Origin: Phenylobacterium sp.
GTDB taxonomy: Bacteria > Pseudomonadota > Alphaproteobacteria > Caulobacterales > Caulobacteraceae
Assembly: GCF_013911965.1 (NCBI RefSeq)
Contig: NZ_JACESE010000002.1
Span: forward strand, 62,001 to 126,000
Direction: 5' to 3'
DNA: 64,000 bases
Below, one piece after another: positions 1 to 64,000 of this stretch (position 1 is its first letter; each line of letters starts with the position of its first letter). The position numbers were made by a program, and so were the translations under genes. The notes beneath the pieces are model-generated. The model searched no databases and was not told the origin of the DNA. It worked only from the letters and a program-made list of their open reading frames with translations.

Positions 1-61
1 GTCCCCACGCGAAGGTCGCCCATCTTTTTGTCGCCCGCCCTACAGGGCTTTCCGTCTTCAC

Positions 62-1336
62 TCAATCTTGAACGGGCCGCCGGCTGCGCAGGGCGCGGGC
101 TGAGGTGATCGCCTGCGGACCGAAGCGGGCGCGGATCGAATCGGCCGTCTTCTCCTCGGCCAGGGCGCGGCTCTCGTCATTGCCGAAGAAGTCCGCCTCC
201 AGCGATTCCAGGGGCGAAAGCTCGGCCAGGCCGATGCCGATCAGTCGGTAGCGCCGGCCGTCGGTCTCCTTCTTCAGGAGTTCGCGGCCCACCGAAAAGA
301 GGGTCCGAGCCGTCTGGGTCGCGGCCGGCAGGGCGCGGCGGCGGGTGAGAATCCTGAAGTCGGCGGTCTTCAGCTTCAGCGTCACCACGCGGCCGGCCAC
401 GCCGCCCGCACGGGCCTGGCGTGCGACCTTCTCGCACAGGGGCGCCAGACGGTCCTCCAGCACGCCATAGTCGGAATAGTCGTCGTCGAAGGTCGTTTCG
501 GCGCTGATTCCCTTGCGCGCCTGATCGGGATCGACCGCGCGGCTGTCGCGGCCATGGGCCAGGTCGTGCAGGCGAAGCCCATGGGCCCCGAAGCGGCGCG
601 CGAGGTCCTTCGGCTCGGCCCGCGCCAGATCGCCGACCAGCCGGAAACCCGCGTCGTCGAGGCTGCGGACCATGGCCGGCCCCACGCCCGGCAGGATGCC
701 GACCGGCCGGGGCGCGAGAAAGGCCTGCGCTTCGGCCGCGCCGATCACCGAAAAGCCGCGGGGCTTGTCCAGGTCCGAGGCGATCTTGGCCAGGAACTTG
801 TTGGGCGCGAGGCCGATGGAGACGGTCAGGCCCGTCTCCGACTCGATCCGCGCCTGCAGGCGGGCGAGCGTCAGGGCCGGCGGCGCGCCGTGCAGACGCT
901 GGGTCCCGGAGAGGTCCATCCAGGCCTCGTCCAGCGACAGGGGCTGAACGAGCGGGGTCAGGTCGGCCATCATGGCCATGATCCGCCGGCTCTCGGCCCG
1001 ATACTTGGTGAAGTCCGGCTTGATGACCACGGCCTGCGGACAGGCCTTCAGCGCCTTGAACATCGGCATGGCCGAGCGCACGCCGTAGACGCGGGCCATG
1101 TAGCAGCAGGTGGTGACGACGCCGCGCTTGCCGCCGCCGACGATGACCGGCCGGTCGCGCAGTTCGGGCCGGTCGCGCTTCTCCACCGAGGCGTAGAAGG
1201 CGTCGCAGTCCATGTGCGCCATGGCCAGGTCGAAGAGTTCGGCGTGCGCGACCATCCGCGGCGAGCCGCAGGCCGGGCAGCGCCGGGCGGCGGGCGCCGG
1301 CCCGCTCCAGAGGCAGTCGCGGCAGAGGGCGTTCAT
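62..1336 (-). CDS. dinB: DNA polymerase IV (Y-family translesion polymerase)
   Basis: Translesion polymerase of 424 residues. The palm motif DCDAFYASVE lies near residue 36 and SLDEAW carries further catalytic acidic residues; fingers, thumb and little-finger regions follow. An N-terminal extension holds four cysteines (C5, C8, C20, C23) spaced like a small zinc ribbon. The open frame runs upstream into the next gene, but the start used here (MNALCRDC) gives an ATGA overlap with the stop of the ROK kinase gene, suggesting translational coupling. It is the last gene of a three-gene minus-strand operon. SOS control is known for the family but no LexA box was identified here. Confidence 0.93.
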   Translation of the reverse strand: MNALCRDCLWSGPAPAARRCPACGSPRMVAHAELFDLAMAHMDCDAFYASVEKRDRPELRDRPVIVGGGKRGVVTTCCYMARVYGVRSAMPMFKALKACPQAVVIKPDFTKYRAESRRIMAMMADLTPLVQPLSLDEAWMDLSGTQRLHGAPPALTLARLQARIESETGLTVSIGLAPNKFLAKIASDLDKPRGFSVIGAAEAQAFLAPRPVGILPGVGPAMVRSLDDAGFRLVGDLARAEPKDLARRFGAHGLRLHDLAHGRDSRAVDPDQARKGISAETTFDDDYSDYGVLEDRLAPLCEKVARQARAGGVAGRVVTLKLKTADFRILTRRRALPAATQTARTLFSVGRELLKKETDGRRYRLIGIGLAELSPLESLEADFFGNDESRALAEEKTADSIRARFGPQAITSARALRSRRPVQD

Positions 1337-2229
1337 GGCTGTTCGGACGGCCACAGCCAGGCCGCGCCGCGGACGCCGGAGGAATCTCCGTGCCGCGCCG
1401 GCCGCACCGGCGTGTCGATCCCGTCGCCGAAGACATGGGGCGAAATGGCCGCGGGCAGCCGGGCGTAGAGCTCGCTTACGTTCGACATGCCGCCGCCCAG
1501 GACGATGATGTCCGGATCGATGATGTCCACCACCACGGCGAGGGCGCGGGCCAGACGGTCGACATAGCGGTCCAGGGCGGCCGTCGCGGCGGCGTCTCCC
1601 GCGCGGGCGCGATCGACGATCGCCGCCGCCGAAAGGCCTTCCCCATGATCGCGCTCGAAGGCGGGGCCGGACACCCACTGCTCCAGACAGCCGCGGCGGC
1701 CGCACCAGCAGGCGGGACCGGGGTGCTCCTGCGCAGAGGCCCAGGGGAGGGGCATGTGCCCCCACTCGCCGGCCACGCCGTTCCGTCCCGCCACGGGCCG
1801 CCCGTCGACCGCCAGGCCGGCGCCGCAGCCCGTGCCCAGGATGGCGGCGAAGACGACCGCTTCGCCCGCGCCGGCGCCGTCGGTCGCCTCCGACACGGCC
1901 AGGCAGTTGGCGTCGTTGGCCAGGCGCACCGGCCGGCCGAGCCGCGCCTCCAGGTCCGCGCCGAACGTCTTTCCGTTCAGCCAGGTGGAGTTGGCGTTGC
2001 GGATCAGCCCCGTGCGGGGCGAGACCGAGCCCGGAATCCCGATCCCCACCCGCGGGGCCCGGCCGCCCGCCTCGGCCTCGGCCTGCGCCACCAGGCGGGC
2101 GATGGATTCGATCGAGCTCTCATAGCCGCGAGGATTGGGCGCCCGCACGCGCGCCAGGAAGCGCCCCTCGGCGTCCAGGGCCGCGGCCTCGATCTTGGTG
2201 CCGCCATAGTCGACGCCGATGCGCATCAT
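1333..2229 (-). CDS. ROK-family sugar kinase (fructokinase/N-acetylglucosamine kinase type)
   Basis: Cytoplasmic sugar kinase of 298 residues. The N-terminal phosphate-binding motif is VDYGGTKIE and the ROK cysteine signature is CWCGRRGCLEQ, which in the family binds structural zinc. EWGHMPLP precedes it, as in fructokinase Mak and NagK. The sequence ends with the ATGA overlap into dinB and begins 11 bases after the HAD hydrolase, so the three are probably cotranscribed. The second codon is also ATG, so the start could be three bases later. No DNA-binding N-terminus is present, which argues against a ROK repressor. The exact sugar cannot be read from sequence. Confidence 0.88.
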   Translation of the reverse strand: MMRIGVDYGGTKIEAAALDAEGRFLARVRAPNPRGYESSIESIARLVAQAEAEAGGRAPRVGIGIPGSVSPRTGLIRNANSTWLNGKTFGADLEARLGRPVRLANDANCLAVSEATDGAGAGEAVVFAAILGTGCGAGLAVDGRPVAGRNGVAGEWGHMPLPWASAQEHPGPACWCGRRGCLEQWVSGPAFERDHGEGLSAAAIVDRARAGDAAATAALDRYVDRLARALAVVVDIIDPDIIVLGGGMSNVSELYARLPAAISPHVFGDGIDTPVRPARHGDSSGVRGAAWLWPSEQP

Positions 2230-2240
2230 GCGGCGGCGGT

Positions 2241-2927
2241 TCAGGCGATGGCGTCGGCGATGGCCACGCGCAGGGCGTCCCAGTCGTCGATGCGGGTGTG
2301 CCGTTCGGGCGCGGCGGGGGCCAGCGGACGAAGCCGGGGGTCGGCCACGTGCTGGAAGCGCGCCACGTGCGGCGCCGTCTCGGCGACGGAGTCGAGGTTC
2401 GGCAGCAGGTCGTCCACGAAGGCGGCCGGACCGCGCACCTGGGCGGCCATGGCCCCGGCCAGCGGACCCTTCGGCCCGGTGTTCAGGATAAGCGGATAGT
2501 CGAGGCCGTGACGGCCGAGCCAGCGGGCGCGGGCCAGCCGCGCCTGACCCGGCGCATTGGTCAGGATCACCACGCCGGCGTCCTGGGCGATCTGACGGAG
2601 CGCTTCGACCGCCCCCTCGGTCACGGCCATCTCGCCGCAGCCGTAGCGGAAGAAGTCCTCATAGTGAGCGCGGCCTTCCTCCAGGGCGAGGTGCTCGTCC
2701 TCGCCGGGACGGAAGATGTTCTGGAAAAGGGCGAAGCGGTCGACCCGCAGCTCGAGCCCGCGCCCCTCCAGGAAGCGTCCGAAGCCCTCCATGAAGAGGC
2801 CGAGCACCTCGTCCACGTCCACGATCACCAGCGGCCGGTCCAGGGCCAGGCCCAGCGCTTCCAGGTCGGGTGCGCGCACGGGCTCGGCCGGCTCGCGGCG
2901 GACGGCGGCGACGGTGTCGGTCTTCAT
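2241..2927 (-). CDS. HAD-superfamily hydrolase
   Basis: Protein of 228 residues with haloacid-dehalogenase motifs: motif I VIVDVDEVL (nucleophile Asp), motif II ILTNA, a lysine in the NTGPKGPL stretch (motif III) and the acidic motif IV FVDDLLPN. These fit a phosphatase or phosphoglycolate-type hydrolase of subfamily I. The start MKTDTV was chosen over an ATG nine codons upstream as the more usual length, but either is possible. First gene of the HAD-ROK-dinB operon, divergent from divK across about 140 bases. The substrate is unknown; pairing with a sugar kinase hints at a sugar phosphate. Confidence 0.75.
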   Translation of the reverse strand: MKTDTVAAVRREPAEPVRAPDLEALGLALDRPLVIVDVDEVLGLFMEGFGRFLEGRGLELRVDRFALFQNIFRPGEDEHLALEEGRAHYEDFFRYGCGEMAVTEGAVEALRQIAQDAGVVILTNAPGQARLARARWLGRHGLDYPLILNTGPKGPLAGAMAAQVRGPAAFVDDLLPNLDSVAETAPHVARFQHVADPRLRPLAPAAPERHTRIDDWDALRVAIADAIA

Positions 2928-2970
2928 CTGTTCTGGCTGCGGCGTGGCGACCACTGGCTCTCTCGTGCGG

Positions 2971-2985
2971 CTAACGCCAGTTTAA
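2971..2985 (+). promoter_or_regulatory. CtrA-like binding box upstream of divK
   Basis: CTAA, seven bases, TTAA. This matches the CtrA consensus TTAA-N7-TTAA at seven of eight positions and lies 82 bases before the divK start. CtrA control of divK is known in Caulobacter; the assignment here is by consensus only. Confidence 0.45.
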
Positions 2986-3067
2986 GGATATCCGTGGGAT
3001 CACTTGTATCGAAGGTGGGGCCGGCGGGGGAATCGCCGTTCCGAATAAGAGCATCGTCGAGACGGGC

Positions 3068-3433
3068 ATGGCCAAGAAGGTCCTCATCGTCGAGGATAAC
3101 GAGCTGAACATGAAGCTTTTTCATGATCTGCTCGACGCGCAAGGGTACGAGACCCTGCAGACCCGCGAGGGTCTGCAAGCCCTGTCTCTCGCCCGCGAGC
3201 ACCGTCCCGACCTCATTCTGATGGATATCCAGCTGCCCGAGATCTCCGGCCTGGAAGTCACCAAGTGGCTGAAGGAGGACGACGAACTGGCGGGCATCCC
3301 CGTCGTCGCCGTCACGGCCTTCGCCATGAAGGGCGACGAGGAGCGTATTCGCGAGGGCGGCTGCGAGGCCTATATTTCCAAGCCCATCTCGGTGTCGCAC
3401 TTCCTCGACACCATCCGACGGCTCCTGGGGTAG
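3068..3433 (+). CDS. divK: Single-domain response regulator DivK
   Basis: A stand-alone receiver domain of 121 residues that in Caulobacter carries polarity and cell-cycle signals: DivJ phosphorylates it, PleC dephosphorylates it, and it acts through DivL and CckA to lower CtrA activity. The acidic pocket VEDN (E9, D10), phospho-acceptor D53 in [10 protein letters not shown], the switch Thr in [13 protein letters not shown] and Lys in YISKPIS are all visible. There is no output domain. It is followed four bases later by pleD, the classic Caulobacterales operon. A CtrA-like box lies upstream. Confidence 0.97.
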
Positions 3434-3437
3434 CGCC

Positions 3438-4802
3438 ATGTCCGCACGCATCCTGGTGGTGGACGACATCGAGGCCAATGTCCGCCTTCTCGAGGCGAAG
3501 CTGACGGCCGAGTACTACGAGGTGCTGACCGCGTCGGACGGGCCCACGGCGCTCGCCATTGCGGCCTCCGAGAAGCCGGACATCGTCTTGCTGGACGTCA
3601 TGATGCCGGGCATGGACGGCTTCCAGGTCTGTCGCCGGCTGAAGGACGATCCGGAAACGCGCCATGTGCCGGTGGTGCTGGTCACCGCGCTCGACGGCCG
3701 GTCCGACCGCATCGCGGGGCTGGAAGCCGGCGCCGACGAATTTCTGACCAAGCCCATCGACGACGTCATGCTGTTCGCCCGGGTGCGCAGCCTGACCCGC
3801 CTGAAGGCCGTCATCGACGAACTGCGCGTGCGCGAGGCCTCGGGCCGGCGGATCGGCGTCATCGCCGGCGCCAGTTCGCGCCTGGGCGGCACGGGCGGGC
3901 GTGTTCTGATCGTCGACGATCACGAGCGCCAGGCCCAGCGGATCGCCTCGGAGCTGTCCATCGAGCACCGCCCGGTCATCGAAACCGAACCGGACAAGGC
4001 CCTGCTGACCGCCCGCGGCCCGGTGGACCTGGTCATCGTCAACGCCACGGCGCGGAGCTTCGACGGCCTGCGCTTCTCGGCCCAGCTCCGCTCCGACGAG
4101 GCCACCCGCCACCTGCCGATCCTGGCCATCGTGGATTTCGACGAGCGGCCGCGCCTGATGAAGGCGCTGGAGATCGGGGTCAACGACCTGCTGGCCAAGC
4201 CGATCGATCCGCAGGAGCTGTCGGCCCGCGCCCGGACCCAGATCCGCCGCAAGCGCTACACCGACTATCTGCGGGACAATCTGGATCATTCGCTGGAGCT
4301 GGCCGTCACCGACCAGCTGACCGGCCTGCACAACCGCCGCTACATGACCGGCCAGCTCGAAGCGCTGGTGAAGCGCGCCGCCCATGGCGGTGATCCGGTC
4401 GCGGCCCTGCTGATCGACATCGATCACTTCAAGAAGATCAATGACGGCTACGGCCACGACGTCGGCGACGAGGTGCTGCGCGAGTTTGCGGTGCGCCTGG
4501 CCTCCAACGTCCGGGCGGTGGACCTGCCTTGCCGCTATGGCGGGGAGGAGTTCGTCGTGGTCATGCCGGGCACCAGGCTGGAGGACGCCGAGCGGATCGC
4601 CGAGCGCATCCGTCTCCACGTGGCCGGCTCGCCCTTCCGCGTGGCCCAGGGGAGCGAACTGCTGACGGCCACCATCTCCGTCGGCGTCGCGGCGACCCAG
4701 GGGCCGGAGGACACGCCCGACGCCCTCCTCAAGCGCGCCGACGAGGGGCTCTATGAGGCCAAGCAGTCCGGCCGCAACAAGGTCATCGCCCGGGCGGCCT
4801 GA
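3438..4802 (+). CDS. pleD: Diguanylate cyclase response regulator PleD
   Basis: Makes cyclic di-GMP from GTP and drives the swarmer-to-stalked transition in Caulobacter. At 454 residues it equals Caulobacter PleD. Order: receiver 1 (phospho-acceptor D53 in VLLDVMMPGMDG), a receiver-like adaptor (about 150-270), and a GGDEF domain (about 285-454). The active site GGEEF is at 368-372, and the inhibitory I-site RAVD sits five residues ahead, so product inhibition should be intact. DivJ and PleC control both DivK and PleD in the family. Cyclic di-GMP also stimulates holdfast synthesis, linking it to the locus at 28-39 kb. Confidence 0.97.
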   Translation: MSARILVVDDIEANVRLLEAKLTAEYYEVLTASDGPTALAIAASEKPDIVLLDVMMPGMDGFQVCRRLKDDPETRHVPVVLVTALDGRSDRIAGLEAGADEFLTKPIDDVMLFARVRSLTRLKAVIDELRVREASGRRIGVIAGASSRLGGTGGRVLIVDDHERQAQRIASELSIEHRPVIETEPDKALLTARGPVDLVIVNATARSFDGLRFSAQLRSDEATRHLPILAIVDFDERPRLMKALEIGVNDLLAKPIDPQELSARARTQIRRKRYTDYLRDNLDHSLELAVTDQLTGLHNRRYMTGQLEALVKRAAHGGDPVAALLIDIDHFKKINDGYGHDVGDEVLREFAVRLASNVRAVDLPCRYGGEEFVVVMPGTRLEDAERIAERIRLHVAGSPFRVAQGSELLTATISVGVAATQGPEDTPDALLKRADEGLYEAKQSGRNKVIARAA

Positions 4803-4805
4803 GGC

Positions 4806-4858
4806 GCATAGCCAAGCTATGCTTCACCAGGTAGCGTCCCCCTAAGGAAACTACCTGG
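4806..4858 (+). promoter_or_regulatory. Two tandem RNA hairpins before a small membrane-protein gene
   Basis: GCATAGC-CAA-GCTATGC (4806-4822) is a perfect 7-bp stem. CCAGGTAG/CTACCTGG (4827-4834 with 4851-4858) is a perfect 8-bp stem around a 16-base loop. The second reaches the Shine-Dalgarno (GGGGAGG, about 4857-4863) of the next gene. A loop segment TCCCC could instead pair with GGGGA, so two exclusive folds are possible. Neither hairpin has a T-tract. Regulation is inferred. Confidence 0.4.
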
Positions 4859-4868
4859 GGAGGCGGCG

Positions 4869-5240
4869 ATGATGATCCTGATCTCGGCATGGCTGGCGAT
4901 CGGATTCGGGGTGTTGGGCGCGGTGCTCGAGGTGCTCCGAAACTGGCCGGACTGGCAATGGTGGCCATTCTGGGTCGTAGACTATGTCGCCGCAGGCCTA
5001 TTGATTGTGGGCGGGGCGCTCGCGTTACGCCGGCGTGGCGAGCGCGTTCTCGCCGCCGGATGGGCCTTCGCCTGCGCCATGTTCTGGATGTCCTTCTTCG
5101 GCCATCTCAGCGGCCTCCGCGAAGCCGTGGAGGCTTCCGCGCGTGAGCAGAGACTGACCTTCATCATCGGCGTCATGTTCGCCGTGACCGCCGTCGGGCT
5201 CGTCCTGACCCTGCTCGGTCGGTCCCGTCGGGGGCCGTAA
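4869..5240 (+). CDS. Small integral membrane protein, function unknown
   Basis: 123 residues with about four hydrophobic segments: near 3-23, 33-53, 62-80 and 95-116, with a basic RRRGER loop after the second and a basic C-terminus. A strong Shine-Dalgarno GGGGAGG precedes the ATGATG start. It follows pleD by 66 bases containing two hairpins, so it may be cotranscribed with divK-pleD or attenuated. A clear terminator lies downstream. I do not recognise the family. Confidence 0.65.
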   Translation: MMILISAWLAIGFGVLGAVLEVLRNWPDWQWWPFWVVDYVAAGLLIVGGALALRRRGERVLAAGWAFACAMFWMSFFGHLSGLREAVEASAREQRLTFIIGVMFAVTAVGLVLTLLGRSRRGP

Positions 5241-5248
5241 GCCAACGC

Positions 5249-5280
5249 AAAAGGCCCGGCTGATCCAGCCGGGCCTTTTT
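5249..5280 (+). terminator. Rho-independent terminator, probably bidirectional
   Basis: AAGGCCCGGCTG-ATC-CAGCCGGGCCTT is a perfect 12-bp stem with A residues before and TTTT after. It lies between the convergent membrane-protein gene and rpmG and can serve both. Confidence 0.85.
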
Positions 5281-5304
5281 AAATCTCGCGTGTGCGAGGC
5301 GATC

Positions 5305-5472
5305 CTACTTGATCTTGCCTTCGCGGAACTCGACGTGCTTGCGCACGATCGGGTCGTACTTCTTCATGACCAGCTTTTCGGTCTTGGTGCGGGCGTTCTT
5401 CTTCGTCACGTAGAAAAAGCCGGTGTCCGCCGAGGAGTTCAGGCGGATCTTGATGGAAGCGGGCTTCGCCAT
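5305..5472 (-). CDS. rpmG: 50S ribosomal protein L33
   Basis: 55-residue ribosomal protein beginning [20 protein letters not shown] and continuing with [20 protein letters not shown], the standard bacterial L33 signature. It has no zinc-binding CxxC pairs, so it is the zinc-independent (C-minus) form. The length is normal. The stop is 25 bases from the shared terminator. A gap of 105 bases separates it from the pirin gene upstream. Confidence 0.96.
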
Positions 5473-5577
5473 AGTCGGTCCTCGCGGGGCCGGGCAAGCG
5501 CGCTTGCGCCGGCGGTCGTTCGTAAAGAGCCGCGGACAATACGAATCCGCAGACCAAAGTCAATGCAGGGCCGGGAC

Positions 5578-6408
5578 TTAGCGCGCCTGCGTCAGCCGGC
5601 CCGTCTGGTAGTCCGAAAACGCCTGGCGGATCTCGTCGACCGTGTTCATCACGAAGGGGCCGTGGGCGACCACGGGCTCGTCGATCACCGGCGCGGCGTA
5701 GAAGAGGGCGCGCAAGGGGGCGCGGGCGGTGAGCGGCAGCACGTCGTCGGCGTCTTGCGCGTGCGCCCAGGCGTGCTGGTCGGCCTTGACGACGGCGCCG
5801 CCCGCGCCGACCTCGGCCTCGCCCTCCAGCACCAGCAGGAAGCCGCGCCAGCCGTTGGCGAGCGGCAACTCCAGCCGCGCGCCGGCCTCCAGGCGCAGAT
5901 CCATCAGGGCCAGCGGCCAGAGGCTGCCGTGCGCCCGCTCGGCCGCGCCGAAGCGGCCGGCATAGAGGCGGACCTCGAAACCCTCGCCGGAGACGAGCGC
6001 CGCATCGGCCGCCCGCTGGTCGCTGTAGCGGGCCGGGCTCATCTTCTTGGCCGCCGGCAGGTTGAGCCACAGCTGAAGGGAGTGGACGCCCTGCGGCCCC
6101 GGCATCTCCGAATGCAGCACCCCGCCGCCGGCGGTCATGAACTGGATGTCGCCGGCCTCCAGCTCGCCGTGGGCGCCGGTGTGGTCCTCGTGGATCATCT
6201 GGCCTTCGAGTACGAAGGTCACCGTCTCCATGCCGCGGTGCGGATGGGTGGGGAAGCCGGCCGGCGGGGCGAACCAGTCCTCGGCCAGGAACAGGAAGGG
6301 GCAGTAGGGCGCGTGCTCGCGCGGCGCGATCACCAGCCGGTTCTGGTGGCGCGGCCCGACCATCTGGCGGGGACCGGCGGCTTCGATGCGGTCGACGGAC
6401 AGGGCCAT
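5578..6408 (-). CDS. Pirin-family bicupin protein
   Basis: 276 residues in the pirin/quercetin 2,3-dioxygenase-like family. The N-terminal cupin carries the metal motif FPTHPHRGMETVTF and later HSEMPG, giving the usual three His and one Glu. The C-terminal cupin region is less conserved, as is typical. The start MALSVDRIEA leaves eight bases after the flavin reductase gene, so the two form an operon. Pirins have been reported as quercetinases or redox-sensing cofactors; which applies here is unknown. The partner reductase suggests a role in quinone or flavonoid redox chemistry. Confidence 0.87.
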   Translation of the reverse strand: MALSVDRIEAAGPRQMVGPRHQNRLVIAPREHAPYCPFLFLAEDWFAPPAGFPTHPHRGMETVTFVLEGQMIHEDHTGAHGELEAGDIQFMTAGGGVLHSEMPGPQGVHSLQLWLNLPAAKKMSPARYSDQRAADAALVSGEGFEVRLYAGRFGAAERAHGSLWPLALMDLRLEAGARLELPLANGWRGFLLVLEGEAEVGAGGAVVKADQHAWAHAQDADDVLPLTARAPLRALFYAAPVIDEPVVAHGPFVMNTVDEIRQAFSDYQTGRLTQAR

Positions 6409-6416
6409 GGGCGACC

Positions 6417-6974
6417 TCAGGCGTTGATGCGGGCGATCCAGGCGGCGAACTTCTCCACCCACGCGCCGATGATCTGGCGGAACTTCGGGTCGGCGACCTC
6501 GCCCTCCGGCGAGAAGTGCTCGTCCCGATGGATGAAATAGAGTTGCGGCGCCCCCATGACGGCCATGTCGATGGAGAGCAGCACATTGCGCAGCTCCACC
6601 TGGGCCGCCGCCGTGCCCAGCGGGCCGGGGCTGGCGCCGACGACGGCCGCGGGCTTGCCGCGCCAGACCGACTGGCCGGCCGGCCGCGTGCCCCAGTCGA
6701 TGGCGTTCTTCAGCACGCCGGGCACGCCGCGATTGTACTCCGGCGTGACGAACAGCACCGCATCGGCGCCCGCCACCGCCGCCTTGAAGTCGGCGACGCC
6801 CTGCGGGAAATCCGCCTCCAGGTCCTGGTTGTAGAGCGGCACGGCCTCGATGCCGACGATCTGCAGGTCGAGCCGCGGGGCGGCCATCAGGGCGATGGCC
6901 TGGGCCAGCCTGCGATTGGCGGAGTCCTTGCGCAGGCTGCCGACGATGACGGCGACCTTGGGGCGTTCTGACAT
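6417..6974 (-). CDS. NADPH-dependent FMN reductase (ChrR/YieF-like quinone reductase)
   Basis: 185-residue flavodoxin-fold enzyme. FMN phosphate-binding loop GSLRKDSANRRLA near residue 13, substrate/FMN motif TPEYNRGVPGVLKNAIDW, and GASPGPLGTAAAQ are conserved with E. coli YieF/ChrR and Pseudomonas quinone reductases. Members transfer two electrons from NAD(P)H to quinones, azo dyes or chromate and protect against redox cycling. It lies directly upstream of the pirin gene and downstream of a Nudix hydrolase gene, all on the minus strand. Confidence 0.88.
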   Translation of the reverse strand: MSERPKVAVIVGSLRKDSANRRLAQAIALMAAPRLDLQIVGIEAVPLYNQDLEADFPQGVADFKAAVAGADAVLFVTPEYNRGVPGVLKNAIDWGTRPAGQSVWRGKPAAVVGASPGPLGTAAAQVELRNVLLSIDMAVMGAPQLYFIHRDEHFSPEGEVADPKFRQIIGAWVEKFAAWIARINA

Positions 6975-6999
6975 GGCGGCTCCGGTGGGCTGAGGGCGG

Positions 7000-7713
7000 C
7001 TAGAGATGCGCCATCTTATGGCCCTTCACGCCGAAGCGCATGAAGGGGGAGGGGCGTTCCGGATCTTCCAGCCGCCGGACCGCCTCCTCGATCATGGTGC
7101 GCGTCACCATGGGCAGCTGCAGGCCCAGCGCCTCGTCGAAATCGACCCAGGCGATCTCCTCCAGCTCGCCGCAGTCGGGCTGGCGGTCCAGGCTGATCAG
7201 CCGCTCGGCGTCGGCCATCAGGAACCAGGTGTCGAACCGCTTGGCCAGCATGGGCGGGGTGACGGCGCGGGCGATGATCTCCACGGCGTCCAGGTCGGGC
7301 AGGGCGCCCTGGGCCAGGAACTCCCGCCAGGGGCCGACGCCGGGCCGCGCGGGCGCGGCCTTGGCCAGCAGCAGGCCGGCCTCCTCCCAGGTCTCGCGGA
7401 TGGCGGCCAGCGCCAGGGCCCGCCCGCGGCCGGGCTTCAGGTGGCGGTCGAACTTGGCCTCCACCTCGGGCCGCAGGTCGGTGGCGTAGGGCGCGCGGAA
7501 GTCGGCCCGGTCGATGCGCCCGCCGGGAAAGACCCACAGGTTGGGCATGAAGTCGTGGCCGCTGTTGCGCCGGCCCATCAGGACCTGGGGCTTCTTGGCG
7601 TCACGCCGCACGAGGATGATCGTGGCCGCATCGCGCGGCTTGACGGCCCGTGTCCCCGGCGCACGCATCCGGCCCCCTTCGGGCCGGCGGGGAGTCGCTT
7701 CTGGTTCGCTCAT
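7000..7713 (-). CDS. Nudix hydrolase
   Basis: 237-residue Nudix-fold protein. The Nudix box appears as FPGGRID followed after an insertion by AAIRETWEEAGLLL; the REXXEEXG core for divalent metal is intact. The insertion and the C-terminal CxELEEIAWVDFDEAL stretch resemble the NUDT8/NUDT19 (CoA or ADP-ribose) group, so a nucleoside-diphosphate derivative is the likely substrate class. The first 20 residues are charged and low in complexity. It lies 25 bases upstream of the FMN reductase gene and may lead that operon. Confidence 0.84.
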   Translation of the reverse strand: MSEPEATPRRPEGGRMRAPGTRAVKPRDAATIILVRRDAKKPQVLMGRRNSGHDFMPNLWVFPGGRIDRADFRAPYATDLRPEVEAKFDRHLKPGRGRALALAAIRETWEEAGLLLAKAAPARPGVGPWREFLAQGALPDLDAVEIIARAVTPPMLAKRFDTWFLMADAERLISLDRQPDCGELEEIAWVDFDEALGLQLPMVTRTMIEEAVRRLEDPERPSPFMRFGVKGHKMAHL

Positions 7714-7834
7714 GAAACAATTGTATGAGACCGCCGCGACGGAGAGGAAGCGTGACGTTGGGGAAGGGGGGATGGTGGCGTCGGGAATATCCGCTTCCCG
7801 CCCGTAGGAACTTTCGGGACGTCAGCTTTCGGGC

Positions 7835-7847
7835 AGACTAATAGTCT
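7835..7847. repeat. Short inverted repeat before the RusA-like gene
   Basis: AGACT-AAT-AGTCT, a perfect 5-bp inverted repeat ending 22 bases before the start at 7870. It could be an operator; there is no direct evidence. Confidence 0.25.
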
Positions 7848-7869
7848 TTGGTTCGCCCTGCGCAAGGAT

Positions 7870-8745
7870 ATGAACACGTTGATCAGTCAGCGGGAATTCC
7901 ATGGAGATGAGGCGTTCGAGATCGAAGCGGCCGGAGCCAAGGCGGGCATCAATCCGATGTTCGGCGGGTGGAGCCAAAGGTTCGATTTCGCGCCCGTACC
8001 CCATCGGGGAACCGGTGGCGCCATTCGTCGCTCGTTCCAGGACGCGATCCGCGCCGAGTTGACCAACAAGTTCGCCTTCTGGGGGGAGGTGCGGGTCACA
8101 ATCACCCTGTACCTCGACGTGCAGACGGTCCTCGAGAGCTCTGATACAGCCGACGTCGACAACTACGCCAAAGCCATTCTGGATGCGATCAAAGGCCCCA
8201 ATGGCATCATCATCGATGATACTCAGGTGCAGGCTCTGACCGTCTCCTGGATCGATTCACACGTGATCTACTTCGAAGTGGAGATTCGCTCGTCACCCGA
8301 TTATTTCTTCATCAAGCCGATTGTGTTCTTTGAGATGCCTGACGGGCTCTTCTACCCACAGCCGTCCACGTCCTGGAGTCCCGACGGCCCAAAGGTCTAC
8401 ACTGACTTCGATCACTTTGCAGGCCTAACGATCTTGGAGATGAGTGCTGCGGGCAAGCGGCACATCCGCCATGTCCTGCGCCAGGGGGGGCAGACCCGGC
8501 TGCAGGCGTCGCGCAACAGCGCTTACTTCGAAACGCAGCTGAGGGGGTTCCATCGGAGCCGGCTCGCGGATTCTGGTTTCGACATGATTCCTATGGCCGA
8601 GTGGCGCGCCAAGCGCATGGCCTGGGCCGAGGGTGACCCAGAAAAGTCTAATTTCCTCACTGAAATGGCGGCTGAGTATCGCGACTCCATTGAGAAGCTC
8701 GCCGAGGCGATGGCTGCGGTCGAAGAGCCCCGCGCCGGCGGTTAG
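7870..8745 (+). CDS. RusA-like Holliday-junction resolvase fold protein with unknown C-terminal half
   Basis: 291 residues. Residues 30-130 resemble RusA: the signature reads D95-V-D97-N98, K101, D105 and, after a short loop, D116-D117-T-Q, in the spacing of RusA family active sites (D-x-DN...K...D...DDSQ). The half from about 135 on, with a WSPDGPKVYTDFDHF segment and a charged helical tail, is not recognised and is absent from canonical RusA (about 120 residues). Base composition is visibly more AT-rich than neighbours. AAGGA sits only one base before the ATG, so a TTG at 7879 is an alternative start. Probably horizontally acquired. Confidence 0.68.
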   Translation: MNTLISQREFHGDEAFEIEAAGAKAGINPMFGGWSQRFDFAPVPHRGTGGAIRRSFQDAIRAELTNKFAFWGEVRVTITLYLDVQTVLESSDTADVDNYAKAILDAIKGPNGIIIDDTQVQALTVSWIDSHVIYFEVEIRSSPDYFFIKPIVFFEMPDGLFYPQPSTSWSPDGPKVYTDFDHFAGLTILEMSAAGKRHIRHVLRQGGQTRLQASRNSAYFETQLRGFHRSRLADSGFDMIPMAEWRAKRMAWAEGDPEKSNFLTEMAAEYRDSIEKLAEAMAAVEEPRAGG

Positions 8746-8798
8746 GTTGGCAGCGAAGGGGGCGGCGATCGTGCGGCGCGGGCCGCCGCTGGGCCGGC

Positions 8799-9614
8799 TT
8801 AGACTGCCTCGAAGGTCACAGCGTAGCTCTTGGACTGGAACCGCGCCAGCCTCATCTCAAGTGGTCGACCTGACGCCGCCACCCACTCTTGGACGCGTTG
8901 TCGATCGTCTGCCGATACTCGCGCTCCGAGGATTACACCGCGAACGGCCTCCGCAGGTAAGCGAAACGGGCCGGACCACCACATTCCCACTGCCCGCCAC
9001 TCCTGCTCATAGTCCCATTCCGAGGACTTTCTCAGAAAAGCCAGTTCCTCAAGGGCAGTGACGTCCCTCACCATGTTGTAGCTCGCTCGTTCAGGCGAAT
9101 AGACGACCGGCAAGGGACACAGCGGCTTCAAGGCTTCAAAATCGAACTCTATGCAGACGCCGCGGTGGGCATCGCCGTAGTGAGACCACATCAGGTTGGA
9201 AGCGGGCTCGGCGCTGAGAGACAACACGCCCGTGTCCCGCAAGTTGTGGTCGTACGCGGCTTGGGCCACGCCATCGAAGCCCTCCTGCTGGATCCGCTTC
9301 CTCATCTCAATGCTGATCGCCGCAACGCGGGCTCGACGCGCCGCGCGGGACAAGTTGGGTTCGCGTCCCTTGGTCACCCAGGTCCAGAATGCCCTACGTT
9401 CGGCCGCGGAAGACTCAATAGTGTTGTGCGGCCGGCAATCGTAAGGGTCGTTCAGTTCGTCCGGTTTGGCAAAATACACCTCTGACCGGAGGATAATGGC
9501 CTTAGTGTAGTCCCCAGCGGTACCCTCAAGGCTTCGATATTTGTAGAGCCGTGGTGGCGGGTTCTGCCGCGCCAACGCCTCCGAATACCCTCTTGAGAAG
9601 ACAAACTCGGCCAT
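8799..9614 (-). CDS. DUF2971 family protein
   Basis: 271 residues matching the DUF2971 pattern: LYKYRSL near the N-terminus, VYFAKPDELNDPYDCR, VLSLSAEPASNLMWSHYGD followed by RGVCIEFDFE, then WDYEQEWRAV. The family occurs scattered in bacteria and phages; its activity is not established. It converges on the RusA-like gene across 53 bases and shares the lower GC, so the two look like one inserted unit. No signal peptide or membrane segment. Confidence 0.78.
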   Translation of the reverse strand: MAEFVFSRGYSEALARQNPPPRLYKYRSLEGTAGDYTKAIILRSEVYFAKPDELNDPYDCRPHNTIESSAAERRAFWTWVTKGREPNLSRAARRARVAAISIEMRKRIQQEGFDGVAQAAYDHNLRDTGVLSLSAEPASNLMWSHYGDAHRGVCIEFDFEALKPLCPLPVVYSPERASYNMVRDVTALEELAFLRKSSEWDYEQEWRAVGMWWSGPFRLPAEAVRGVILGARVSADDRQRVQEWVAASGRPLEMRLARFQSKSYAVTFEAV

Positions 9615-9776
9615 TGCCCGCCCTCGGCCATTTGAAGTTGGACAGTTGTTGCATGCTTCCGTCAGTTCGGCAGCACGAATGGGGCTCGCGTTACCGGTCC
9701 AATGTCCGGTTGACGGTTCGAAGCCAAGTTCCGCAACTGGCGCTCAGCGGAACCTGCGCGGCCTTGACACAGCCCC

Positions 9777-12065
9777 CTACCGCCGCTTCCCCCTGCCACT
9801 CCGCCCCGCCGGCGGGGGCCTGCCCACCTTGCGGCGCACGCCCAGCCTCGGCCGCGGGGTCGTGGGGTCGGGCGGGGCGGCGTCGCTGAGCATTTCGAAG
9901 AGGAGGCCGCCGGTGATGGGGGTGGCTTCGCGCAGGCGGACCTCGACGCTCATGCCGAGCGGCCAGCGCTCGCCGGTGCGCTCGCCCACCAGGGCGTGCA
10001 TGCGCTCGTCGTGGACGAAGAATTCCCCGCCCAGGCTGGAGACGGGGACGAGGCCGTCGGCGCCGGTCTCGGCCAGGCGCACGAAGAGGCCGAAGCGGGT
10101 GACGCCGGTGATCCGTCCCTCGAAGGTCGCGCCGACCCGGTCGGACAGGAAGGCGGCGATGTAGCGGTCGGTGGCGTCGCGCTCGGCGGCCATGGCGCGG
10201 CGCTCGGCGGCGGTGATCTCCTCGGCCGTCGCCTTCATGTGCGAGATGTCCCAGTCCGACAGGCCGTCCGGCGCGCCGGGCAGGTTGAGGCCCAGCGCCG
10301 TGATCAGGGCGCGGTGGACGATCAGGTCGGCATAGCGCCGGATCGGCGAGGTGAAGTGGGCGTAGCGGTCCAGGTTCAGGCCGAAGTGGCCGATATTGTC
10401 GGTGTTGTAGTGGGCCTGCATCTGGGTGCGCAGGACCACCTCGTTGACGATCTCGGCGTGCGGCCCCTCGCGGGTCAGCTCCAGCAGGCGGTTGAAGCGG
10501 TCGGTGCGGACGGCCTCGCCCTTGGACCAGCTGACGCCGATGGAGCCCAGGAATTCGGCCAGGCTGTCCAGCTTCTCCGGGCTCGGCGCATCGTGGACGC
10601 GGTAGACCAGCGGCGTGCGCTTGGCCTCCAGGCTCTCGGCCGCCGAGACATTGGCCTGGATCATCATCTCCTCGATCAGCCGGTGGGCCTCCAGCGAGGC
10701 CCGCGGCGTGATGGAGGCGACCTCGCCCTTCTCATCGATGACGATCTTGCGCTCCAGGCTCTCGATGGCGAGCGGCGAGCGGGCGAGCCGGCCCTTGAGC
10801 ATGGTGTGATAGGCGGCCCACAGGGGCTTCAGGATCGGCTCCAGCAGGGGACCGGTCTTGTCGTCGGGCTGCCCGTCGATGGCGGCCTGGGCCTGTTCGT
10901 AGGAGAGCTTGGCGGCCGAGCGCATCAGGCCGCGGACGAAGCGGTGGCTGCGCTTCCTGCCCGTCTTGTCGAAGACCATGCGCACGGCCATGCAGGCGCG
11001 GTTCTCGCCCTCGCGAAGGGAGCAGAGGCCGTTGGACAGCCGCTCGGGCAGCATGGGCTCGACCCGGTCGGGGAAGTAGACGCTGTTGCCCTTCTCGCGC
11101 GCCTCGCGGTCCAGCGCGCTGTTGGGGCGGACGTAGGCGGCGACATCGGCGATGGCGACCCAGACCACGTGGCCGCCGGGATTCTTCGGATCATCGTCGG
11201 GGTGGGCGTAGACGGCGTCGTCGTGGTCGCGGGCGTCGGCCGGGTCGATGGTGATGAGCGGCACGTCGCGCAGGTCTTCGCGGCCGGCCAGCTCCGGCGC
11301 CTTGGCCGCTTCGGCCTCGGCTTCCGCCTCGTCGGAGAAGCCGGTGGGGATGCCGTGGGTGTGGATGGCGATGAGGCTGGCGGCGCGGGGCTGGTCCTCG
11401 CGGCCGACCACCTCCAGCACCTTGCCGCGCTTGGGGCCGTGCCGCCGCTCGGCCGTGCCGACCTGGGCCAGCACCAGGTCGCCGTCCTTCAGCTGGCCGT
11501 CGTCGAAGACGATCAGGCTCTCCTTGGACTTGCGGTCCACCGGCTCGATGCGGGTCTCGCGGCGCGCCTTGCGCACCACGCCCAGCACCCGGTGGGCGCT
11601 CTGGCCCAGGCGCTTGATCAGGCGGGCCTCGGTCTCGCCGTTCTCCAGTTCGACGAAGCGGACCAGCAGGCGGTCGCCCAGGCCCGGCGCGCCCGTCACC
11701 GCCTCGCCGCGCTCCGGCGCCAGCCGGACGAGCGGGGTGTCCTCCGCCCCCTTGGTCAGGCGCACCAGCAGTTCGCCGTCGGGATCGCGCTCCACCACGT
11801 CGACCACGCCGACCGGGGGCAGGGCGCCCGGCTGGGCCACGCCCTTGCGCCCGCGCTTGGCGAGGGTGCCCTCGTCCTGCATTTCCTGCAGCATCTGGCG
11901 AAGCGCCCGGCGGTCGGCGCCCTTCAGGCCGAAGGTGCGGGCCAGTTCGCCGCGGTCGGTCTCGCCCGTCTCGCGGATGTGACGCAGCAGGGTTTCGCGG
12001 TCGGGCAATCCTTGGGCCTTCGGGGCCTGGAAGCGCTGGGATTTCGGCGTGCGGGTCTTGGCCAT
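9777..12065 (-). CDS. rnr: Ribonuclease R
   Basis: 762-residue processive 3'-5' exoribonuclease of the RNB family, which degrades structured RNA and in the family works with SmpB/tmRNA on stalled messages (smpB is at 58.9 kb). An N-terminal winged-helix region (about 20-85), cold-shock-like domains, the catalytic RNB domain with IDPADARDHDDAV (metal-binding Asp residues), and a C-terminal S1 domain from about 655 (FEGRITGVTRFGLFVRL) are visible. It ends in a basic tail. The start MAKTRTPKSQ matches usual length. The AAA ATPase gene ends 33 bases upstream. Confidence 0.96.
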   Translation of the reverse strand: MAKTRTPKSQRFQAPKAQGLPDRETLLRHIRETGETDRGELARTFGLKGADRRALRQMLQEMQDEGTLAKRGRKGVAQPGALPPVGVVDVVERDPDGELLVRLTKGAEDTPLVRLAPERGEAVTGAPGLGDRLLVRFVELENGETEARLIKRLGQSAHRVLGVVRKARRETRIEPVDRKSKESLIVFDDGQLKDGDLVLAQVGTAERRHGPKRGKVLEVVGREDQPRAASLIAIHTHGIPTGFSDEAEAEAEAAKAPELAGREDLRDVPLITIDPADARDHDDAVYAHPDDDPKNPGGHVVWVAIADVAAYVRPNSALDREAREKGNSVYFPDRVEPMLPERLSNGLCSLREGENRACMAVRMVFDKTGRKRSHRFVRGLMRSAAKLSYEQAQAAIDGQPDDKTGPLLEPILKPLWAAYHTMLKGRLARSPLAIESLERKIVIDEKGEVASITPRASLEAHRLIEEMMIQANVSAAESLEAKRTPLVYRVHDAPSPEKLDSLAEFLGSIGVSWSKGEAVRTDRFNRLLELTREGPHAEIVNEVVLRTQMQAHYNTDNIGHFGLNLDRYAHFTSPIRRYADLIVHRALITALGLNLPGAPDGLSDWDISHMKATAEEITAAERRAMAAERDATDRYIAAFLSDRVGATFEGRITGVTRFGLFVRLAETGADGLVPVSSLGGEFFVHDERMHALVGERTGERWPLGMSVEVRLREATPITGGLLFEMLSDAAPPDPTTPRPRLGVRRKVGRPPPAGRSGRGKRR

Positions 12066-12098
12066 TGCGCCTTGTAACGCGGGAATCGCCCGGGCGCT

Positions 12099-13235
12099 TC
12101 AGTCGTCCTCGTCCCGGAAGGCGCCGAACAGGGTCAGGCCCGCGATCTGGGTGGCGCCGTCGACCTTGCGCACCGTGCGCACCGAGCCGTGGGCCTCCAG
12201 CGCCTGGGCCAGGCGCTCGGAGTGGGTGACGAGCCAGACCTGCGAGCGCTCGGCCGCCTTGCCGATCAGGCCGGCCAGCGGCGCGGTCAGGTCCGGATGC
12301 AGGCTGGCCTCCGGCTCGTTGAGCGCGATGAAGGGCGGCAGGCGGTAGGCCAGCAGCGCGCCGGCCAGCGCCAGGAAGCGCAGGGTGCCGTCCGACAGCT
12401 CGGCGGGTTCGAACACGCGCTGGGGGAACTCCGGCAGGCTGAGGCCGAAGCTCGCCTGGCGCTCGGGCATGGGGATCGACAGCCGCGCGCCCGGAAAGGC
12501 TTCGGCGACGGCGGCGGCCAGATCGGCGGCGTCGCCGCGGATGTGGGCCAGGGTCGCGAACACCGCGGCCAGGTTGGCGCCGTCGGAGGCGAGCGTCGGC
12601 GTGGCCACCGCCGTGCAGGGCCGGCGCAGGGGCGAGTCCGCGTCCGTGCGCATCTGATGATAGAAGCGCCACTCCAGCAGCGTGCGGCGCACCTGATCGA
12701 GCTCCGGATACCGCGACGGATCCTCCAGCCGCCCCAGCAGGGTCTCCGAGGCCAGCAGGTCGAGGTCGATCTCGGCGGGCCGCCCCTCGGCGTCGCGGGC
12801 CATGACGGCGTTGTTGCGCCGCTCCACCAGCTTCACGCGGCGGGAGCCGGTCTCGTAGGTCAGGGCTTCCAGCTTGATCTGCGGCTCCAGCCCGAAGGCC
12901 GCCGCGGTGACGAGCTGCGGGAAGCCGACCTCCACTTCGTAGCGATAGGCGCCGCTGCGCTGGCCCGGCGCGGCCAGGGTGACGGAAAGGGCGATGCGCG
13001 CCGGCTCCCGCGCCCGGCGGGGCCCGGCCCACATGGCCTGCGACAGGCCCTCCTCGGCGAGGCGTTCGCCCAGCCGGTTCTGGGCGGCGGCCTGGAGCAG
13101 CTCCAGCCCCCGATAGAGGTTCGACTTGCCGACGCCGTTGGCGCCGACGAAGACGTCGAGCCGCGACATCGGATAGGTGATCCGCTGCAGCGACCGGTAG
13201 CCCGAGGCGGAGAAGTCGCGGACGGGCAGGTCCAT
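12099..13235 (-). CDS. AAA-family ATPase (RecF/SMC-like, AAA_21 type)
   Basis: 378 residues. Walker A GANGVGKS (31-38) follows a FSASGYRSL start typical of single-chain ABC-like ATPases. The signature-like LSDGTLRFLAL, the Walker B region FIALNEPEASLHPDL and the switch WLVTHS are in the C-terminal half. The middle 200 residues form the insert, without a long coiled coil. Related proteins include OLD-less ATPases and the Abi-type AAA_21/AAA_15 group, but this one sits between topA and rnr in a housekeeping run, seven bases after topA, so it is more likely chromosomal maintenance than defence. Substrate unknown. Confidence 0.82.
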   Translation of the reverse strand: MDLPVRDFSASGYRSLQRITYPMSRLDVFVGANGVGKSNLYRGLELLQAAAQNRLGERLAEEGLSQAMWAGPRRAREPARIALSVTLAAPGQRSGAYRYEVEVGFPQLVTAAAFGLEPQIKLEALTYETGSRRVKLVERRNNAVMARDAEGRPAEIDLDLLASETLLGRLEDPSRYPELDQVRRTLLEWRFYHQMRTDADSPLRRPCTAVATPTLASDGANLAAVFATLAHIRGDAADLAAAVAEAFPGARLSIPMPERQASFGLSLPEFPQRVFEPAELSDGTLRFLALAGALLAYRLPPFIALNEPEASLHPDLTAPLAGLIGKAAERSQVWLVTHSERLAQALEAHGSVRTVRKVDGATQIAGLTLFGAFRDEDD

Positions 13236-13241
13236 GGCGGG

Positions 13242-15881
13242 CTAGCTGGCCGCCGCCTTCTTGGCGGCCGGCTTCTTCGCCGCCGGCTTCTTGGCCGCGG
13301 CCTTCTTGGCGGGCGCCTTCTTCTCCGCCGCGGCCTTGGCGGGCTTCTCGGCCTTCGGCTTGGCGGCCTTCTTCGCCGGCTTCTTGCCCCCGCCCTTGGC
13401 CTCGCGCTCGGCCAGCAGGGCGACGGCCTGTTCCAGGGTGATCGCCTGCGGGTCGCCGCCGCGCGGGATGTTGGCGTTGGTCGAGCCGTGCTTGATGTAG
13501 GGGCCGTAGCGGCCCGACAGCACCCGCACCGGCGCGCCGTCGGCCGGGTGGGCGCCCAGTTCCTTCAGCGCCGCGGCCTCGCCGCGCCGGCCCTTGCCGC
13601 CGGCCTTCTTCTCGGCCAGCAGGGCCACGGCCCGGTTCAGGCCGACCTCGAAGACCTCGTCGACGTTCTCGAGGTTCGCATAGGTCCCGTCGTGCTGGAC
13701 GAAGGGCCCGTAGCGGCCGATGCCGGCCAGGATCGGCTTGCCGTCCTCGGGATGGTCGCCGACCTCGCGCGGCAGACGCAGCAGACGCAGGCCCTTCTCC
13801 AGGTCCATGGCCGCGGGCGACCAGGTCTTGGGCAGGCTGGAGCGCTTGGGCTTGTCGCCCTCGCCGAGCTGCACATAGGGGCCGAAGCGGCCGCTCTTCA
13901 GGAAGACGACGAGGCCGGTCTCGGGATCGGTTCCCAGCTCCCGGTCGCCGTTCGCCGCATCGGCCTCTTCGCCGTCGGGCTGGGCGATCGGGCGGGTATA
14001 GCGGCACTCCGGATAGTTGGAGCAGCCGATGAAGGCGCCGAACTTGCCGGTCTTCAGCGACAGCCGGCCGGTCCCGCAGGTGGGGCAGGCGCGGGGATCG
14101 GTCCCGTCGGCCCGTTCGGGGAAGATGTGGGGCCCAAGGGCGTCGTTCAGGGCGTCGAGCACATTGGTGACGCGCAGCTCGGAAATCTCGCCGACCGCGG
14201 CCTGGAAGTCCTGCCAGAAGTCGCGCAGCAGCACCTTCCAGTCGAGGTCGCCGGCCGAGACCTGGTCGAGCTTCTCCTCCAGCGCGGCGGTGAAGTCGTA
14301 CTCCACATAGCGGCGGAAGAACTGCTCCAGGAAGGCGGTGACCAGCCGGCCCTTGTCCTCGGGGATGAAGCGGTTCTTCTCCATCCGCACATAGGCGCGG
14401 TCGCGCAGCACGGTCAGGATCGAGGCGTAGGTGGAGGGGCGGCCGATGCCCAGCTCCTCCATCTTCTTCACGAGGCTGGCTTCGGAATAGCGCGGCGGCG
14501 GTTCGGTGAAGTGCTGGGCGGCGCGGGCGGCGGCCACGCGGGCCTCGGCGCCCTCCTTGACCAGCGGCAGGCGGCCGGACTCCTCGTCGTCCGGGTCGTC
14601 GCGGCCTTCCTCGTAGACCGCCAGATAGCCGTCGAAGAGGATCACCTGACCGGTGGCGCGCAGGCCGGTCTGGCCGTCGGCGCTCTCCAGCTCGATGGTG
14701 GTCCGCTCGATGCGGGCGCTCTCCATCTGGGAGGCGATCATCCGCTTCCAGATCAGCTCGTAGAGGCGGCCCAGATCGCCGTCCAGGCGAAGGGAGCCGG
14801 GGTTGCGGGCCAGGCTGGTGGGGCGGATCGCCTCGTGGGCCTCCTGCGCGTTCTTGGCCTTGGTCCGGTACAGGCGGGCCTGTTCGGGCACATACTCGCG
14901 GCCATAGATGCCGCCGATCACCTGGCGGGCCTCGTCGATGGCTTCCGGGGCGGCCTGAACGCCGTCGGTCCGCATATAGGTGATCAGACCCACCGTCTCC
15001 CCGCCGATGTCCACGCCCTCATAGAGCTTCTGGGCGGCCTGCATGGTGCGTTGGGCGGAGAAGCCGAGCTTGCGGGCGGCCTCCTGCTGCAGGGTCGAGG
15101 TGGTGAAGGGCGGGGCGGGGGCGCGCTTGCCGGGCTTCTTCTCGACCGAGGCGACCTTGAAGCTCGCCCCCTCGACGGCGGCCTTGGCGGCCATGGCCGA
15201 GGTTTCGTCCGCCAGGTCGAACTTGGTCAGGCGCTTGCCCTGATGCTTGACCATGCGCGCGACGAAGCTTTCGCCGCCGGAGGCCATGTCCGCCTCGACC
15301 GTCCAGTACTCCTGGGTCTGGAACCGCTCGATCTCCAGTTCCCGGTCGACGATCAGGCGCAGGGCCACCGACTGCACCCGGCCGGCCGATCGCGAGCCGG
15401 GCAGCTTGCGCCAAAGCACCGGTGAGAGCGTGAAGCCCACCAGATAGTCGAGCGCGCGGCGGGCCAGGTAGGCCTCGACCAGTTCCATGTCGAGGTCGCG
15501 CGGCGACTTCATCGCCTCGGTGACAGCCGACTTGGTGATGGCGTTGAAGACGACGCGCTGGACCTGGGCGTCCTTCAGGACACGCTTCTTCTGCAGCACC
15601 TCCAGCACGTGCCAGGAGATGGCTTCGCCCTCGCGGTCGGGGTCGGTGGCGAGGATCAGGCGGTCGGCCTTCTTCACCGCCTCGGCGATGTCGGACAGCC
15701 GCTTGGACGACTTCGCGTCGACGTCCCAGCTCATGGCGAAGTCTTCGTCCGGACGCACCGATCCGTCCTTGGGGGGCAGATCCCGCACATGGCCGTAGGA
15801 GGCGAGGACGACATAGTCGCCGCCCAGATACTTGTTGATGGTCTTGGCCTTGGCCGGGCTCTCGACGACGACGACGTTCAT
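13242..15881 (-). CDS. topA: DNA topoisomerase I
   Basis: 879-residue type IA topoisomerase relaxing negative supercoils. The Toprim domain begins at once (VVVESPAKAKTINKYLG; DPDREGEAISWH), followed by the active-site segment LITYMRTDG with the catalytic Tyr. One four-Cys zinc motif (CPTCGTGRL...CSNYPEC) and three C-terminal repeats (GRFGPYVQ, GRYGPFVQ, GRYGPYIK) follow. The last about 47 residues are almost only Lys, Ala and Pro, a basic tail as in actinobacterial and alphaproteobacterial TopA. The start MNVVVVES was chosen over an upstream ATG because it aligns with the family. A dprA gene follows upstream, as in many relatives. Confidence 0.96.
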   Translation of the reverse strand: MNVVVVESPAKAKTINKYLGGDYVVLASYGHVRDLPPKDGSVRPDEDFAMSWDVDAKSSKRLSDIAEAVKKADRLILATDPDREGEAISWHVLEVLQKKRVLKDAQVQRVVFNAITKSAVTEAMKSPRDLDMELVEAYLARRALDYLVGFTLSPVLWRKLPGSRSAGRVQSVALRLIVDRELEIERFQTQEYWTVEADMASGGESFVARMVKHQGKRLTKFDLADETSAMAAKAAVEGASFKVASVEKKPGKRAPAPPFTTSTLQQEAARKLGFSAQRTMQAAQKLYEGVDIGGETVGLITYMRTDGVQAAPEAIDEARQVIGGIYGREYVPEQARLYRTKAKNAQEAHEAIRPTSLARNPGSLRLDGDLGRLYELIWKRMIASQMESARIERTTIELESADGQTGLRATGQVILFDGYLAVYEEGRDDPDDEESGRLPLVKEGAEARVAAARAAQHFTEPPPRYSEASLVKKMEELGIGRPSTYASILTVLRDRAYVRMEKNRFIPEDKGRLVTAFLEQFFRRYVEYDFTAALEEKLDQVSAGDLDWKVLLRDFWQDFQAAVGEISELRVTNVLDALNDALGPHIFPERADGTDPRACPTCGTGRLSLKTGKFGAFIGCSNYPECRYTRPIAQPDGEEADAANGDRELGTDPETGLVVFLKSGRFGPYVQLGEGDKPKRSSLPKTWSPAAMDLEKGLRLLRLPREVGDHPEDGKPILAGIGRYGPFVQHDGTYANLENVDEVFEVGLNRAVALLAEKKAGGKGRRGEAAALKELGAHPADGAPVRVLSGRYGPYIKHGSTNANIPRGGDPQAITLEQAVALLAEREAKGGGKKPAKKAAKPKAEKPAKAAAEKKAPAKKAAAKKPAAKKPAAKKAAAS

Positions 15882-16067
15882 TTTTCTTGGGACTTCGACT
15901 GGGCGGTCTGCGGGGGGAGGTCCCGAAAACCAAAGGCGCGAAAGGTGGGCTCGCGTCCGGGGCGATGTCAACCTGACCCCTGGGACGGGAACCGACTCAA
16001 CCTATAGTTTGTTGATAACGTCTCACGGTAGAGCTAGCCCATTGGCATACCATCGATACTCGATCTC

Positions 16068-16268
16068 ATGATCCAACCGCTGCCGCCGGACGCATCACCT
16101 CAGCACGTCGCCGCCTTCATCGAGGCGATGCTGCGGGACTTGTCGGAACTGGCCGCGGTGAAGGGGTATCGGGGTCTCTCCGCCACCCTGCTGGTCGCCG
16201 CGCTCGACGCCGCAAGGGCTGCGGCCGGGGAGCCCGACCCGCCGCCCCCCAGGGCCGACACCTTCTGA
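16068..16268 (+). CDS. Small hypothetical protein
   Basis: 66 residues, plus strand, between the divergently placed topA and the end of dprA. The first 50 residues are predicted helical (SPQHVAAFIEAMLRDLSEL...), and the C-terminus is proline-rich (GEPDPPPPRADTF). No signal peptide or recognisable motif. Upstream 186 bases are AT-richer than average and may hold promoters for this gene and topA. The frame is clean, but no clear Shine-Dalgarno is seen, so it may not be real. Confidence 0.45.
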   Translation: MIQPLPPDASPQHVAAFIEAMLRDLSELAAVKGYRGLSATLLVAALDAARAAAGEPDPPPPRADTF

Positions 16269-16294
16269 CGTCCAGGCTCTGGCGTCCAGGCCTC

Positions 16295-17389
16295 TCATCC
16301 GCTCGCCACCAGCCCGCCCGGCATCAGTTCCGCGCGGCCCGCCAGCGCCAGCTCGATCAGCGCAGCGGCGACCTCGCCGGCCGAGGCGCCGGTGGCGCGC
16401 ACAAGCTCGTCCCGTCCGATCGGGGTGGGGGAGAGCTGCCGGGCGAGCGCCTCCACAAGCCGAGGGTCCGACTGCGTCGCCGAAGGCGGGGGCGCATAGC
16501 CGGAGGCCGGTTCGCCGAAGCCGCGGAACCCCTCCAGGGCGCGCAGGACGTCGTCCACGCCCTCGCAGATGGCTGCGCCCTGCCGAATCAGGTCGTTGGC
16601 GCCGCGGGCCCGCGGATCCAGGGGCGAGCCGGGGACGGCCAGCACCTCGCGCCCCTGTTCGCCCGCAAGCCTCGCCGTGATCAGGGAGCCGGAGCGGAGC
16701 TCCGCCTCGACCACGACGACCGCCTGGGAGAGGCCCGAGATGATGCGGTTTCGGCGGGGAAAGTCGCGGGCCTGGGCCTGGCGGCCTGGCGGGTGCTCGG
16801 CCACGACGCAGCCTTGATCGGCGATCTGTGCGTACAGTCCGCCATGTTCGGGCGGATAGACGTCGTCCACGCCGCCCCCGAGGACCGCCACCGTTCCGGT
16901 GGGCAGGGCTCCCTGGTGCGCGGCGCCGTCGATGCCGCGGGCCATGCCGGACACCACGACGAGGCCGGCTGCGCCCAGTTCGGCGGCCAGTCCGCGGGCG
17001 AAACGCTGGCCGGCCGCCGAGGCGACGCGGGCGCCGACCAGAGCCACGGCCGGGCGGTCGAGCAGCTCGATACGGCCCCGCGCCCAAAGCAGCGGCGGCG
17101 GCGGGTCGAGGGCGGCGAGCGCCTGGGGGAAATCGGGCTCGCAGGCGCAGATGAGCCGGGCGCCCAGGGCCTCGCCGGCGGCGAGTTCGCTCAGGGCTTC
17201 CCGTTCCGTGGGGATGCGCGGCGCCTGCGCTCGGCCGCCCCGGCGGGCCAGATCGGGCAGGGCGGCGAGCGCCAGGGACGGTTCGCCGAACCGGCGGATC
17301 AGTTCGTCGAAGGTGACGGGCCCGACGGATTCGGTCCGGGCCAGGCGCAGCCAGTCGCGCCGGGCGGCGTCCGTCAGGCCTCGGATCAC
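16295..17389 (-). CDS. dprA: DNA-processing protein DprA
   Basis: 364 residues. DprA loads RecA on incoming single-stranded DNA in transformation. A SAM-like N-terminus (about 1-70), a Rossmann domain with VALVGAR, SGMARGIDGAAH, GGGVDDVYPPEH and FPRRNRIISGLS, and a C-terminal winged-helix segment (about 305-364) are visible. The start overlaps the plsY stop by four bases (ATGA), so the two genes are translationally coupled. The order topA-dprA-plsY is conserved in many alphaproteobacteria. Confidence 0.93.
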   Translation of the reverse strand: MIRGLTDAARRDWLRLARTESVGPVTFDELIRRFGEPSLALAALPDLARRGGRAQAPRIPTEREALSELAAGEALGARLICACEPDFPQALAALDPPPPLLWARGRIELLDRPAVALVGARVASAAGQRFARGLAAELGAAGLVVVSGMARGIDGAAHQGALPTGTVAVLGGGVDDVYPPEHGGLYAQIADQGCVVAEHPPGRQAQARDFPRRNRIISGLSQAVVVVEAELRSGSLITARLAGEQGREVLAVPGSPLDPRARGANDLIRQGAAICEGVDDVLRALEGFRGFGEPASGYAPPPSATQSDPRLVEALARQLSPTPIGRDELVRATGASAGEVAAALIELALAGRAELMPGGLVASG

Positions 17390-18045
17390 GCCTCGGCCTC
17401 AGGGGACGGAGGCGTCTTGCCGCCGCCGATCTTCGGCTCCTCGCCCTTGATCAGGCGGCCGATGTTCGCCCTGTGCCGGACGTAGATCAGCACCGCCATC
17501 ACCAGGGCCAGGACGGCATAGGGATAGGGCCGGTCTGTCACGAAGACGTAGACAGGCGCCAGCGCCGCGGCGGTCAGGGCCGCCAGCGAGGAGATCCGGA
17601 AGACCAGCGCCATCAGGATCCAGGTCGCGCCGGCCAGCAGGCCCACGGGCCAGGCGGCCGCGAGCAGGGTGCCGAAGAAGGTGGCCACCCCCTTGCCGCC
17701 CTTGAAGCCGAGCCAGACGGGGAAGAGATGGCCGATGAAGGCGGCGCCGGCCGCCAGGGCGATCACGGTCGCCTGAACCTCCTGCGGCCCGTCGCGGGTC
17801 ATCAGCCAGGCGATCAGCACGGCCAGGGCGCCCTTGCCGCCGTCGCCCAGCAGGGTGATCAGGGCCAGGTCCTTGCGGCCCGTGCGCAGGACGTTGGTCG
17901 CCCCGATGTTGCCGGAGCCAATGCTGCGCACGTCGCCGGCGCCGCCCAGGCGCGTGGCGATGACGCCGAACGGAATGGATCCCAGCAGATAGCCGCCCAT
18001 GAGCGCGGCGGCGATGAGGAGCGGGCTCAAGGTGTCGGTCGGCAT
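17386..18045 (-). CDS. plsY: Acyl-phosphate:glycerol-3-phosphate acyltransferase
   Basis: 219-residue inner-membrane enzyme that makes lysophosphatidic acid from glycerol 3-phosphate and acyl phosphate. Hydrophobic segments alternate with three conserved cytoplasmic motifs: GSIPFG plus SGNIGATNVLRTG, FKGGKGVATFFG, and HRANIGRLIKGEEPK near the end. About five membrane spans. The length is normal. It is coupled to dprA by an ATGA overlap and lies 125 bases downstream of the pyrC-like gene. Confidence 0.95.
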   Translation of the reverse strand: MPTDTLSPLLIAAALMGGYLLGSIPFGVIATRLGGAGDVRSIGSGNIGATNVLRTGRKDLALITLLGDGGKGALAVLIAWLMTRDGPQEVQATVIALAAGAAFIGHLFPVWLGFKGGKGVATFFGTLLAAAWPVGLLAGATWILMALVFRISSLAALTAAALAPVYVFVTDRPYPYAVLALVMAVLIYVRHRANIGRLIKGEEPKIGGGKTPPSPEAEA

Positions 18046-18170
18046 GGATTCCCCCCGGGGTTTTCCGACTCCTAGCCGCGCTGGCGCGCCCCGTCATCGC
18101 CCGTTGCGATGTTCGTTGTTTGTTCCTAGCGCCGGTCGGCCCCTTGTTCAAGAGCCTCGCGGCGGAGGGC

Positions 18171-19466
18171 TCAGTCGGCGCGATAGACGACCCGGCCGTC
18201 CACCAGGGTCAGCCGCACGACGCCTTGCAGGCGCCGCCCGTCGAAGGGCGAGTTCTTAGACTTCGACTTCAGGTCCGCGAGATCGACGACCATCGGCGCG
18301 GCGAGGTCGCAGAGCACGAGGTCGGCCGGGGCGCCCTTGGCCAGGCGCCCGGCCGACAGGCCGAGAAGCTCCGCCGGGCGGCTGGTGACGGTGCGCATCA
18401 GGTCGATGAGCGGGATGCGGCCCTCGTGGTGGAAGGCCAGAAGGGCGGGCAGCAGGGTCTGCAGCCCCACCGCGCCGGGGGCCGCCTCGTCATAGGGCAG
18501 GCGCTTGTCTTCGGCCGGGGCCGGCGCATGGGCCGAGACGACGATGTCGATCAGGCCCGTCGCCAGAGCCTCGATGGTGGCCTGGCGGTCGTCCTCGCCG
18601 CGCACCGGCGGGTCGAACTTCAGGAAGGTCCGGTAGTCGCCGATGTCCACCTCGTTGAAGGACAGGTGGTTGATCGAGGTGGTGGCGGTCGCGGCCACGC
18701 CGCGGGCCTTGCCGCGCTCCAGGCTCTCCAGGGCGCAGGCCGTCGTCACCTGGTCCACCAGCAGCCGCGCGCCGGTCAGCTCGGCGAGCGCCAGGTCGCG
18801 CTCCAGCATGATCTTCTCGGCCGCCGGCGGGACGCTCGCCAGGCCCATGCGGCCGGCGAACTCCCCCTCCGTGGCCGCGGCGCCGGCGGACAGCCACGGG
18901 TCGGCCGGGCGGTGGGCCACCAGCACGCCGAAGCCCTTGGCGTAGGAGAGCAGCCGCCGGAAGACCTTGGAATTGACGATCGGCCGGTCGGCGTCGGTCA
19001 CATAGAGGCAGCCGGCGTCCCGCATCAGGCCGATCTCAGCCATCCGTTCGCCCTTCAGCCCCTTGGTGGCGGCGCCGGCGGGATAGACATGGACGAGCTC
19101 GATGTCGCGGGCCCGGCGCAGGATGAAGTCGACCGTGGCGGGATCATCGACGGCCGGATCGGTGTCGGGTTGGACGACGATGGAGGTGACGCCGCCGGCC
19201 GCGGCGGCCAGGGCGGCGGACTTCAGCGTCTCCTTGGGCTCGGCGCCCGGCTCGCCCGTCTTGACCCGCAGGTCGATCAGGCCGGGGGCCAGCATGGCCC
19301 CGGCGGCGTCGATCGTCTCGACGTCGTCGGAGAGGCCCTCCGGCGCGGCGCCCTGGACGACGTCGGCGATCTTGCCGTTCTTCACCAGCAGGGCGCCGGG
19401 GCCGTCCCAGCCGGAGGCGGGGTCGACGAGGCGGGCGTTCACGAAGGCGGTGGGGCGGGCGGTCAT
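18171..19466 (-). CDS. Dihydroorotase-like protein, probably catalytically inactive (PyrC' type)
   Basis: 431-residue amidohydrolase-fold protein. Overall it follows type I dihydroorotase, but metal ligands are lost: the canonical PGxIDxHxHxREPG reads PGLIDLRVKTGEPG (61-74), so both histidines are Arg67 and Lys69 and the substrate Arg is Gly71. The later metal Asp of the DHAP motif is Ser311 (VVSAHAPAP). It overlaps pyrB by one base (TGATG). In Pseudomonas, an inactive PyrC' partners aspartate transcarbamoylase structurally, and the same role is inferred here. A true dihydroorotase must lie elsewhere. The reading frame extends further upstream, but the family start is [10 protein letters not shown]. 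Confidence 0.88.
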   Translation of the reverse strand: MTARPTAFVNARLVDPASGWDGPGALLVKNGKIADVVQGAAPEGLSDDVETIDAAGAMLAPGLIDLRVKTGEPGAEPKETLKSAALAAAAGGVTSIVVQPDTDPAVDDPATVDFILRRARDIELVHVYPAGAATKGLKGERMAEIGLMRDAGCLYVTDADRPIVNSKVFRRLLSYAKGFGVLVAHRPADPWLSAGAAATEGEFAGRMGLASVPPAAEKIMLERDLALAELTGARLLVDQVTTACALESLERGKARGVAATATTSINHLSFNEVDIGDYRTFLKFDPPVRGEDDRQATIEALATGLIDIVVSAHAPAPAEDKRLPYDEAAPGAVGLQTLLPALLAFHHEGRIPLIDLMRTVTSRPAELLGLSAGRLAKGAPADLVLCDLAAPMVVDLADLKSKSKNSPFDGRRLQGVVRLTLVDGRVVYRAD

Positions 19467-20443
19467 CAGTCGTTGTCCAGGCGGGCCGACAGGGCGGCGA
19501 GCACGGCCATACGGGCGGCGACGCCCATCTCCACCTGGTCCTGGATCAGGCTGACCGACAGGTCGTCGGCCACGTCGGAGTCGATCTCCACGCCGCGGTT
19601 CATCGGGCCCGGATGCATGACCTTCACGTGCGGCGCGGCGCAGGCGAGCTTCTCGCGGTCCAGGCCGAAGAAACGGAAGTACTCGCGCTGCGACGGCGCC
19701 AGCACGCCGTCCATGCGCTCCAGCTGCAGGCGCAGCATCATGACCACGTCGCAGCCTTCGATTCCCTTTCGCAGGTCGTGGAAGACCGCCGAGCCCCAGC
19801 GGTCGGCCTCGGCCGGCATCAGGGTCGGCGGGCCGACGAGGCGGACCTCGGCGCCCAGCATCTGCAGCAGGGCGACGTTGGAGCGCGCCACGCGGCTGTG
19901 CAGCACGTCGCCGCAGATAGCCACGCGCAGGCCCGCGATGCGGCCGAAGGCGCGGCGCATGGACAGAGCGTCCAGCAGGGCCTGGGTCGGGTGCTCGTGC
20001 TGGCCGTCGCCGGCGTTGATCACCGAGCACGACACCTTCTGCGCCAGCAGGGAGGCCGCGCCGGAGGAGGCGTGCCGCACCACCAGCAGATCCGGCTGCA
20101 TGGCGTTCAGCGTCACGGCGGTGTCGATCAGCGTCTCGCCCTTGGAGATGGACGAGGAGCGCGGGCTCATATTGACCACGTCGGCGCCCAGCCGCTTGCC
20201 GGCCAGCTCGAAGGAGCTCTGGGTGCGGGTCGAGTTCTCGAAGAACAGGTTCATCAGCGTCCGACCTTTGAGCAGGTCGAGCTTCTTCGAGGTCTGGCGG
20301 TTGAGGGCCACGAAGCCGTCGGCCAGGTCGAGCAGATCGCCCACCTCCACCGGGTTCAGGTCCATCACCGACAGGAAATGGCGTTTGGGAAACGGGAAGG
20401 TCCGGCCGAGGACCTCGTTCAGACCGGGTGCGGGCGCGCTCAT
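19466..20443 (-). CDS. pyrB: Aspartate carbamoyltransferase catalytic subunit
   Basis: 325 residues; condenses aspartate and carbamoyl phosphate in pyrimidine synthesis. Carbamoyl-phosphate motif [34 protein letters not shown] and [12 protein letters not shown] are intact. The order pyrB then a non-catalytic pyrC-like gene matches the dodecameric class A ATCase of pseudomonads. No pyrI is present. The start [10 protein letters not shown] gives an N-terminal extension of about 18 residues before the conserved region, also seen in class A enzymes. Confidence 0.96.
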
Positions 20444-20518
20444 TAAAGGGCCCTCTTAAGGGGGCGGGACGGAGTCGCCAAGCCGGGGGCGTCCGCCGTC
20501 CACATGTTCGGGCGCCCG

Positions 20519-20998
20519 TCAGGCATCAGGCAGGTTGCGCAGCCGGTCCAGCGCGCCCTGCAGGATCCAGGCGGCGGCGGCCTTGTCCACCACCTCGCCC
20601 CGGCGGGCGCGGGTCATGTCCATCTCGTCCACCAGCATGCGGTTGACGGCCATGGACGACATCCGCTCGTCCCAGAAGGCGATGGGCAGGTCATCGCGCA
20701 AGCGCAGCAGGTTACGGGCGAAGGCGCGGCTGGACTGGCAGCGCGGTCCCTCGGTCCCGTCCATATTGACCGGCAATCCGATGACGATCGCCTTGGCCTC
20801 GCGTTCGGCCATCAGCTTGAAGAGCTGTTCGGCGTCCTGGGTGAACTTGGCCTTGCGGATCAGGGCCAGCGGCGAGGCCACCGTGCGACTGACGTCGGAG
20901 ACCGCCACCCCGATGGTCTTCTCGCCCAGGTCGAGGCCCACGACGGCGGCCAGGCGGGGCAGGGCGGAGGGCAGTTCGATGAGGTCCATCACGGGCAT
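20519..20998 (-). CDS. ruvX: Holliday-junction resolvase-like RuvX (YqgF)
   Basis: 159 residues of the YqgF/RuvX RNase-H fold family, now linked to 16S rRNA 5'-end processing. Catalytic GLDLGEKTIGVAVSD near residue 21, VIGLPVNMDGTEG, FWDERMSS and the C-terminal D in VVDKAAAAWILQG are present. The stop is 75 bases from pyrB. Upstream is a 136-base gap shared with the divergent sulfotransferase gene. Confidence 0.93.
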   Translation of the reverse strand: MPVMDLIELPSALPRLAAVVGLDLGEKTIGVAVSDVSRTVASPLALIRKAKFTQDAEQLFKLMAEREAKAIVIGLPVNMDGTEGPRCQSSRAFARNLLRLRDDLPIAFWDERMSSMAVNRMLVDEMDMTRARRGEVVDKAAAAWILQGALDRLRNLPDA

Positions 20999-21134
20999 GG
21001 CTGCTCATTACCACGGCGCCTGCATCGGCCGCACGATTTCGGGCGCCTGGGTCGCGGCTTCATCGAACGGCGATATTGGTGACTCGGCGTGTTGCGGTTA
21101 AGAGCGCCGCCAAGACAACCCTGGGGGCATTCCG

Positions 21135-22061
21135 ATGGCGCAGACAACCGCCGCCTGGCCGCGCAAGACGCGCGACATCCACAATCACCACATGGATTCC
21201 ACCGTCTGGGACCGCTTCGCCTTCCGCGACGACGACGTGGTCGTGGCGACCTACGCCAAGTCCGGCACGACCTGGACCCAGCACATCGTCGGACAGCTGG
21301 TCTTCGCCGGCGATCCCGACGTGAAGATCGCCGAAATCTCGCCCTGGGTGGACCTGCGCATCATGCCGCCGGACCTGCTCGACATCCTGGAGGCGCAGCA
21401 GCACCGGCGCATCCTGAAGACCCACCTGCCGGTGGATGCGCTGAACTTCTCGCCCAAGGCCAAGTACATCTATATCGGCCGGGACGGGCGGGACGTGCTG
21501 TGGAGCCTCTACAACCACCACGCCAACGCCAACCAGCTCTGGTACGACGCCATCAATGACACGCCCGGCCGCGTCGGTCCGCCGATCGAGCGGGCGGACC
21601 CGGACATCCGCCGCTATTTCCGCACCTGGCTCGACCAGGATGGCGCGCCCTTCTGGCCCTACTGGGAGAACATCGCCACCTGGTGGGCGATCCGCGACCT
21701 GCCCAACGTCATGCTCGTCCACTTCAACGATCTGAAGCGGGACCTGGAGGGCGAGATGCGCAAGATCGCCGCCTTCCTCGACTGCGACATCCCCGAGGAC
21801 CGCTGGTCGCAGATCCTGGAGCACTGCACCTTCGACTGGATGAAGGCCCATGCGGAGAACATGTCGCCCCTCGGCGGCGCCATCTTCGAGGGCGGCGCGA
21901 CCACCTTCATCAACAAGGGCGTCAACGGCCGCTGGAAGGACATGCTGACGCCTGAGGACATCGCCGCCTACGAGCAGCGTGCGCTGGCCGAGCTCGGCCC
22001 CGACTGCGCCCGCTGGCTGGCGGAAGGACAGGGCGCGGCGGCCGAACTGGCGCCCGCCTGA
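21135..22061 (+). CDS. Sulfotransferase domain protein
   Basis: 308-residue cytosolic-type sulfotransferase, transferring sulfate from PAPS to an alcohol or amine. The 5'-phosphosulfate loop YAKSGTTWTQ (about residue 41), the 3'-phosphate motif YIGRDGRDVLWS and the C-terminal FINKGVNGRWKD (the RKGxxGDWK motif) are visible; a catalytic His is likely in LKTHLP. No signal peptide. It stands alone between ruvX and gatC. The acceptor is unknown. Confidence 0.86.
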   Translation: MAQTTAAWPRKTRDIHNHHMDSTVWDRFAFRDDDVVVATYAKSGTTWTQHIVGQLVFAGDPDVKIAEISPWVDLRIMPPDLLDILEAQQHRRILKTHLPVDALNFSPKAKYIYIGRDGRDVLWSLYNHHANANQLWYDAINDTPGRVGPPIERADPDIRRYFRTWLDQDGAPFWPYWENIATWWAIRDLPNVMLVHFNDLKRDLEGEMRKIAAFLDCDIPEDRWSQILEHCTFDWMKAHAENMSPLGGAIFEGGATTFINKGVNGRWKDMLTPEDIAAYEQRALAELGPDCARWLAEGQGAAAELAPA

Positions 22062-22147
22062 GCCCTTGGGGCCTCCTTTCTCCGCCCGCCGCTTGCAAAA
22101 GGCCGCCTTGCACGGCTAACCCACGGGCAGATTGCAAGGAGGCCCCC

Positions 22148-22435
22148 ATGGCCATCGACGCGGCGACCGTGCGCAAGGTCGCCAAGCTGGCGCGCATCGC
22201 CGAACCGGAAGACCGCCTGGAGCCGCTCGCCCGGGAGCTGAGCGGCATCCTCAACTGGATCGAACAGCTGAACGAGGTCGACACCGACGGGGTGGAGCCC
22301 ATGACCTCGGTGGTCCACCAGGGCCTGCCGATGCGCGAGGACGTGGTCACCGACGGCGGCGACCCGGACAAGGTGCTGTCCAACGCCCCGAAGTCGGCCG
22401 GCGGCTTCTTCGTTGTGCCGAAGGTGGTGGAATAG
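22148..22435 (+). CDS. gatC: Glutamyl/aspartyl-tRNA amidotransferase subunit C
   Basis: 95-residue GatC, which wraps around GatA/GatB and stabilises the amidotransferase. VRKVAKLARIAEPE, ILNWIEQLNEVDTDGVEPM and a C-terminal FFVVPKVVE are the family marks. Shine-Dalgarno AAGGAGG lies seven bases before the ATG. Its stop abuts gatA with no gap. Confidence 0.95.
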   Translation: MAIDAATVRKVAKLARIAEPEDRLEPLARELSGILNWIEQLNEVDTDGVEPMTSVVHQGLPMREDVVTDGGDPDKVLSNAPKSAGGFFVVPKVVE

Positions 22436-23908
<1,473 letters not shown>

Positions 23909-23916
23909 GGCCGAAA

Positions 23917-23946
23917 GCCTCAGCCCGGGCGATCCCAGGCTGAGGC
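23917..23946. terminator. Strong hairpin between convergent genes
   Basis: GCCTCAGCC/GGCTGAGGC is a perfect 9-bp stem with an inner GGG/CCC. Read on the minus strand it is followed by TTTCGG, so it probably terminates the small secreted-protein gene and may slow gatCA transcription. There is no T-tract on the plus side. Confidence 0.55.
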
Positions 23947-23953
23947 GTCCGGG

Positions 23954-24241
23954 TCAGAGGGCGGAGAGCTCCGCCTTGATGGCCTTCAGGGTGTCGTCGG
24001 TGATCTGACCGCCGGACATGGGCTTGAGCTGAACCAGCGTCATGCCCTTGAACATGTTGTAGGACGGGTGCTCGCTGATGCCCGGCAGGTGCTTCTCCAG
24101 CACGGCCTTGGCCTTGGCGTTCGCCATCAGCTCGGCGACCGAACTCGATTCGACGCTGAGGGGGCCCTGGGCCACCACGGCGCTGGCGGCGGCGAGCGAG
24201 AGGGTGAGGGCGAGGCCGCCCGTCAGATAGGTCTTGCGCAT
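23954..24241 (-). CDS. Small secreted protein, function unknown
   Basis: 95 residues with a Sec signal peptide: MRKTYLTG, then a hydrophobic core and a probable cut after AVVAQ. Mature part: helical, with AVLEKHLPGISEHPSYNMF and ITDDTLKAIKAELSAL. The open frame starts further upstream, but GGAGGAACAACCC directly ahead of this ATG fixes the start. It is oriented against gatCA and gatB. I do not recognise the family; a short motif like this occurs at the ends of some secreted hydrolases, but that is memory only. Confidence 0.7.
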   Translation of the reverse strand: MRKTYLTGGLALTLSLAAASAVVAQGPLSVESSSVAELMANAKAKAVLEKHLPGISEHPSYNMFKGMTLVQLKPMSGGQITDDTLKAIKAELSAL

Positions 24242-24362
24242 GGGTTGTTCCTCCCCGGAACGGCTGGAATGGCGGGCCGAAGTGAGCGTGAAGGGGCCGC
24301 TTCGCGCAAGCAGATTCACAAGGCCGCTTCCGCCGGAAAGCGGCTGGCTCTAGGAAGGGCGC

Positions 24363-25826
24363 ATGACTGAGAATTCCAAGCTGATCCAGGGCCGCACCGG
24401 CCCGTGGGAAGTGGTCCTGGGGCTGGAGGTCCACGCCCAGGTGGCCTCGAACGCCAAGCTCTTTTCCGGCGCCGCCGTCGGCTTCGGCGCGGGCCCCAAC
24501 GCCCAGGTCAGCCTGGTGGATGCGGCCATGCCTGGCATGCTGCCGGTCATCAACCGCCGCTGCGTGGAGCAGGCGGTGCGCACCGGCCTGGGCCTGAAGG
24601 CGAAGATCAATCTGAAGTCCACCTTCGACCGGAAGAACTACTTCTATCCGGACCTGCCGCAGGGCTATCAGATCAGCCAGTACAAGGAGCCCGTCGTCGG
24701 CGAGGGCGAGGTGCTCGTCGAGCTGGACGACGGTTCGACCATCACCGTCGGCATCGAGCGCCTGCACCTGGAGCAGGACGCCGGCAAGTCGCTGCACGAC
24801 CAGGACCCGAACTTCACCTATGTCGACCTCAACCGGGCCGGCACGGCGCTGATGGAGATCGTCTCGCGCCCGGACATGCGCTCCTCGGCCGAGGCCGCGG
24901 CCTATGTGAAGAAGCTGCGCACCATCCTCGTCTATCTGGGCACCTGCGACGGCGACATGGAAAAGGGCAACCTGCGCGCCGACGTGAACGTCTCCGTGCG
25001 CAAGCCTGGCGGGCCGCTGGGCACGCGCTGCGAGATCAAGAACGTCAACTCGTACCGCTTCATCCAGCAGGCCATCGAGTACGAGGCGCGCCGCCAGATC
25101 GAGATTCTCGAGGACGGCGGCTCCATCGACCAGGAGACGCGCCTGTTCGACCCGAACAAGGGCGAGACGCGCTCCATGCGCTCGAAGGAAGAGGCGCACG
25201 ACTACCGCTACTTCCCCGACCCCGACCTCCTGCCGCTCGTGCTGGACGCGGCCTGGGTGAAGGCGATCGAAGAGTCGCTGCCGGAATTGCCGGACGCCAA
25301 GAAGGCGCGTCTGCAGGCGCAGTATGGCCTGTCGGCCTATGACGCCGGCGTGCTGGTCAGCGAGGCCGCGCGCGCCGACTACTTCGAGGCCGCCGCCCAG
25401 GGCCGCGACGCCAAGCTCATCGCCAACTGGGTGACCAACGATCTGGCCGCCAAGCTGACGGCCGCGGGGCTCGACATCGAGGAGAGCCCGATCAAGGCCG
25501 GCGAGATCGCCGAGCTGGTGGCCCTGATCGAGGAGGGCGTCATCTCCTCCAAGATCGCCAAGGACGTCTTCGAGCGCATGTGGGCCGGCGAGGGCGCGCC
25601 GCGCGAGATCGTCGAGAAGCAGGGGCTGAAGCAGGTCTCCGACACCGGGGCTCTGGAAGCCATCATCGACGACCTGATCGCCAAGAACCCGGGCCAGGCC
25701 GAGCAGGTGAAGGAAAAGCCGCAGGCCATCGGCTGGTTCGTCGGTCAGGTGATGAAGGCCACCGGCGGCAAGGCCAATCCCGGCGCGGTCAACCAGCTGC
25801 TGAAGTCCAAGCTCGGGGTCGAGTAG
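24363..25826 (+). CDS. gatB: Glutamyl/aspartyl-tRNA amidotransferase subunit B
   Basis: 487-residue kinase-like subunit that activates Glu- or Asp-tRNA by phosphorylation. Family marks: [66 protein letters not shown], and the C-terminal tRNA-binding YqeY-like tail ending [10 protein letters not shown]. Full length. The preceding 121 bases separate it from the divergent small secreted-protein gene and should hold its own promoter. Confidence 0.96.
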
Positions 25827-25848
25827 CCGCGCAGTCGGGGAGAGGCGC

Positions 25849-26781
25849 GTGTTCGGACTGAAGTCTCTGCTCCGCCGGCCGCCGGCTCGCCCCGAAGCCC
25901 TCTGGCTGGACGAGCCGGACGCGCTTGCGCGCGTGGAGCGTGCGCCCGTCTCCGAGGCCGCGAAACAGGCGGCCCGCGACCTGATCGTCGACGGTTTCAC
26001 CGTGCTGCGCGGCGCCATCCCCGGCGAACTCTGCCAGCAGGTGATCGACGACTACGCCCGCTACGGCGCGGAGAACGCCGACTATGTGGCCGCCAATCTA
26101 GACGAGCTGGCGCGCGAGAAGCGGCTGGTGAACTTCCACCACTGGTCCAAGGCCGAGGAGGCCATCGCCACCGACGCCGGCGTGATGTCGGTGCTCGACT
26201 TCCTGTTCGGCGAACGCGCCTGCGTCTACACCTCGCTCACCTTCAAGTACGGCACCCAGCAGCCGATCCATCGCGACACGCCGCACTTCGCCACCTGGCC
26301 CGGCAGCCGGTTCTTCGGCGTCTGGACCGCCCTGGAGGACACGCCGCCGGAGGCCGGGCCGCTGATGTATGTCCGCGGCGGACACCGCTTTCCGGTCGAA
26401 CCGCGGCCGGTGTTCGAGGCCGTCCAGGCCGAACACCCCGACTGGACCCGCGAGGATCAGCTCAACCTGGCGCTCGACCGCTGGAACGGGCTGATCATCC
26501 AGCAGGCGCCAGATCACGGCGAGCTGGTGGTGGCCCCGATCCGCCGCGGCGACGTGGCCATCTGGCATCCCCAACTGCCTCACGGCGGATCGCCGGCGCA
26601 GGATCCGACCCGCACCCGCTGGAGCGTCGTGGTCCACTGTGCGCCCGAGGGCGTGCAGGTGCATCAGCACGACCGCTTCTTCACCCATGCCGGTCCGGGC
26701 GCGCCGCCGGACCGCTACCGATTCCGGGAAGCTCACGGCCGCAAGATCGCCCTCGCCGGAGAGGTCGCCTACCAGGCATGA
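25849..26781 (+). CDS. Phytanoyl-CoA dioxygenase family (PhyH) protein
   Basis: 310 residues, GTG start preceded by GGGGAGAGG. Fe(II)/2-oxoglutarate oxygenase of the PhyH family: the metal triad appears as H-R-D in QPIHRDTPHF and a distal His in WHPQLPHGGSP, with the 2-oxoglutarate Arg in RTRWSVVVHC. The family hydroxylates varied small molecules, so the substrate is undetermined. It follows gatB by 22 bases and may be cotranscribed. A terminator sits right after the stop. Confidence 0.82.
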   Translation: MFGLKSLLRRPPARPEALWLDEPDALARVERAPVSEAAKQAARDLIVDGFTVLRGAIPGELCQQVIDDYARYGAENADYVAANLDELAREKRLVNFHHWSKAEEAIATDAGVMSVLDFLFGERACVYTSLTFKYGTQQPIHRDTPHFATWPGSRFFGVWTALEDTPPEAGPLMYVRGGHRFPVEPRPVFEAVQAEHPDWTREDQLNLALDRWNGLIIQQAPDHGELVVAPIRRGDVAIWHPQLPHGGSPAQDPTRTRWSVVVHCAPEGVQVHQHDRFFTHAGPGAPPDRYRFREAHGRKIALAGEVAYQA

Positions 26782-26782
26782 A

Positions 26783-26812
26783 AAAGGCCCCGGACGCGGG
26801 TCCGGAGCCTTT
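26783..26812 (+). terminator. Rho-independent terminator
   Basis: AAAGGC-CCCGGAC-GCGG-GTCCGG-GCCTTT-type stem with one bulge, followed by TTT. It ends the gatB/dioxygenase transcript and, read on the other strand, lies just beyond the stop of the RcnB-like gene. Confidence 0.7.
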
Positions 26813-26829
26813 CCCGGGCGGTCTCGGGA

Positions 26830-27345
26830 TCAGTTGTTGATGATCTCGAAGATGATGCCCGTCGCGATCGCCGCCATCAGATAGTCGTCGCCCACGCGGT
26901 ACCAGGCGTATCCGCGCGGAGGCGGACGCAGGCGGTAGCGGTAGTAGTCGTTGACCACGTAGCTGCGGTAGTAGGGCGGCAGCACCGCCCCGCGGCGCCA
27001 GGCGGCGTAGCCCGGGCGATAGTAGCGGTTGTTGTAATAGCTCGACGGTGGGGGACCGTAGTACCAGCGGTTCTGGTAGTAATAGCCGTTGTAGCGGCGG
27101 CTATCCCACCGATTGTCCCAGCGGTCGTGACGGTTGTCCCAGCGATCGTGGCGATCGTCCCAGCGGTGGTCGCGCCGGTCCCAGCGGTCGTCACGCCGAT
27201 CATCCCGGCGATCCCAGCGGTCGTCGCGACGGTCCCAGTTGTTGTCCCGGCGGTCCCAGGACTGCGCCTGCGCGGCTGTCGCCGAGGCAGCGATCGGCCC
27301 CGCGACGGCGGCGGCCGCCGCCAGGCAGAGCATCAGACGTTTCAT
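26830..27345 (-). CDS. RcnB-family periplasmic protein with WDRRDDR heptad repeats
   Basis: 171 residues. Signal peptide MKRLMLCL... with cleavage near ATAAQAQ. Residues 30-84 are imperfect seven-residue repeats of the WDRRDDR/WDDRHDR type, strongly zwitterionic. A Tyr-rich stretch follows and the C-terminal RcnB domain reads RLRPPPRGYAWYRVGDDYLM. RcnB is a periplasmic nickel/cobalt homeostasis protein in E. coli; the repeats are not part of it. The start was taken at MKRLMLCL, with GGAGACGTGAA ahead. A second RcnB-like gene lies 113 bases upstream on the same strand. Confidence 0.8.
   Translation of the reverse strand: MKRLMLCLAAAAAVAGPIAASATAAQAQSWDRRDNNWDRRDDRWDRRDDRRDDRWDRRDHRWDDRHDRWDNRHDRWDNRWDSRRYNGYYYQNRWYYGPPPSSYYNNRYYRPGYAAWRRGAVLPPYYRSYVVNDYYRYRLRPPPRGYAWYRVGDDYLMAAIATGIIFEIINN
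27094..27258 (-). repeat. 21-base tandem coding repeats
   Basis: About eight imperfect copies of a 21-base unit (CCAGCGGTCGTCACGCCGATC-like on the plus strand) encoding WDRRDDR-type heptads in the RcnB-like protein. Likely to vary in copy number by slippage. Confidence 0.75.
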
Positions 27346-27458
27346 TTCACGTCTCCTATTCCACGGCCCGGCGGGCGGGCCTCCTCGTCCCCCGATCACG
27401 GCAAGGATGAGAGACCCGCCCTGAACCCCGGCTGAACGGTCAAGTCAGGATCGACGGA

Positions 27459-27794
27459 TCAGTCGATCAGGCTGCGGATCACCTCGGCGATCAGCCCCGT
27501 CTCCGTCTGGGCCAGGTAGACGTCGTTCCCCACACGGACCCAGCGATAGCCCGGCGGCGGAGTGCGCAGGCGGTAGCGGGCCGGTTCGGCGATGTAGTAG
27601 GTGCGCTCCACGACATAGCCGCGCGGCATGTATTCGCCGCGGCTCCAGTGCTTCTTGGCCTGGCCCGGGGGCATGCCGTGCGGGTGGCCCTTTCCGCGCC
27701 AGCCGTCGTGGTCGTGATGGTGCGGCTTGGCCAGGGCGGCGCCCGGCGCGGCGATGGCGACGGCGAGCGCAGCGGTCATGACAGCGGTCTTCAT
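27459..27794 (-). CDS. RcnB-family periplasmic protein, histidine-rich
   Basis: 111 residues. Signal peptide MKTAVMTAALAVAIAAPGAALA, then a His cluster KPHHHDHDGW and HPHGMPP that could bind nickel, cobalt or copper, then the RcnB domain: MPRGYVVERTYY and RLRTPPPGYRWVRVGNDVYL. It is a paralogue of the neighbouring heptad-repeat protein but lacks the repeats. Shine-Dalgarno GAGGAGCC precedes the start. A metal-handling role is inferred from the family and His content. Confidence 0.82.
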   Translation of the reverse strand: MKTAVMTAALAVAIAAPGAALAKPHHHDHDGWRGKGHPHGMPPGQAKKHWSRGEYMPRGYVVERTYYIAEPARYRLRTPPPGYRWVRVGNDVYLAQTETGLIAEVIRSLID

Positions 27795-28077
27795 TTGTCG
27801 GCTCCTCGACCTTGTCCCTCGGCCTGGATAACGCCCGATGGCCCGTGCGGCTCCGCCGACGGCGCCGAAGGCCGCGCCCCGGAAGTGCGGGCGCGATTAA
27901 CGGAACCAACACAAAGGTTTCGCGCCAGTAACAAGCGCGACGACTGCCAGGATGTCGCATGAACTGCGGTTGTTTTGCGGTTTAACCATATGTTCAGTTG
28001 ATCACGACTTTTCTTGCCTCATGGATAGCGGCGCGAGCCCCAGAAGGGGGAGCCGCTGGCGAAGGGGACGAAGAGTC

Positions 28078-28353
28078 ATGATTGGCAATCTGGCGATCGG
28101 AAGCGCGGAAGGCCTTCCTCTGCCTGGTCCGGACGCGAGCGGCGACGAGCTGTTCCGCCTGGGCATGCTGTACTCCACCGGTCAGGGCGGCGCGCCGCTG
28201 GACTATGTTTCGGCGCACATGCTGTTCAACCTGGCCGCCATGCGCGGTTCGGTGGAGGCCAAGATCTACCGCAAGGAGCTCTCGCAGGAGATGGCTTCCG
28301 AAGAAGTGGCCGAAGCTCAGCGCGCGGCCCGCGAGTGGCTCGCCCAGGGCTGA
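28078..28353 (+). CDS. Small Sel1-repeat-like protein
   Basis: 91 residues. GDELFRLGMLYSTGQGGAPLDYVSAHMLFNLAAMRG is a Sel1-like repeat; a second helix pair (AKIYRKELSQEMASEEVAEAQ) follows. No signal peptide at this start, chosen for AAGGGGACGAAGAGTC ahead of the ATG. The frame is open further upstream without support. Sel1-like proteins act as protein-protein adaptors; the partner is unknown. It converges on hfsD across a strong hairpin, and 283 AT-richer bases lie upstream. Confidence 0.72.
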   Translation: MIGNLAIGSAEGLPLPGPDASGDELFRLGMLYSTGQGGAPLDYVSAHMLFNLAAMRGSVEAKIYRKELSQEMASEEVAEAQRAAREWLAQG

Positions 28354-28399
28354 GCCCCCGGGCCTGACGACGGCGCTTCCCGCCTGCGGCCCGGGGGCT
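28353..28399. terminator. Long GC hairpin between Sel1-like gene and hfsD
   Basis: AGCCCCCGGGCC/GGCCCGGGGGCT form a perfect 12-bp stem around a 23-base loop. There is no T-tract, so termination by this element is likely but not classic. It lies between convergent genes. Confidence 0.45.
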
Positions 28400-28418
28400 G
28401 CGGGCGCGCCTTGGCGTC

Positions 28419-29177
28419 TCAGTTCGCCTGCTGTTCGTTCAGCGCATAGCTGAAGCCGAACTGGATCGGCGAGAGGTCGCGGAAGTACTGCTGGACGAAC
28501 AGCCCGGCGTTGGCCACGCCGCTGCGTGGCACATAGACGATGTCGAATCGGCGCAGGGGCACCAGGTCCGTCGTCGGATCGCGCAATCCCCGCAACAGGT
28601 CCACCGAGCGCATCATGCCGCGGCCTTCGGCGCCTCGCCGCAGGATGATCACCTTGCTGCGGTCGGCCGTCGTGCGGAAGCCCCCCGCCTGGATCACGGC
28701 GCGCAGGGCGTCGGCGTCGCCGGCCATGTCGTAGATTCCGGGCTGGCCGACTTCCCCGCCCACGAACACCTTGAGCGGCGCGGCCTTGGGGGTGACGAAG
28801 GCGTCCGGCCGCAGCAGGTGTGCGCCATAGGCCTGCGACAGGGCCGCCTCGAGCTCCAGGGTCGTCCGGTCGGCGGCCATGATCGGCGGAATCAGCGGAA
28901 CCGTGATGCGCCCGTCCGGCTGAACCGTCACGGTCTTGTTCAGCTCCGGCGCCGAGGGCACCGTCACCTCGAGTTCGTCGCCCGGATAGAAGCGGTAGGG
29001 CGGCTCGAAGTCCGTCCATTGCGCGTAGGGAATGTCGGCGAAACCCGGGCCGCGGGGCGGAGGTTCGCCCAGGCCGACGAGGCTCGCCCCGGGCAGGGCG
29101 CGAGGCGCCCCGCAACCGGCGACGCAAAGGGCCAGGACGAGGCTGTAGACGGCGGTCGAGCGGCGGCGCATCAGCAT
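28419..29177 (-). CDS. hfsD: Holdfast polysaccharide export lipoprotein (Wza-like) HfsD
   Basis: 252-residue outer-membrane export channel. Lipoprotein signal ending LCVAGC puts the acylated Cys at 22. The polysaccharide-export domain (YRFYPGDELEVTVPSAPELN, VQPDGRITVPLI) and an SLBB domain (KVFVGGEVGQPGIYDM) follow. Divergent from hfsA across 90 bases. Assigned as HfsD from its place next to HfsA, HfsB and HfsC; by domain it is a Wza/GfcE-type exporter. A second ATG two codons in is an alternative start. Confidence 0.88.
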   Translation of the reverse strand: MLMRRRSTAVYSLVLALCVAGCGAPRALPGASLVGLGEPPPRGPGFADIPYAQWTDFEPPYRFYPGDELEVTVPSAPELNKTVTVQPDGRITVPLIPPIMAADRTTLELEAALSQAYGAHLLRPDAFVTPKAAPLKVFVGGEVGQPGIYDMAGDADALRAVIQAGGFRTTADRSKVIILRRGAEGRGMMRSVDLLRGLRDPTTDLVPLRRFDIVYVPRSGVANAGLFVQQYFRDLSPIQFGFSYALNEQQAN

Positions 29178-29200
29178 GTCGCCAGGGTTAACAGGAATGG

Positions 29201-29215
29201 GTAACGAAGTCTTAA
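29201..29215. promoter_or_regulatory. CtrA-like box between hfsD and hfsA
   Basis: On the minus strand: TTAA, seven bases, TTAC (then CC), seven of eight matches to TTAA-N7-TTAA. It lies in the 90-base divergent gap. A CcrM-type GATTC site at 29260-29264 is close to the hfsA start. Assignment is by consensus only. Confidence 0.35.
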
Positions 29216-29267
29216 GCGCACGCCCGCAAGGGTCCGGCTGAGCACGTTGGGGGCAGTTGGATTCGTG

Positions 29268-30773
29268 ATGGCCACGCCGGGCGCCTGGACACAGAGACCG
29301 CACGATCCAGCCCCGCACAGCGGCGATTGGGCGGCGCGACCGCGCTATGCGCCCTCGGACTTCGTGACCCTGCTGTGGCGCGAGCGGTTCCTGATGCTGG
29401 CCGTCTTCCTGGTGCTCTTCGTGCTCGGCGCGGCGGCGGCCTTCTCGCTCAAGACCAGCTATCCGGCCCAGTCGAGCATTCTCGTCCGCCTCGGCCAGGA
29501 ATACGTCTACGAGCCGCGGGCGGGCGACGCGGGGCGCGGCGCCGTGCCCGACTCCGATCAGGTCATTCAGGCCGAGACCGAGATCCTCGGCTCGGCGGAG
29601 CTCAAGCAGCGCGTCATCGACCGGCTGGGCCTGACGCGCATCTATCCGAAGCTCGCCAAGAAGTACGTGGTGGCCGACGCCGCCGAGAAGCGGGTGATCC
29701 TGAGCCAGGCGATCCGGGCCATGGAGGCGGGCCTGAAGATCGGCACGGCGCCGGACACGCCGATCGTGCGCCTGAGCTTCGAGCACGAGGATCCGCAGAC
29801 CGCGGCCCTGGTGCTGAATACGCTGCTGGAGGAGTACCTGGTCTTCCGGCGCAACGTCCTGGTGGGGTCGACCACGCCGGCGCTGGAGGAGCAGCGCGAG
29901 GCTTTCGAGACGCGCCTGGCCCAGGCCGATCAGGCCTATGAGGACTTCCTGACCAGCAACCGCATCGGGGATTTCGTGGCCGAGAAGGCCGCGCTCGCCC
30001 AACTGCAGGCCCAGATCGAGCAGCAGAAGTACCAGACGGAAGCCCAGCTGCAGGACCGCATCGGGCGGCTGACCGTGCTGGAGAACCAGATGGGGCAGGT
30101 CTCGCAGGAGGTCGGCCTCTATCGCGACGTCAACAACGCCGCCAACGACAAGCTCATGCAGCTGAAGCTGCAGCGCGAGGACCTGCTCTCGCGCTACCGG
30201 TCCGACGCCCAGCCCGTGCGAGAGCTCGACAACCAGATCGCCCGGCTGGAACAGGGGATCGCTGAGGGCCGCGCCGCCGGCGACGGCGCCAAGCGTATCG
30301 GCATCAATCCGGTCTGGCAGACCCTGCAGACCGAGAAGATCCAGCTGCAGGCCGAGGTGGCCGCCCTGCGCCAGAGCCAGGAGGCCCTGGCCGATCAGCT
30401 TCGCCAGCTTCTCGATCGCCGGCTCAGGCTGGCCGAACTGGAGCCCCGCTTCCAGGCGCTCAGCCTCGACCGCGACGTGCTGCAGGCCAATGTGCGCGAC
30501 TTCGCCGTCAAGGAAGAGCAGAACCGCGCCGCCCGCGAGATCGCCGCGGCCTCGAACGACAATATCCGCATCGTCCAGCGCGCGGTGCCGCCGACCAAGG
30601 GCAAGAGCCTGAAGAAGCCGGTGTTCGTCCTGGCCTTCCTCTTCGCCGGCTTCACGGCCCTCTGCGCGGGACTGCTGCGCATGTTCCTGCGTCCGGGCCT
30701 GCCGACGCCGCAGTCGGCCTCGCGCACGCTTGACCTGCCGGTGCTCGGTTCGGCGCGCCTGAAGGCCGCCTGA
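29268..30773 (+). CDS. hfsA: Holdfast polysaccharide co-polymerase HfsA (Wzz-like)
   Basis: 501-residue inner-membrane chain-length/assembly protein. First membrane span at about 41-61, a large periplasmic coiled-coil region (about 190-445, rich in Gln and Glu heptads), and a second span near 460-482 (VFVLAFLFAGFTALCAGLL). No C-terminal kinase domain; hfsB follows as a separate gene. The start was set at MATPGAWT rather than an upstream TTG. With HfsB and HfsD it would form the trans-envelope holdfast export complex. Confidence 0.9.
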   Translation: MATPGAWTQRPHDPAPHSGDWAARPRYAPSDFVTLLWRERFLMLAVFLVLFVLGAAAAFSLKTSYPAQSSILVRLGQEYVYEPRAGDAGRGAVPDSDQVIQAETEILGSAELKQRVIDRLGLTRIYPKLAKKYVVADAAEKRVILSQAIRAMEAGLKIGTAPDTPIVRLSFEHEDPQTAALVLNTLLEEYLVFRRNVLVGSTTPALEEQREAFETRLAQADQAYEDFLTSNRIGDFVAEKAALAQLQAQIEQQKYQTEAQLQDRIGRLTVLENQMGQVSQEVGLYRDVNNAANDKLMQLKLQREDLLSRYRSDAQPVRELDNQIARLEQGIAEGRAAGDGAKRIGINPVWQTLQTEKIQLQAEVAALRQSQEALADQLRQLLDRRLRLAELEPRFQALSLDRDVLQANVRDFAVKEEQNRAAREIAAASNDNIRIVQRAVPPTKGKSLKKPVFVLAFLFAGFTALCAGLLRMFLRPGLPTPQSASRTLDLPVLGSARLKAA

Positions 30774-30843
30774 CTCTGTGGGCCGTCGCTACAACCTCGG
30801 TTTGGGCTAACGTCGCCCAGGTGAGTGCGCGGCGATTCGAGCA

Positions 30844-31545
30844 ATGGTGAACCTCAACGCCGAAATGGCCGAGCTGTGGGCGTCCCTGGGAGCGCCGGCG
30901 GCCGGCCGCGCGCGCGTCATCCAGTTCGTCTCGGCCCGGCGCGGGGAGGGGACCTCGACGGTCGCGCGCGAACTCGCCTTCTTCGCCGCCCGGCGCGCCG
31001 GACGATCGGTCTGGCTGGTCGATCTGGATCTACTGTCCTCGCCCCAGCACGCCGCCATCGCCGAGGAGAGCGAGCGCTACGGCCTGCTGGGCCAGCCGGC
31101 GGCCGCCAGCCCCGATGGCTCGATCTTCTTCGCCGTCAATCCGCCGGCCAAGGGGCCCGACGGCAAGCCCTGGCCCGACGCCCGGTTCCTGGCCGCCCAT
31201 CGGGTCGGCGCGGCGCGCTGGTGGGTGACGCGGTTCCGCCGCGAGGCCCTGCGCGGCCGCCAGGCGGTCCATATCGTCGGCGAGGGCGACTACTGGAACG
31301 GCCTGCGCCGGTTCGCCGACCTGATCATCGTCGACTGCCCGTCCGCCGACCGCTCGCAGGCGGCGATGACCGTGGCGCCCTTCATGGACCAGACCGTGCT
31401 GGTCGTCGCCGCCGACGAGCCCGACGTCCGTGCGCCGGCCCTCCTGCGCGATTCCCTGGTCGGAGCTGGCGCGGACGTGGCGGGCCTGTTCTTCAACCGC
31501 GCCACGGTGGAGCCGCCGCCCATCGTGCGCGGCCTGATGCCGTGA
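30844..31545 (+). CDS. hfsB: HfsB, BY-kinase-like ATPase with altered P-loop
   Basis: 233 residues in the tyrosine-autokinase/MinD fold. The Walker A loop reads SARRGEGTSTVA (30-41): the invariant Lys of GEGKST is Thr37. Walker A' LVDLDLL (D60, D62) and IIVDCPS are retained. There is no C-terminal Tyr cluster. It is probably a cytoplasmic partner of HfsA, perhaps without kinase activity. It lies 70 bases after hfsA; the GTGA overlap couples hfsC. Related alphaproteobacterial proteins may share the GTST loop, so this may be a clade feature. Confidence 0.85.
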   Translation: MVNLNAEMAELWASLGAPAAGRARVIQFVSARRGEGTSTVARELAFFAARRAGRSVWLVDLDLLSSPQHAAIAEESERYGLLGQPAAASPDGSIFFAVNPPAKGPDGKPWPDARFLAAHRVGAARWWVTRFRREALRGRQAVHIVGEGDYWNGLRRFADLIIVDCPSADRSQAAMTVAPFMDQTVLVVAADEPDVRAPALLRDSLVGAGADVAGLFFNRATVEPPPIVRGLMP

Positions 31546-32810
31546 CCCCGGCCGGCTACGCGTATGGTTCTCCCCCCGCGCCCCTGACCGCCTGGCGCCT
31601 GCTCCTCGTCGGCGCGGCGGTCTTTCTGCTGCTGGTCTTCAGCCAGGCCTGGGTCTTCCCCCTGATGGGCGAGCAGGCGAGCGCGGCCGAGGGCGGCCTG
31701 ATCCGCGTCCTCTATCTGCCGGCCTACGCCGCCGCCTTCCTGCTCTTCGCCGCCGCCCCGGGCGCGACCCTGCAGGCCCTGCTGCGGCAGCCCTTCCTGA
31801 TCGCCCTGATGTTGATCGTCGCGGCCTCGACCCTGTGGTCCATCGCGCCCGACCAGACCCTGCGCCGCGTCTTCGCCGCCTATTGCTCGGCCCTTGGCGG
31901 GGTCGTGCTCGCCTCGCGCTTCCGGTGGCCGGAGCTGGCCGAGGTGATCGCCGGCAGTTTCGCAGCGCTCGCCGTCATCGCCTTCGTCGTGCCCATCGTC
32001 ATGCCGTCGATCGGGATCATGCAGGAGATCTTCCCCGGCGCCTGGCGCGGGGTCTGGCCGGAGAAGAACGCCCTTGGCGGCAACATGGCGCTGGGCTTCG
32101 CCGCCATGGGGGCGGCGGCCGCGCTCAACCCCCGCCGACGCCTCCTCTGGTGGGGATTCATGGCGCTGGCCCTGCTGCTCACGCTCCTTTCCACCTCTAA
32201 GACATCCCTCGTCGCCCTGGTCATGGGCCTGGGCGGCCTCGTCCTCGTGGCCATCATGCGCCGGGGACCGGCCACCCGGATCGCCGTCGTCTGGCTGGCC
32301 GTGCTCGGGGTGGGGATGGTGGCCGGCGTGATGCTGCTGGCCGCCGATCTGTTCTTCGAGGTGCTGGGCAAGGACGCCACGCTCACCGGCCGGACCAAGA
32401 TCTGGGCTGCGGCCATGACCCAGATCGAGCAGCGGCCCTGGACCGGCTACGGCTACGGCGTGGTGTGGGACGATCTCGGTCCCTGGGCGCCGCTCGCCAG
32501 CATGGTCAAGGAGGCCGGCTTCACGCCCCAGCACGCCCACAACGCCTGGGTGGAGCAGTGGATCGGAATGGGCCTGCTGGGCCTGGCCGCCTTCGCCCTG
32601 TTCTATGCGCAGACGCTGTTCCTCGCCCTGCTGGCCCTCTTCCGCGACAGGGGCGCCTATCTCGCCGTCCCCTTCCTCATCGTCTACAGCCTGATGAGTA
32701 TCACCGAGAGCGTGGCGGTCACCTACAACGACTTCCGCTGGGTGCTGTTCGTGACCATCGCGGTCAAGCTGGCCTGGCCCGATCACGAGGTCGAGCGCCG
32801 TCGCGCTTGA
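31542..32810 (+). CDS. hfsC: Holdfast polysaccharide polymerase HfsC (Wzy-like)
   Basis: 422-residue integral membrane protein of the O-antigen ligase/polymerase family, about 10 spans. Start is the GTG in GTGA, overlapping the hfsB stop. The PF04932-like region has LLSTSKTSLVALVMG, TGRTKIW, GYGYGVVW and HAHNAWVEQWIGMGLLGL, where the periplasmic loop Arg/His residues are typical. It would join repeat units on the periplasmic side after HfsF flips them. Order hfsA-hfsB-hfsC matches Caulobacter. Confidence 0.87.
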   Translation: MTPAGYAYGSPPAPLTAWRLLLVGAAVFLLLVFSQAWVFPLMGEQASAAEGGLIRVLYLPAYAAAFLLFAAAPGATLQALLRQPFLIALMLIVAASTLWSIAPDQTLRRVFAAYCSALGGVVLASRFRWPELAEVIAGSFAALAVIAFVVPIVMPSIGIMQEIFPGAWRGVWPEKNALGGNMALGFAAMGAAAALNPRRRLLWWGFMALALLLTLLSTSKTSLVALVMGLGGLVLVAIMRRGPATRIAVVWLAVLGVGMVAGVMLLAADLFFEVLGKDATLTGRTKIWAAAMTQIEQRPWTGYGYGVVWDDLGPWAPLASMVKEAGFTPQHAHNAWVEQWIGMGLLGLAAFALFYAQTLFLALLALFRDRGAYLAVPFLIVYSLMSITESVAVTYNDFRWVLFVTIAVKLAWPDHEVERRRA

Positions 32811-32977
32811 CGGCGGCCGCGGGCGGGGCGAACCTCCGCCTCTCGAACATCGGCCCGCGACGGAAAGGAGGGTGCGTTCATGACTGTGCTTCACGCCGCC
32901 CCCCTTCGTCGCGCGCGCCAGCAGGGCTGAGACCTTCGGCGGCGCCGCCTGGCCAATCCGTTCGAAGGACTTTCGAT

Positions 32978-34048
32978 TTGCTGTCCTCCTATGGCTGGAC
33001 CGATGAGCTCCAGCACGATTTCGCCCCCTATGCCGACCAGGGGCTGATCCCCGCCCGCGTCGCCGTCCAGCATCGCGCCCGCTACGTCCTGATCGGGGCG
33101 GCCGGGGAATTCTCCGCCGAGGCGTCGGGCCGCTTCCTGCACAACGCCAGCGCCACAGACCTGCCGGTGGTCGGCGACTGGGTGGCCGTCACGCCGCCGC
33201 AGGGCGACGGGGTCGCCATCGTCCAGGCCGTCCTGCCCCGCCGCAGCCAGTTCGTCCGCCGGGCCGCCGGGACGCAGGACAAGCCGCAGGTTGTGGCGGC
33301 CAATTTCGACGTCGTCTTCCTGACCACCGGCCTGGACGCCGACTTCAACCTGCGCCGCATCGAGCGCTATCTCACCGCAGCCTGGCGCACCGGCGCCCAG
33401 CCGGTGGTCGTGCTGACCAAGGCCGATCTCGTCGACGATCCGTCGGAACAGGTCGCCGAGGTCGAGAAGATCGCCGCCGGCGCGCCGGTCCACGCCCTGT
33501 CGTCGCTGACGGGCGAGGGGGTGGAGGCGGTGGCGGGCTATCTCGCGCCCGGCCGCACCGCGGTCCTGCTGGGCATGTCCGGCGTCGGCAAGTCCACCCT
33601 GGTCAACGCCCTGGCCGGCGAGGCGCGTCAGACGGTGGGCGAGGTGCGGGCCGCCGACGGCCGCGGCCGCCACACCACGACCCATCGCGAACTCATCCTC
33701 CTGCCGGGCGGAGGCCTGATCCTCGATACGCCGGGCATGCGGGAACTCGGCCTGTGGGATCCGGGCGAGGAGGCCGCGAGCCAGACCTTCGAGGACATCG
33801 AGGCGCTGGCGCTGCAGTGCCGCTTCCGCAACTGCGCCCATGCCGGCGAACCGGGCTGTGCGGTCCAGGCGGCCATCGCGGCCGGCGACCTCACGCCCGA
33901 GCGACTGGAGAGCTACCGCAAGCTGGAGCGGGAGAGCGCCTATTTCGAGCGCAAGGACGACCCGATGGCGGCGATCGCGCACCGCAAGCTTTGGGCCAGC
34001 CGCGCCAAGGCGAACCGGCGGCGCAAGCGCGCGGAGGACGAGGACTAG
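32978..34048 (+). CDS. rsgA: Ribosome small-subunit maturation GTPase RsgA
   Basis: 356-residue circularly permuted GTPase: OB fold (about 35-105), G4 TKAD (147-150), G1 GMSGVGKST (199-207), G3 DTPG (250-253), and a zinc site CRFRNCAH...C with C281, C286, H288 and C294. RsgA releases RbfA from the 30S subunit. TTG start: GAAGGA lies eight bases before TTG at 32978 and no ATG fits in this frame without upstream nonsense. It is unrelated to holdfast but sits between hfsC and hfsH; its stop interlocks with hfsH in CTAG. Confidence 0.9.
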   Translation: MLSSYGWTDELQHDFAPYADQGLIPARVAVQHRARYVLIGAAGEFSAEASGRFLHNASATDLPVVGDWVAVTPPQGDGVAIVQAVLPRRSQFVRRAAGTQDKPQVVAANFDVVFLTTGLDADFNLRRIERYLTAAWRTGAQPVVVLTKADLVDDPSEQVAEVEKIAAGAPVHALSSLTGEGVEAVAGYLAPGRTAVLLGMSGVGKSTLVNALAGEARQTVGEVRAADGRGRHTTTHRELILLPGGGLILDTPGMRELGLWDPGEEAASQTFEDIEALALQCRFRNCAHAGEPGCAVQAAIAAGDLTPERLESYRKLERESAYFERKDDPMAAIAHRKLWASRAKANRRRKRAEDED

Positions 34049-34812
34049 GCCGCCGGCGCGATCTGCAGCCGTCGCGAGGCCTCGGCGGCGGTGACGATAT
34101 CGAAGCCGTCCGCCTGGGCGCGGTCGATCAGGCGGGCCAGCACCTCCGGCGTGCAGCCATAGGGCGACGGCTCGGGCCGCACGTCGTGGGTGTAGAGGAT
34201 GAGCCAGGCCTTGCGCGCCAGGGCCTCGGCCAGCCAGCGCTCGGCCACGGCCTGGCCGTCCGGCCCCTCTATGCCGACGGCCGGGGTCTGGTTCAGGTCC
34301 GTTCCCGCCGTGATCACGCCGTGGTGCAGGGCGCGCAGGGTGGCGTAGCGGCCGCCCAGGGCCGCCTTGGGGGCGGGCGCGACGTCGCCGTAGGGATAGG
34401 CGAAGTTGCGGATGGGGCCGGCGCGCCAACTGGAAAGCGTCTCGACATTGCGCGCCGCGTCGAGGCTGGCGGTCCGCCCGTCCGCCCGTCCGCAGTCGAG
34501 GTGGGAATAGGTGTGGCAGGCGATCTCGTGTCCGGCTTCGGCCAGCCGCCGGTAGTCGGCCGCCTCGGCGAACGGACCCATATGACCCTCGTCGCCCGCC
34601 AGGCCCGCCGAGACGTAGAAGACGCCGCGCGCGCCGCAGGCCTCGAGCAGGCGGGCGCCGGTCTCCGCCGCGCTGCGGGGCGCGTCGTCGAAGCTGAAGG
34701 TGACCATCGGCCGGTCCGGCGCCACGGCCAGCGGGCGCCGGTGCATGAGCCGCACGGCGCGGCGGCGCACCTTCCCCTTGAGGCTGCGGTCGGGCTGGTA
34801 GGGCTGGTCCAT
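34045..34812 (-). CDS. hfsH: Holdfast polysaccharide deacetylase HfsH
   Basis: 255-residue NodB-homology deacetylase. Motif 1 TFSFDDAP (38-45), the metal motif H100-TYS-H104, motif 3 FAYPYGD and motif 4 ILYTHDV are intact, so it should be active on N-acetylglucosamine. In Caulobacter, HfsH deacetylation is required for holdfast cohesion and adhesion. No signal peptide, so it is probably cytoplasmic and acts on the lipid-linked intermediate. TGATG overlap with hfsG. Last gene of hfsEFGH. Confidence 0.9.
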   Translation of the reverse strand: MDQPYQPDRSLKGKVRRRAVRLMHRRPLAVAPDRPMVTFSFDDAPRSAAETGARLLEACGARGVFYVSAGLAGDEGHMGPFAEAADYRRLAEAGHEIACHTYSHLDCGRADGRTASLDAARNVETLSSWRAGPIRNFAYPYGDVAPAPKAALGGRYATLRALHHGVITAGTDLNQTPAVGIEGPDGQAVAERWLAEALARKAWLILYTHDVRPEPSPYGCTPEVLARLIDRAQADGFDIVTAAEASRRLQIAPAA

Positions 34813-35732
34813 CAGACGGCCTCCGCATAGAGGGCGGCGCGATAGAGGCGCATGGCGAAGGCGCGGCTCCGCACCGGCGCCAGCTCGGCGAGCGCATAGG
34901 CCTTGATGAGCGGCCGCCACAGGCGGCGCAGGGGCGCGCGCTTCAGGAGCTTGGCGGCGCGATAGCTGGGATAGGCGCTGACCACCTCGCGATGGGCCGC
35001 CACCACCCGGGCGAAGTTGGCCGCCGACTGCTCGTACTTGGCCGCGATCACCGGAGCGGGATCGAGGCCAAGGTGGGTGGCGGTGTTGTCGATATGCCGG
35101 ATCGGCCAGCGGCGGGCGACGCGCATGCCCCACTCCACATCCTCCCAGCCCCAGCCGGCGAAGCCCTCGTCGAAGGCTTCGGCGGCGAAGACGTCGCGCC
35201 GCACGAGAAGGTTGGAGGTGAAGACGTGCTTCTCGGGGTTCAGCGCGCGGACCTCGGCCGGCAGGCAGTCGCTGTGGCCGGCCATGGCGCGGTGCAGGGC
35301 GTGATCGCGGCGCGGCGGCGCCTGGTCGAGGGAGAAGCCGCCGAAGGCGACGGCCGGATTCTCCTGGTCGATCAGGGCAAGCCAGGTTGAGAGGAAGCTT
35401 GAACTGTCCGGCGCCATGTCGCTGTCGAGGAACAGGAAGTGGCCGGCGCGGGCATGGGAGACCAGACGGTTGCGCCCGCGCGCGCGGCCCTCGTTCTTCG
35501 CCAGGGTGACGAGGCGGGCGGGCAGGGGCGAACGGTCGAGGGCCGAGCGGACGCGGGCGGTGAGGTCCGGATCGGCGGTGCCGTCGTCGAGCACGACGAC
35601 CTCGGCCGCCATCGGCTCACGCGCCAGAAGGTCGAGGAGCAGGCAGGGGTCGTCCCCCTTGAAGGGGACCAGCACCGACAGGCGCGGGGCGGCGCCGGCC
35701 CAGGCGCCGTTGTCGAACAGGGTCTCGCTCAT
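34812..35732 (-). CDS. hfsG: Holdfast glycosyltransferase HfsG (GT2)
   Basis: 306 residues. A GT-A fold: VLVPFKGDD start, VVLDDGTADP, the metal-binding FLDSDMAP (DxD-like) and the acceptor-site GWGWEDVEWGMR with the catalytic acid. It adds N-acetylglucosamine or related sugar to the growing lipid-linked unit in the Caulobacter model. Start is the ATG of an ATGA overlap with hfsF. The open frame extends upstream inside hfsF and is ignored. Confidence 0.88.
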   Translation of the reverse strand: MSETLFDNGAWAGAAPRLSVLVPFKGDDPCLLLDLLAREPMAAEVVVLDDGTADPDLTARVRSALDRSPLPARLVTLAKNEGRARGRNRLVSHARAGHFLFLDSDMAPDSSSFLSTWLALIDQENPAVAFGGFSLDQAPPRRDHALHRAMAGHSDCLPAEVRALNPEKHVFTSNLLVRRDVFAAEAFDEGFAGWGWEDVEWGMRVARRWPIRHIDNTATHLGLDPAPVIAAKYEQSAANFARVVAAHREVVSAYPSYRAAKLLKRAPLRRLWRPLIKAYALAELAPVRSRAFAMRLYRAALYAEAV

Positions 35733-37171
35733 GCCGCCCTCGCCCGCAGGGTCCGCAAGGCGTCGAGGCCGCGGCTGCGCAGGCCGCCCGCATCCAGGCC
35801 GAAGGCGACGGCCCCGAACACCGCCGCCCCCAGAGCGGCCTTGGCGAACAGCTCCAGCCAGCCGCCGAAGGCCGGAACCTGGACGACGGCGAGCGCCATC
35901 AGGGCCGTGGCGGCGACCGTCTCGGCCAGGGCGCGCCATGGAACCGGCAGCTTCAGGGTGCGGGCGCCCAGGCCCATGGAGGCGGCGAGCCCCAGGGCGT
36001 AGCTGGCCAGGGTGGCCCACAGCGCGCCATCCAGGCCGAAGCGCGGAATGAGCACGAGGTTCAGGGCGAGGTTGGCGACCGCCGGAATGGCCATGGCCGC
36101 CAGCAGCATCCGCGTCCGCTGGCCCAGGGTGAAGGCCTGATGGAAATAGTAGGTGGTCAGACCCGCCAACAGGCCGCTGGCGGCGATCCAGGGCGTCACG
36201 TGGGCCGCGCCGGCGGCGAGTTCGGGGCCGACCATCACCGCCGACAGCGGCTGCGCCACCAGGGCGAGGCCTGCCGCGGCGGGCACGCAGAGCAGGAGCA
36301 TGACGCTGGCCTGTTCGCGCGCCGCGGGGATCAGGTCCCGCTCGCCGCCACGCTCCAGGGCTGCGATCAGGGCCGGTCCGCCGGCCGCGCCCAGCCAGAT
36401 GAAGAGCACATCGAGGGTGCGGTTCGCCAGGCTGTAGCCGGCGTGATAGAGGCCGACCGCCGCCTCGTCCAGGAAGGCCGCCAGCAGGAACCGGTCGGTG
36501 GTCGAAAGCGCCAGGGCGAGGATCAGCGACAGGGCGACCGGCAGGCCGTAGCCCACATAGGACCGCGCGCGCGGCGCCTCGAAACGTCCGGTGCGCGACA
36601 GCCTGATTTCGGAGCCGAAGGTCCAGGTCATGCAGATGGCGGCGGCCACGCCGAAACCGATCAGCGGGGCGGCGCCGCCGAGGCCGGCAAAGGCCAGGAC
36701 CGCGCCCACCAGGAAGGCGCCCAGGGTCTGGACGATGTCGATCATGGCCGCGCCGGCCACCTCGCCGGCGGCCCGGCGGCGCTCCTGGGCCAGCTTGGCG
36801 AAGGTGCGCGGCAGGACGGCGAGCACGCCGCAGACCACGGCGAGCTTCAGGCTCGGCGTCATCGGAACCAGCAGGGCCGCGGCGAGCGCGAGCGGCAGCA
36901 CGACGAGCATCGCCATCCAGGTGCGATAGACGGTGGCGGCGTGGTCGCCGCCCTTGCCCCGGTCGGCCTCGCCCACCCAGAAGCGGGCCATGGCCGCCTC
37001 GTTCCAGGTGAAGACCGCCGTGTGGAGCAGGCTCATCACCGAGAAGCCGAGGGCGTAGTCCCCGAACTGCGACGGCTGCAGCAGGCGCGTGAAGGTGACG
37101 ATCGTCGCCAGGCCCACCAGGCCCTGGACGATGTTGACCGGCAGGTAGCCGAGGACGCCGCGCCAGAACAT
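35729..37171 (-). CDS. hfsF: Holdfast polysaccharide flippase HfsF (Wzx-like)
   Basis: 480-residue polytopic membrane protein of the polysaccharide-transport (MOP) superfamily, about 12-14 hydrophobic segments with short charged loops and no other domain. N-terminal MFWRGVLGYLPVNIVQGLVG fits the family. It would flip undecaprenyl-linked units to the periplasm for HfsC. It follows hfsE by 11 bases and overlaps hfsG by four. Confidence 0.87.
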   Translation of the reverse strand: MFWRGVLGYLPVNIVQGLVGLATIVTFTRLLQPSQFGDYALGFSVMSLLHTAVFTWNEAAMARFWVGEADRGKGGDHAATVYRTWMAMLVVLPLALAAALLVPMTPSLKLAVVCGVLAVLPRTFAKLAQERRRAAGEVAGAAMIDIVQTLGAFLVGAVLAFAGLGGAAPLIGFGVAAAICMTWTFGSEIRLSRTGRFEAPRARSYVGYGLPVALSLILALALSTTDRFLLAAFLDEAAVGLYHAGYSLANRTLDVLFIWLGAAGGPALIAALERGGERDLIPAAREQASVMLLLCVPAAAGLALVAQPLSAVMVGPELAAGAAHVTPWIAASGLLAGLTTYYFHQAFTLGQRTRMLLAAMAIPAVANLALNLVLIPRFGLDGALWATLASYALGLAASMGLGARTLKLPVPWRALAETVAATALMALAVVQVPAFGGWLELFAKAALGAAVFGAVAFGLDAGGLRSRGLDALRTLRARAA

Positions 37172-37182
37172 CGCCGCAGCCC

Positions 37183-38769
37183 CTAACGCACCGCCTGCCG
37201 GTCGCCCAGCAGGCAGGGGAGGGTCATGGCCATGATGTAGAGGTCGAGCCAGAGGGACTGGCGCTCGATGTACTCCACGTCCAGCTCGACGCGGCGGCGG
37301 ACCTCTTCGGGCGTGTCGACGGGACCGCGCGAGCCGTTGATGGCGGCCCAGCCGGTCATGCCCGGCTTCATGCGGTGGCGGTGGGCGTACTCGGCCACGA
37401 GGCGAGCCGATTCCACATCGCCGGTCATCATGCCGATGGCGTGGGGGCGCGGCCCCACCAGGGACATCTCGCCCTTCAGGACGTTCAGCAGTTGCGGCAG
37501 CTCGTCCAGGCTGGTGGCGCGGATGAAGCGGCCCACCCGGGTGACGCGGTCGTCGTCGGCCTGCACCTGGCGGGTGGCGTGGGCGTCGGCGGCCTCGTGG
37601 CGCATGGAGCGGAACTTCCAGACCACGATCTCTTCATTGTTGAACCCCTGCCGCCGCTGGCGGAAGAAGATCGGACCGGGGCTGTCCAGCCGGATGGCCA
37701 GGGCCAGCAGGGCCATCAGAGGCAGGGCGAGGATCAGGGCCAGGCCGCCGGCCGTCAGATCGAGCGTGCGTTTGACGACGGCCCGGCCGAGATGGCGGGG
37801 CGGCCCGGCGATGCGGGCCAGCGGAATGTCGCGCACCCGGCTGGAGCGGCGCGCCTCGCGCCCCGTCGTCTCCAGGTCCTCGTCCTCCAGCAGAAGGGCG
37901 ATCTCGTTCGGCAGCGGCCGAAGCGCCTGGATCACCTCGCGCACCCGGTGGCGGGCGCCGGCCGGCACGGCCACGATCACCCGATCCACGTAGGGCATGA
38001 TGCGATGCTCGAGCAGGGCCCGGGTGTCGCCGAGCACGGGGACCCCCCGCATGGCCTGCGGCGCGCGCGCCAGCCGATCGTCGAACACGCCGAGCACATT
38101 GAGCTCCCGCGAGCGCATGGCGTGGGCGATCAGGCGTTCGGCGGCGGGCGTGGCCCCGACGACGACGACATTGGGCGTCAGCCGCCCGTCGCCGCGCCAG
38201 CGCCGCACGAGCAGCCACCAGGTGGTGTGCAGGGCGTAGAGGCCCAGGAATGCGGCCAGGGTCCAGGCGCCCAGGGCGGCGAAGACGGCGGCGGGCGGCA
38301 GGAAGCTCGCCAGGATGGCGGCGGCGGCGGCGACGCCGGCGAGGACGGCGAGGCCGGTCGCTGCGAGGTGGTAGGCCAGTCCCTCGCGGCTGCCGAAAGC
38401 GTAGCGACCGGACAGGCTGAGCGCGATCATCACCGCCAGGGCGGGGGCGACGTGGACTCCCGCCTGGCCGCCGAGGCTCAGGAAGGCCGTGAGACTGACG
38501 GCTGCGAGGAACAGGCCGTCCAGAGCCTGAAAGGTGCGCGCATAGACCTCGCCCTGCAGACGCCGGCGGGTGGGGCTGAGCTGGGCCGGCCGCATGGGGC
38601 CGCGGCGGTCCGACGGGGGCGGCGCCTCCGGCGGGGGCAGGCCGTCCGCATCCTCGAAGGCGAAGTCCGCCAGCGGCGCCTCCGACTCCGGCGCAGGCCC
38701 GCGGCCGGCGGAGGCGCCGGGTCGATGCGAGCCGGCGGAGCCGGTGTTGAGGCGGACGAGGTTGGACAT
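37183..38769 (-). CDS. hfsE: Holdfast polyprenyl glycosyl-1-phosphate transferase HfsE
   Basis: 528-residue initiating enzyme that loads the first hexose phosphate onto undecaprenyl phosphate. A Pro/Ala-rich N-terminus (1-60), four hydrophobic helices, a Rossmann-like middle, and the catalytic bacterial sugar transferase domain: KRTLDLTAGGLALI, FFRQRRQGF, VWKFRSMRH and SLDELPQLLNVLKGEMSLVG. Full length. It begins the hfsEFGH operon on the minus strand; its upstream 262 bases also precede a tRNA on the plus strand. Confidence 0.9.
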   Translation of the reverse strand: MSNLVRLNTGSAGSHRPGASAGRGPAPESEAPLADFAFEDADGLPPPEAPPPSDRRGPMRPAQLSPTRRRLQGEVYARTFQALDGLFLAAVSLTAFLSLGGQAGVHVAPALAVMIALSLSGRYAFGSREGLAYHLAATGLAVLAGVAAAAAILASFLPPAAVFAALGAWTLAAFLGLYALHTTWWLLVRRWRGDGRLTPNVVVVGATPAAERLIAHAMRSRELNVLGVFDDRLARAPQAMRGVPVLGDTRALLEHRIMPYVDRVIVAVPAGARHRVREVIQALRPLPNEIALLLEDEDLETTGREARRSSRVRDIPLARIAGPPRHLGRAVVKRTLDLTAGGLALILALPLMALLALAIRLDSPGPIFFRQRRQGFNNEEIVVWKFRSMRHEAADAHATRQVQADDDRVTRVGRFIRATSLDELPQLLNVLKGEMSLVGPRPHAIGMMTGDVESARLVAEYAHRHRMKPGMTGWAAINGSRGPVDTPEEVRRRVELDVEYIERQSLWLDLYIMAMTLPCLLGDRQAVR

Positions 38770-38920
38770 TCTGCGCGCAGGAGCTGGGTTTCGCCGCCCA
38801 ATATGAGCGCAGCCCCTGATCGACAGGTTAACCGCCGCCGCTTCCCGCCGATTCGGCGCCGCGGATCCGGCGCCGCGGCCCGGCGGCGGGGGACTTTCTC
38901 GCCCACGCGGTCGAGGGGCG

Positions 38921-38950
38921 TTGCCCCCGGCCCGTTGTTTCGGCTATGGA
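38921..38950 (+). promoter_or_regulatory. Possible promoter for tRNA-Ser
   Basis: TTGCCC and TATGGA 18 bases apart, resembling a housekeeping promoter about 80 bases ahead of the tRNA. Weak match; no other candidate is obvious in the 262-base gap. Confidence 0.25.
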
Positions 38951-39031
38951 GACCCTCCTTCGGTCGGCAGGGGATTCCCACGCTCGCGCGGCCGCCGAAG
39001 GGCGGGAGCCAACCCGTTGAAAAATCGAGCT

Positions 39032-39121
39032 GGTGACGTGGCCGAGTGGCTGAAGGCAACGGTTTGCTAAATCGTCATACCTGAAAGGGTATCGAGGGTT
39101 CGAATCCCTCCGTCACCGCCA
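39032..39121 (+). tRNA. tRNA-Ser (anticodon GCU)
   Basis: Acceptor GGTGACG pairs with CGTCACC, discriminator G and encoded CCA at 39119-39121. Anticodon stem ACGGT/ATCGT with loop TTGCTAA gives GCT at 39066-39068. A long class II variable arm (ATACC...GGTAT) and T-arm GGGTTCGAATCCC confirm Ser. It reads AGC and AGU codons. Confidence 0.97.
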
Positions 39122-39231
39122 CCTTCCCCAGATCGCCTTCCCCAGATCGCGCGCTTCCGACACGGACATCGGCTGAGAATCGTCGGGGAAGCCCCCGAGG
39201 CGACAGGCCCCGCCCGGTCCGCAAGGCGGTG

Positions 39232-39855
39232 CTAGTCGCTGCGCCGCCAGCGCCAGACCAGAACGGCGATCACCATGAGGGCGAGGCCGGCCAGGGCCGG
39301 TTCGAGCGCGCCCGGCGGCAGCAGGCTCAGGCCCCGGCCCGCCAGATAGCCCGGCGCGAGCATGACCGGGATCCAGAGCACGGCGCCGGCGACATTGGCG
39401 GCCTGGAAGGGCAGGCGGCGCATGGTCAGCATGCCGGCGGCCAGCGGCACGAGCGAGCGGATCGGGCCGGTGAAGCGTCCCACGATCATGGTCAGCACGC
39501 CGGCGCGACGAATGAACAGCCGTGCGCGGGCGACCGAGCGACGCCGGCTGCGAAGCCAGCGGTGGCGCAGGGCCGAGGGGCCCATCCAGCGTCCAAGCTC
39601 GTAGGAGACGGCGTCGCCCAGGATGGCGCCCAGGATCGCCCAGAAGAGCAGGGGCCCGGGGGACAGGACGCCCGATCCGAGCAGCGCGCCGATGGCCAGC
39701 AGCATGGCCGTGGACGGTACGAAGAAGCCGACGAAGGCCAGGCTCTCGGCGAAGACGAGCACGCCGACGGCGAGTCCGGCCTGCTCCGGATGGGCGGCGA
39801 TCCAGGCGCCGATTCCGCTCTCGGCGGCGCTGGCCGGCTCGGCGTTTTGAAGCAT
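39232..39855 (-). CDS. DedA-family membrane protein
   Basis: 207 residues. DedA/SNARE-associated family: two long hydrophobic stretches, the GRFTGPIRSLVPLAAGM motif and the basic ALRHRWLRSRRRS loop. The family includes undecaprenyl-phosphate flippases and proton-gradient-related membrane proteins. Good length. It stands alone between tRNA-Ser and the hydrolase gene. Its possible role in recycling undecaprenyl phosphate would suit the holdfast genes upstream, but that is inference. Confidence 0.85.
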   Translation of the reverse strand: MLQNAEPASAAESGIGAWIAAHPEQAGLAVGVLVFAESLAFVGFFVPSTAMLLAIGALLGSGVLSPGPLLFWAILGAILGDAVSYELGRWMGPSALRHRWLRSRRRSVARARLFIRRAGVLTMIVGRFTGPIRSLVPLAAGMLTMRRLPFQAANVAGAVLWIPVMLAPGYLAGRGLSLLPPGALEPALAGLALMVIAVLVWRWRRSD

Positions 39856-40005
39856 CCGACTGAAAGCCCCTCCAACGGTTGAGGTTCCCTTCCCGCCCGG
39901 TGGCGAAGCCGCCTAGGATGGCCTCGGCCCGCGGCAGGGGCGGGCGGTTCTTTGAACGGATTGAAAGGCGGGCGCAACGACCCGCCGCACGGGGAAACGA
40001 TAGGG

Positions 40006-41697
40006 ATGAGACAACAGGCTTTGGCGGCCCTGGCCGCGGTTCTGCTTGCGACGACCGCCTCCGGCGGCGTGGCCCGCGCTCAGGAAGCGGCGGCTGTGGC
40101 GGCCCATCAGGTCCCGCCCGGCGCCGTCGAGGAATTCGCCGAGATGCGGGACGGCGTGAAGCTGGCGGCCAATGTCTACAAGCCCGCGGGCCAGGGGCCT
40201 TGGCCGGTCATCCTGTCGCGCACGCCCTACATCAAGGATCCGCGCGGCGACAACACCGCCGAGCGGCTCGCCGCCCAGGCCAGGCGCTACACCGACGCCG
40301 GCTATGTCTTCGTGCTGCAGGACGTCCGCGGCAAGGGGCGTTCCGAAGGCTTCTACGCCGCCTTCGAGGACGACATCGAGGACGGCTACGACACTGTCGA
40401 ATGGGCGGCCCGCCAGCCCTGGAGCAACGGCAGGATCGGCATCACGGGCGGCTCGGCGCTCGGCATCACGGCCAACGCCGCGGCCATGGCCGCTCCGCCG
40501 CACCTGGCGGCGGCCTATGTCGTGGTCGCCCCCACCGACCGGAACCGCAATTCCTACATGGGCGGGGTTCTGAAGGAGAAGGACACGGTGGGCTGGCTGC
40601 AGCGCCAGGGCGTCGCCGACGAGGTCATCGACATGACCCGGGCCCGCGTCACCGACGACGTCTTCTGGAACCGTGCGGCCATGAGCACGAACCGCAAGTA
40701 CATCCAGATCCCGATGTACAATGTCGGCGGCTGGTACGACATCTTCGCCAACGGCAATCTCGACAACTTCACCTGGTTGCAGAACGAGGGGGCGAAGGGC
40801 GCCCGGGGCAATCAGAAGCTGCTGATGGGCCCGTTCGGCCACGGAGACCTCTCCGGCGACCTGGAATATCCGGGCTTCGACCGCCTGAACCTGGGCGGGG
40901 AGGAGGAGATCCGCTGGTTCGACCACTGGCTGAAGGGTGAAGCCAACGGGATCATGGAGGAGCCGCCGGTCAGCTATTTCATGATGGCCAGCGCGCGGAA
41001 GGGGGCTCTGTCGGACAAGAACCGCATGGTGCGCGCCGCCAACTGGCCGCCCGCTTATCGAGAGGTCCGCTATTATCTGACGCCGGACAGGGGGCTGACG
41101 CGGGACGAGCCGACGGCCCAGGCCTCGAAGACCAGCTACCGCTTCGATCCGGCCAATCCGGTTCCCACGGTGGGCGGGGCCAACCTGACCTTCGAGCGTG
41201 GTCCCATGGACCAGCGGGCCATCCCGCAGCGGCAGGACTATCTTCGGTTCCAGACGCCGGTTCTGGACGGGGATGTGGTGATCGCCGGCCCCATCAAGGT
41301 GGAGCTCTACGGCGCCACCGACGGGCTGGACACGGACTTCGTCGCCAAGCTGGTCGACGTCTATCCCGACGGCTACGAGGCCATCGTCCTCGATGCGCCG
41401 ATCCGCGCCCGCTATCGCGGCGGCCGCATGCCGGACGAGGTGCGGATGATGACGCCGGGCGCGCCGGAACGTCTGGAGATCGACCTCTGGTCGACCGCCC
41501 TGACCTTCGAAAAGGGCCATCGCATCGCCCTGCATGTCACCTCGTCCAACAGTCCGCGGTTCGAGGTGAACCCCAACACCGGTGAGGCGCCGGGCCGCCA
41601 GACGATGAAGCCGCGGGTGGCGGTGAACAGCGTCTTCCACGACGCGGCCCACCCGTCGGCTCTCGTGCTGCCGGTCATCTATCCCGACGAGGACTAG
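40006..41697 (+). CDS. Secreted X-Pro dipeptidyl-peptidase/CocE-family hydrolase
   Basis: 563 residues with a signal peptide (MRQQALAALAAVLLATTASG..., cut near ARAQE). Alpha/beta-hydrolase part: VILSRTPYIKD, YVFVLQDVRGKGRS, nucleophile GGSALG, GPFGHGDL. A C-terminal jelly-roll domain ends TSSNSPRFEVNPNTGE. The family includes CocE and Xaa-Pro dipeptidyl-peptidases (PF02129/PF08530). Shine-Dalgarno-like GGGGAAACGATAGGG precedes the ATG. Likely periplasmic. Substrate not determinable. Confidence 0.87.
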   Translation: MRQQALAALAAVLLATTASGGVARAQEAAAVAAHQVPPGAVEEFAEMRDGVKLAANVYKPAGQGPWPVILSRTPYIKDPRGDNTAERLAAQARRYTDAGYVFVLQDVRGKGRSEGFYAAFEDDIEDGYDTVEWAARQPWSNGRIGITGGSALGITANAAAMAAPPHLAAAYVVVAPTDRNRNSYMGGVLKEKDTVGWLQRQGVADEVIDMTRARVTDDVFWNRAAMSTNRKYIQIPMYNVGGWYDIFANGNLDNFTWLQNEGAKGARGNQKLLMGPFGHGDLSGDLEYPGFDRLNLGGEEEIRWFDHWLKGEANGIMEEPPVSYFMMASARKGALSDKNRMVRAANWPPAYREVRYYLTPDRGLTRDEPTAQASKTSYRFDPANPVPTVGGANLTFERGPMDQRAIPQRQDYLRFQTPVLDGDVVIAGPIKVELYGATDGLDTDFVAKLVDVYPDGYEAIVLDAPIRARYRGGRMPDEVRMMTPGAPERLEIDLWSTALTFEKGHRIALHVTSSNSPRFEVNPNTGEAPGRQTMKPRVAVNSVFHDAAHPSALVLPVIYPDED

Positions 41698-41707
41698 GTC
41701 GCCGGTC

Positions 41708-41932
41708 TCAGACGCGTTCGGGCGGGTCCGGCGTTTCCTCGGCGGGCTCGCCCAGGTCCGTCTCCGGCGCGGTCCTGTGGCCCAGCTTCTTCACATAGGC
41801 CTCGTGTTCCTTGACCAGCTCGGACGGCTGGGGATGCGGCTCGTCGGCGTCGATCCCGTACTCCTGGCCACGGTAGCCGGCCTCGATGTTCGGGTCCTGG
41901 GGGTCGGCCTTCGGGGGCGGGGTGTCGGCCAT
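41708..41932 (-). CDS. Small hydrophilic hypothetical protein
   Basis: 74 residues, rich in Pro, Glu and Asp, without hydrophobic stretches: MADTPPPKADPQDPNIEAG, YGIDADEPHPQPSELVKEHE, then TDLGEPAEETPDPPERV. Disordered by composition. The start ATG was chosen over a long upstream extension. It begins the stress-related neighbourhood and is divergent from nepR. An EcfG-like promoter with a poor -10 lies upstream. No recognised family. Confidence 0.55.
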   Translation of the reverse strand: MADTPPPKADPQDPNIEAGYRGQEYGIDADEPHPQPSELVKEHEAYVKKLGHRTAPETDLGEPAEETPDPPERV

Positions 41933-42071
41933 GGAAGCGCCTCGCTTTCGGCTGAAGTCGGTGGTCTGAGGGAAATGGCTTGCGACCTTCTGTCGTTCCG
42001 TGCGCCAGACGACATTAACCCTTCGCCTTGACCATATTCCTGGTAAACCGCACGCGGTTCGCGAGGACATC

Positions 42072-42254
42072 ATGGCTAACAGAAAAGACCGTAAGCGGCG
42101 CGTGCAGGCGCTGGGCGAGAACCTCCAGGCCATGTTCCGCGATCTCAGCGCCCGCCCCATGCCGGACCGGATCGCCTCTGTCGTCGATCAGCTCGAGGGC
42201 GGGGAGCCTCAGGCCGCTTCGGACGGGCCCCCCCTGCGTTCTAGGCTGAATTGA
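42072..42254 (+). CDS. nepR: Anti-sigma factor NepR
   Basis: 60 residues. NepR binds and inhibits EcfG and is sequestered by phosphorylated PhyR in the alphaproteobacterial general stress response. The core LGENLQAMFRDLSARPMPDRIASVVDQLE matches the two-helix NepR family pattern (LGxxLRxxYxxVxxEPVPDRFLxLLxxLE). GCGAGGACATC precedes the ATG. It converges on ecfG, overlapping it by 14 bases at the 3' ends. In Caulobacter nepR and sigT run in the same direction, so this organisation differs. No phyR is seen in the window. Confidence 0.75.
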   Translation: MANRKDRKRRVQALGENLQAMFRDLSARPMPDRIASVVDQLEGGEPQAASDGPPLRSRLN

Positions 42255-42786
42255 CCGCGTCGGAGGCCGGCGCGCCGTCGGCCATCACGTCGGTGGCGTC
42301 GCCGGCGTCCATGATTTTCAGGAGCCGGGCGCGGGCGCGGTTCACGCGGCTCTTGATGGTCCCGAGAGCGCAGCCGCAGATTTCGGCCGCCTCCTCATAG
42401 GAAAGACCCGCGGCGCCGACCAGGATCAGCGCCTCGCGATGCTCGTCGGGCAATTGCGCCAGGCCGATCTGCAGCGCGTGCAGCGCCACGCTCCAGTCCT
42501 GGGTGGGCGGCGACTTCAGCATGCGCGCGTAGTCGCCGTCCTCGTCGCGCACCTCGCGGCGGCGGCGCACGACATTCGTGTAGTAGGTGTTGCGCAGGAT
42601 GGTGAAGAGCCAGGCGCGCAGGTTCGAGCCGGGCTCGAACTTATCCTTGTTGGCCCAGGCCTTGATCAGCGTGTCCTGCACCAGGTCGTCGGCGTCCGAG
42701 CCGTTGTGGCACAAGGACCAGGCGAACGCCCGAAGCGCCGGAATCATGGCGACCACATCGTCTCGCCACTCGCTGCGCGTGGTCAT
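42241..42786 (-). CDS. ecfG: RNA polymerase sigma factor EcfG (general stress)
   Basis: 181-residue ECF sigma factor of the EcfG (SigT) type. Region 2 (about 14-80): LRAFAWSLCHNGSDADDLVQDTLIKAW, then NLRAWLFTILRN; region 4 (about 110-165): LPDEHREALILVGA, SYEEAAEICGCALGTIKSRVNRARARL. It directs stress genes with GGAAC...GTT promoters. A perfect GGAAC-N16-CGTT promoter lies 59 bases upstream of its own start, so autoregulation is likely. The start MTTRSEWRDD has GAGGG ahead. It diverges from egtBD. Confidence 0.93.
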   Translation of the reverse strand: MTTRSEWRDDVVAMIPALRAFAWSLCHNGSDADDLVQDTLIKAWANKDKFEPGSNLRAWLFTILRNTYYTNVVRRRREVRDEDGDYARMLKSPPTQDWSVALHALQIGLAQLPDEHREALILVGAAGLSYEEAAEICGCALGTIKSRVNRARARLLKIMDAGDATDVMADGAPASDAVNSA

Positions 42787-42844
42787 CGAACCCTCGAATA
42801 CATACTGGCTCGCCCCGTCACGAAGGTCGCCCCGGATAAGCTGC

Positions 42845-42869
42845 AACGTGGCGGCCGACCTTCCGTTCC
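42845..42869 (-). promoter_or_regulatory. EcfG-type promoter of ecfG
   Basis: Minus-strand GGAAC (42869-42865), 16 bases, CGTT (42848-42845): exact match to the general stress consensus GGAAC-N16/17-CGTT. It would start transcription about 50 bases ahead of the ecfG ATG. Confidence 0.8.
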
Positions 42870-42903
42870 GGGTTGCAAGCGCGACGCCAGGGCCCATTTT
42901 TGG

Positions 42904-42928
42904 GGAACGCCGTTCGCCTCTGTGCGTT
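42904..42928 (+). promoter_or_regulatory. EcfG-type promoter of egtBD
   Basis: Plus-strand GGAAC (42904-42908), 16 bases, CGTT (42925-42928): exact consensus, 70 bases before the TTG start of egtBD and 34 bases from the divergent ecfG promoter. Confidence 0.8.
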
Positions 42929-42998
42929 CGTCACCATCCTGGGGAGGCGTCTGCGGTCCTGCGCACGCGCCGCTCCATCGACCACGGGGAGGGGAGCC

Positions 42999-45215
42999 TT
43001 GGCGCCATCGGATGACGCACCGGCCATCGACAGGCCGTCGAGGGCGGTCGATGCACGACTGGCCCGGTTCCTGGAGACCCGCGCGCGGACCGAGTGGCTG
43101 GCGCGCGAGCTGACGCCCGAAGACCAGTGCGCGCAGTCGATGCCCGATGCGAGCCCGACCAAGTGGCACCTCGGCCACGTCACCTGGTTCTTCGAGACCT
43201 TCCTGCTCAAGCCGCACCTGCCGGGCTATCGCCCGTTCGACGAGCGGTTCGGCTATGTCTTCAATTCCTACTACGAGGCGCTCGGCCCGCGTCAGCCCCG
43301 GCCGCAAAGGGGCCTGCTGACGCGCCCGCGGCACGAGCGGGTGATGGCCTACCGGGCGCATGTGGACGAGGCCATGACGCGCCTGCTGCTGAGCGAGGTC
43401 GCCGGGCTCGATCCTCTGGTCGATCTGGGGCTGGCGCATGAGGAGCAGCATCAGGAACTGATCCTGATGGACATCCTCCACCTGTTCGCCCAGTCGCCGC
43501 TGAAACCGGCCTATGGCCATGGCTCGCCGGCGCCGGCCGCCGATCCCGGGGCGATGGGTTTCGTCGGCTTCGACGGCGGGCTGGTGGAGATCGGCCATGA
43601 GGGAGCGGACTTCGCCTTCGACAACGAGGGGCCGCGCCACAAGGTCTATCTGGAGCCGTACCGCCTGGCCGACCGGCTGGTCACCAACGCAGAGTGGCTG
43701 AGCTTCATGGCGGAGGGCGGCTATGGGCGGCCCGAATTCTGGCTTTCCGACGGTTGGGCCCTGGTCCAGGCCGAAGGCTGGCGCGCGCCCGCCTACTGGG
43801 AGCCGGGCCCGGACGGCGCCTGGCGCGAGATGAGCCTGCACGGGCTTCATCCCCTCGATCCGCACGCGCCGGTCGCCCATGTCAGCTACTACGAGGCCGA
43901 CGCCTACGCCGCCTGGGCCGGGGCGCGCCTTCCGACCGAGGCGGAGTGGGAGGCGGCGGTCCAGGGGCGCGCGCCCGAGGGCAACTTCATCGGCCGGGCC
44001 ACGCCGCAGGTGCGAAGCGCCGAGGGCGGGGGCCTGCGCCAGATGTTCGGCGATCTCTGGGAATGGACGCGCAGCGCCTATGGCCCCTATCCCGGCTTCG
44101 CCCCGGCCGGCGGCGCCGTGGGCGAGTACAACGGCAAGTTCATGAGCGGACAGATGGTGCTGCGCGGCGGCGCCTGCGTCACGCCGCCCGGCCATGTCCG
44201 GGCCACCTATCGCAACTTCTTCCACCCCCATCAGCGCTGGATGTTCTCCGGGGTCCGCCTGGCCAAGGACGGCAAGGGCGATGACGCGGTCCGTCCCGCC
44301 AGCGAGTTCGAGCGCGACGTGCTGAGCGGGCTGGCGAAGCCCCAGAAGGCCGTGCCCCCCAAGTACTTCTACGACGCCGAGGGCTCGCGGCTGTTCGAGG
44401 AGATCTGCAAGCTCCCGGAGTACTATCCGACACGGACGGAGATCGCGCTGCTCAAGGACGCCGCGGGCGAAATCGCCGCCTACATTCCCGACGGGGCGGC
44501 CCTCGTGGAGTTCGGCAGCGGCGCCAGCGTGAAGACCCGCGCCCTGCTCGATCAGGCCCCGCAGATCGGCCTCTACACGCCCATCGACATCAGCGGGAGC
44601 GCCCTCGCCGAAGCCACGGAGAGGCTCCAGGCCGACTATCCGGCCCTGGCGGTCGCGCCCCTGGAAGACGACTTCACGACGGCCTTGACCCTGCCGGCGG
44701 CCACCCAGGGACGGCCCCATGTCGGCTTCTTCCCGGGCTCGACCATCGGCAATCTCGACCCCCGCGAGGCGGTCGAGTTCCTGGCCAACGCCAGGCGGCT
44801 GCTCGGCGAGGGATCACGCTTCCTCGTCGGCGTCGATCTTGTGAAACCGGAAGATGTGCTGATCGCCGCCTATGACGACGCCCAGGGCGTGACGGCGGCC
44901 TTCAACCTGAACCTGCTGACCCGCATCAACCGGGAGCTGGACGGCGACTTCGACCCCGATGGCTTCGCTCACCGGGCGCGGTGGAATTTGGAGGCCTCCC
45001 GCGTGGAGATGCATCTGGAGAGTCTGCGCGACCAGACGGTCCGCGTCGCCGGACGGGCCTTCCGCTTCGCCCCGGGCGAGACGGTCCACACGGAGAACTC
45101 GCACAAGTTCGCGCCCGAGGCCTTCGAGGCTCTGGCGCGAAAAGGGGGCTGGCGGCTGGAGCGGCGCTGGATCAGCGCCGCGCCAGCCTTCGGGCTGTTT
45201 CTGCTGGCGGCCTAG
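42999..45215 (+). CDS. egtBD: EgtB-EgtD fusion: ergothioneine sulfoxide synthase and histidine trimethyltransferase
   Basis: 738 residues, one open frame. Residues 1-425 are EgtB: DinB-like helical domain with the iron ligands around H57/H60 and H147-EEQ-H151-QE, then the FGE-sulfatase-like domain (about 170-425). Residues 430-738 are EgtD: LPEYYPTRTE, LVEFGSGASVKTRALLD and the SAM region FFPGSTIGN. The fungal enzyme Egt1 has the opposite order. The TTG start follows GGGGAGGGGA. EgtD would trimethylate histidine and EgtB attach sulfur, making the thiol antioxidant ergothioneine. An EcfG promoter lies upstream. Confidence 0.9.
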   Translation: MAPSDDAPAIDRPSRAVDARLARFLETRARTEWLARELTPEDQCAQSMPDASPTKWHLGHVTWFFETFLLKPHLPGYRPFDERFGYVFNSYYEALGPRQPRPQRGLLTRPRHERVMAYRAHVDEAMTRLLLSEVAGLDPLVDLGLAHEEQHQELILMDILHLFAQSPLKPAYGHGSPAPAADPGAMGFVGFDGGLVEIGHEGADFAFDNEGPRHKVYLEPYRLADRLVTNAEWLSFMAEGGYGRPEFWLSDGWALVQAEGWRAPAYWEPGPDGAWREMSLHGLHPLDPHAPVAHVSYYEADAYAAWAGARLPTEAEWEAAVQGRAPEGNFIGRATPQVRSAEGGGLRQMFGDLWEWTRSAYGPYPGFAPAGGAVGEYNGKFMSGQMVLRGGACVTPPGHVRATYRNFFHPHQRWMFSGVRLAKDGKGDDAVRPASEFERDVLSGLAKPQKAVPPKYFYDAEGSRLFEEICKLPEYYPTRTEIALLKDAAGEIAAYIPDGAALVEFGSGASVKTRALLDQAPQIGLYTPIDISGSALAEATERLQADYPALAVAPLEDDFTTALTLPAATQGRPHVGFFPGSTIGNLDPREAVEFLANARRLLGEGSRFLVGVDLVKPEDVLIAAYDDAQGVTAAFNLNLLTRINRELDGDFDPDGFAHRARWNLEASRVEMHLESLRDQTVRVAGRAFRFAPGETVHTENSHKFAPEAFEALARKGGWRLERRWISAAPAFGLFLLAA

Positions 45216-45424
45216 GCTTCGTCTTCGCGGGTCCGGCCGCCGCCGCGAGAGGCTTCTCCGCCCTTGCGGCCGGCCGAGGCGGCCAGGTCGCGGTCTTTGG
45301 CGAAGCTGCGCTTCTCGCCCGGAACGCTCGCGCCGCCTTTGCGCGCGATTTCGCGGCGCCGTTCGGGGTTCATGGCGGCGAAGCCGCGGCGCGCGCGGGG
45401 CTGGTTGGGATCGGCAATGCTCAT
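45212..45424 (-). CDS. KGG-repeat general stress protein
   Basis: 70 residues with two KGG-type motifs: NPERRREIARKGGASV and DLAASAGRKGGEAS, of the stress-induced KGG repeat family (PF10685; relatives YciG and Con-10). Highly basic and hydrophilic, likely disordered. Its stop interlocks with egtBD in CTAG. No exact EcfG promoter was found upstream, so stress control is inferred from family and position only. The 276 bases beyond it to the histidine kinase gene hold nothing recognisable. Confidence 0.8.
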   Translation of the reverse strand: MSIADPNQPRARRGFAAMNPERRREIARKGGASVPGEKRSFAKDRDLAASAGRKGGEASRGGGRTREDEA

Positions 45425-45700
45425 GGGTCACTCCTTGTCAGGCGGCGGGAGCCCCGGCGTTCGTTCCTCCGGCGCCGGAGGAGTCCTGCCAAGGCTCCGC
45501 TCAAGCAAACCCGCGAGGCGCATCTGAGGTTGCGTTGTCGAATCTCAGAATTTTTTCAGGTGGATCACCGGTGTCTCCGGCCTAATCCGGGCCGGCGGAC
45601 GGTCGCCCGAAGGATACGGCCGGCGGCTCCGCCCCGCCACTGCGCCGCTGCCCAAAGCGGGGCGCCGGCGCGGGCCGCCGGACCGCTCAGGGACGCTCCG

Positions 45701-47053
45701 TCAGATCGGCAGGATGACCCGCGCGGTAAGGCCGCCGCCCAGGCGGTTGGCCATGACCACGTCCCCCCCGTGAGCGCGGGCGATGGAGCGGACGACGGCC
45801 AGGCCAAGGCCGATGCCGCCGGTCTCCCGGCTGCGCGAGGGTTCTCGGCGATAGAAGGGTTCGAAGACGCGTTCGATCTCGGCCTCGGGGATGCCGGGCC
45901 CCTCGTCGGCGATCTCGACGATGGCCGACCGGTCCTCGGTGAACACCCGCGCCCGCGCCGAGCCGCCGAACTTGATGGCGTTCTCCGCCAGATTGGTGAC
46001 CAGCCGCCGCAGGGCGACCGGGTCGCCGAACACCACCACCTTCTGGGCGTCCTGCACCTCGATCGCCGCGCCCGTCTCGGCCATCTCGTCGCAGACGCTC
46101 TCCACCAGGGAGGCGAGTTCGAGGCGTGTCCGTTTGCCGGGCCGCGTGGCGTCGCGGACGAAGCCGAGGGTGGCGGCGACCATGGCCTCCATCTGGTCGA
46201 TGTCGGCGGCCATCTTGGCGCGCTGGTCCTCCGGCGCGCTCTCGATCCGGAAGCGCAGGCGGGTGAGGGGAGTCCGCAGATCGTGGGCGATGGCCCCCAC
46301 CATGGCCGTGCGGTCCTGAACATAGCGGCGCAGCCGCTCCTGCATGCCGTTGAACGCCTTCACCGCCACGGAGATCTCCGCCGAGCCGCGGATGGCCAGG
46401 GGCGGAGCGTCAGGATCGCGGCCGAGCCGTTCGGCCGCCTCGGCGAACAGGCGGAAGGGCTGCGACAGGCGTTTGGCGAACAGATAGGCGATGGGCGCCA
46501 TGACCAGCGAGGAGAGAAGGAACCAGAGCAGCACCCTCTGCTGCCAGACGTTGAGGCCGAAGCCGGGCTCCGGGCGCACCACCGACCAGCGCCCGTCCGG
46601 CCGCTTCATGGCGATCTCGAAGGGGGCGACGAGAAAGCGGTCCTCCGCCCCTTCGCCGCCGGCGCGCTCCATCCGGTCGCGCACGATGCGGAAGACGCGC
46701 CGGTCGGAGATCGGCAGGCGGTAAGTCTTGGCCACCACGATGTCCTCGTGCGGCACGCCCAGATCGTCGGCCAACTCGTCGCGCGCCCAGATCATGGTCT
46801 CGCCGGGCGAGTCGTCGCTCGGGCGGGAGTCGACGATCCGGTGCTGCAGGGGGCGGCGGTCGATCAGCTCGGGCGGCGAACCTTCCAGCGCCTGCTCGAT
46901 CTCCGAGAAGCGGTAGAAGTCGGGCACCGGCGGCGGCAGGTTGAACAGCAGGAACACGCTGATCGCCTGCGCGATGATGAGGCTCAGCCCCACCAGAAGC
47001 AGCACCTGCACGAAGAGGGAGGCGGTGGGGCGGCCGTGGCCGCGCCGCCTCAT
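45701..47053 (-). CDS. Sensor histidine kinase (EnvZ-like)
   Basis: 450 residues. Two membrane spans (about 15-38 and 172-194) around a periplasmic sensor region of 130 residues, then HAMP, dimerisation/phospho-acceptor H box AIAHDLRTPLTRLRFRIE, N box LAENAIKFGG, G1 DEGPGIP, and GIGLGLAVV. Its ATG overlaps the response-regulator stop by four bases (ATGA), so they are a pair. No cognate signal can be inferred from sequence. Confidence 0.9.
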   Translation of the reverse strand: MRRRGHGRPTASLFVQVLLLVGLSLIIAQAISVFLLFNLPPPVPDFYRFSEIEQALEGSPPELIDRRPLQHRIVDSRPSDDSPGETMIWARDELADDLGVPHEDIVVAKTYRLPISDRRVFRIVRDRMERAGGEGAEDRFLVAPFEIAMKRPDGRWSVVRPEPGFGLNVWQQRVLLWFLLSSLVMAPIAYLFAKRLSQPFRLFAEAAERLGRDPDAPPLAIRGSAEISVAVKAFNGMQERLRRYVQDRTAMVGAIAHDLRTPLTRLRFRIESAPEDQRAKMAADIDQMEAMVAATLGFVRDATRPGKRTRLELASLVESVCDEMAETGAAIEVQDAQKVVVFGDPVALRRLVTNLAENAIKFGGSARARVFTEDRSAIVEIADEGPGIPEAEIERVFEPFYRREPSRSRETGGIGLGLAVVRSIARAHGGDVVMANRLGGGLTARVILPI

Positions 47054-47787
47054 GGGCGCTTCACCTTCGGCGTGAACATATAGCCCTCGTTGCGGATGGT
47101 CCGGATCAGGTCGTGGCCGCCGCCGTCGTCGAGCTTGCGGCGCAGACGGCTGATCTGCACGTCGATCGCCCGGTCGAAGGCGTCGGAATCCGGACCGCGG
47201 GCATAGTCCAGCAACTGGTCGCGGGTCAGCACCCGCTGCGGCCGCTCGACAAAGGCGCGGAGCAGCGAGAACTCCCCCGAGGACAGGTTGACCACCACGC
47301 CCTGCGGCGACCGCAGTTCACGCCGCACAAGGTCCAGACGCCAGCCGGCGAATTCGCAGGCCGTGCCGAACTCCTCCTGGGCGCCACGCTGCTCGGCGCG
47401 GCGCAGGACGGCGCGGATTCGAGCCAGGAGCTCGCGTGGGTTGCAGGGCTTGGAGAGATAGTCGTCGGCGCCGAGTTCAAGCCCGACAATGCGGTCGGTG
47501 TCCTCGCCCATGGCCGAGAGCATGATCACCGGCGGACCTTCGCCCACCGACAGGCGCCGACAGATGGCCAGGCCGTCCTCGCCGGGCAGCATCACGTCCA
47601 GCACGATCAGGTCCACGGACTCCCGGTCGAGCACCTGCTCCATCTCATGGGCGTCTCCGGCGGTGGCGACCGAATAGCCGTGGCGGCCGAGAAAGTCGGA
47701 CACCACGTCGCGGATCCCCGGGTCGTCGTCGACCATCAGGATGCGGGCGGCGTGGGCGGGCTGTTCGGCGGCTTGCATGGCCTTCAT
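47050..47787 (-). CDS. OmpR-family response regulator
   Basis: 245 residues: receiver with MVDDDPG, phospho-acceptor D64 in IVLDVMLPGEDG, Thr/Ser SAMGEDTDRI, and Lys in YLSKPCNP; then a winged-helix DNA-binding domain with LSSGEFSLLRAF and DVQISRLRRKLDD...IRTIRNEGYMF. Related to OmpR/RegX types. Alternative start MQAAEQ three codons in. It is coupled to the kinase by ATGA and has a 53-base gap to the hydrolase gene upstream. Confidence 0.92.
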   Translation of the reverse strand: MKAMQAAEQPAHAARILMVDDDPGIRDVVSDFLGRHGYSVATAGDAHEMEQVLDRESVDLIVLDVMLPGEDGLAICRRLSVGEGPPVIMLSAMGEDTDRIVGLELGADDYLSKPCNPRELLARIRAVLRRAEQRGAQEEFGTACEFAGWRLDLVRRELRSPQGVVVNLSSGEFSLLRAFVERPQRVLTRDQLLDYARGPDSDAFDRAIDVQISRLRRKLDDGGGHDLIRTIRNEGYMFTPKVKRP

Positions 47788-47840
47788 TGTCCTGCCGGAG
47801 CGTAACGGTCAGATTTCACGCTTGAAAGGCAGGGTGCGCC

Positions 47841-48515
47841 TCATCGGCCCAGCACCTGATCGGCGACGAACGGATTGGTCCGTCGCTCGGCGCCGAAGGT
47901 CGACATCGGTCCGTGTCCGCAGACGAACTGGACGTCGTCCCCCAGGGGCCAGAGCTTGCCGGTGATCGCGTTGATCAGGTCCTGGTGGTTGCCGCGGGGG
48001 AAGTCGGTGCGGCCGATGGAGCCCTGGAAGAGCACGTCGCCGACCTGGGCGAACTTCGTCTGGGGGTGGAAGAAGATGACGTGGCCCGGCGTGTGGCCGG
48101 GACAGTGGTAGACCTCGAACGCCGTCTCCCCGAGCTGCACCCGGTCGCCGTCCTCGAGCCAGCGGTCGGGCGTGAAGCTGCGCGCCTCGGGCATGCCCCA
48201 GCGGGCGCCGGAGGCCTCCATCTGGTCGATCCAGAAGGCGTCGTCCCTGTGCGGGCCCTCGATGGTGGCGCCGGTGGCCGCCTTCAGCGCGGCGGTCCCC
48301 CCGGCATGGTCCATGTGGCCATGGGTGATCCAGATCTTCTCCAGGGTCAGGCCGTGTTGGGCCAGCGCCTCCAGCAGGCGCGGCACCTCGCCGCCGGGAT
48401 CGATGATGGCGGCCTTCTTCGTCTTCGTGCACCACACGATGGTGCAGTTCTGGGCCAGCGGCGTGACGGGCGCGATCAGGGCGCGGATCGGGGGTTCGGG
48501 AGCGGTCTCGGTCAT
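47841..48515 (-). CDS. Metallo-beta-lactamase fold hydrolase (YcbL/glyoxalase II-like)
   Basis: 224 residues. Metal motif THGHMDHAGG (two His, Asp, His), then GDVLFQGSIGRTDFP and distal CGHGP. These fit the glyoxalase II-like YcbL group, which lacks the C-terminal domain of GloB. Thiol ester substrates are usual. The start MTETAPEPP was chosen from family length over an ATG 23 codons upstream. It stands between the response regulator and a terminator. Confidence 0.87.
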   Translation of the reverse strand: MTETAPEPPIRALIAPVTPLAQNCTIVWCTKTKKAAIIDPGGEVPRLLEALAQHGLTLEKIWITHGHMDHAGGTAALKAATGATIEGPHRDDAFWIDQMEASGARWGMPEARSFTPDRWLEDGDRVQLGETAFEVYHCPGHTPGHVIFFHPQTKFAQVGDVLFQGSIGRTDFPRGNHQDLINAITGKLWPLGDDVQFVCGHGPMSTFGAERRTNPFVADQVLGR

Positions 48516-48546
48516 GTCGGCCCCAGGATCGACCTTCCCAGCGCAT

Positions 48547-48582
48547 AAGAAAAGACCCGGGGCGCAGGCCGGCCCCGGGTCC
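48547..48582 (-). terminator. Rho-independent terminator
   Basis: GACCCGGGG/CCCCGGGTC stem (48554-48562 with 48573-48581). Read on the minus strand it is followed by TTTTCTT. It ends the amino-acid permease transcript. Confidence 0.8.
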
Positions 48583-48590
48583 ATCTGTCG

Positions 48591-50168
48591 TCAGTCGCGG
48601 TCGCGGCTCGGCGGCGGCGCGCCCGGCATGGGCGGAACCGGGTCGGGCGGGGCGTCGGCGTCGAGTTCGTGGACCTCGACGACGCCGCGGGCGACGTTGG
48701 AGTGGCGGAAGCCGTAGAGGAAGTAGACCACCAGGCCGATGGCCCCCCAGACGGGCAGCACCATCATCGCCTGCACCGGCAGGCTGAGATAGAGCAGCAG
48801 GGTGCCGATCATCGCCACCGGCGCGACCACCCAGACGAGGGGCGTGCGGAAGGGCCTCGGCCGGTTCGGCTGGGTGTGGCGCAGGATGAGCACCGCCATG
48901 GCGACCATGAAGAAGGCGAACAGCGTCCCGGAGTTGGAGATGTCCGCCAGGCGGCCGACGGGCAGGAAGGCCGCGAAGAAGGCGACCACCACGCCGGTGA
49001 TCATGGTGACGATGTGCGGCGTCTTCCACTTCGGATGGATGGCCGACAGGAAGCCCGGCAGCAGGCCGTCGCGGCTCATCACGAAGAAGATCCGCGTCTG
49101 GCCGAAGAGCATGATCAGGATGACCGAGGGCAGGGCGAGGAAGGCGGCGATGCCGATCAGATCGCCGATCCGCTCCCAGCCCACCGACCGCAGCACGTGG
49201 GCCAGGGCCTCGCGCGAGCAGACCAGGGGTTCGGTCCCTGCGGCCGTCATGGCCTGGCACTGGGCGGCCAGTTCGGGCGTGCCGGGTTCGAGCACCATGC
49301 CGCCGGGGCCGACGAGGGGCTGGGCGCCGAGCGAACCGATCGCGCCCGCCGCCACCAGGAGGTAGAAGACGGTGCAGATCAGCAGCGAGCCGATCAGGCC
49401 GATGGGCACGTTGCGCTGCGGGTTCTTGGTCTCCTCGGCGGCCGTCGAGACGGCGTCGAATCCGACATAGGCGAAGAAGATCGAGGCGGCCGCCCCGACC
49501 GCGCCCAGGCCCGAGCCGTGCCCGGCGCCGAACCATCCGTTGGGCAGGAAGGGTTCGAAGTTCTCGCCCTTCAGGACCGGCAGGGTCAGAGCGATGAAGA
49601 CCGTCAGGGCGGTCACCTTCACCGCCACCAGCACGGCGTTCACGCGGGCGCTCTCGGTCGTCCCGATCATCAGCAGAAGCGTGACCAGCAGGGCGATGAG
49701 CAGGGCGGGAAGGTTGACGATCCCGCCGGCATAGGGCCCGACCACCAGGGCCTGGGGCAGTTCGACGCCCCAACTCCCCAGAAGGCCGACGAAATAGCCC
49801 GACCAGCCCACCGACACCGCGCTGGCGGCCACGGCGTATTCGAGGATCAGCGCCCAGCCCACCATCCAGGCGATGAACTCGCCCATAACCGCATAGGAGT
49901 AGGTGTAGGCCGAACCCGCCACCGGCACCATGGAGGCGATCTCGGAATAGCAGAGCGCGGCGACCGCGCAGACTACGCCGGCGATGATGAAGGAGATCAT
50001 CATGCCGGGGCCCGCCTTCTGAGCCGCCTCGGCGGTCAGGACGAAGATGCCGGTGCCGATGATGGCGCCGATGCCCAGCAAGGTCAGCTGCACCGCCCCG
50101 AGGCTTCGGTGCAGGGCTTTCTTCTCCGCGGTCGCCAGGATCGCGTCGAGCGGCTTAACGCGCCACAT
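48591..50168 (-). CDS. APC-family amino-acid permease
   Basis: 525 residues, about 12-14 membrane spans. Conserved GIGAIIGTGIFVLTA in span 1, SEIASMVPVAGSAYTYSYAVMGE, and FAYVGFDAVSTAAEETKNPQRN in the fifth-to-sixth span region, typical of the cationic amino-acid (CAT/YfnA) subfamily. The C-terminal tail is Pro/Asp rich. GGAGGACAC directly ahead of the ATG (MWRVKPLDA) fixes the start. Substrate is inferred only from subfamily. Confidence 0.9.
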   Translation of the reverse strand: MWRVKPLDAILATAEKKALHRSLGAVQLTLLGIGAIIGTGIFVLTAEAAQKAGPGMMISFIIAGVVCAVAALCYSEIASMVPVAGSAYTYSYAVMGEFIAWMVGWALILEYAVAASAVSVGWSGYFVGLLGSWGVELPQALVVGPYAGGIVNLPALLIALLVTLLLMIGTTESARVNAVLVAVKVTALTVFIALTLPVLKGENFEPFLPNGWFGAGHGSGLGAVGAAASIFFAYVGFDAVSTAAEETKNPQRNVPIGLIGSLLICTVFYLLVAAGAIGSLGAQPLVGPGGMVLEPGTPELAAQCQAMTAAGTEPLVCSREALAHVLRSVGWERIGDLIGIAAFLALPSVILIMLFGQTRIFFVMSRDGLLPGFLSAIHPKWKTPHIVTMITGVVVAFFAAFLPVGRLADISNSGTLFAFFMVAMAVLILRHTQPNRPRPFRTPLVWVVAPVAMIGTLLLYLSLPVQAMMVLPVWGAIGLVVYFLYGFRHSNVARGVVEVHELDADAPPDPVPPMPGAPPPSRDRD

Positions 50169-50336
50169 GTGTCCTCCAGATGTCCGACGGCTCCCCCGCC
50201 GCCGACGAGATTCGCGCCGACGGTGGCGCGCTTTCTTCAGCCCGGTCAAGCCGTATGCCGAAGGCGGCCACATGCCCGCGCCCGCGGCCGATGGGAAGCC
50301 TCGCCGGCTCTTTCCCGCGACGGGTCGCGGCGCTAG

Positions 50337-52778
50337 ATGGCGCCGATGCTTCCCGTTGAGCAGATCGTGCCCGAGTTGAAGGCGGCCCTGGCCTCGGGCC
50401 CGAACGCCGTGCTGGTCGCGCCGCCCGGCGCGGGCAAGACGACGGTGGTTCCGCTGCGCCTGCTGGATGCGCCGTGGCGCGGCGACGGCCGGATCGTCGT
50501 GCTGGAGCCGCGGCGGCTGGCCGCGCGGGCCGCGGCCGCACGCATGGCTGCGACTCTGGGGGAGGCCGTGGGCGAGACGGTCGGCTATCGCGTGCGCATG
50601 CAGTCCAAGGTCTCCGCCCGCACGCGCATCGAGGTGGTCACCGAAGGCGTCTTCACCCGCATGATCCTGGCCGATCCCGGGCTTTCAGACGTGGCCTGCG
50701 TGATCTTCGACGAGTTTCACGAGCGCAGCCTGGACGCCGACCTCGGTCTGGCCCTCGCCCGCGACGCGCAGGGCCTGCTGCGCGAGGATCTGCGGCTCTT
50801 GGTCATGTCGGCGACGCTGGACGGCGCGGCGGTGGCGAAGGTCCTGGGCGACGCGCCGGTGATCGAGAGCCAGGGCCGGACCTTTCCCGTGGAGACCCGC
50901 TATCTCGGCCGCGACGATCGCCTGCGGATCGAGGACGCGGCCGTCCGCGCCATCGAAAAGGCCCTGGCCGAAGAATCCGGCGGCGTCCTCGTCTTCCTTC
51001 CGGGGCAGGGGGAGATCCTGCGGACGGCCGAGCGGCTTTCCGAACGCCTCCGCCGCACCGACGTGCTGACGGCGCCGCTCTACGGCGCCATGGACGTGAA
51101 GGACCAGGACCGCGCCATCGCCCCCGCGCCGGCGGGGATGCGCAAGGTGGTGCTGGCCACCTCCATCGCCGAGACCAGTCTGACCCTTCAGGGCGTGCGC
51201 GTAGTGATCGACTGCGGCCTGGCCCGCGTGCCGCGCTTCGATCCGGCCAGCGGACTGACGCGGCTGGCCACGGTGCGGGTCAGCCGTGCGGCCGCCGACC
51301 AGCGCCGCGGCCGCGCCGGCCGCACCGAGCCCGGCGTCTGCTATCGGCTGTGGGACGAGGCGGAGACCCGCGCCCTGCCGGCCTATGCCGATCCGGAGAT
51401 CCTGGCGGCCGACCTCTCAAGCCTGGCGCTCGATCTCGCCCGCTGGGGCGCGAAGGACGCCGCCGATCTGGCCTTCCTCGACCCGCCGCCCCCGGCCGCC
51501 ATGGCCGAGGCGCAGGCCCTGCTGCGCCGCCTGGAGGCGGTGAGCGGGGAGGGCGTGCTGACGCCGCACGGCGAGGCCCTGGCCGACATGCCCCTGCCGC
51601 CCCGCCTGGCCCACATGGTCCTCCGGGCCGCCGAGCACGGCCAGGGACGGCGGGCGGCGCGGATCGCGGCCCTCATTACCGAACGCGGCCTGGGCGGGCG
51701 GGACGCCCATCTCACCTGGCGGCTGGAAAGCTTCGAGCGGGACGGATCGGCGCGGGCGCGCGACGCCCGGGCCCTGGCCGACCGCTGGGCCAGGGGCGCG
51801 CCGCACGGCGACGCGCCGCCGCTGAGCGACGGCCAGCTGCTGGCGCTCGCCTATCCGGAGCGGGTGGCCCGGGCGCGCGGACCGCAGGGCGAATTCCAGC
51901 TGGCCAGCGGGCGCGGCGCCTTCGTCGAGGCCGCCGACGCCCTGGCGCGGGAGCCGTGGCTGGCCGTCGCCGAGCTCGGCGGCGGGGATCGCCGCGACCG
52001 CATCCTGCTGGCCGCCCCGCTAACTGAGGCCGAGATCCTGGAGACCTTCTCTCCCATCCTGGAGACCGAAGACCGGGTCGAGGAGAGCCCCGGCGGACGG
52101 GTCCGCCTGAAGCGGCTGACGCGTCTTGGGCGCCTCGTGCTGAAGGAGAGCGTGGACGAGACGCCGCCGGCCGAGGTGGTCGCCGCCGCCTTCGCCGCCC
52201 GTCTGCGGCGCGAGGGGCTGGGCGCGCTGAAATGGGGCCCGGCCGCCACGGCCCTGCGTCGGCGCGTGGCCTATCTGCGCGAGGCGGACCCCGCGACCTG
52301 GCCCGACCTGTCCGACCAGGCGCTGGCCGAGCGGCTGGAGGACTGGCTGACGCCCTTGCTGCACGATGTCCGGCGGCTCTCCGACCTGACGCCCGACCTG
52401 CTGGACGGCGCCCTGCGCACCCTGATCCCCTGGGACCTGCAGCGCCGGATCGAAGCCGAACTGCCCACCCACTGGACGGCGCCCACCGGCACCCGCGTGC
52501 AGATCGACTATGAGGCCGAGGGCGGCCCGCGGGCCGAGGTTCGGGTGCAGGAGGTGTTCGGCCTGAACGAGCACCCGAAGGTGGCCGGCCGCCCGCTGAC
52601 CCTGGCCCTGCTGTCGCCCGCCCGGCGGCCCATACAGCTGACGCAGGATCTGCCCGGCTTCTGGAAGGGCTCGTGGAAGGATGTCCGGGCCGAGATGCGC
52701 GGGCGCTATCCCAAGCATCCCTGGCCCGAAGATCCCTCGGTCGCCGACCCGACGACGCGGGCCAAGCCCCGGTCCTAA
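50337..52778 (+). CDS. hrpB: ATP-dependent helicase HrpB
   Basis: 813 residues, DEAH-box helicase of the HrpB family. Walker A VAPPGAGKTT near 30, motif II DEFHER, SAT motif VMSATLD, motif V SIAETSLT, and motif VI QRRGRAGRTEPG. A C-terminal HrpB domain follows and ends in a KHPWPEDPS motif of the family. ATG at 50337 (second ATG three codons later is possible). The stop interlocks with the AhpD-like gene in CTAA. Its substrate RNA is not established. Confidence 0.95.
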   Translation: MAPMLPVEQIVPELKAALASGPNAVLVAPPGAGKTTVVPLRLLDAPWRGDGRIVVLEPRRLAARAAAARMAATLGEAVGETVGYRVRMQSKVSARTRIEVVTEGVFTRMILADPGLSDVACVIFDEFHERSLDADLGLALARDAQGLLREDLRLLVMSATLDGAAVAKVLGDAPVIESQGRTFPVETRYLGRDDRLRIEDAAVRAIEKALAEESGGVLVFLPGQGEILRTAERLSERLRRTDVLTAPLYGAMDVKDQDRAIAPAPAGMRKVVLATSIAETSLTLQGVRVVIDCGLARVPRFDPASGLTRLATVRVSRAAADQRRGRAGRTEPGVCYRLWDEAETRALPAYADPEILAADLSSLALDLARWGAKDAADLAFLDPPPPAAMAEAQALLRRLEAVSGEGVLTPHGEALADMPLPPRLAHMVLRAAEHGQGRRAARIAALITERGLGGRDAHLTWRLESFERDGSARARDARALADRWARGAPHGDAPPLSDGQLLALAYPERVARARGPQGEFQLASGRGAFVEAADALAREPWLAVAELGGGDRRDRILLAAPLTEAEILETFSPILETEDRVEESPGGRVRLKRLTRLGRLVLKESVDETPPAEVVAAAFAARLRREGLGALKWGPAATALRRRVAYLREADPATWPDLSDQALAERLEDWLTPLLHDVRRLSDLTPDLLDGALRTLIPWDLQRRIEAELPTHWTAPTGTRVQIDYEAEGGPRAEVRVQEVFGLNEHPKVAGRPLTLALLSPARRPIQLTQDLPGFWKGSWKDVRAEMRGRYPKHPWPEDPSVADPTTRAKPRS

Positions 52779-53236
52779 GCGGCGGCCTTGGCCCAGCTGC
52801 GCGGATGCTGGGTGCGCAGGCCGACAGCCAGACGGTTCCAGGCGTTGATCGTCATGATGAGGACGGTGAGGTCGACGATCTCCTTGTCGCTGAAGTGGGC
52901 CTTCAGGGGCTCATAGGCCTCGTCCGGCGCCTTGCTGTCGGCGACCCGGGTCAGCGCCTCGGTCCAGGCGAGCGCCGCCCGCTCCCGCTCGGTGTAGAGA
53001 CTCGACTCCCACCAGGCGGCCAGCAGGTGCAGCCGCTCCTCGCTCTCACCGCCGGCGCGGGCGTCGGCGGTGTGCATGTGCAGGCAGAAGGCGCAGCCGT
53101 TGATCTGGGAGGCGCGGGTCTTCACCAGCTCGACCAGGGTGTGGCCGAGGTCGGACTTCGCCAGGTGCTCCTCCAGGGCCATCATCGGCTTGAGGGCTTC
53201 GGGATGGACGGCGAAGGCGTTGATGCGGGGGCTCAT
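52775..53236 (-). CDS. Carboxymuconolactone decarboxylase/AhpD-like peroxidase
   Basis: 153 residues of the AhpD-like CMD family: EHLAKSDLGHTLVELVKTRAS, then GCAFCLHMHT with the redox CxxC (CAFC) and His, the active-site set of alkylhydroperoxidase AhpD. AAGGAG lies six bases ahead of this ATG (MSPRINAFA); the ATG two codons earlier has no spacing. It converges on hrpB. Likely an antioxidant peroxidase; the electron donor is unknown. Confidence 0.88.
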   Translation of the reverse strand: MSPRINAFAVHPEALKPMMALEEHLAKSDLGHTLVELVKTRASQINGCAFCLHMHTADARAGGESEERLHLLAAWWESSLYTERERAALAWTEALTRVADSKAPDEAYEPLKAHFSDKEIVDLTVLIMTINAWNRLAVGLRTQHPRSWAKAAA

Positions 53237-53295
53237 GGTCATCTCCTTGAGGCGGGTTTCGCGACAAGGACGTCCGGGCGGCCCGATCTGTGACG

Positions 53296-54084
53296 TCAGG
53301 TGGCGGCGTAGATCATGATGCCGGTGGCCACCGACAGGTTCAGGCTGTCGGCCCGGCCGCGCATGGGGATCTTCACGTTCACGTCGCACAGGGCGGCCAT
53401 TTCCGGCGGCAGGCCCTGCTGCTCGTTGCCCATCAGGATCAGGCTCGGCCGGACATAGTCGGCCTGGCGGTGGTCGACCTCGGCCGAGAGCAGGGTGCCG
53501 ACGACCGAGCCGGGCCAATCCCGCCGCCAGGCGGCGAACTCCGCCTCGCTGGCCTTGGCGAGCGGCACGGCGAAGACCGAGCCCATGGTGGCGCGCACGG
53601 CCTCCACCGAATAGGGGTCGCAGCACTCGCCGACCAGGATGACCGCCCCGCAGCCGGCCGCGTCGGCGGTGCGGATGATGGTCCCGAGATTGCCGGGGTC
53701 GCGCACCCGGTGCAGCGCCACCCAGCAGGGCGCGCTGGCCGGCTGGAATGCGGTGAGGGGGACGAAGCGCTGCTTGAAGACGCCGACCACCGCCTGCGGA
53801 TTGTCGCGCCGGGAGACCTTGGCGAGGATGTCCTGGGTGACCTCGATCACCTCGCCGCCGGCGTCCTCGGTCGCCCGCACGGCGGCCTTCAGCAGCGGAT
53901 GGCTCGCCGCCTCCTTGCCGAACATCAGGATCTGCGGCGCGATCCCCTGTTCGACGCCCTCGGTCACGTTCTTCAGGCCCTCGGCCACGAAGAGGCCGCT
54001 CTCGTCGCGGGCCTTGCGCAGGTGCAGGGCGCGGACGGCCTTCACGGTCGGATTGGTCAGGGACGTGACGACCCGGCTGCTCAT
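53296..54084 (-). CDS. TrmH/SpoU-family RNA 2'-O-methyltransferase
   Basis: 262 residues. SPOUT motif 1 VRDPGNLGTIIRTADAAG, motif 2 LILMGNEQQGLP and motif 3 IPMRGRADSLNLSVA. An N-terminal RNA-binding segment (about 1-90) of the RlmB/TsnR type, including NPTVKAVRALHLRKAR. Probably methylates rRNA or tRNA. Its start is the ATG of an ATGA overlap with the upstream RlmI-like gene, so the two RNA methyltransferases are coupled. Confidence 0.9.
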   Translation of the reverse strand: MSSRVVTSLTNPTVKAVRALHLRKARDESGLFVAEGLKNVTEGVEQGIAPQILMFGKEAASHPLLKAAVRATEDAGGEVIEVTQDILAKVSRRDNPQAVVGVFKQRFVPLTAFQPASAPCWVALHRVRDPGNLGTIIRTADAAGCGAVILVGECCDPYSVEAVRATMGSVFAVPLAKASEAEFAAWRRDWPGSVVGTLLSAEVDHRQADYVRPSLILMGNEQQGLPPEMAALCDVNVKIPMRGRADSLNLSVATGIMIYAAT

Positions 54085-54983
54085 GCCGACCACCGGGCGT
54101 AGAAGGACAGCCCGATCTCCCGTTCGCCGGAATCCTCCGACAGGGCCAGCTCGCCCCATTCGACCGTCCCGCCGCGCCCGTCCAGGCGGTCGGCGATCAG
54201 CCCGGCCAGGGCCGCGCCCGAGATCCGCGCCGCATAGGCGTTGAGGATCAGGAAGGAGGCCTTGTCCGACAGAAGCTGGGCGCACAGGGCCGACAGCTCC
54301 GGCAGGTCCTCGAACAGGCGCCAGACCTCGCCCGTCGGGCCGCGGCCATATTTCGGAGGATCGAGGATGACGCCCTCGTACTGCGAGCCGCGCCGGACCT
54401 CGCGCTGGACGTAGCGGCGGGCGTCTTCGCAGATCCAGCGAATCGGCCGGTCCGTCAGGCCCGACAGTTCGGCGTTCTCGCGCGCCCAGCCGATCGCCTT
54501 CTTCGAGGCGTCCACATGGGTGACCGCCGCGCCCGCCGCCGCGCAGACCAGGCTGGCCACGCCGGTGTAGCCGAAGAGGTTCAGGACGCGCGGCTGTTCG
54601 GAAAGGCTGCGGATGCGGGTCTCGAGCCAGTCCCAGTTAGCCGCCTGCTCGGGAAAGAAGGCCAGGTGCCGGAAGGCGGTGAAGCGGGCGTTGAAGCGCG
54701 CCTGCCGCCAGGCCATGGGCCAGGTTTCCTTGGGCTTGCCCTGGAAGCGCCAGCGGCCCGCGTCCTCCTCGTCCGTGGGGTCGAAGACCGCGTCGGCGGC
54801 GTCCCAGACCTGGGCGGGCAGGCGCGGCGACCACAGGCACTGCGGCTCGGGCCGTACGACCTTGTAGGGGCCGTAACGTTCCAGCTTCCGGCCATCGCCG
54901 GAATCCAGCAGGGCGTAGTCGTCCCAGGCGGTGGTGCGCATGACGCCTGGCGCAGGCGCGATCTTCGGGCGGGCGGCGCTCAT
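54081..54983 (-). CDS. Class I rRNA methyltransferase (RlmI-like, no PUA domain)
   Basis: 300 residues. SAM-binding motif LNLFGYTGVASL near residue 135, then DASKKAIGWARENAELSG, the catalytic DPPKYGRG, and FLILNAY. Closest to the RlmI/YccW group that methylates 23S rRNA cytosine 1962, but at 300 residues it lacks the N-terminal PUA domain of E. coli RlmI. It overlaps the TrmH-like gene by four bases. Its start is 164 bases from a divergent TetR gene. Confidence 0.86.
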   Translation of the reverse strand: MSAARPKIAPAPGVMRTTAWDDYALLDSGDGRKLERYGPYKVVRPEPQCLWSPRLPAQVWDAADAVFDPTDEEDAGRWRFQGKPKETWPMAWRQARFNARFTAFRHLAFFPEQAANWDWLETRIRSLSEQPRVLNLFGYTGVASLVCAAAGAAVTHVDASKKAIGWARENAELSGLTDRPIRWICEDARRYVQREVRRGSQYEGVILDPPKYGRGPTGEVWRLFEDLPELSALCAQLLSDKASFLILNAYAARISGAALAGLIADRLDGRGGTVEWGELALSEDSGEREIGLSFYARWSA

Positions 54984-55147
54984 CGGCTGGGCTTACGAAA
55001 AACCGGGCGCGGGCGCCAGAGGGCGTATCTTTCAACGACGGAGTATGCTCAAAGCGGCTGAAACCATTGGATAAACGCAGGCGGGGTTGTCACAGCCCGC
55101 GATTTGGTTTCCGCTGTTCAGGTTGTGAGTGAGGGGGAGTTCCGTCG

Positions 55148-55774
55148 GTGACCGCGACCACCACCCGGCGCCGGTCGGCGCGCAAGGCCAAGGGGGACGG
55201 CCATCTTCGGCGCGCCGAGATCCTGGAGGCGGCCGAGCGCATCTTCGTGGCCGAGGGCTACGAGGGCGCCACGATCCGCAAGATCGCCGACGAGGTCGGG
55301 GTCTCCTCCACCGCGCTCTACATGCACTTCCAGGACAAGGCGTGCATCCTGCTGGAGATCGCCGAAGGCGTGATGCAGCAGCTGCTGGACCGCAACAGCC
55401 AGATCGCCGCGCGCCCGCTCGATTCGGTCACCCGCACGCGCATGATGCTGGAGGCCTATATGCGCTGGGGGTTCGAACACCCCAACGCCTACCAGCTCGT
55501 CTTCTCGCATGTGCGGCCGTTCCCGGAGGGCGCCGACGCGACCGGCGAACTGGCCATGGCCTGCTATGAGAAGTTCAGCGGCGTGGTGCGCGAAATCGCC
55601 GCCGAGGGGCGGCTGCGCAAGGGCGGCGCCGACAGCGCGGCCCAGGCCCTCTGGGCCGGCTGCCACGGGGTGGTGGCGCTTTGCCTCTCGCGCAAGACCT
55701 TCCCGTGGGCGCCGGTGGACGAGCTCATTGACGTCACCATCGACGGCCTGCTCACCGGCCTGACCATCGACTGA
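55148..55774 (+). CDS. TetR-family transcriptional regulator
   Basis: 208 residues, GTG start preceded by GAGGGGGAG. N-terminal helix-turn-helix: RRAEILEAAERIFVAEGY, ATIRKIADEVGVSSTALYMHFQDK. The C-terminal ligand domain is variable, with a TetR_C_33-like region (FEHPNAYQLVFSH, AALWAGCHGVVALC). A basic N-terminal tail (TTRRRSARKAKG) precedes the HTH. Possible operators would be in the 164-base gap to the divergent RlmI-like gene; no palindrome was recognised. Confidence 0.9.
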   Translation: MTATTTRRRSARKAKGDGHLRRAEILEAAERIFVAEGYEGATIRKIADEVGVSSTALYMHFQDKACILLEIAEGVMQQLLDRNSQIAARPLDSVTRTRMMLEAYMRWGFEHPNAYQLVFSHVRPFPEGADATGELAMACYEKFSGVVREIAAEGRLRKGGADSAAQALWAGCHGVVALCLSRKTFPWAPVDELIDVTIDGLLTGLTID

Positions 55775-55778
55775 GCGT

Positions 55779-57863
55779 TCAGTCGCTGGCCGTCGTCGAC
55801 CCGCCATAGCGGTATCCGCCCCGCGCCAGGTCCTCCGAAAGAGTGATCTTGGCGCGGCCGTCGTTCAGACGGGCGCGGTAGACCTGCGCGCCTTCCATGA
55901 CCCGCATGACGTAGTTGCGCGTCTCCGAGAAGGGGATGCATTCCACGAAGTCGATGGGGTCGGTGCCGGCCCCGCGGGGATCGCCGCAGAAGCCGATCCA
56001 CTGCGCCGGGCGGCCTGGACCGGCGTTGTAGGCGGCGATGGCCATGACGTAGGAGCCGCTGAACTGGTTCAGCATCTGGGAGATATAGGTCGAGCCCAGA
56101 CGCATATTGTAGTCCGGATCGTCCAGCAGGCCGGGCGAGTAGGAAACGCCGATCTGCCGGGCGACGAGTTGGGCCGTGGCCGGCATCACCTGCATCATGC
56201 CGCGCGCCCCCGCCGGGGACCGGATCAGCGGATCGAAGCCGCTTTCCTGACGCGTGATTCCAAGGACCAGCGCCTTTTCCGGGGCGGCCGGAATCTCCGG
56301 CGGGCTGCGGTAGGGATAGCCGCGCAGGGGCAGGATGAAGCCCTGGCTGGCGGCGCCGCGCACGACGAACATGGACGCGGTCTGGTCGCCGTAGCCGCGC
56401 GTGAGGTCCACCAGCAGGGCCTGCTCGGCGGCGTTGGGCAGGTGGTCCTCCAGGTTCATCACGAAGACGCGGAAGAGGCTCTGCTCGTCGATCTCGTGCA
56501 GGCGGCGGATGGCGCGCACCTGGTCGCGGCCCTCGAAGCGGGCGCGGTCGAACTCGGTGATGTCCGGTTCCGGCGGCAGGACCATGACGCCGTCGCCGAC
56601 CTTTTCCCCGGCCAACTGGCCATAGAAGGTCGTGTTGTGCTCGGCCGCGGCCCGATAGAAGGACTGGGCGCCGGCCGCGTCGCCCATGGCCTCGTGGGCC
56701 CGGCCACGCCAGTACAGCGCCCGCCCGCGCGTGATGGGCGAGGAGCCGATCTCTGCGATGGCGGCGAAGTGGCGGTCGGCCAGCTTCGGATCGTTCAGCC
56801 GCCGAAGCGCAAGCCAGCCGGCGTAGAACTCCGCCTCGGCGGCGTCGGCGCCTTCGGTCAGGCCGGTATTGGCCGAGGCGCGATAGGCGTTGCGGTAGTC
56901 GCCGGCGCGCAGGGCCGACAGCGTCAGGCGATAGCGCTCGTCCCAGACGCGATCGGCCGCCACGCGCAGTTTCGCATGCTCGGGCGGCAGGGGGCTAAGC
57001 ACGTCGTAGGCGCGGCTCTCCTGGCCGCGGCGGCGGTAGTAGGGGGCCCGTTCGAAGGCGATGCCGGGGTGGGCGGCCTGGGCCGGCGTCAGGGCCGCCA
57101 CCAGCGCCTCGGCGTTGGCCGATCCGTCGCGCAGGGCCATCCGGGCCTGGGCGACGGCGCGTTCCTCAGCCGGCAGCAGACCGACCATGGCCTGGGCGGC
57201 CGGACCCTGCGGGCCGTAGAGCAGCAGGTCGGCGCGGCGGGTGTGGTCCTCCGCCGTCAGCAAGCCGCCGAACTGGGCGAGCATGGAGGCCTGGGCGTCG
57301 GCCTCGAACACCTCATTGCGCCAGAAGTCGCGGACGAGGGCGGCGGCCTCGGCCTGCTGGCCCGCGCCGAGATAGGCCGAGGCCAGGGCCATGGCGCCGC
57401 GCGCCGTCTTCGGCCGCTCGCCGCCGAACCAGGCGATGGTCTCCTGCGGCGAGAGGCCGGAAGTGGCGAGAAGCTTCTCGGCCGTTTCCTGGCGCCAGGT
57501 CCCCCGGGGCCAGCCCATCAGGTCGCGGCGGGCCTGATCGACCTGGAAGAAGCCCATGGATTCGCCGGCCACGTCGACCAGGGCCCAGGTGGCGATCTTC
57601 TTGGCGATCGGATCGCTCATCGCCTGGATCAGGCTGGTCGCGCCGGCCACGTCGCTGCGGCGGGCCGCGGCGATGGCCTGCTTCAGCATCTGATTCTCGC
57701 TGGCGCTCAGCGGCTGAAGGGGCGGCCGGTGGACCGGCTGGAGCTCGATCGGCTTGGGGAAGGGATCGGTGGCCGTCGCCCGAGGAGTCTGCGCATCGGG
57801 CGCTCCACTGGCCAGGAACAGCGTCGCGGCGGTCAGCAGGGTCTTCGGCGCGAGAAAAGGCAA
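55779..57863 (-). CDS. Soluble lytic murein transglycosylase (Slt-like)
   Basis: 694 residues. N-terminal signal (MPFLAPKTLLTAATLFLASGAPDA), a long alpha-helical superhelical region of repeats (about 60-470), and a C-terminal SLT domain: catalytic Glu in ITRQESGFDP, AGARGMMQVMPATA, and NAGPGRPAQW with the YNAG motif. It cleaves peptidoglycan between N-acetylmuramic acid and GlcNAc to 1,6-anhydro products. Periplasmic. Only four bases separate its end from the convergent TetR gene. Confidence 0.92.
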   Translation of the reverse strand: MPFLAPKTLLTAATLFLASGAPDAQTPRATATDPFPKPIELQPVHRPPLQPLSASENQMLKQAIAAARRSDVAGATSLIQAMSDPIAKKIATWALVDVAGESMGFFQVDQARRDLMGWPRGTWRQETAEKLLATSGLSPQETIAWFGGERPKTARGAMALASAYLGAGQQAEAAALVRDFWRNEVFEADAQASMLAQFGGLLTAEDHTRRADLLLYGPQGPAAQAMVGLLPAEERAVAQARMALRDGSANAEALVAALTPAQAAHPGIAFERAPYYRRRGQESRAYDVLSPLPPEHAKLRVAADRVWDERYRLTLSALRAGDYRNAYRASANTGLTEGADAAEAEFYAGWLALRRLNDPKLADRHFAAIAEIGSSPITRGRALYWRGRAHEAMGDAAGAQSFYRAAAEHNTTFYGQLAGEKVGDGVMVLPPEPDITEFDRARFEGRDQVRAIRRLHEIDEQSLFRVFVMNLEDHLPNAAEQALLVDLTRGYGDQTASMFVVRGAASQGFILPLRGYPYRSPPEIPAAPEKALVLGITRQESGFDPLIRSPAGARGMMQVMPATAQLVARQIGVSYSPGLLDDPDYNMRLGSTYISQMLNQFSGSYVMAIAAYNAGPGRPAQWIGFCGDPRGAGTDPIDFVECIPFSETRNYVMRVMEGAQVYRARLNDGRAKITLSEDLARGGYRYGGSTTASD

Positions 57864-57989
57864 GCGGCGGTCTCCAGGGTTACGCGGACATGATACGGGC
57901 GGTTGCGGGCCGGGGCGCGTCGGACATATTGTCCGCGCACCTCAATAGGCCGCAATATGATGCGGCGCTTTCACGGCTTTTTGCTGACA

Positions 57990-58874
57990 ATGTCCGAACC
58001 TCTGTTTAGGGGCGTGATGCCGGCCCTGATCACGCCCTTCCGCGACGGCGCGGTGGACGAGGACGCCTTCGTGGCCCTCGTCGAACGGCAGATCTCCGGC
58101 GGCGTCCACGGCCTGGTGCCGGTGGGCACCACCGGCGAGTCCGCCACGCTCACCCATGACGAACACCGCCGCGTCGTCGATCTTTGCGTCAAGACCGCCG
58201 CCGGCCGCGTGCCGGTGATCGCAGGCGCAGGCTCCAACTCGACACGCGAGGCGATCGAGCTCGTCCAGCACGCCAAGGCCGTCGGCGCCGACGCCGCCAT
58301 GGTCGTGACGCCCTACTACAATCGCCCGAGCCAGGAGGGCATGTACGCCCACTATGCGGCGATCAACGAGGCCGTGCAGCTGCCGATCATCGTCTACAAC
58401 GTGCCCTCGCGCACCGGCGTGGACATCTCCAACGACACGCTGGGCCGCCTCTCCAAGCTGCCCAACATCGTCGGCGTGAAGGACGCCACCGGCGACATGA
58501 CGCGCCCGACCATGCAGCGCCTGCTCTGCGGCGCCGACTGGGTGATGCTGTCGGGCGACGATCCGACGGCCCTGGGCTACATGGCCCACGGCGGGCACGG
58601 TTCGATCTCGGTGACGGTGAACGTCGCGCCCGACCTCTGCTCCACCTTCTACAACGCCGCCCTCGGCGGGGACTGGAAGACGGCCCTCTACTGGCAGGAC
58701 CGGCTTTATCGGCTGCACAAGGCGCTGTTCACCGACGCCTCGCCGGCGCCGACCAAGTTCGCCCTGTCGCATCTGGGCCTGTGCGGCGAAGAGGCCCGCC
58801 TGCCCATCGCGCCGGCCTCGGAGGCCTCCCGCAAGGAGGTCCTCGCGGCCATGGGCGAGGCGGGGCTGATCTAG
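57990..58874 (+). CDS. dapA: 4-hydroxy-tetrahydrodipicolinate synthase
   Basis: 294 residues; condenses pyruvate and aspartate semialdehyde in the lysine/diaminopimelate pathway. GTTGESATL, the Tyr of [14 protein letters not shown] and the Schiff-base Lys in [12 protein letters not shown] are present. Start [10 protein letters not shown] chosen to match usual length; the frame is open further upstream. Only three bases separate the stop from smpB. It stands opposite the transglycosylase gene, with a 126-base gap that should hold both promoters. Confidence 0.96.
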
Positions 58875-58877
58875 GCC

Positions 58878-59333
58878 ATGGCGGGCAAGGTCATCGCGGA
58901 GAACCGGCGCGCCCGGTTCGACTACTTCCTCGACGACGCGGTCGAGGCGGGCCTCGCCCTCACCGGCAGCGAGGTGAAGTCCCTGCGCGAGGGCAAGGCC
59001 AATATCGCCGAGTCCTACGCCGCGGTGGAGGGGCAGGAGATCGTGCTGATCAACGCCGACATTCCGCCCTACGCCAAGGCCAGCCACTTCAACCATGAGC
59101 CGCGCCGGCCGCGGAAGCTGCTGCTGCACCGCCGCCAGATCGACCGCCTCATCGGCGCGGTCCAGCGGGAAGGGCGGACCATCGTGCCCACCAAGCTCTA
59201 TTGGAACGACAAGGGCCTGGCCAAGCTCGAGATCGCGCTCGCCAAGGGCAAGAAGCTGCACGACAAGCGCGAGACCTCGGCCGAACGCGACTGGCAGCGC
59301 GACAAGGCCCGGCTGCTCCGCGACAAGGGGTGA
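58878..59333 (+). CDS. smpB: SsrA-binding protein SmpB
   Basis: 151-residue tmRNA-binding protein needed for ribosome rescue. [36 protein letters not shown], and a Lys/Arg-rich C-terminal tail ([22 protein letters not shown]) are conserved. Start [10 protein letters not shown]. Its stop overlaps the next gene in GTGA. No ssrA gene is in the window. Confidence 0.96.
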
Positions 59334-60085
59334 GCGGGCTCACGCTCCCGACCGAAGACATCGAGGCGATCGAACGGGCGACGGTCGCGGCGGTGGCGCA
59401 TGAGGCCTGCGAAGTCGTCGGCCCCTGGATCCTGGCGCTTAAGCCCGGAACCATCGGCCGCGCGCGCAGCGCCGCGCCGCTGGCCCACAACCTGGTGCGC
59501 GACGAGAGCCTGCTGGCCCGCATCGAGGCCGCCTATCGCGCGCAGGACATGGTCGCGGAGTTCCGTCTGCCGGACGTGGACGGCCTCTCCGGCGTGGCGG
59601 CCCTGCTGGCCGAACGCGGCTACGCGCCCGAACAGCCCACGCTGGTGATGGAAGCTCCCGTCGCCAGGGTCGCGGCCTTCGCCGAACCCCGCGCCGTGCG
59701 GCTGGCGCAGCCCGACGAGGGCTGGGCCAGCGTCTTCCTCGGCCAGGGCTTCGATCCGGTGGACGGAGCCCATCGGGTGAAGACGCTTACGCGATCGCCG
59801 GACGCCGTCTTCGCCGCCGTGCGGGACGGGGCGGAGACCTGTGCGGTCGGGGTCGCCGCCCTCGCCGAGGGCTGGGCCAGCCTGCACGGCATGCGCACGG
59901 CCCAGGCGCATCGGGGCAAGGGGCTGGCGGGCCAGGTCATGGCGACGCTCGCCGCCGCCGCGGCCGAACGAGGCGTGGCGCGCATGTTCCTGCAGGTGGA
60001 GGAGGGCAATGCGCCCGCCCGCGCCCTTTACGCCCGCGCGGGTTTCGCACCCCTCTGGCGCTACCACTACTGGCGGCGCGCCTAA
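59330..60085 (+). CDS. GNAT-family N-acetyltransferase
   Basis: 251 residues. The C-terminal GNAT domain has the acetyl-CoA loop [24 protein letters not shown] (motif A) and [19 protein letters not shown] (motif B), ending WRYHYWRRA. The first 90 residues form an unassigned alpha/beta region. GTG start inside GTGA couples it to smpB. The stop interlocks with the uracil-DNA glycosylase in CTAA. Acceptor unknown. Confidence 0.86.
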
Positions 60086-60741
60086 GCCTCGATCAGCGCC
60101 CGCGCCCGGACGAAGATGTCCTCGAACATGGCGGGCGTCAGGCGGCCAGTGTTCGTGTTGAGCCGCGAGCAGTGATAGCTGTTGATCACCGTATAGGGGC
60201 CGGCCTGGAACTCCGAGCCGTGGCCGCCGACGCCGGCGCTCGCCTTGAGGCCCAGCGCCTTGAGCACATTGCGACGCGAGACGTCGCCCAGCGTCACGAT
60301 CACCTTCAGGTTCGGCAACAGGTCCAGCCGCTCGGTCAGGAACGGGCGGCAGGTGTTCTCCTCGCTCGTCTCCGGCTTGTTGCCTGGCGGCGCGCAGCGG
60401 ACGGCGTTGGTGATCAGGCAGTCGACCAGCTCCAGCCCGTCGTCGGGCCGCGCCTCGTAGCGGCCGCGGGCGAAGCCCAGCTTCAGCAGGGTGTCGAACA
60501 GCAGCACGCCGGCGAAGTCGCCGGTGAAGGGCCGCCCCGTGCGGTTGGCCCCCATGCGGCCGGGCGCCAAGCCCACCACGGCCAGCCGCGCATTGCGGTC
60601 GCCGAAGGACGGCGCAGGGCCGTTCCACCAGTCGGGATGGGCTTGCCGGTTGGCGGCGCGATAGGCCACCAGGCGGGGGCAGAGCGGGCAGTCGCGGGGC
60701 GGTTCGGCGGCGGCTTCGGTCAGAAGCTCAGACGTCCGCAT
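60082..60741 (-). CDS. Family 5 uracil-DNA glycosylase (UDGb-like, Fe-S)
   Basis: 219 residues. CPLCPRL, with further Cys in AVRCAPPGN and TCRPFL, provides the [4Fe-4S] ligands. Motif GLAPGRMGANRTGRPFTGD matches family 5 UDGb (lacking the polar Asp/Asn of family 1) and SYHCSRLNTNTGRLT is the second motif. It removes uracil and hypoxanthine from DNA. Start is set at MRTSELLT, a 14-base overlap with the NYN gene; an ATG five codons upstream is also possible. Confidence 0.88.
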   Translation of the reverse strand: MRTSELLTEAAAEPPRDCPLCPRLVAYRAANRQAHPDWWNGPAPSFGDRNARLAVVGLAPGRMGANRTGRPFTGDFAGVLLFDTLLKLGFARGRYEARPDDGLELVDCLITNAVRCAPPGNKPETSEENTCRPFLTERLDLLPNLKVIVTLGDVSRRNVLKALGLKASAGVGGHGSEFQAGPYTVINSYHCSRLNTNTGRLTPAMFEDIFVRARALIEA

Positions 60742-61321
60742 CCGCCTCGCTCTCATTGCCCATGCGGCTTTCCTGGATGAAGCGCGGCAGGCGCGAAGGC
60801 CGGCCGATGATGTCGGCGAGGTCGGCCAGGTCGATGAAGGCGTCGGCCTGGCGGCGCAGGTCGTCGGAGGCCATGGGAGGCTGCGACTTCACGGTCGAGA
60901 CCACGGTCACGCGCACGCCCTTCCGCTGCACGGCCTCCACAAGGCAGCGGAAGTCGCCGTCGCCGGAGAAGAGCAGCAGGTGGTCGGCGTGTTCGGCCAT
61001 CTCCATCATGTCGACGGCGATCTCGACATCCATGTCGCCGCGCCAGCGCTTGCGGCCTTGCGCGTCGGTGTATTCCCGCGCCGGCTTCGTCACCAGGCGG
61101 TAGCCGTTGTAGTCGAGCCAGTCGACCAGGGGACGGATGGGGGAGTACTCCTGGTCCTCGACAAGGGCGGTGTAGTAGTAGGCGCGCACCAGAACCCCGC
61201 GCTTGCGGAACTCCTCCAGCAGCTTGCGATAATCGATGTCGAAGCCGAGCCCCTTGGCCGCCGAGTACAGGTTCGCGCCGTCGATGAAGAGCGCGAGCCG
61301 ATCGGTGGGGTAGAAAGTCAT
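60728..61321 (-). CDS. NYN-domain (LabA/DUF88) protein
   Basis: 197 residues of the NYN/PIN-like fold: LALFIDGANLYSA with acidic residues, then RGDMDVEIAVDMM and LLFSGDGDFRCLV, forming the acidic pocket of a metal-dependent nuclease. NYN proteins act on RNA in some cases, but this member's activity is not shown. Start MTFYPTDRL chosen over a longer upstream frame. It overlaps the UDG gene by 14 bases and diverges from folK. Confidence 0.85.
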   Translation of the reverse strand: MTFYPTDRLALFIDGANLYSAAKGLGFDIDYRKLLEEFRKRGVLVRAYYYTALVEDQEYSPIRPLVDWLDYNGYRLVTKPAREYTDAQGRKRWRGDMDVEIAVDMMEMAEHADHLLLFSGDGDFRCLVEAVQRKGVRVTVVSTVKSQPPMASDDLRRQADAFIDLADLADIIGRPSRLPRFIQESRMGNESEADADV

Positions 61322-61373
61322 AAGCGTGGAAATCCTTGAAATCGGCGCAGGGTCCGGCTGGGACGAGGCGGTT

Positions 61374-61853
61374 GTGGTGGCCCTGGGGAGCAACCTATCC
61401 GACGGCTACGGCTCGTCGGAAGCCCTCCTCGACGCCGCGCTCGCTCGTCTCGACCAGGCGGGATTGCCTGTTCTTCGTCGGTCGCGCTGGTGGCGGTCCT
61501 CCGCCTGGCCCGACCCGTCGGGACCGGAGTATCGCAATGGAATCGCTATTGTCGAGGCGTCCTTTGAACCCTGTTCGGTTCTGCGTACCCTGTTTTCAAT
61601 CGAGGCGGAATTCAACCGCAATCGGGGCGAACGCAACGCGCCGCGCACGCTCGACCTCGACCTGATCGCCTATGGCCGCCAGGTGATCGACACCCCCGAC
61701 CTCGCCCTGCCGCACCCCCGCGCGCATGAGCGACTGTTCGTCATGGGCCCGCTGGCGGAGATCGCGCCAGGTTGGCGGCATCCGGTGCTGGGGGTGAGCG
61801 CGGAGGACTTGGCGGCGCGGGCGAGTATCGGGCGGGACGCGCGTGCAGAGTGA
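61374..61853 (+). CDS. folK: Dihydropterin pyrophosphokinase FolK
   Basis: 159 residues; transfers pyrophosphate to 6-hydroxymethyl-7,8-dihydropterin in folate synthesis. ALGSNLSDGYG at the start, FNRNRGERNAPRTLDLDLIAYG with the metal Asp pair, and LPHPRAHERLFVMGPL are conserved. Start is a GTG with GACGAGG five bases ahead; the frame is open to a GTG at 61326, only four bases from the divergent NYN gene, so the shorter start is preferred but not certain. No other folate gene is nearby. Confidence 0.92.
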   Translation: MVALGSNLSDGYGSSEALLDAALARLDQAGLPVLRRSRWWRSSAWPDPSGPEYRNGIAIVEASFEPCSVLRTLFSIEAEFNRNRGERNAPRTLDLDLIAYGRQVIDTPDLALPHPRAHERLFVMGPLAEIAPGWRHPVLGVSAEDLAARASIGRDARAE

Positions 61854-61927
61854 GGGCGGTAATGGCTCACGACCTTGGCGCGTGCAATTGTGAAGCTTAC
61901 CCGTCCCTGCGAAGTCTCAAACGAACC

Positions 61928-62401
61928 ATGCAGATGTTCTCGCGCTCCAGGCTGCTGGTGTTTTCATTGCTGGCCATGGCCGGAGGCTGCGATCGCTTGG
62001 CGCCGAGGGAGCCGACCTACTGCGGGCCGGGCTTCTACGTGACCGGCGAGCACGTCACCGTGTTGGCCGAAGAACAACAAGCCGACTTCGACGTGACACG
62101 CCTCGCTTACAATGAGGTTGTGTGGGTGGCTTATTCCGGCAACGGCGTTCGGCCCCCGCGGTACTTGAATGCGGCGCGCGTCGGGGAGTGGGTCTCGAAG
62201 CCTGAAATCGGCGGTCTATTCGCAAGAACAGGCTTTGATTTTCCGGCATACGTTGAGCTTCGACCGTCTCAGGGCTCCGCCGCTCAGCCTGGTGATCTGA
62301 ACGAACTCTCGAAGGCTGTCCGGGCAAGGTCGACGGCTTACGACCCGTGCGTCGCCCCAGAGGTTGTCACCCACGCGGGCCGCGCTGATGACGGGAGCTG
62401 A
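61928..62401 (+). CDS. Putative lipoprotein, function unknown
   Basis: 157 residues. N-terminal MQMFSRSRLLVFSLLAMAGG-C resembles a lipoprotein signal with the Cys at 21, then a mature part with two further Cys (YCGPGFYVTGEH and DPCVAPE) that may pair. Base composition is lower in GC than neighbours. It sits between folK and rpoZ with no partner on its strand. I do not recognise the family. Confidence 0.6.
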   Translation: MQMFSRSRLLVFSLLAMAGGCDRLAPREPTYCGPGFYVTGEHVTVLAEEQQADFDVTRLAYNEVVWVAYSGNGVRPPRYLNAARVGEWVSKPEIGGLFARTGFDFPAYVELRPSQGSAAQPGDLNELSKAVRARSTAYDPCVAPEVVTHAGRADDGS

Positions 62402-62440
62402 TCTGCCTGCCGAGCCCAGACCCAAGATCCCTCTGCGGCA

Positions 62441-62469
62441 TTGCACAATCGGGCCGGAACCCCTATTTT
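62441..62469 (+). promoter_or_regulatory. Housekeeping promoter of rpoZ
   Basis: TTGCAC and TATTTT separated by 17 bases, a strong sigma-70-type match, about 30 bases from the rpoZ ATG at 62501. The AT-rich -10 stands out in this GC-rich window. Confidence 0.6.
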
Positions 62470-62500
62470 CGCCGGTTCTACCGTCTTATCCGAGGATTTC

Positions 62501-62860
62501 ATGGCCCGCGTCACCGTCGAAGATTGCATCCAGAAGGTCCCGAACCGCTTCAACCTGGTTCTTCTGGCCGCCCATCGCGCGCGGGGCATTTCCGCCGGCG
62601 CCCAGCTGCTGGTCGATCGCGACAACGACAAGAACCCCGTCGTCGCCCTGCGTGAGATCGCCGACGACGTGGTCGACGCTGAAGAGCTGCGCGAGAGCCT
62701 GATCTCCAGCCTGCAGCGCGTGGACGAGCACACCGAGGCCGAGGAAGAGGCCGAAACCCTGGCCCTGCTCGCCGACCCGACCCACACCCAGATGAGCGAG
62801 CTTGAGCTCGTGCGGGCGCTGCAAAGCGACCGCGACGGCGGGCAGGAGGAGCGGTACTGA
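62501..62860 (+). CDS. rpoZ: RNA polymerase omega subunit
   Basis: 119 residues. [28 protein letters not shown] with the omega PNRF and [11 protein letters not shown] segments; the C-terminus is a long acidic tail ([16 protein letters not shown]) as in alphaproteobacterial omega. It supports beta-prime assembly and ppGpp binding. The ATG start is preceded by GAGGATTTC. Its stop overlaps a possible CTG in CTGA. Followed by the (p)ppGpp synthetase gene, a conserved rpoZ-spoT order. Confidence 0.95.
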
Positions 62861-62979
62861 GCCCCGAAGGCGCAGACCCCGTCACTGTCCAGGCGGCTAC
62901 ACCCGCCGCCGAACCCAAAGACGCGCCTTCTGATACGCCCGCCGCTGTGGACGCCACGGCGGCGGTGCGCCGTCCGAAG

Positions 62980-64000
62980 ATGCTTCGCCAGTACGAGCTG
63001 ATCGAGAAGGTCCGCTCGTACGACCCCACCGCCGACGAAGCCCTGCTGAACCGCGCCTATGTCTACGCCATGCGGATGCATGGGTCGCAGAAGCGCGCCT
63101 CCGGCGACCCCTATTTCGCCCACCCGATCGAGGTGGCCGGCATCCTGACGGACTACCGTCTGGACACCGCCACCATCGTTACGGCCCTGCTGCACGACGT
63201 GATCGAGGACTGCCCGGTCACGCGCGCCGACATCGACGAGCTGTTCGGGCCCGAGGTCGGCGAACTGGTCGAGGGCGTCACCAAGCTCTCCCAGCTTGAG
63301 TTCAGCTCCGAACACACGCGCCAGGCCGAGAACCTGCGCAAGTTCATCCTGGCCATCTCCAAGGACGTCCGCGTCCTCCTGGTGAAGCTGGCCGACCGTC
63401 TGCACAACATGCGCACGCTGGAGTTCATCAAGAACCCGGCCAAGCGCGAGCGCATCTCCCGGGAGACCCTTGAGATCTATGCGCCGCTGGCCCGCTCCAT
63501 CGGCTGCCACCGCATCTGCACCGAGCTGGAGGAGCTGGCCTTCATCCACCTGAACCCGGTGGCGCGCGATGCCATCGGCCGCCGGCTGGAGGCCCTGCGC
63601 CAGCAGCAGGGCGGGGCGGTCTCGGTGGTCTCGGGCGAGGTCTCGGCCAAGCTGAAGGAGGCGGGCATCCCCGCCCGGGTCTTCGGCCGCGAGAAGCACC
63701 CCTTCTCGATCTGGCGGAAGCTGCAGCGCAAGTCGATCGGCTTCTCCCAGCTGTCGGACATCTACGCCTTCCGGGTGATCGTCGACACCGAGGACGACTG
63801 CTACCGCGCGCTGGGCGTCATCCATCGCGCCTGGCCGAGCGTGCCCGAGCGGTTCAAGGACTACATCTCGACGCCCAAGCGGAACAACTACCGCTCGGTG
63901 CATACGACCGTGGTCGGCCCGCGCGGCATGCGCATCGAAATGCAGATCCGCACCGAGGCCATGGACCGCGTCGCCGAGGACGGGGTCGCCGCCCACTGGC
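62980..64000 (+). CDS. spoT: Bifunctional (p)ppGpp synthetase/hydrolase (Rel/Spo homologue), partial
   Basis: Cut by the window end; 340 residues visible. HD hydrolase domain: H48 in YFAHPIEVA and H72-D73 in LLHDVIED; then ADRLHNMRTLEF, and the synthetase domain begins with KHPFSIWRKL and IYAFRVIVD, so both activities are expected. TGS and ACT domains lie beyond the window. Only ATG start is used here. The frame is open to the rpoZ stop with AGGAGG ahead of a CTG at 62857, so translation could begin earlier. Confidence 0.92.
   Translation, partial: MLRQYELIEKVRSYDPTADEALLNRAYVYAMRMHGSQKRASGDPYFAHPIEVAGILTDYRLDTATIVTALLHDVIEDCPVTRADIDELFGPEVGELVEGVTKLSQLEFSSEHTRQAENLRKFILAISKDVRVLLVKLADRLHNMRTLEFIKNPAKRERISRETLEIYAPLARSIGCHRICTELEELAFIHLNPVARDAIGRRLEALRQQQGGAVSVVSGEVSAKLKEAGIPARVFGREKHPFSIWRKLQRKSIGFSQLSDIYAFRVIVDTEDDCYRALGVIHRAWPSVPERFKDYISTPKRNNYRSVHTTVVGPRGMRIEMQIRTEAMDRVAEDGVAAHW

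Follow-up and report, generated by a model that had tools for sequence, protein, structure and literature searches.

Back-to-back EcfG-type promoters between a second ecfG gene and a fused ergothioneine gene in Phenylobacterium

The ecfG2-egtBD locus

We analysed a 64,000-nucleotide stretch of Phenylobacterium sp. DNA (contig NZ_JACESE010000002.1; hereafter the window) in which three genes lie together: nepR2 (42072..42254, plus strand), ecfG2 (42241..42786, minus strand) and egtBD (42999..45215, plus strand). The 738-aa product of egtBD is an ergothioneine sulfoxide synthase (EgtB) fused to a histidine N-alpha-methyltransferase (EgtD); it scores 574.2 bits against TIGR03440 (cut-off 360) and 397.5 bits against TIGR03438 (cut-off 290.9), passing both equivalog cut-offs. 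Its TTG start, which follows a GGGGAGG-like ribosome site, was picked by eye, and many relatives show ATG at the same aligned place. A search for EgtE returned four generic PLP-enzyme matches, the best at 102.2 bits against 400, and the last step of the pathway was not placed. Fused EgtB-EgtD proteins also occur in Pseudomonas, Luteibacter and other beta- and gammaproteobacteria at 57-61% identity (among the best 80 of 565 relatives), hinting at horizontal spread.

On the other side of the intergenic gap, ecfG2 encodes an ECF sigma factor of 181 aa with matches to Sigma70_r2, PhyR_sigma2 and Sigma70_r4_2. It has regions 2 and 4 only and is closest to EcfG proteins, the features by which an EcfG (ECF15-type) sigma factor is recognized. 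Behind it lies nepR2, encoding a 60-aa NepR-like anti-sigma candidate, which was absent from the initial annotation; the two genes are convergent and their 3' ends overlap by 14 bases. Divergent from nepR2 and upstream of it is an acidic, proline-rich frame of 74 aa (41711-41932, minus strand), for which no Pfam or NCBIfam match was found at an E value of 0.001.

The start codons of ecfG2 (ATG, 42786, minus strand) and egtBD (TTG, 42999, plus strand) are separated by a 212-base gap carrying two exact copies of GGAAC-N16-CGTT. The first, GGAAC GGAAGGTCGGCCGCCA CGTT, lies on the minus strand in front of ecfG2 (42845..42869, read 42869-42845), and the second, GGAAC GCCGTTCGCCTCTGTG CGTT, lies on the plus strand in front of egtBD (42904..42928), the -35 boxes of the opposed sites being 34 bases apart. 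These coordinates and strands, the 34-base spacing and the length of the gap agree with the initial annotation. A GGAAC-N16/17-CGTT site in front of a gene is the sequence mark of an EcfG-dependent promoter, and both genes have one. No sigma-70-type promoter was found between 41900 and 43100. Two repeats were noted in the gap, a direct one of 8 bases and an inverted one of 11 bases (42822-42832 / 42853-42863). A pattern scan of 41900-43100 gave three terminator-like hairpins against a shuffle mean of 0.5; a hairpin at 42287..42308 (plus strand), called from the pattern scan alone, lies 33 bases past the nepR2 stop, within the 3' part of ecfG2.

Conservation of the paired sites and of the gene pair

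We assembled 114 loci from the best 80 of 565 confirmed egtBD relatives, obtained by a scan of genome contigs, together with ecfG relatives found by genome search. Because these loci were picked by protein, the motif was not selected for. In 62 of the 114 the sigma factor is at least 58% identical to that of the window, and 51 loci were left after removal of near-identical upstream DNA. The sigma-side site is exact in 48 of the 51 (it is missing in L146, L198 and L208). An egtBD match lies within the locus in 45 of the 51, and 30 of these 45 loci, which hold both egtBD and ecfG2, have an exact egtBD-side site. Exact sites on both sides are found in 29 of the 51, so that the divergent pair which the initial annotation proposed to look for in related genomes does recur there. 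By raw counts, the 15 egtBD sides without an exact site comprise 12 with a one-mismatch site (spacer 16 or 17) and three with none; 11 of the 12 one-mismatch sites retain both AAC and CGTT. The sigma-side sites show an extended pattern, cCGGAACGG, which is less clear on the egtBD side.

The initial annotation considered two such sites very unlikely by chance. This does not follow from the window as a whole, where GGAAC-N15-18-CGTT occurs three times against 1.16 expected and at least three matches were reached in 11 of 100 shuffles. The window-wide count is by itself unremarkable, and the weight rests on position and conservation. Genome-wide, GGAAC-N16-17-CGTT gives 68 matches against 16 for a reversed control pattern. 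Counted over the 260 bases that precede the sigma gene, the 51 loci contain 80 exact sites against 0.17 expected from mononucleotide shuffling, and the reversed pattern gave two matches in the upstream regions of these loci. It is these related promoter regions that bear the statement out: chance, which the shuffles of the window taken alone would tolerate, is a negligible explanation for them.

The two sites could also be read as a single inverted operator, GTTCC-N34-GGAAC, bound by an unrelated dimeric regulator, as the half-sites are inverted and close. Among the 29 two-site loci, the distance between -35 boxes falls into two clusters that together take in 26 loci (32-36 bases in 20, 21-23 in six), as might be seen with an operator. 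Of the remaining loci, one has a distance of 14 bases and one of 18, so that the distances span 14-36 overall; in L045 there are two sites on the egtBD side, of which one lies past the sigma-side box, and the script's choice there gave -27. The two sites thus move independently, as two promoters would. Each site also keeps its own CGTT at N16 or N17, an exact egtBD-side site is absent from 19 of the 48 loci whose sigma-side site is exact, and the egtBD site is kept in Caulobacter-titled loci (among the best 80 of 565) that have no ecfG2 next to it. We consider the dyad operator very improbable and, on the conservation and spacing in the 51 loci, rejected it together with chance. The paired sites are real and conserved.

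The gene pair itself was surveyed in 149 Caulobacteraceae genomes, of which 43 carry a sigma factor of the window's type (E<=1e-50) and 94 carry egtBD (E<=1e-200). Of the 34 genomes holding both, 32 have them as divergent neighbours, with 212-442 bases between the matches; G005 and G061 hold both genes, but not in this arrangement. Nine genomes with the sigma factor were counted as lacking egtBD, and in four of these (G010, G027, G040 and G044) a weaker egtBD match flanks ecfG2. Among the loci, the flank of ecfG2 yielded no egtBD match in L145, L148, L155, L163, L198 and L208, and no shared divergent partner was seen among the two longest divergent frames of each of these six. By eye, L155 and L163, both of genus g15, have a common same-strand upstream frame, and L145 (G038, no egtBD) has a same-strand frame upstream of ecfG2 that resembles a HisKA_2-type kinase, the kind present at the canonical locus described below. 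Conversely, L028 has both exact back-to-back sites before egtBD, and no ecfG match was found in that locus at an E value of 1e-3.

The back-to-back layout as such is not unique to the ecfG2-egtBD gap. An exact back-to-back EcfG pair, irrespective of the genes flanking it, occurs at least once in 199 of 299 Caulobacteraceae genomes; the reversed control gave a pair in one of the 299 (G072, by eye).

A second EcfG lineage with a convergent NepR-like gene

The canonical locus of the general stress response (GSR) lies elsewhere in the genome, on contig C30, and comprises phyR, nepR, ecfG1 and a HisKA_2 kinase gene; the PhyR protein has PhyR_sigma2, PhyR_sigma-like and receiver domains, and NepR scores 59.2 bits. 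The genome has one full-length PhyR only. Two EcfG sites, C30:60860 (minus strand) and C30:60928 (plus strand), are located between phyR and nepR. The surroundings resemble a stress island: nine EcfG sites fall within C30:53709-63538 (about 3700-13600 of locus L019, which covers C30:50000-68000), among genes that include a SOD-like gene (by eye), two DUF1328 genes, phyR and nepR-ecfG1-kinase. This genome has other back-to-back EcfG pairs at C30:57714/57765 and C3:101409/101452.

The initial annotation took the sigma factor beside egtBD to be "the" general stress sigma factor. We had to abandon this identification: the canonical phyR / nepR-ecfG1 locus on C30 rules out the window's sigma factor as the master GSR sigma factor, the window's protein is 47% identical to EcfG1, and it belongs to a separate lineage. 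Its best PDB relative, with 168.7 bits, is 5uxx_A, which we take to be Bartonella RpoE in complex with NepR; this compares with 147.5 bits for the canonical EcfG1 of the genome. A tree of 42 EcfG proteins sets EcfG2 on a long branch, in a clade apart from the SigT-type and SigU-type proteins with support 100/100; this clade consists of 21 EcfG2 rows and the very long branch L204 (G014). In a class-wide tree, EcfG2 groups with 5uxx and with 11 of the 14 EcfG rows that represent other families of Alphaproteobacteria, and the split from the Caulobacteraceae SigT/SigU group has support 97/79, with a warning from the program that long branches meet. The names SigT and SigU in the sampled genomes (L202 and L203 being SigU-type) are tentative and were given from NepR neighbour and genome position. 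SigU as the identity of the window's sigma factor was ruled out by its separate clade in both trees. Since it groups with EcfG proteins yet falls outside the SigT/SigU group, the ecfG2 product is, by its sequence, an EcfG of a second lineage, neither SigT nor SigU.

Half of the completed alphaproteobacterial genomes have at least two EcfG-like copies (PMC3892343), and PMC4814048 calls the roles of additional EcfG and NepR copies largely elusive. Like SigU of Caulobacter crescentus and EcfG2 of Sphingomonas and Sphingopyxis, the window's sigma factor is a second EcfG paralog beside a canonical one. The promoter of sigU carries the SigT motif (PMC3073932), and both SigU-type genes that we examined have an exact EcfG site upstream. 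The window's sigma factor differs from SigU in its separate clade, its NepR-like neighbour and its linkage to egtBD; Sphingomonas proteins are not knowingly among our tree rows.

This likeness raises a hierarchy of the SigU kind, in which EcfG1 would drive ecfG2 and egtBD, EcfG2 would act as a mild amplifier and NepR2 would have no effect on EcfG2. Precedent exists: according to the available part of PMC4814048, the master sigma factor transcribes both sigU of Caulobacter and ecfG2 of Sphingomonas, whose products do not bind NepR and whose deletion gives no obvious phenotype. Against it, the window's sigma factor lies outside the SigU-type clade and has a NepR-like neighbour, whereas two genomes holding a SigU-type gene (G096 and G134) have one NepR apiece, beside the canonical sigma factor. 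We consider such a hierarchy unlikely.

The NepR-like nature of nepR2 is supported by profile comparison. The window's protein scores 21.6 bits against PF18557, under the cut-off of 25.7, and its relatives in G011 and G005 exceed that cut-off in whole-genome scans of 15 genomes. Among ten sampled NepR2 copies, five (including the G011 and G005 genes) score above the cut-off, and three have no NepR hit. A profile of 29 NepR2 rows, from which four weak ones had been left out, aligned to 11 canonical NepR cores with an hhalign probability of 96.4 (E 1.1e-9), against a probability of at most 5.0 in 30 column-permuted controls. Across 70 pairs of nepR2 genes, codon third positions vary most (1095 differences versus 701 and 614), which fits a coding gene; among changed codons, nonsynonymous changes outnumber synonymous ones (962 versus 559), the pairs not being independent.

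In 33 of 62 loci, near-duplicates included, a profile grown from nepR2 found a relative behind ecfG2 on the opposite strand; it found none on the same strand. The 33 include four weak matches (L038, L159, L200 and L052), and the profile gave no match in the other 29 ecfG2 loci. The 3' ends of nepR2 and ecfG2 overlap in many loci, and an exact EcfG site upstream of nepR2 was found in none of the 33. Canonical loci are built differently: nepR is upstream in the sigma operon, and in 13 of 14 an exact EcfG site stands on the nepR side of ecfG1, 282-346 bases upstream. Other alphaproteobacterial families were sampled through 14 EcfG loci in 13 genomes. Ten of these loci have a NepR-like gene upstream, on the same strand in nine (L247 being weak, at 10.1 bits) and on the opposite strand in one (L238), and none of the 14 has one convergent at the sigma 3' end. 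No NepR-like gene was found in the other four; the only match in L240 is inside the sigma gene, and in L239 a match of 7.5 bits at a distance of 1.8 kb was disregarded.

The initial annotation knew of no published example of this layout. For the exact egtBD/ecfG pair this still stands: in the literature, for the most part openly readable main texts, we found no description of egtBD beside ecfG or of nepR convergent with ecfG. Back-to-back EcfG promoters, on the other hand, are usual at phyR / nepR-ecfG loci, where nepR-ecfG is mostly divergent from phyR and both units are under EcfG-dependent promoters, as set out in the accessible text of PMC4814048. The window's locus is like the phyR / nepR-ecfG (sigT) locus in having such promoters for a sigma gene and its divergent neighbour, and a nepR at the locus. 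The differences are that the neighbour here is egtBD and there phyR, and that nepR2 is convergent and has no exact EcfG site. As far as the literature covered here shows, the conserved egtBD / ecfG2 / nepR2 module, with its NepR-like gene convergent to ecfG2, seems to be new.

Candidate users of the promoters and a model of the module

We considered which sigma factor would read the egtBD promoter. Among the best 80 of 565 egtBD loci, 52 do not have ecfG2 beside egtBD. An exact EcfG site precedes egtBD in 15 of 16 Caulobacter-titled loci of this kind, in none of five Asticcacaulis-titled loci, in none of 21 beta- and gammaproteobacterial loci and in one of ten others, all counted within the same best 80. 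Nine of those ten are titled Alphaproteobacteria, Caulobacterales, Caulobacteraceae or Phenylobacterium and one Proteobacteria; L062 holds ecfG2 and is hence outside the group. With one site in ten, EcfG control of egtBD would not be general even within the order.

Two genera illustrate the question. In genus g22, an exact egtBD site is present in 10 of 10 genomes without ecfG2 beside it, and genus g22 does not occur among the 43 genomes with a sigma factor of the window's type. Because the site is kept without ecfG2 beside it in Caulobacter and g22, the canonical EcfG would be expected to read it there. In the window's own genus, g1, the exact egtBD site is present in 12 of 14 genomes with ecfG2 and in none of four without, the genomes being related and the counts not independent. 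Three of these four ecfG2-less egtBD genomes hold a NepR, and the g1 pattern would therefore fit EcfG2, not EcfG1, as the user of the egtBD site in that genus. As the two patterns point opposite ways, we kept both sigma factors as possible users. At an E value of 0.001, NepR matches were absent from all 19 genomes sampled from g14, a genus that may be Asticcacaulis, from all four g20 genomes and from five of the ten g1 genomes picked, suggesting that the canonical general stress response has been lost or strongly changed in g14, g20 and part of g1.

Given the conserved promoter positions, the EgtB and EgtD cut-offs passed and the 15 of 16 Caulobacter sites (best 80 of 565), EcfG control of ergothioneine synthesis is likely. 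The link between a stress sigma factor and egtBD drawn in the initial annotation is thus retained, with the correction that the adjacent sigma factor is not the master EcfG. Its proposal that this sigma factor transcribes its own gene becomes one option; EcfG1 driving ecfG2 is another. Autoregulation is known for ecfG2 of Rhizobium etli (PMC3892343).

Taken to its extreme, use by EcfG2 would mean a private circuit in which EcfG2 alone uses both promoters and is held by NepR2, apart from the master EcfG1. The g1 pattern, the single site in the ten other ecfG2-less loci, the cCGGAACGG extension favouring the sigma side and the NepR-like partner of EcfG2 would all be in keeping with this. Yet the core motif is identical in the genome's own phyR / nepR-ecfG1 gap, the site persists without ecfG2 in the Caulobacter-titled loci and throughout g22, and the relatedness of the g1 genomes means that their counts do not represent independent events. 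Such full separation strikes us as improbable. A related proposal, which we rate somewhat higher but still as doubtful, is a self-contained EcfG2/NepR2 switch for ergothioneine, possibly a bistable stress branch, with its input coming from the genome's one PhyR or from a different signal. EcfG2 would activate itself and egtBD, and the anti-sigma factor NepR2 would not be co-induced, unlike in canonical nepR-ecfG operons. Read-through from ecfG2 would be antisense to nepR2, so activation would lower the switch's own inhibitor.

We favour a model in which the locus is an accessory GSR module, and regard it as probable: back-to-back EcfG promoters would co-induce egtBD and ecfG2. Upon stress, active PhyR would take NepR off the master EcfG1, encoded at the C30 locus, and EcfG1 holoenzyme would fire both the egtBD and the ecfG2 promoter. 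EcfG2, by its family an expected reader of the same GGAAC-N16-CGTT motif, would then reinforce both, a combination of feed-forward and self-activation, and the convergent NepR2 would bind and restrain EcfG2. Ergothioneine would be predicted to rise under stress as a result.

That ergothioneine genes can belong to the GSR has precedent: egtB and egtD are in the GSR regulon of Sphingopyxis granuli TFA, as defined by RNA-seq of sigma mutants (PMC7083833). There, ergothioneine genes are likewise under EcfG control, but egtB and egtD are separate genes (SGRAN_4050 and SGRAN_4049), numbered far from the ecfG locus with nepR2 (SGRAN_1162) and phyR2 (SGRAN_1164), and the accessible text of PMC7083833 does not describe a back-to-back sigma gene beside them. 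In Methylobacterium, egtBD is required for ergothioneine, and resistance to heat, UV and H2O2 has been connected with it, the egtBD mutant being sensitive to heat and irradiation; the genes there are tandem and unfused (PMC4621440). The available text of that paper has no occurrence of PhyR, 'stress response', sigma or promoter.

The pairing of ecfG2 with egtBD in many relatives suggests that production of this antioxidant belongs to the stress response, and in Caulobacteraceae it offers a conserved connection of ergothioneine with the general stress response. It also suggests a possible reason for keeping a second EcfG copy, namely that it is tied to one protective enzyme and to its own convergent NepR-like protein.
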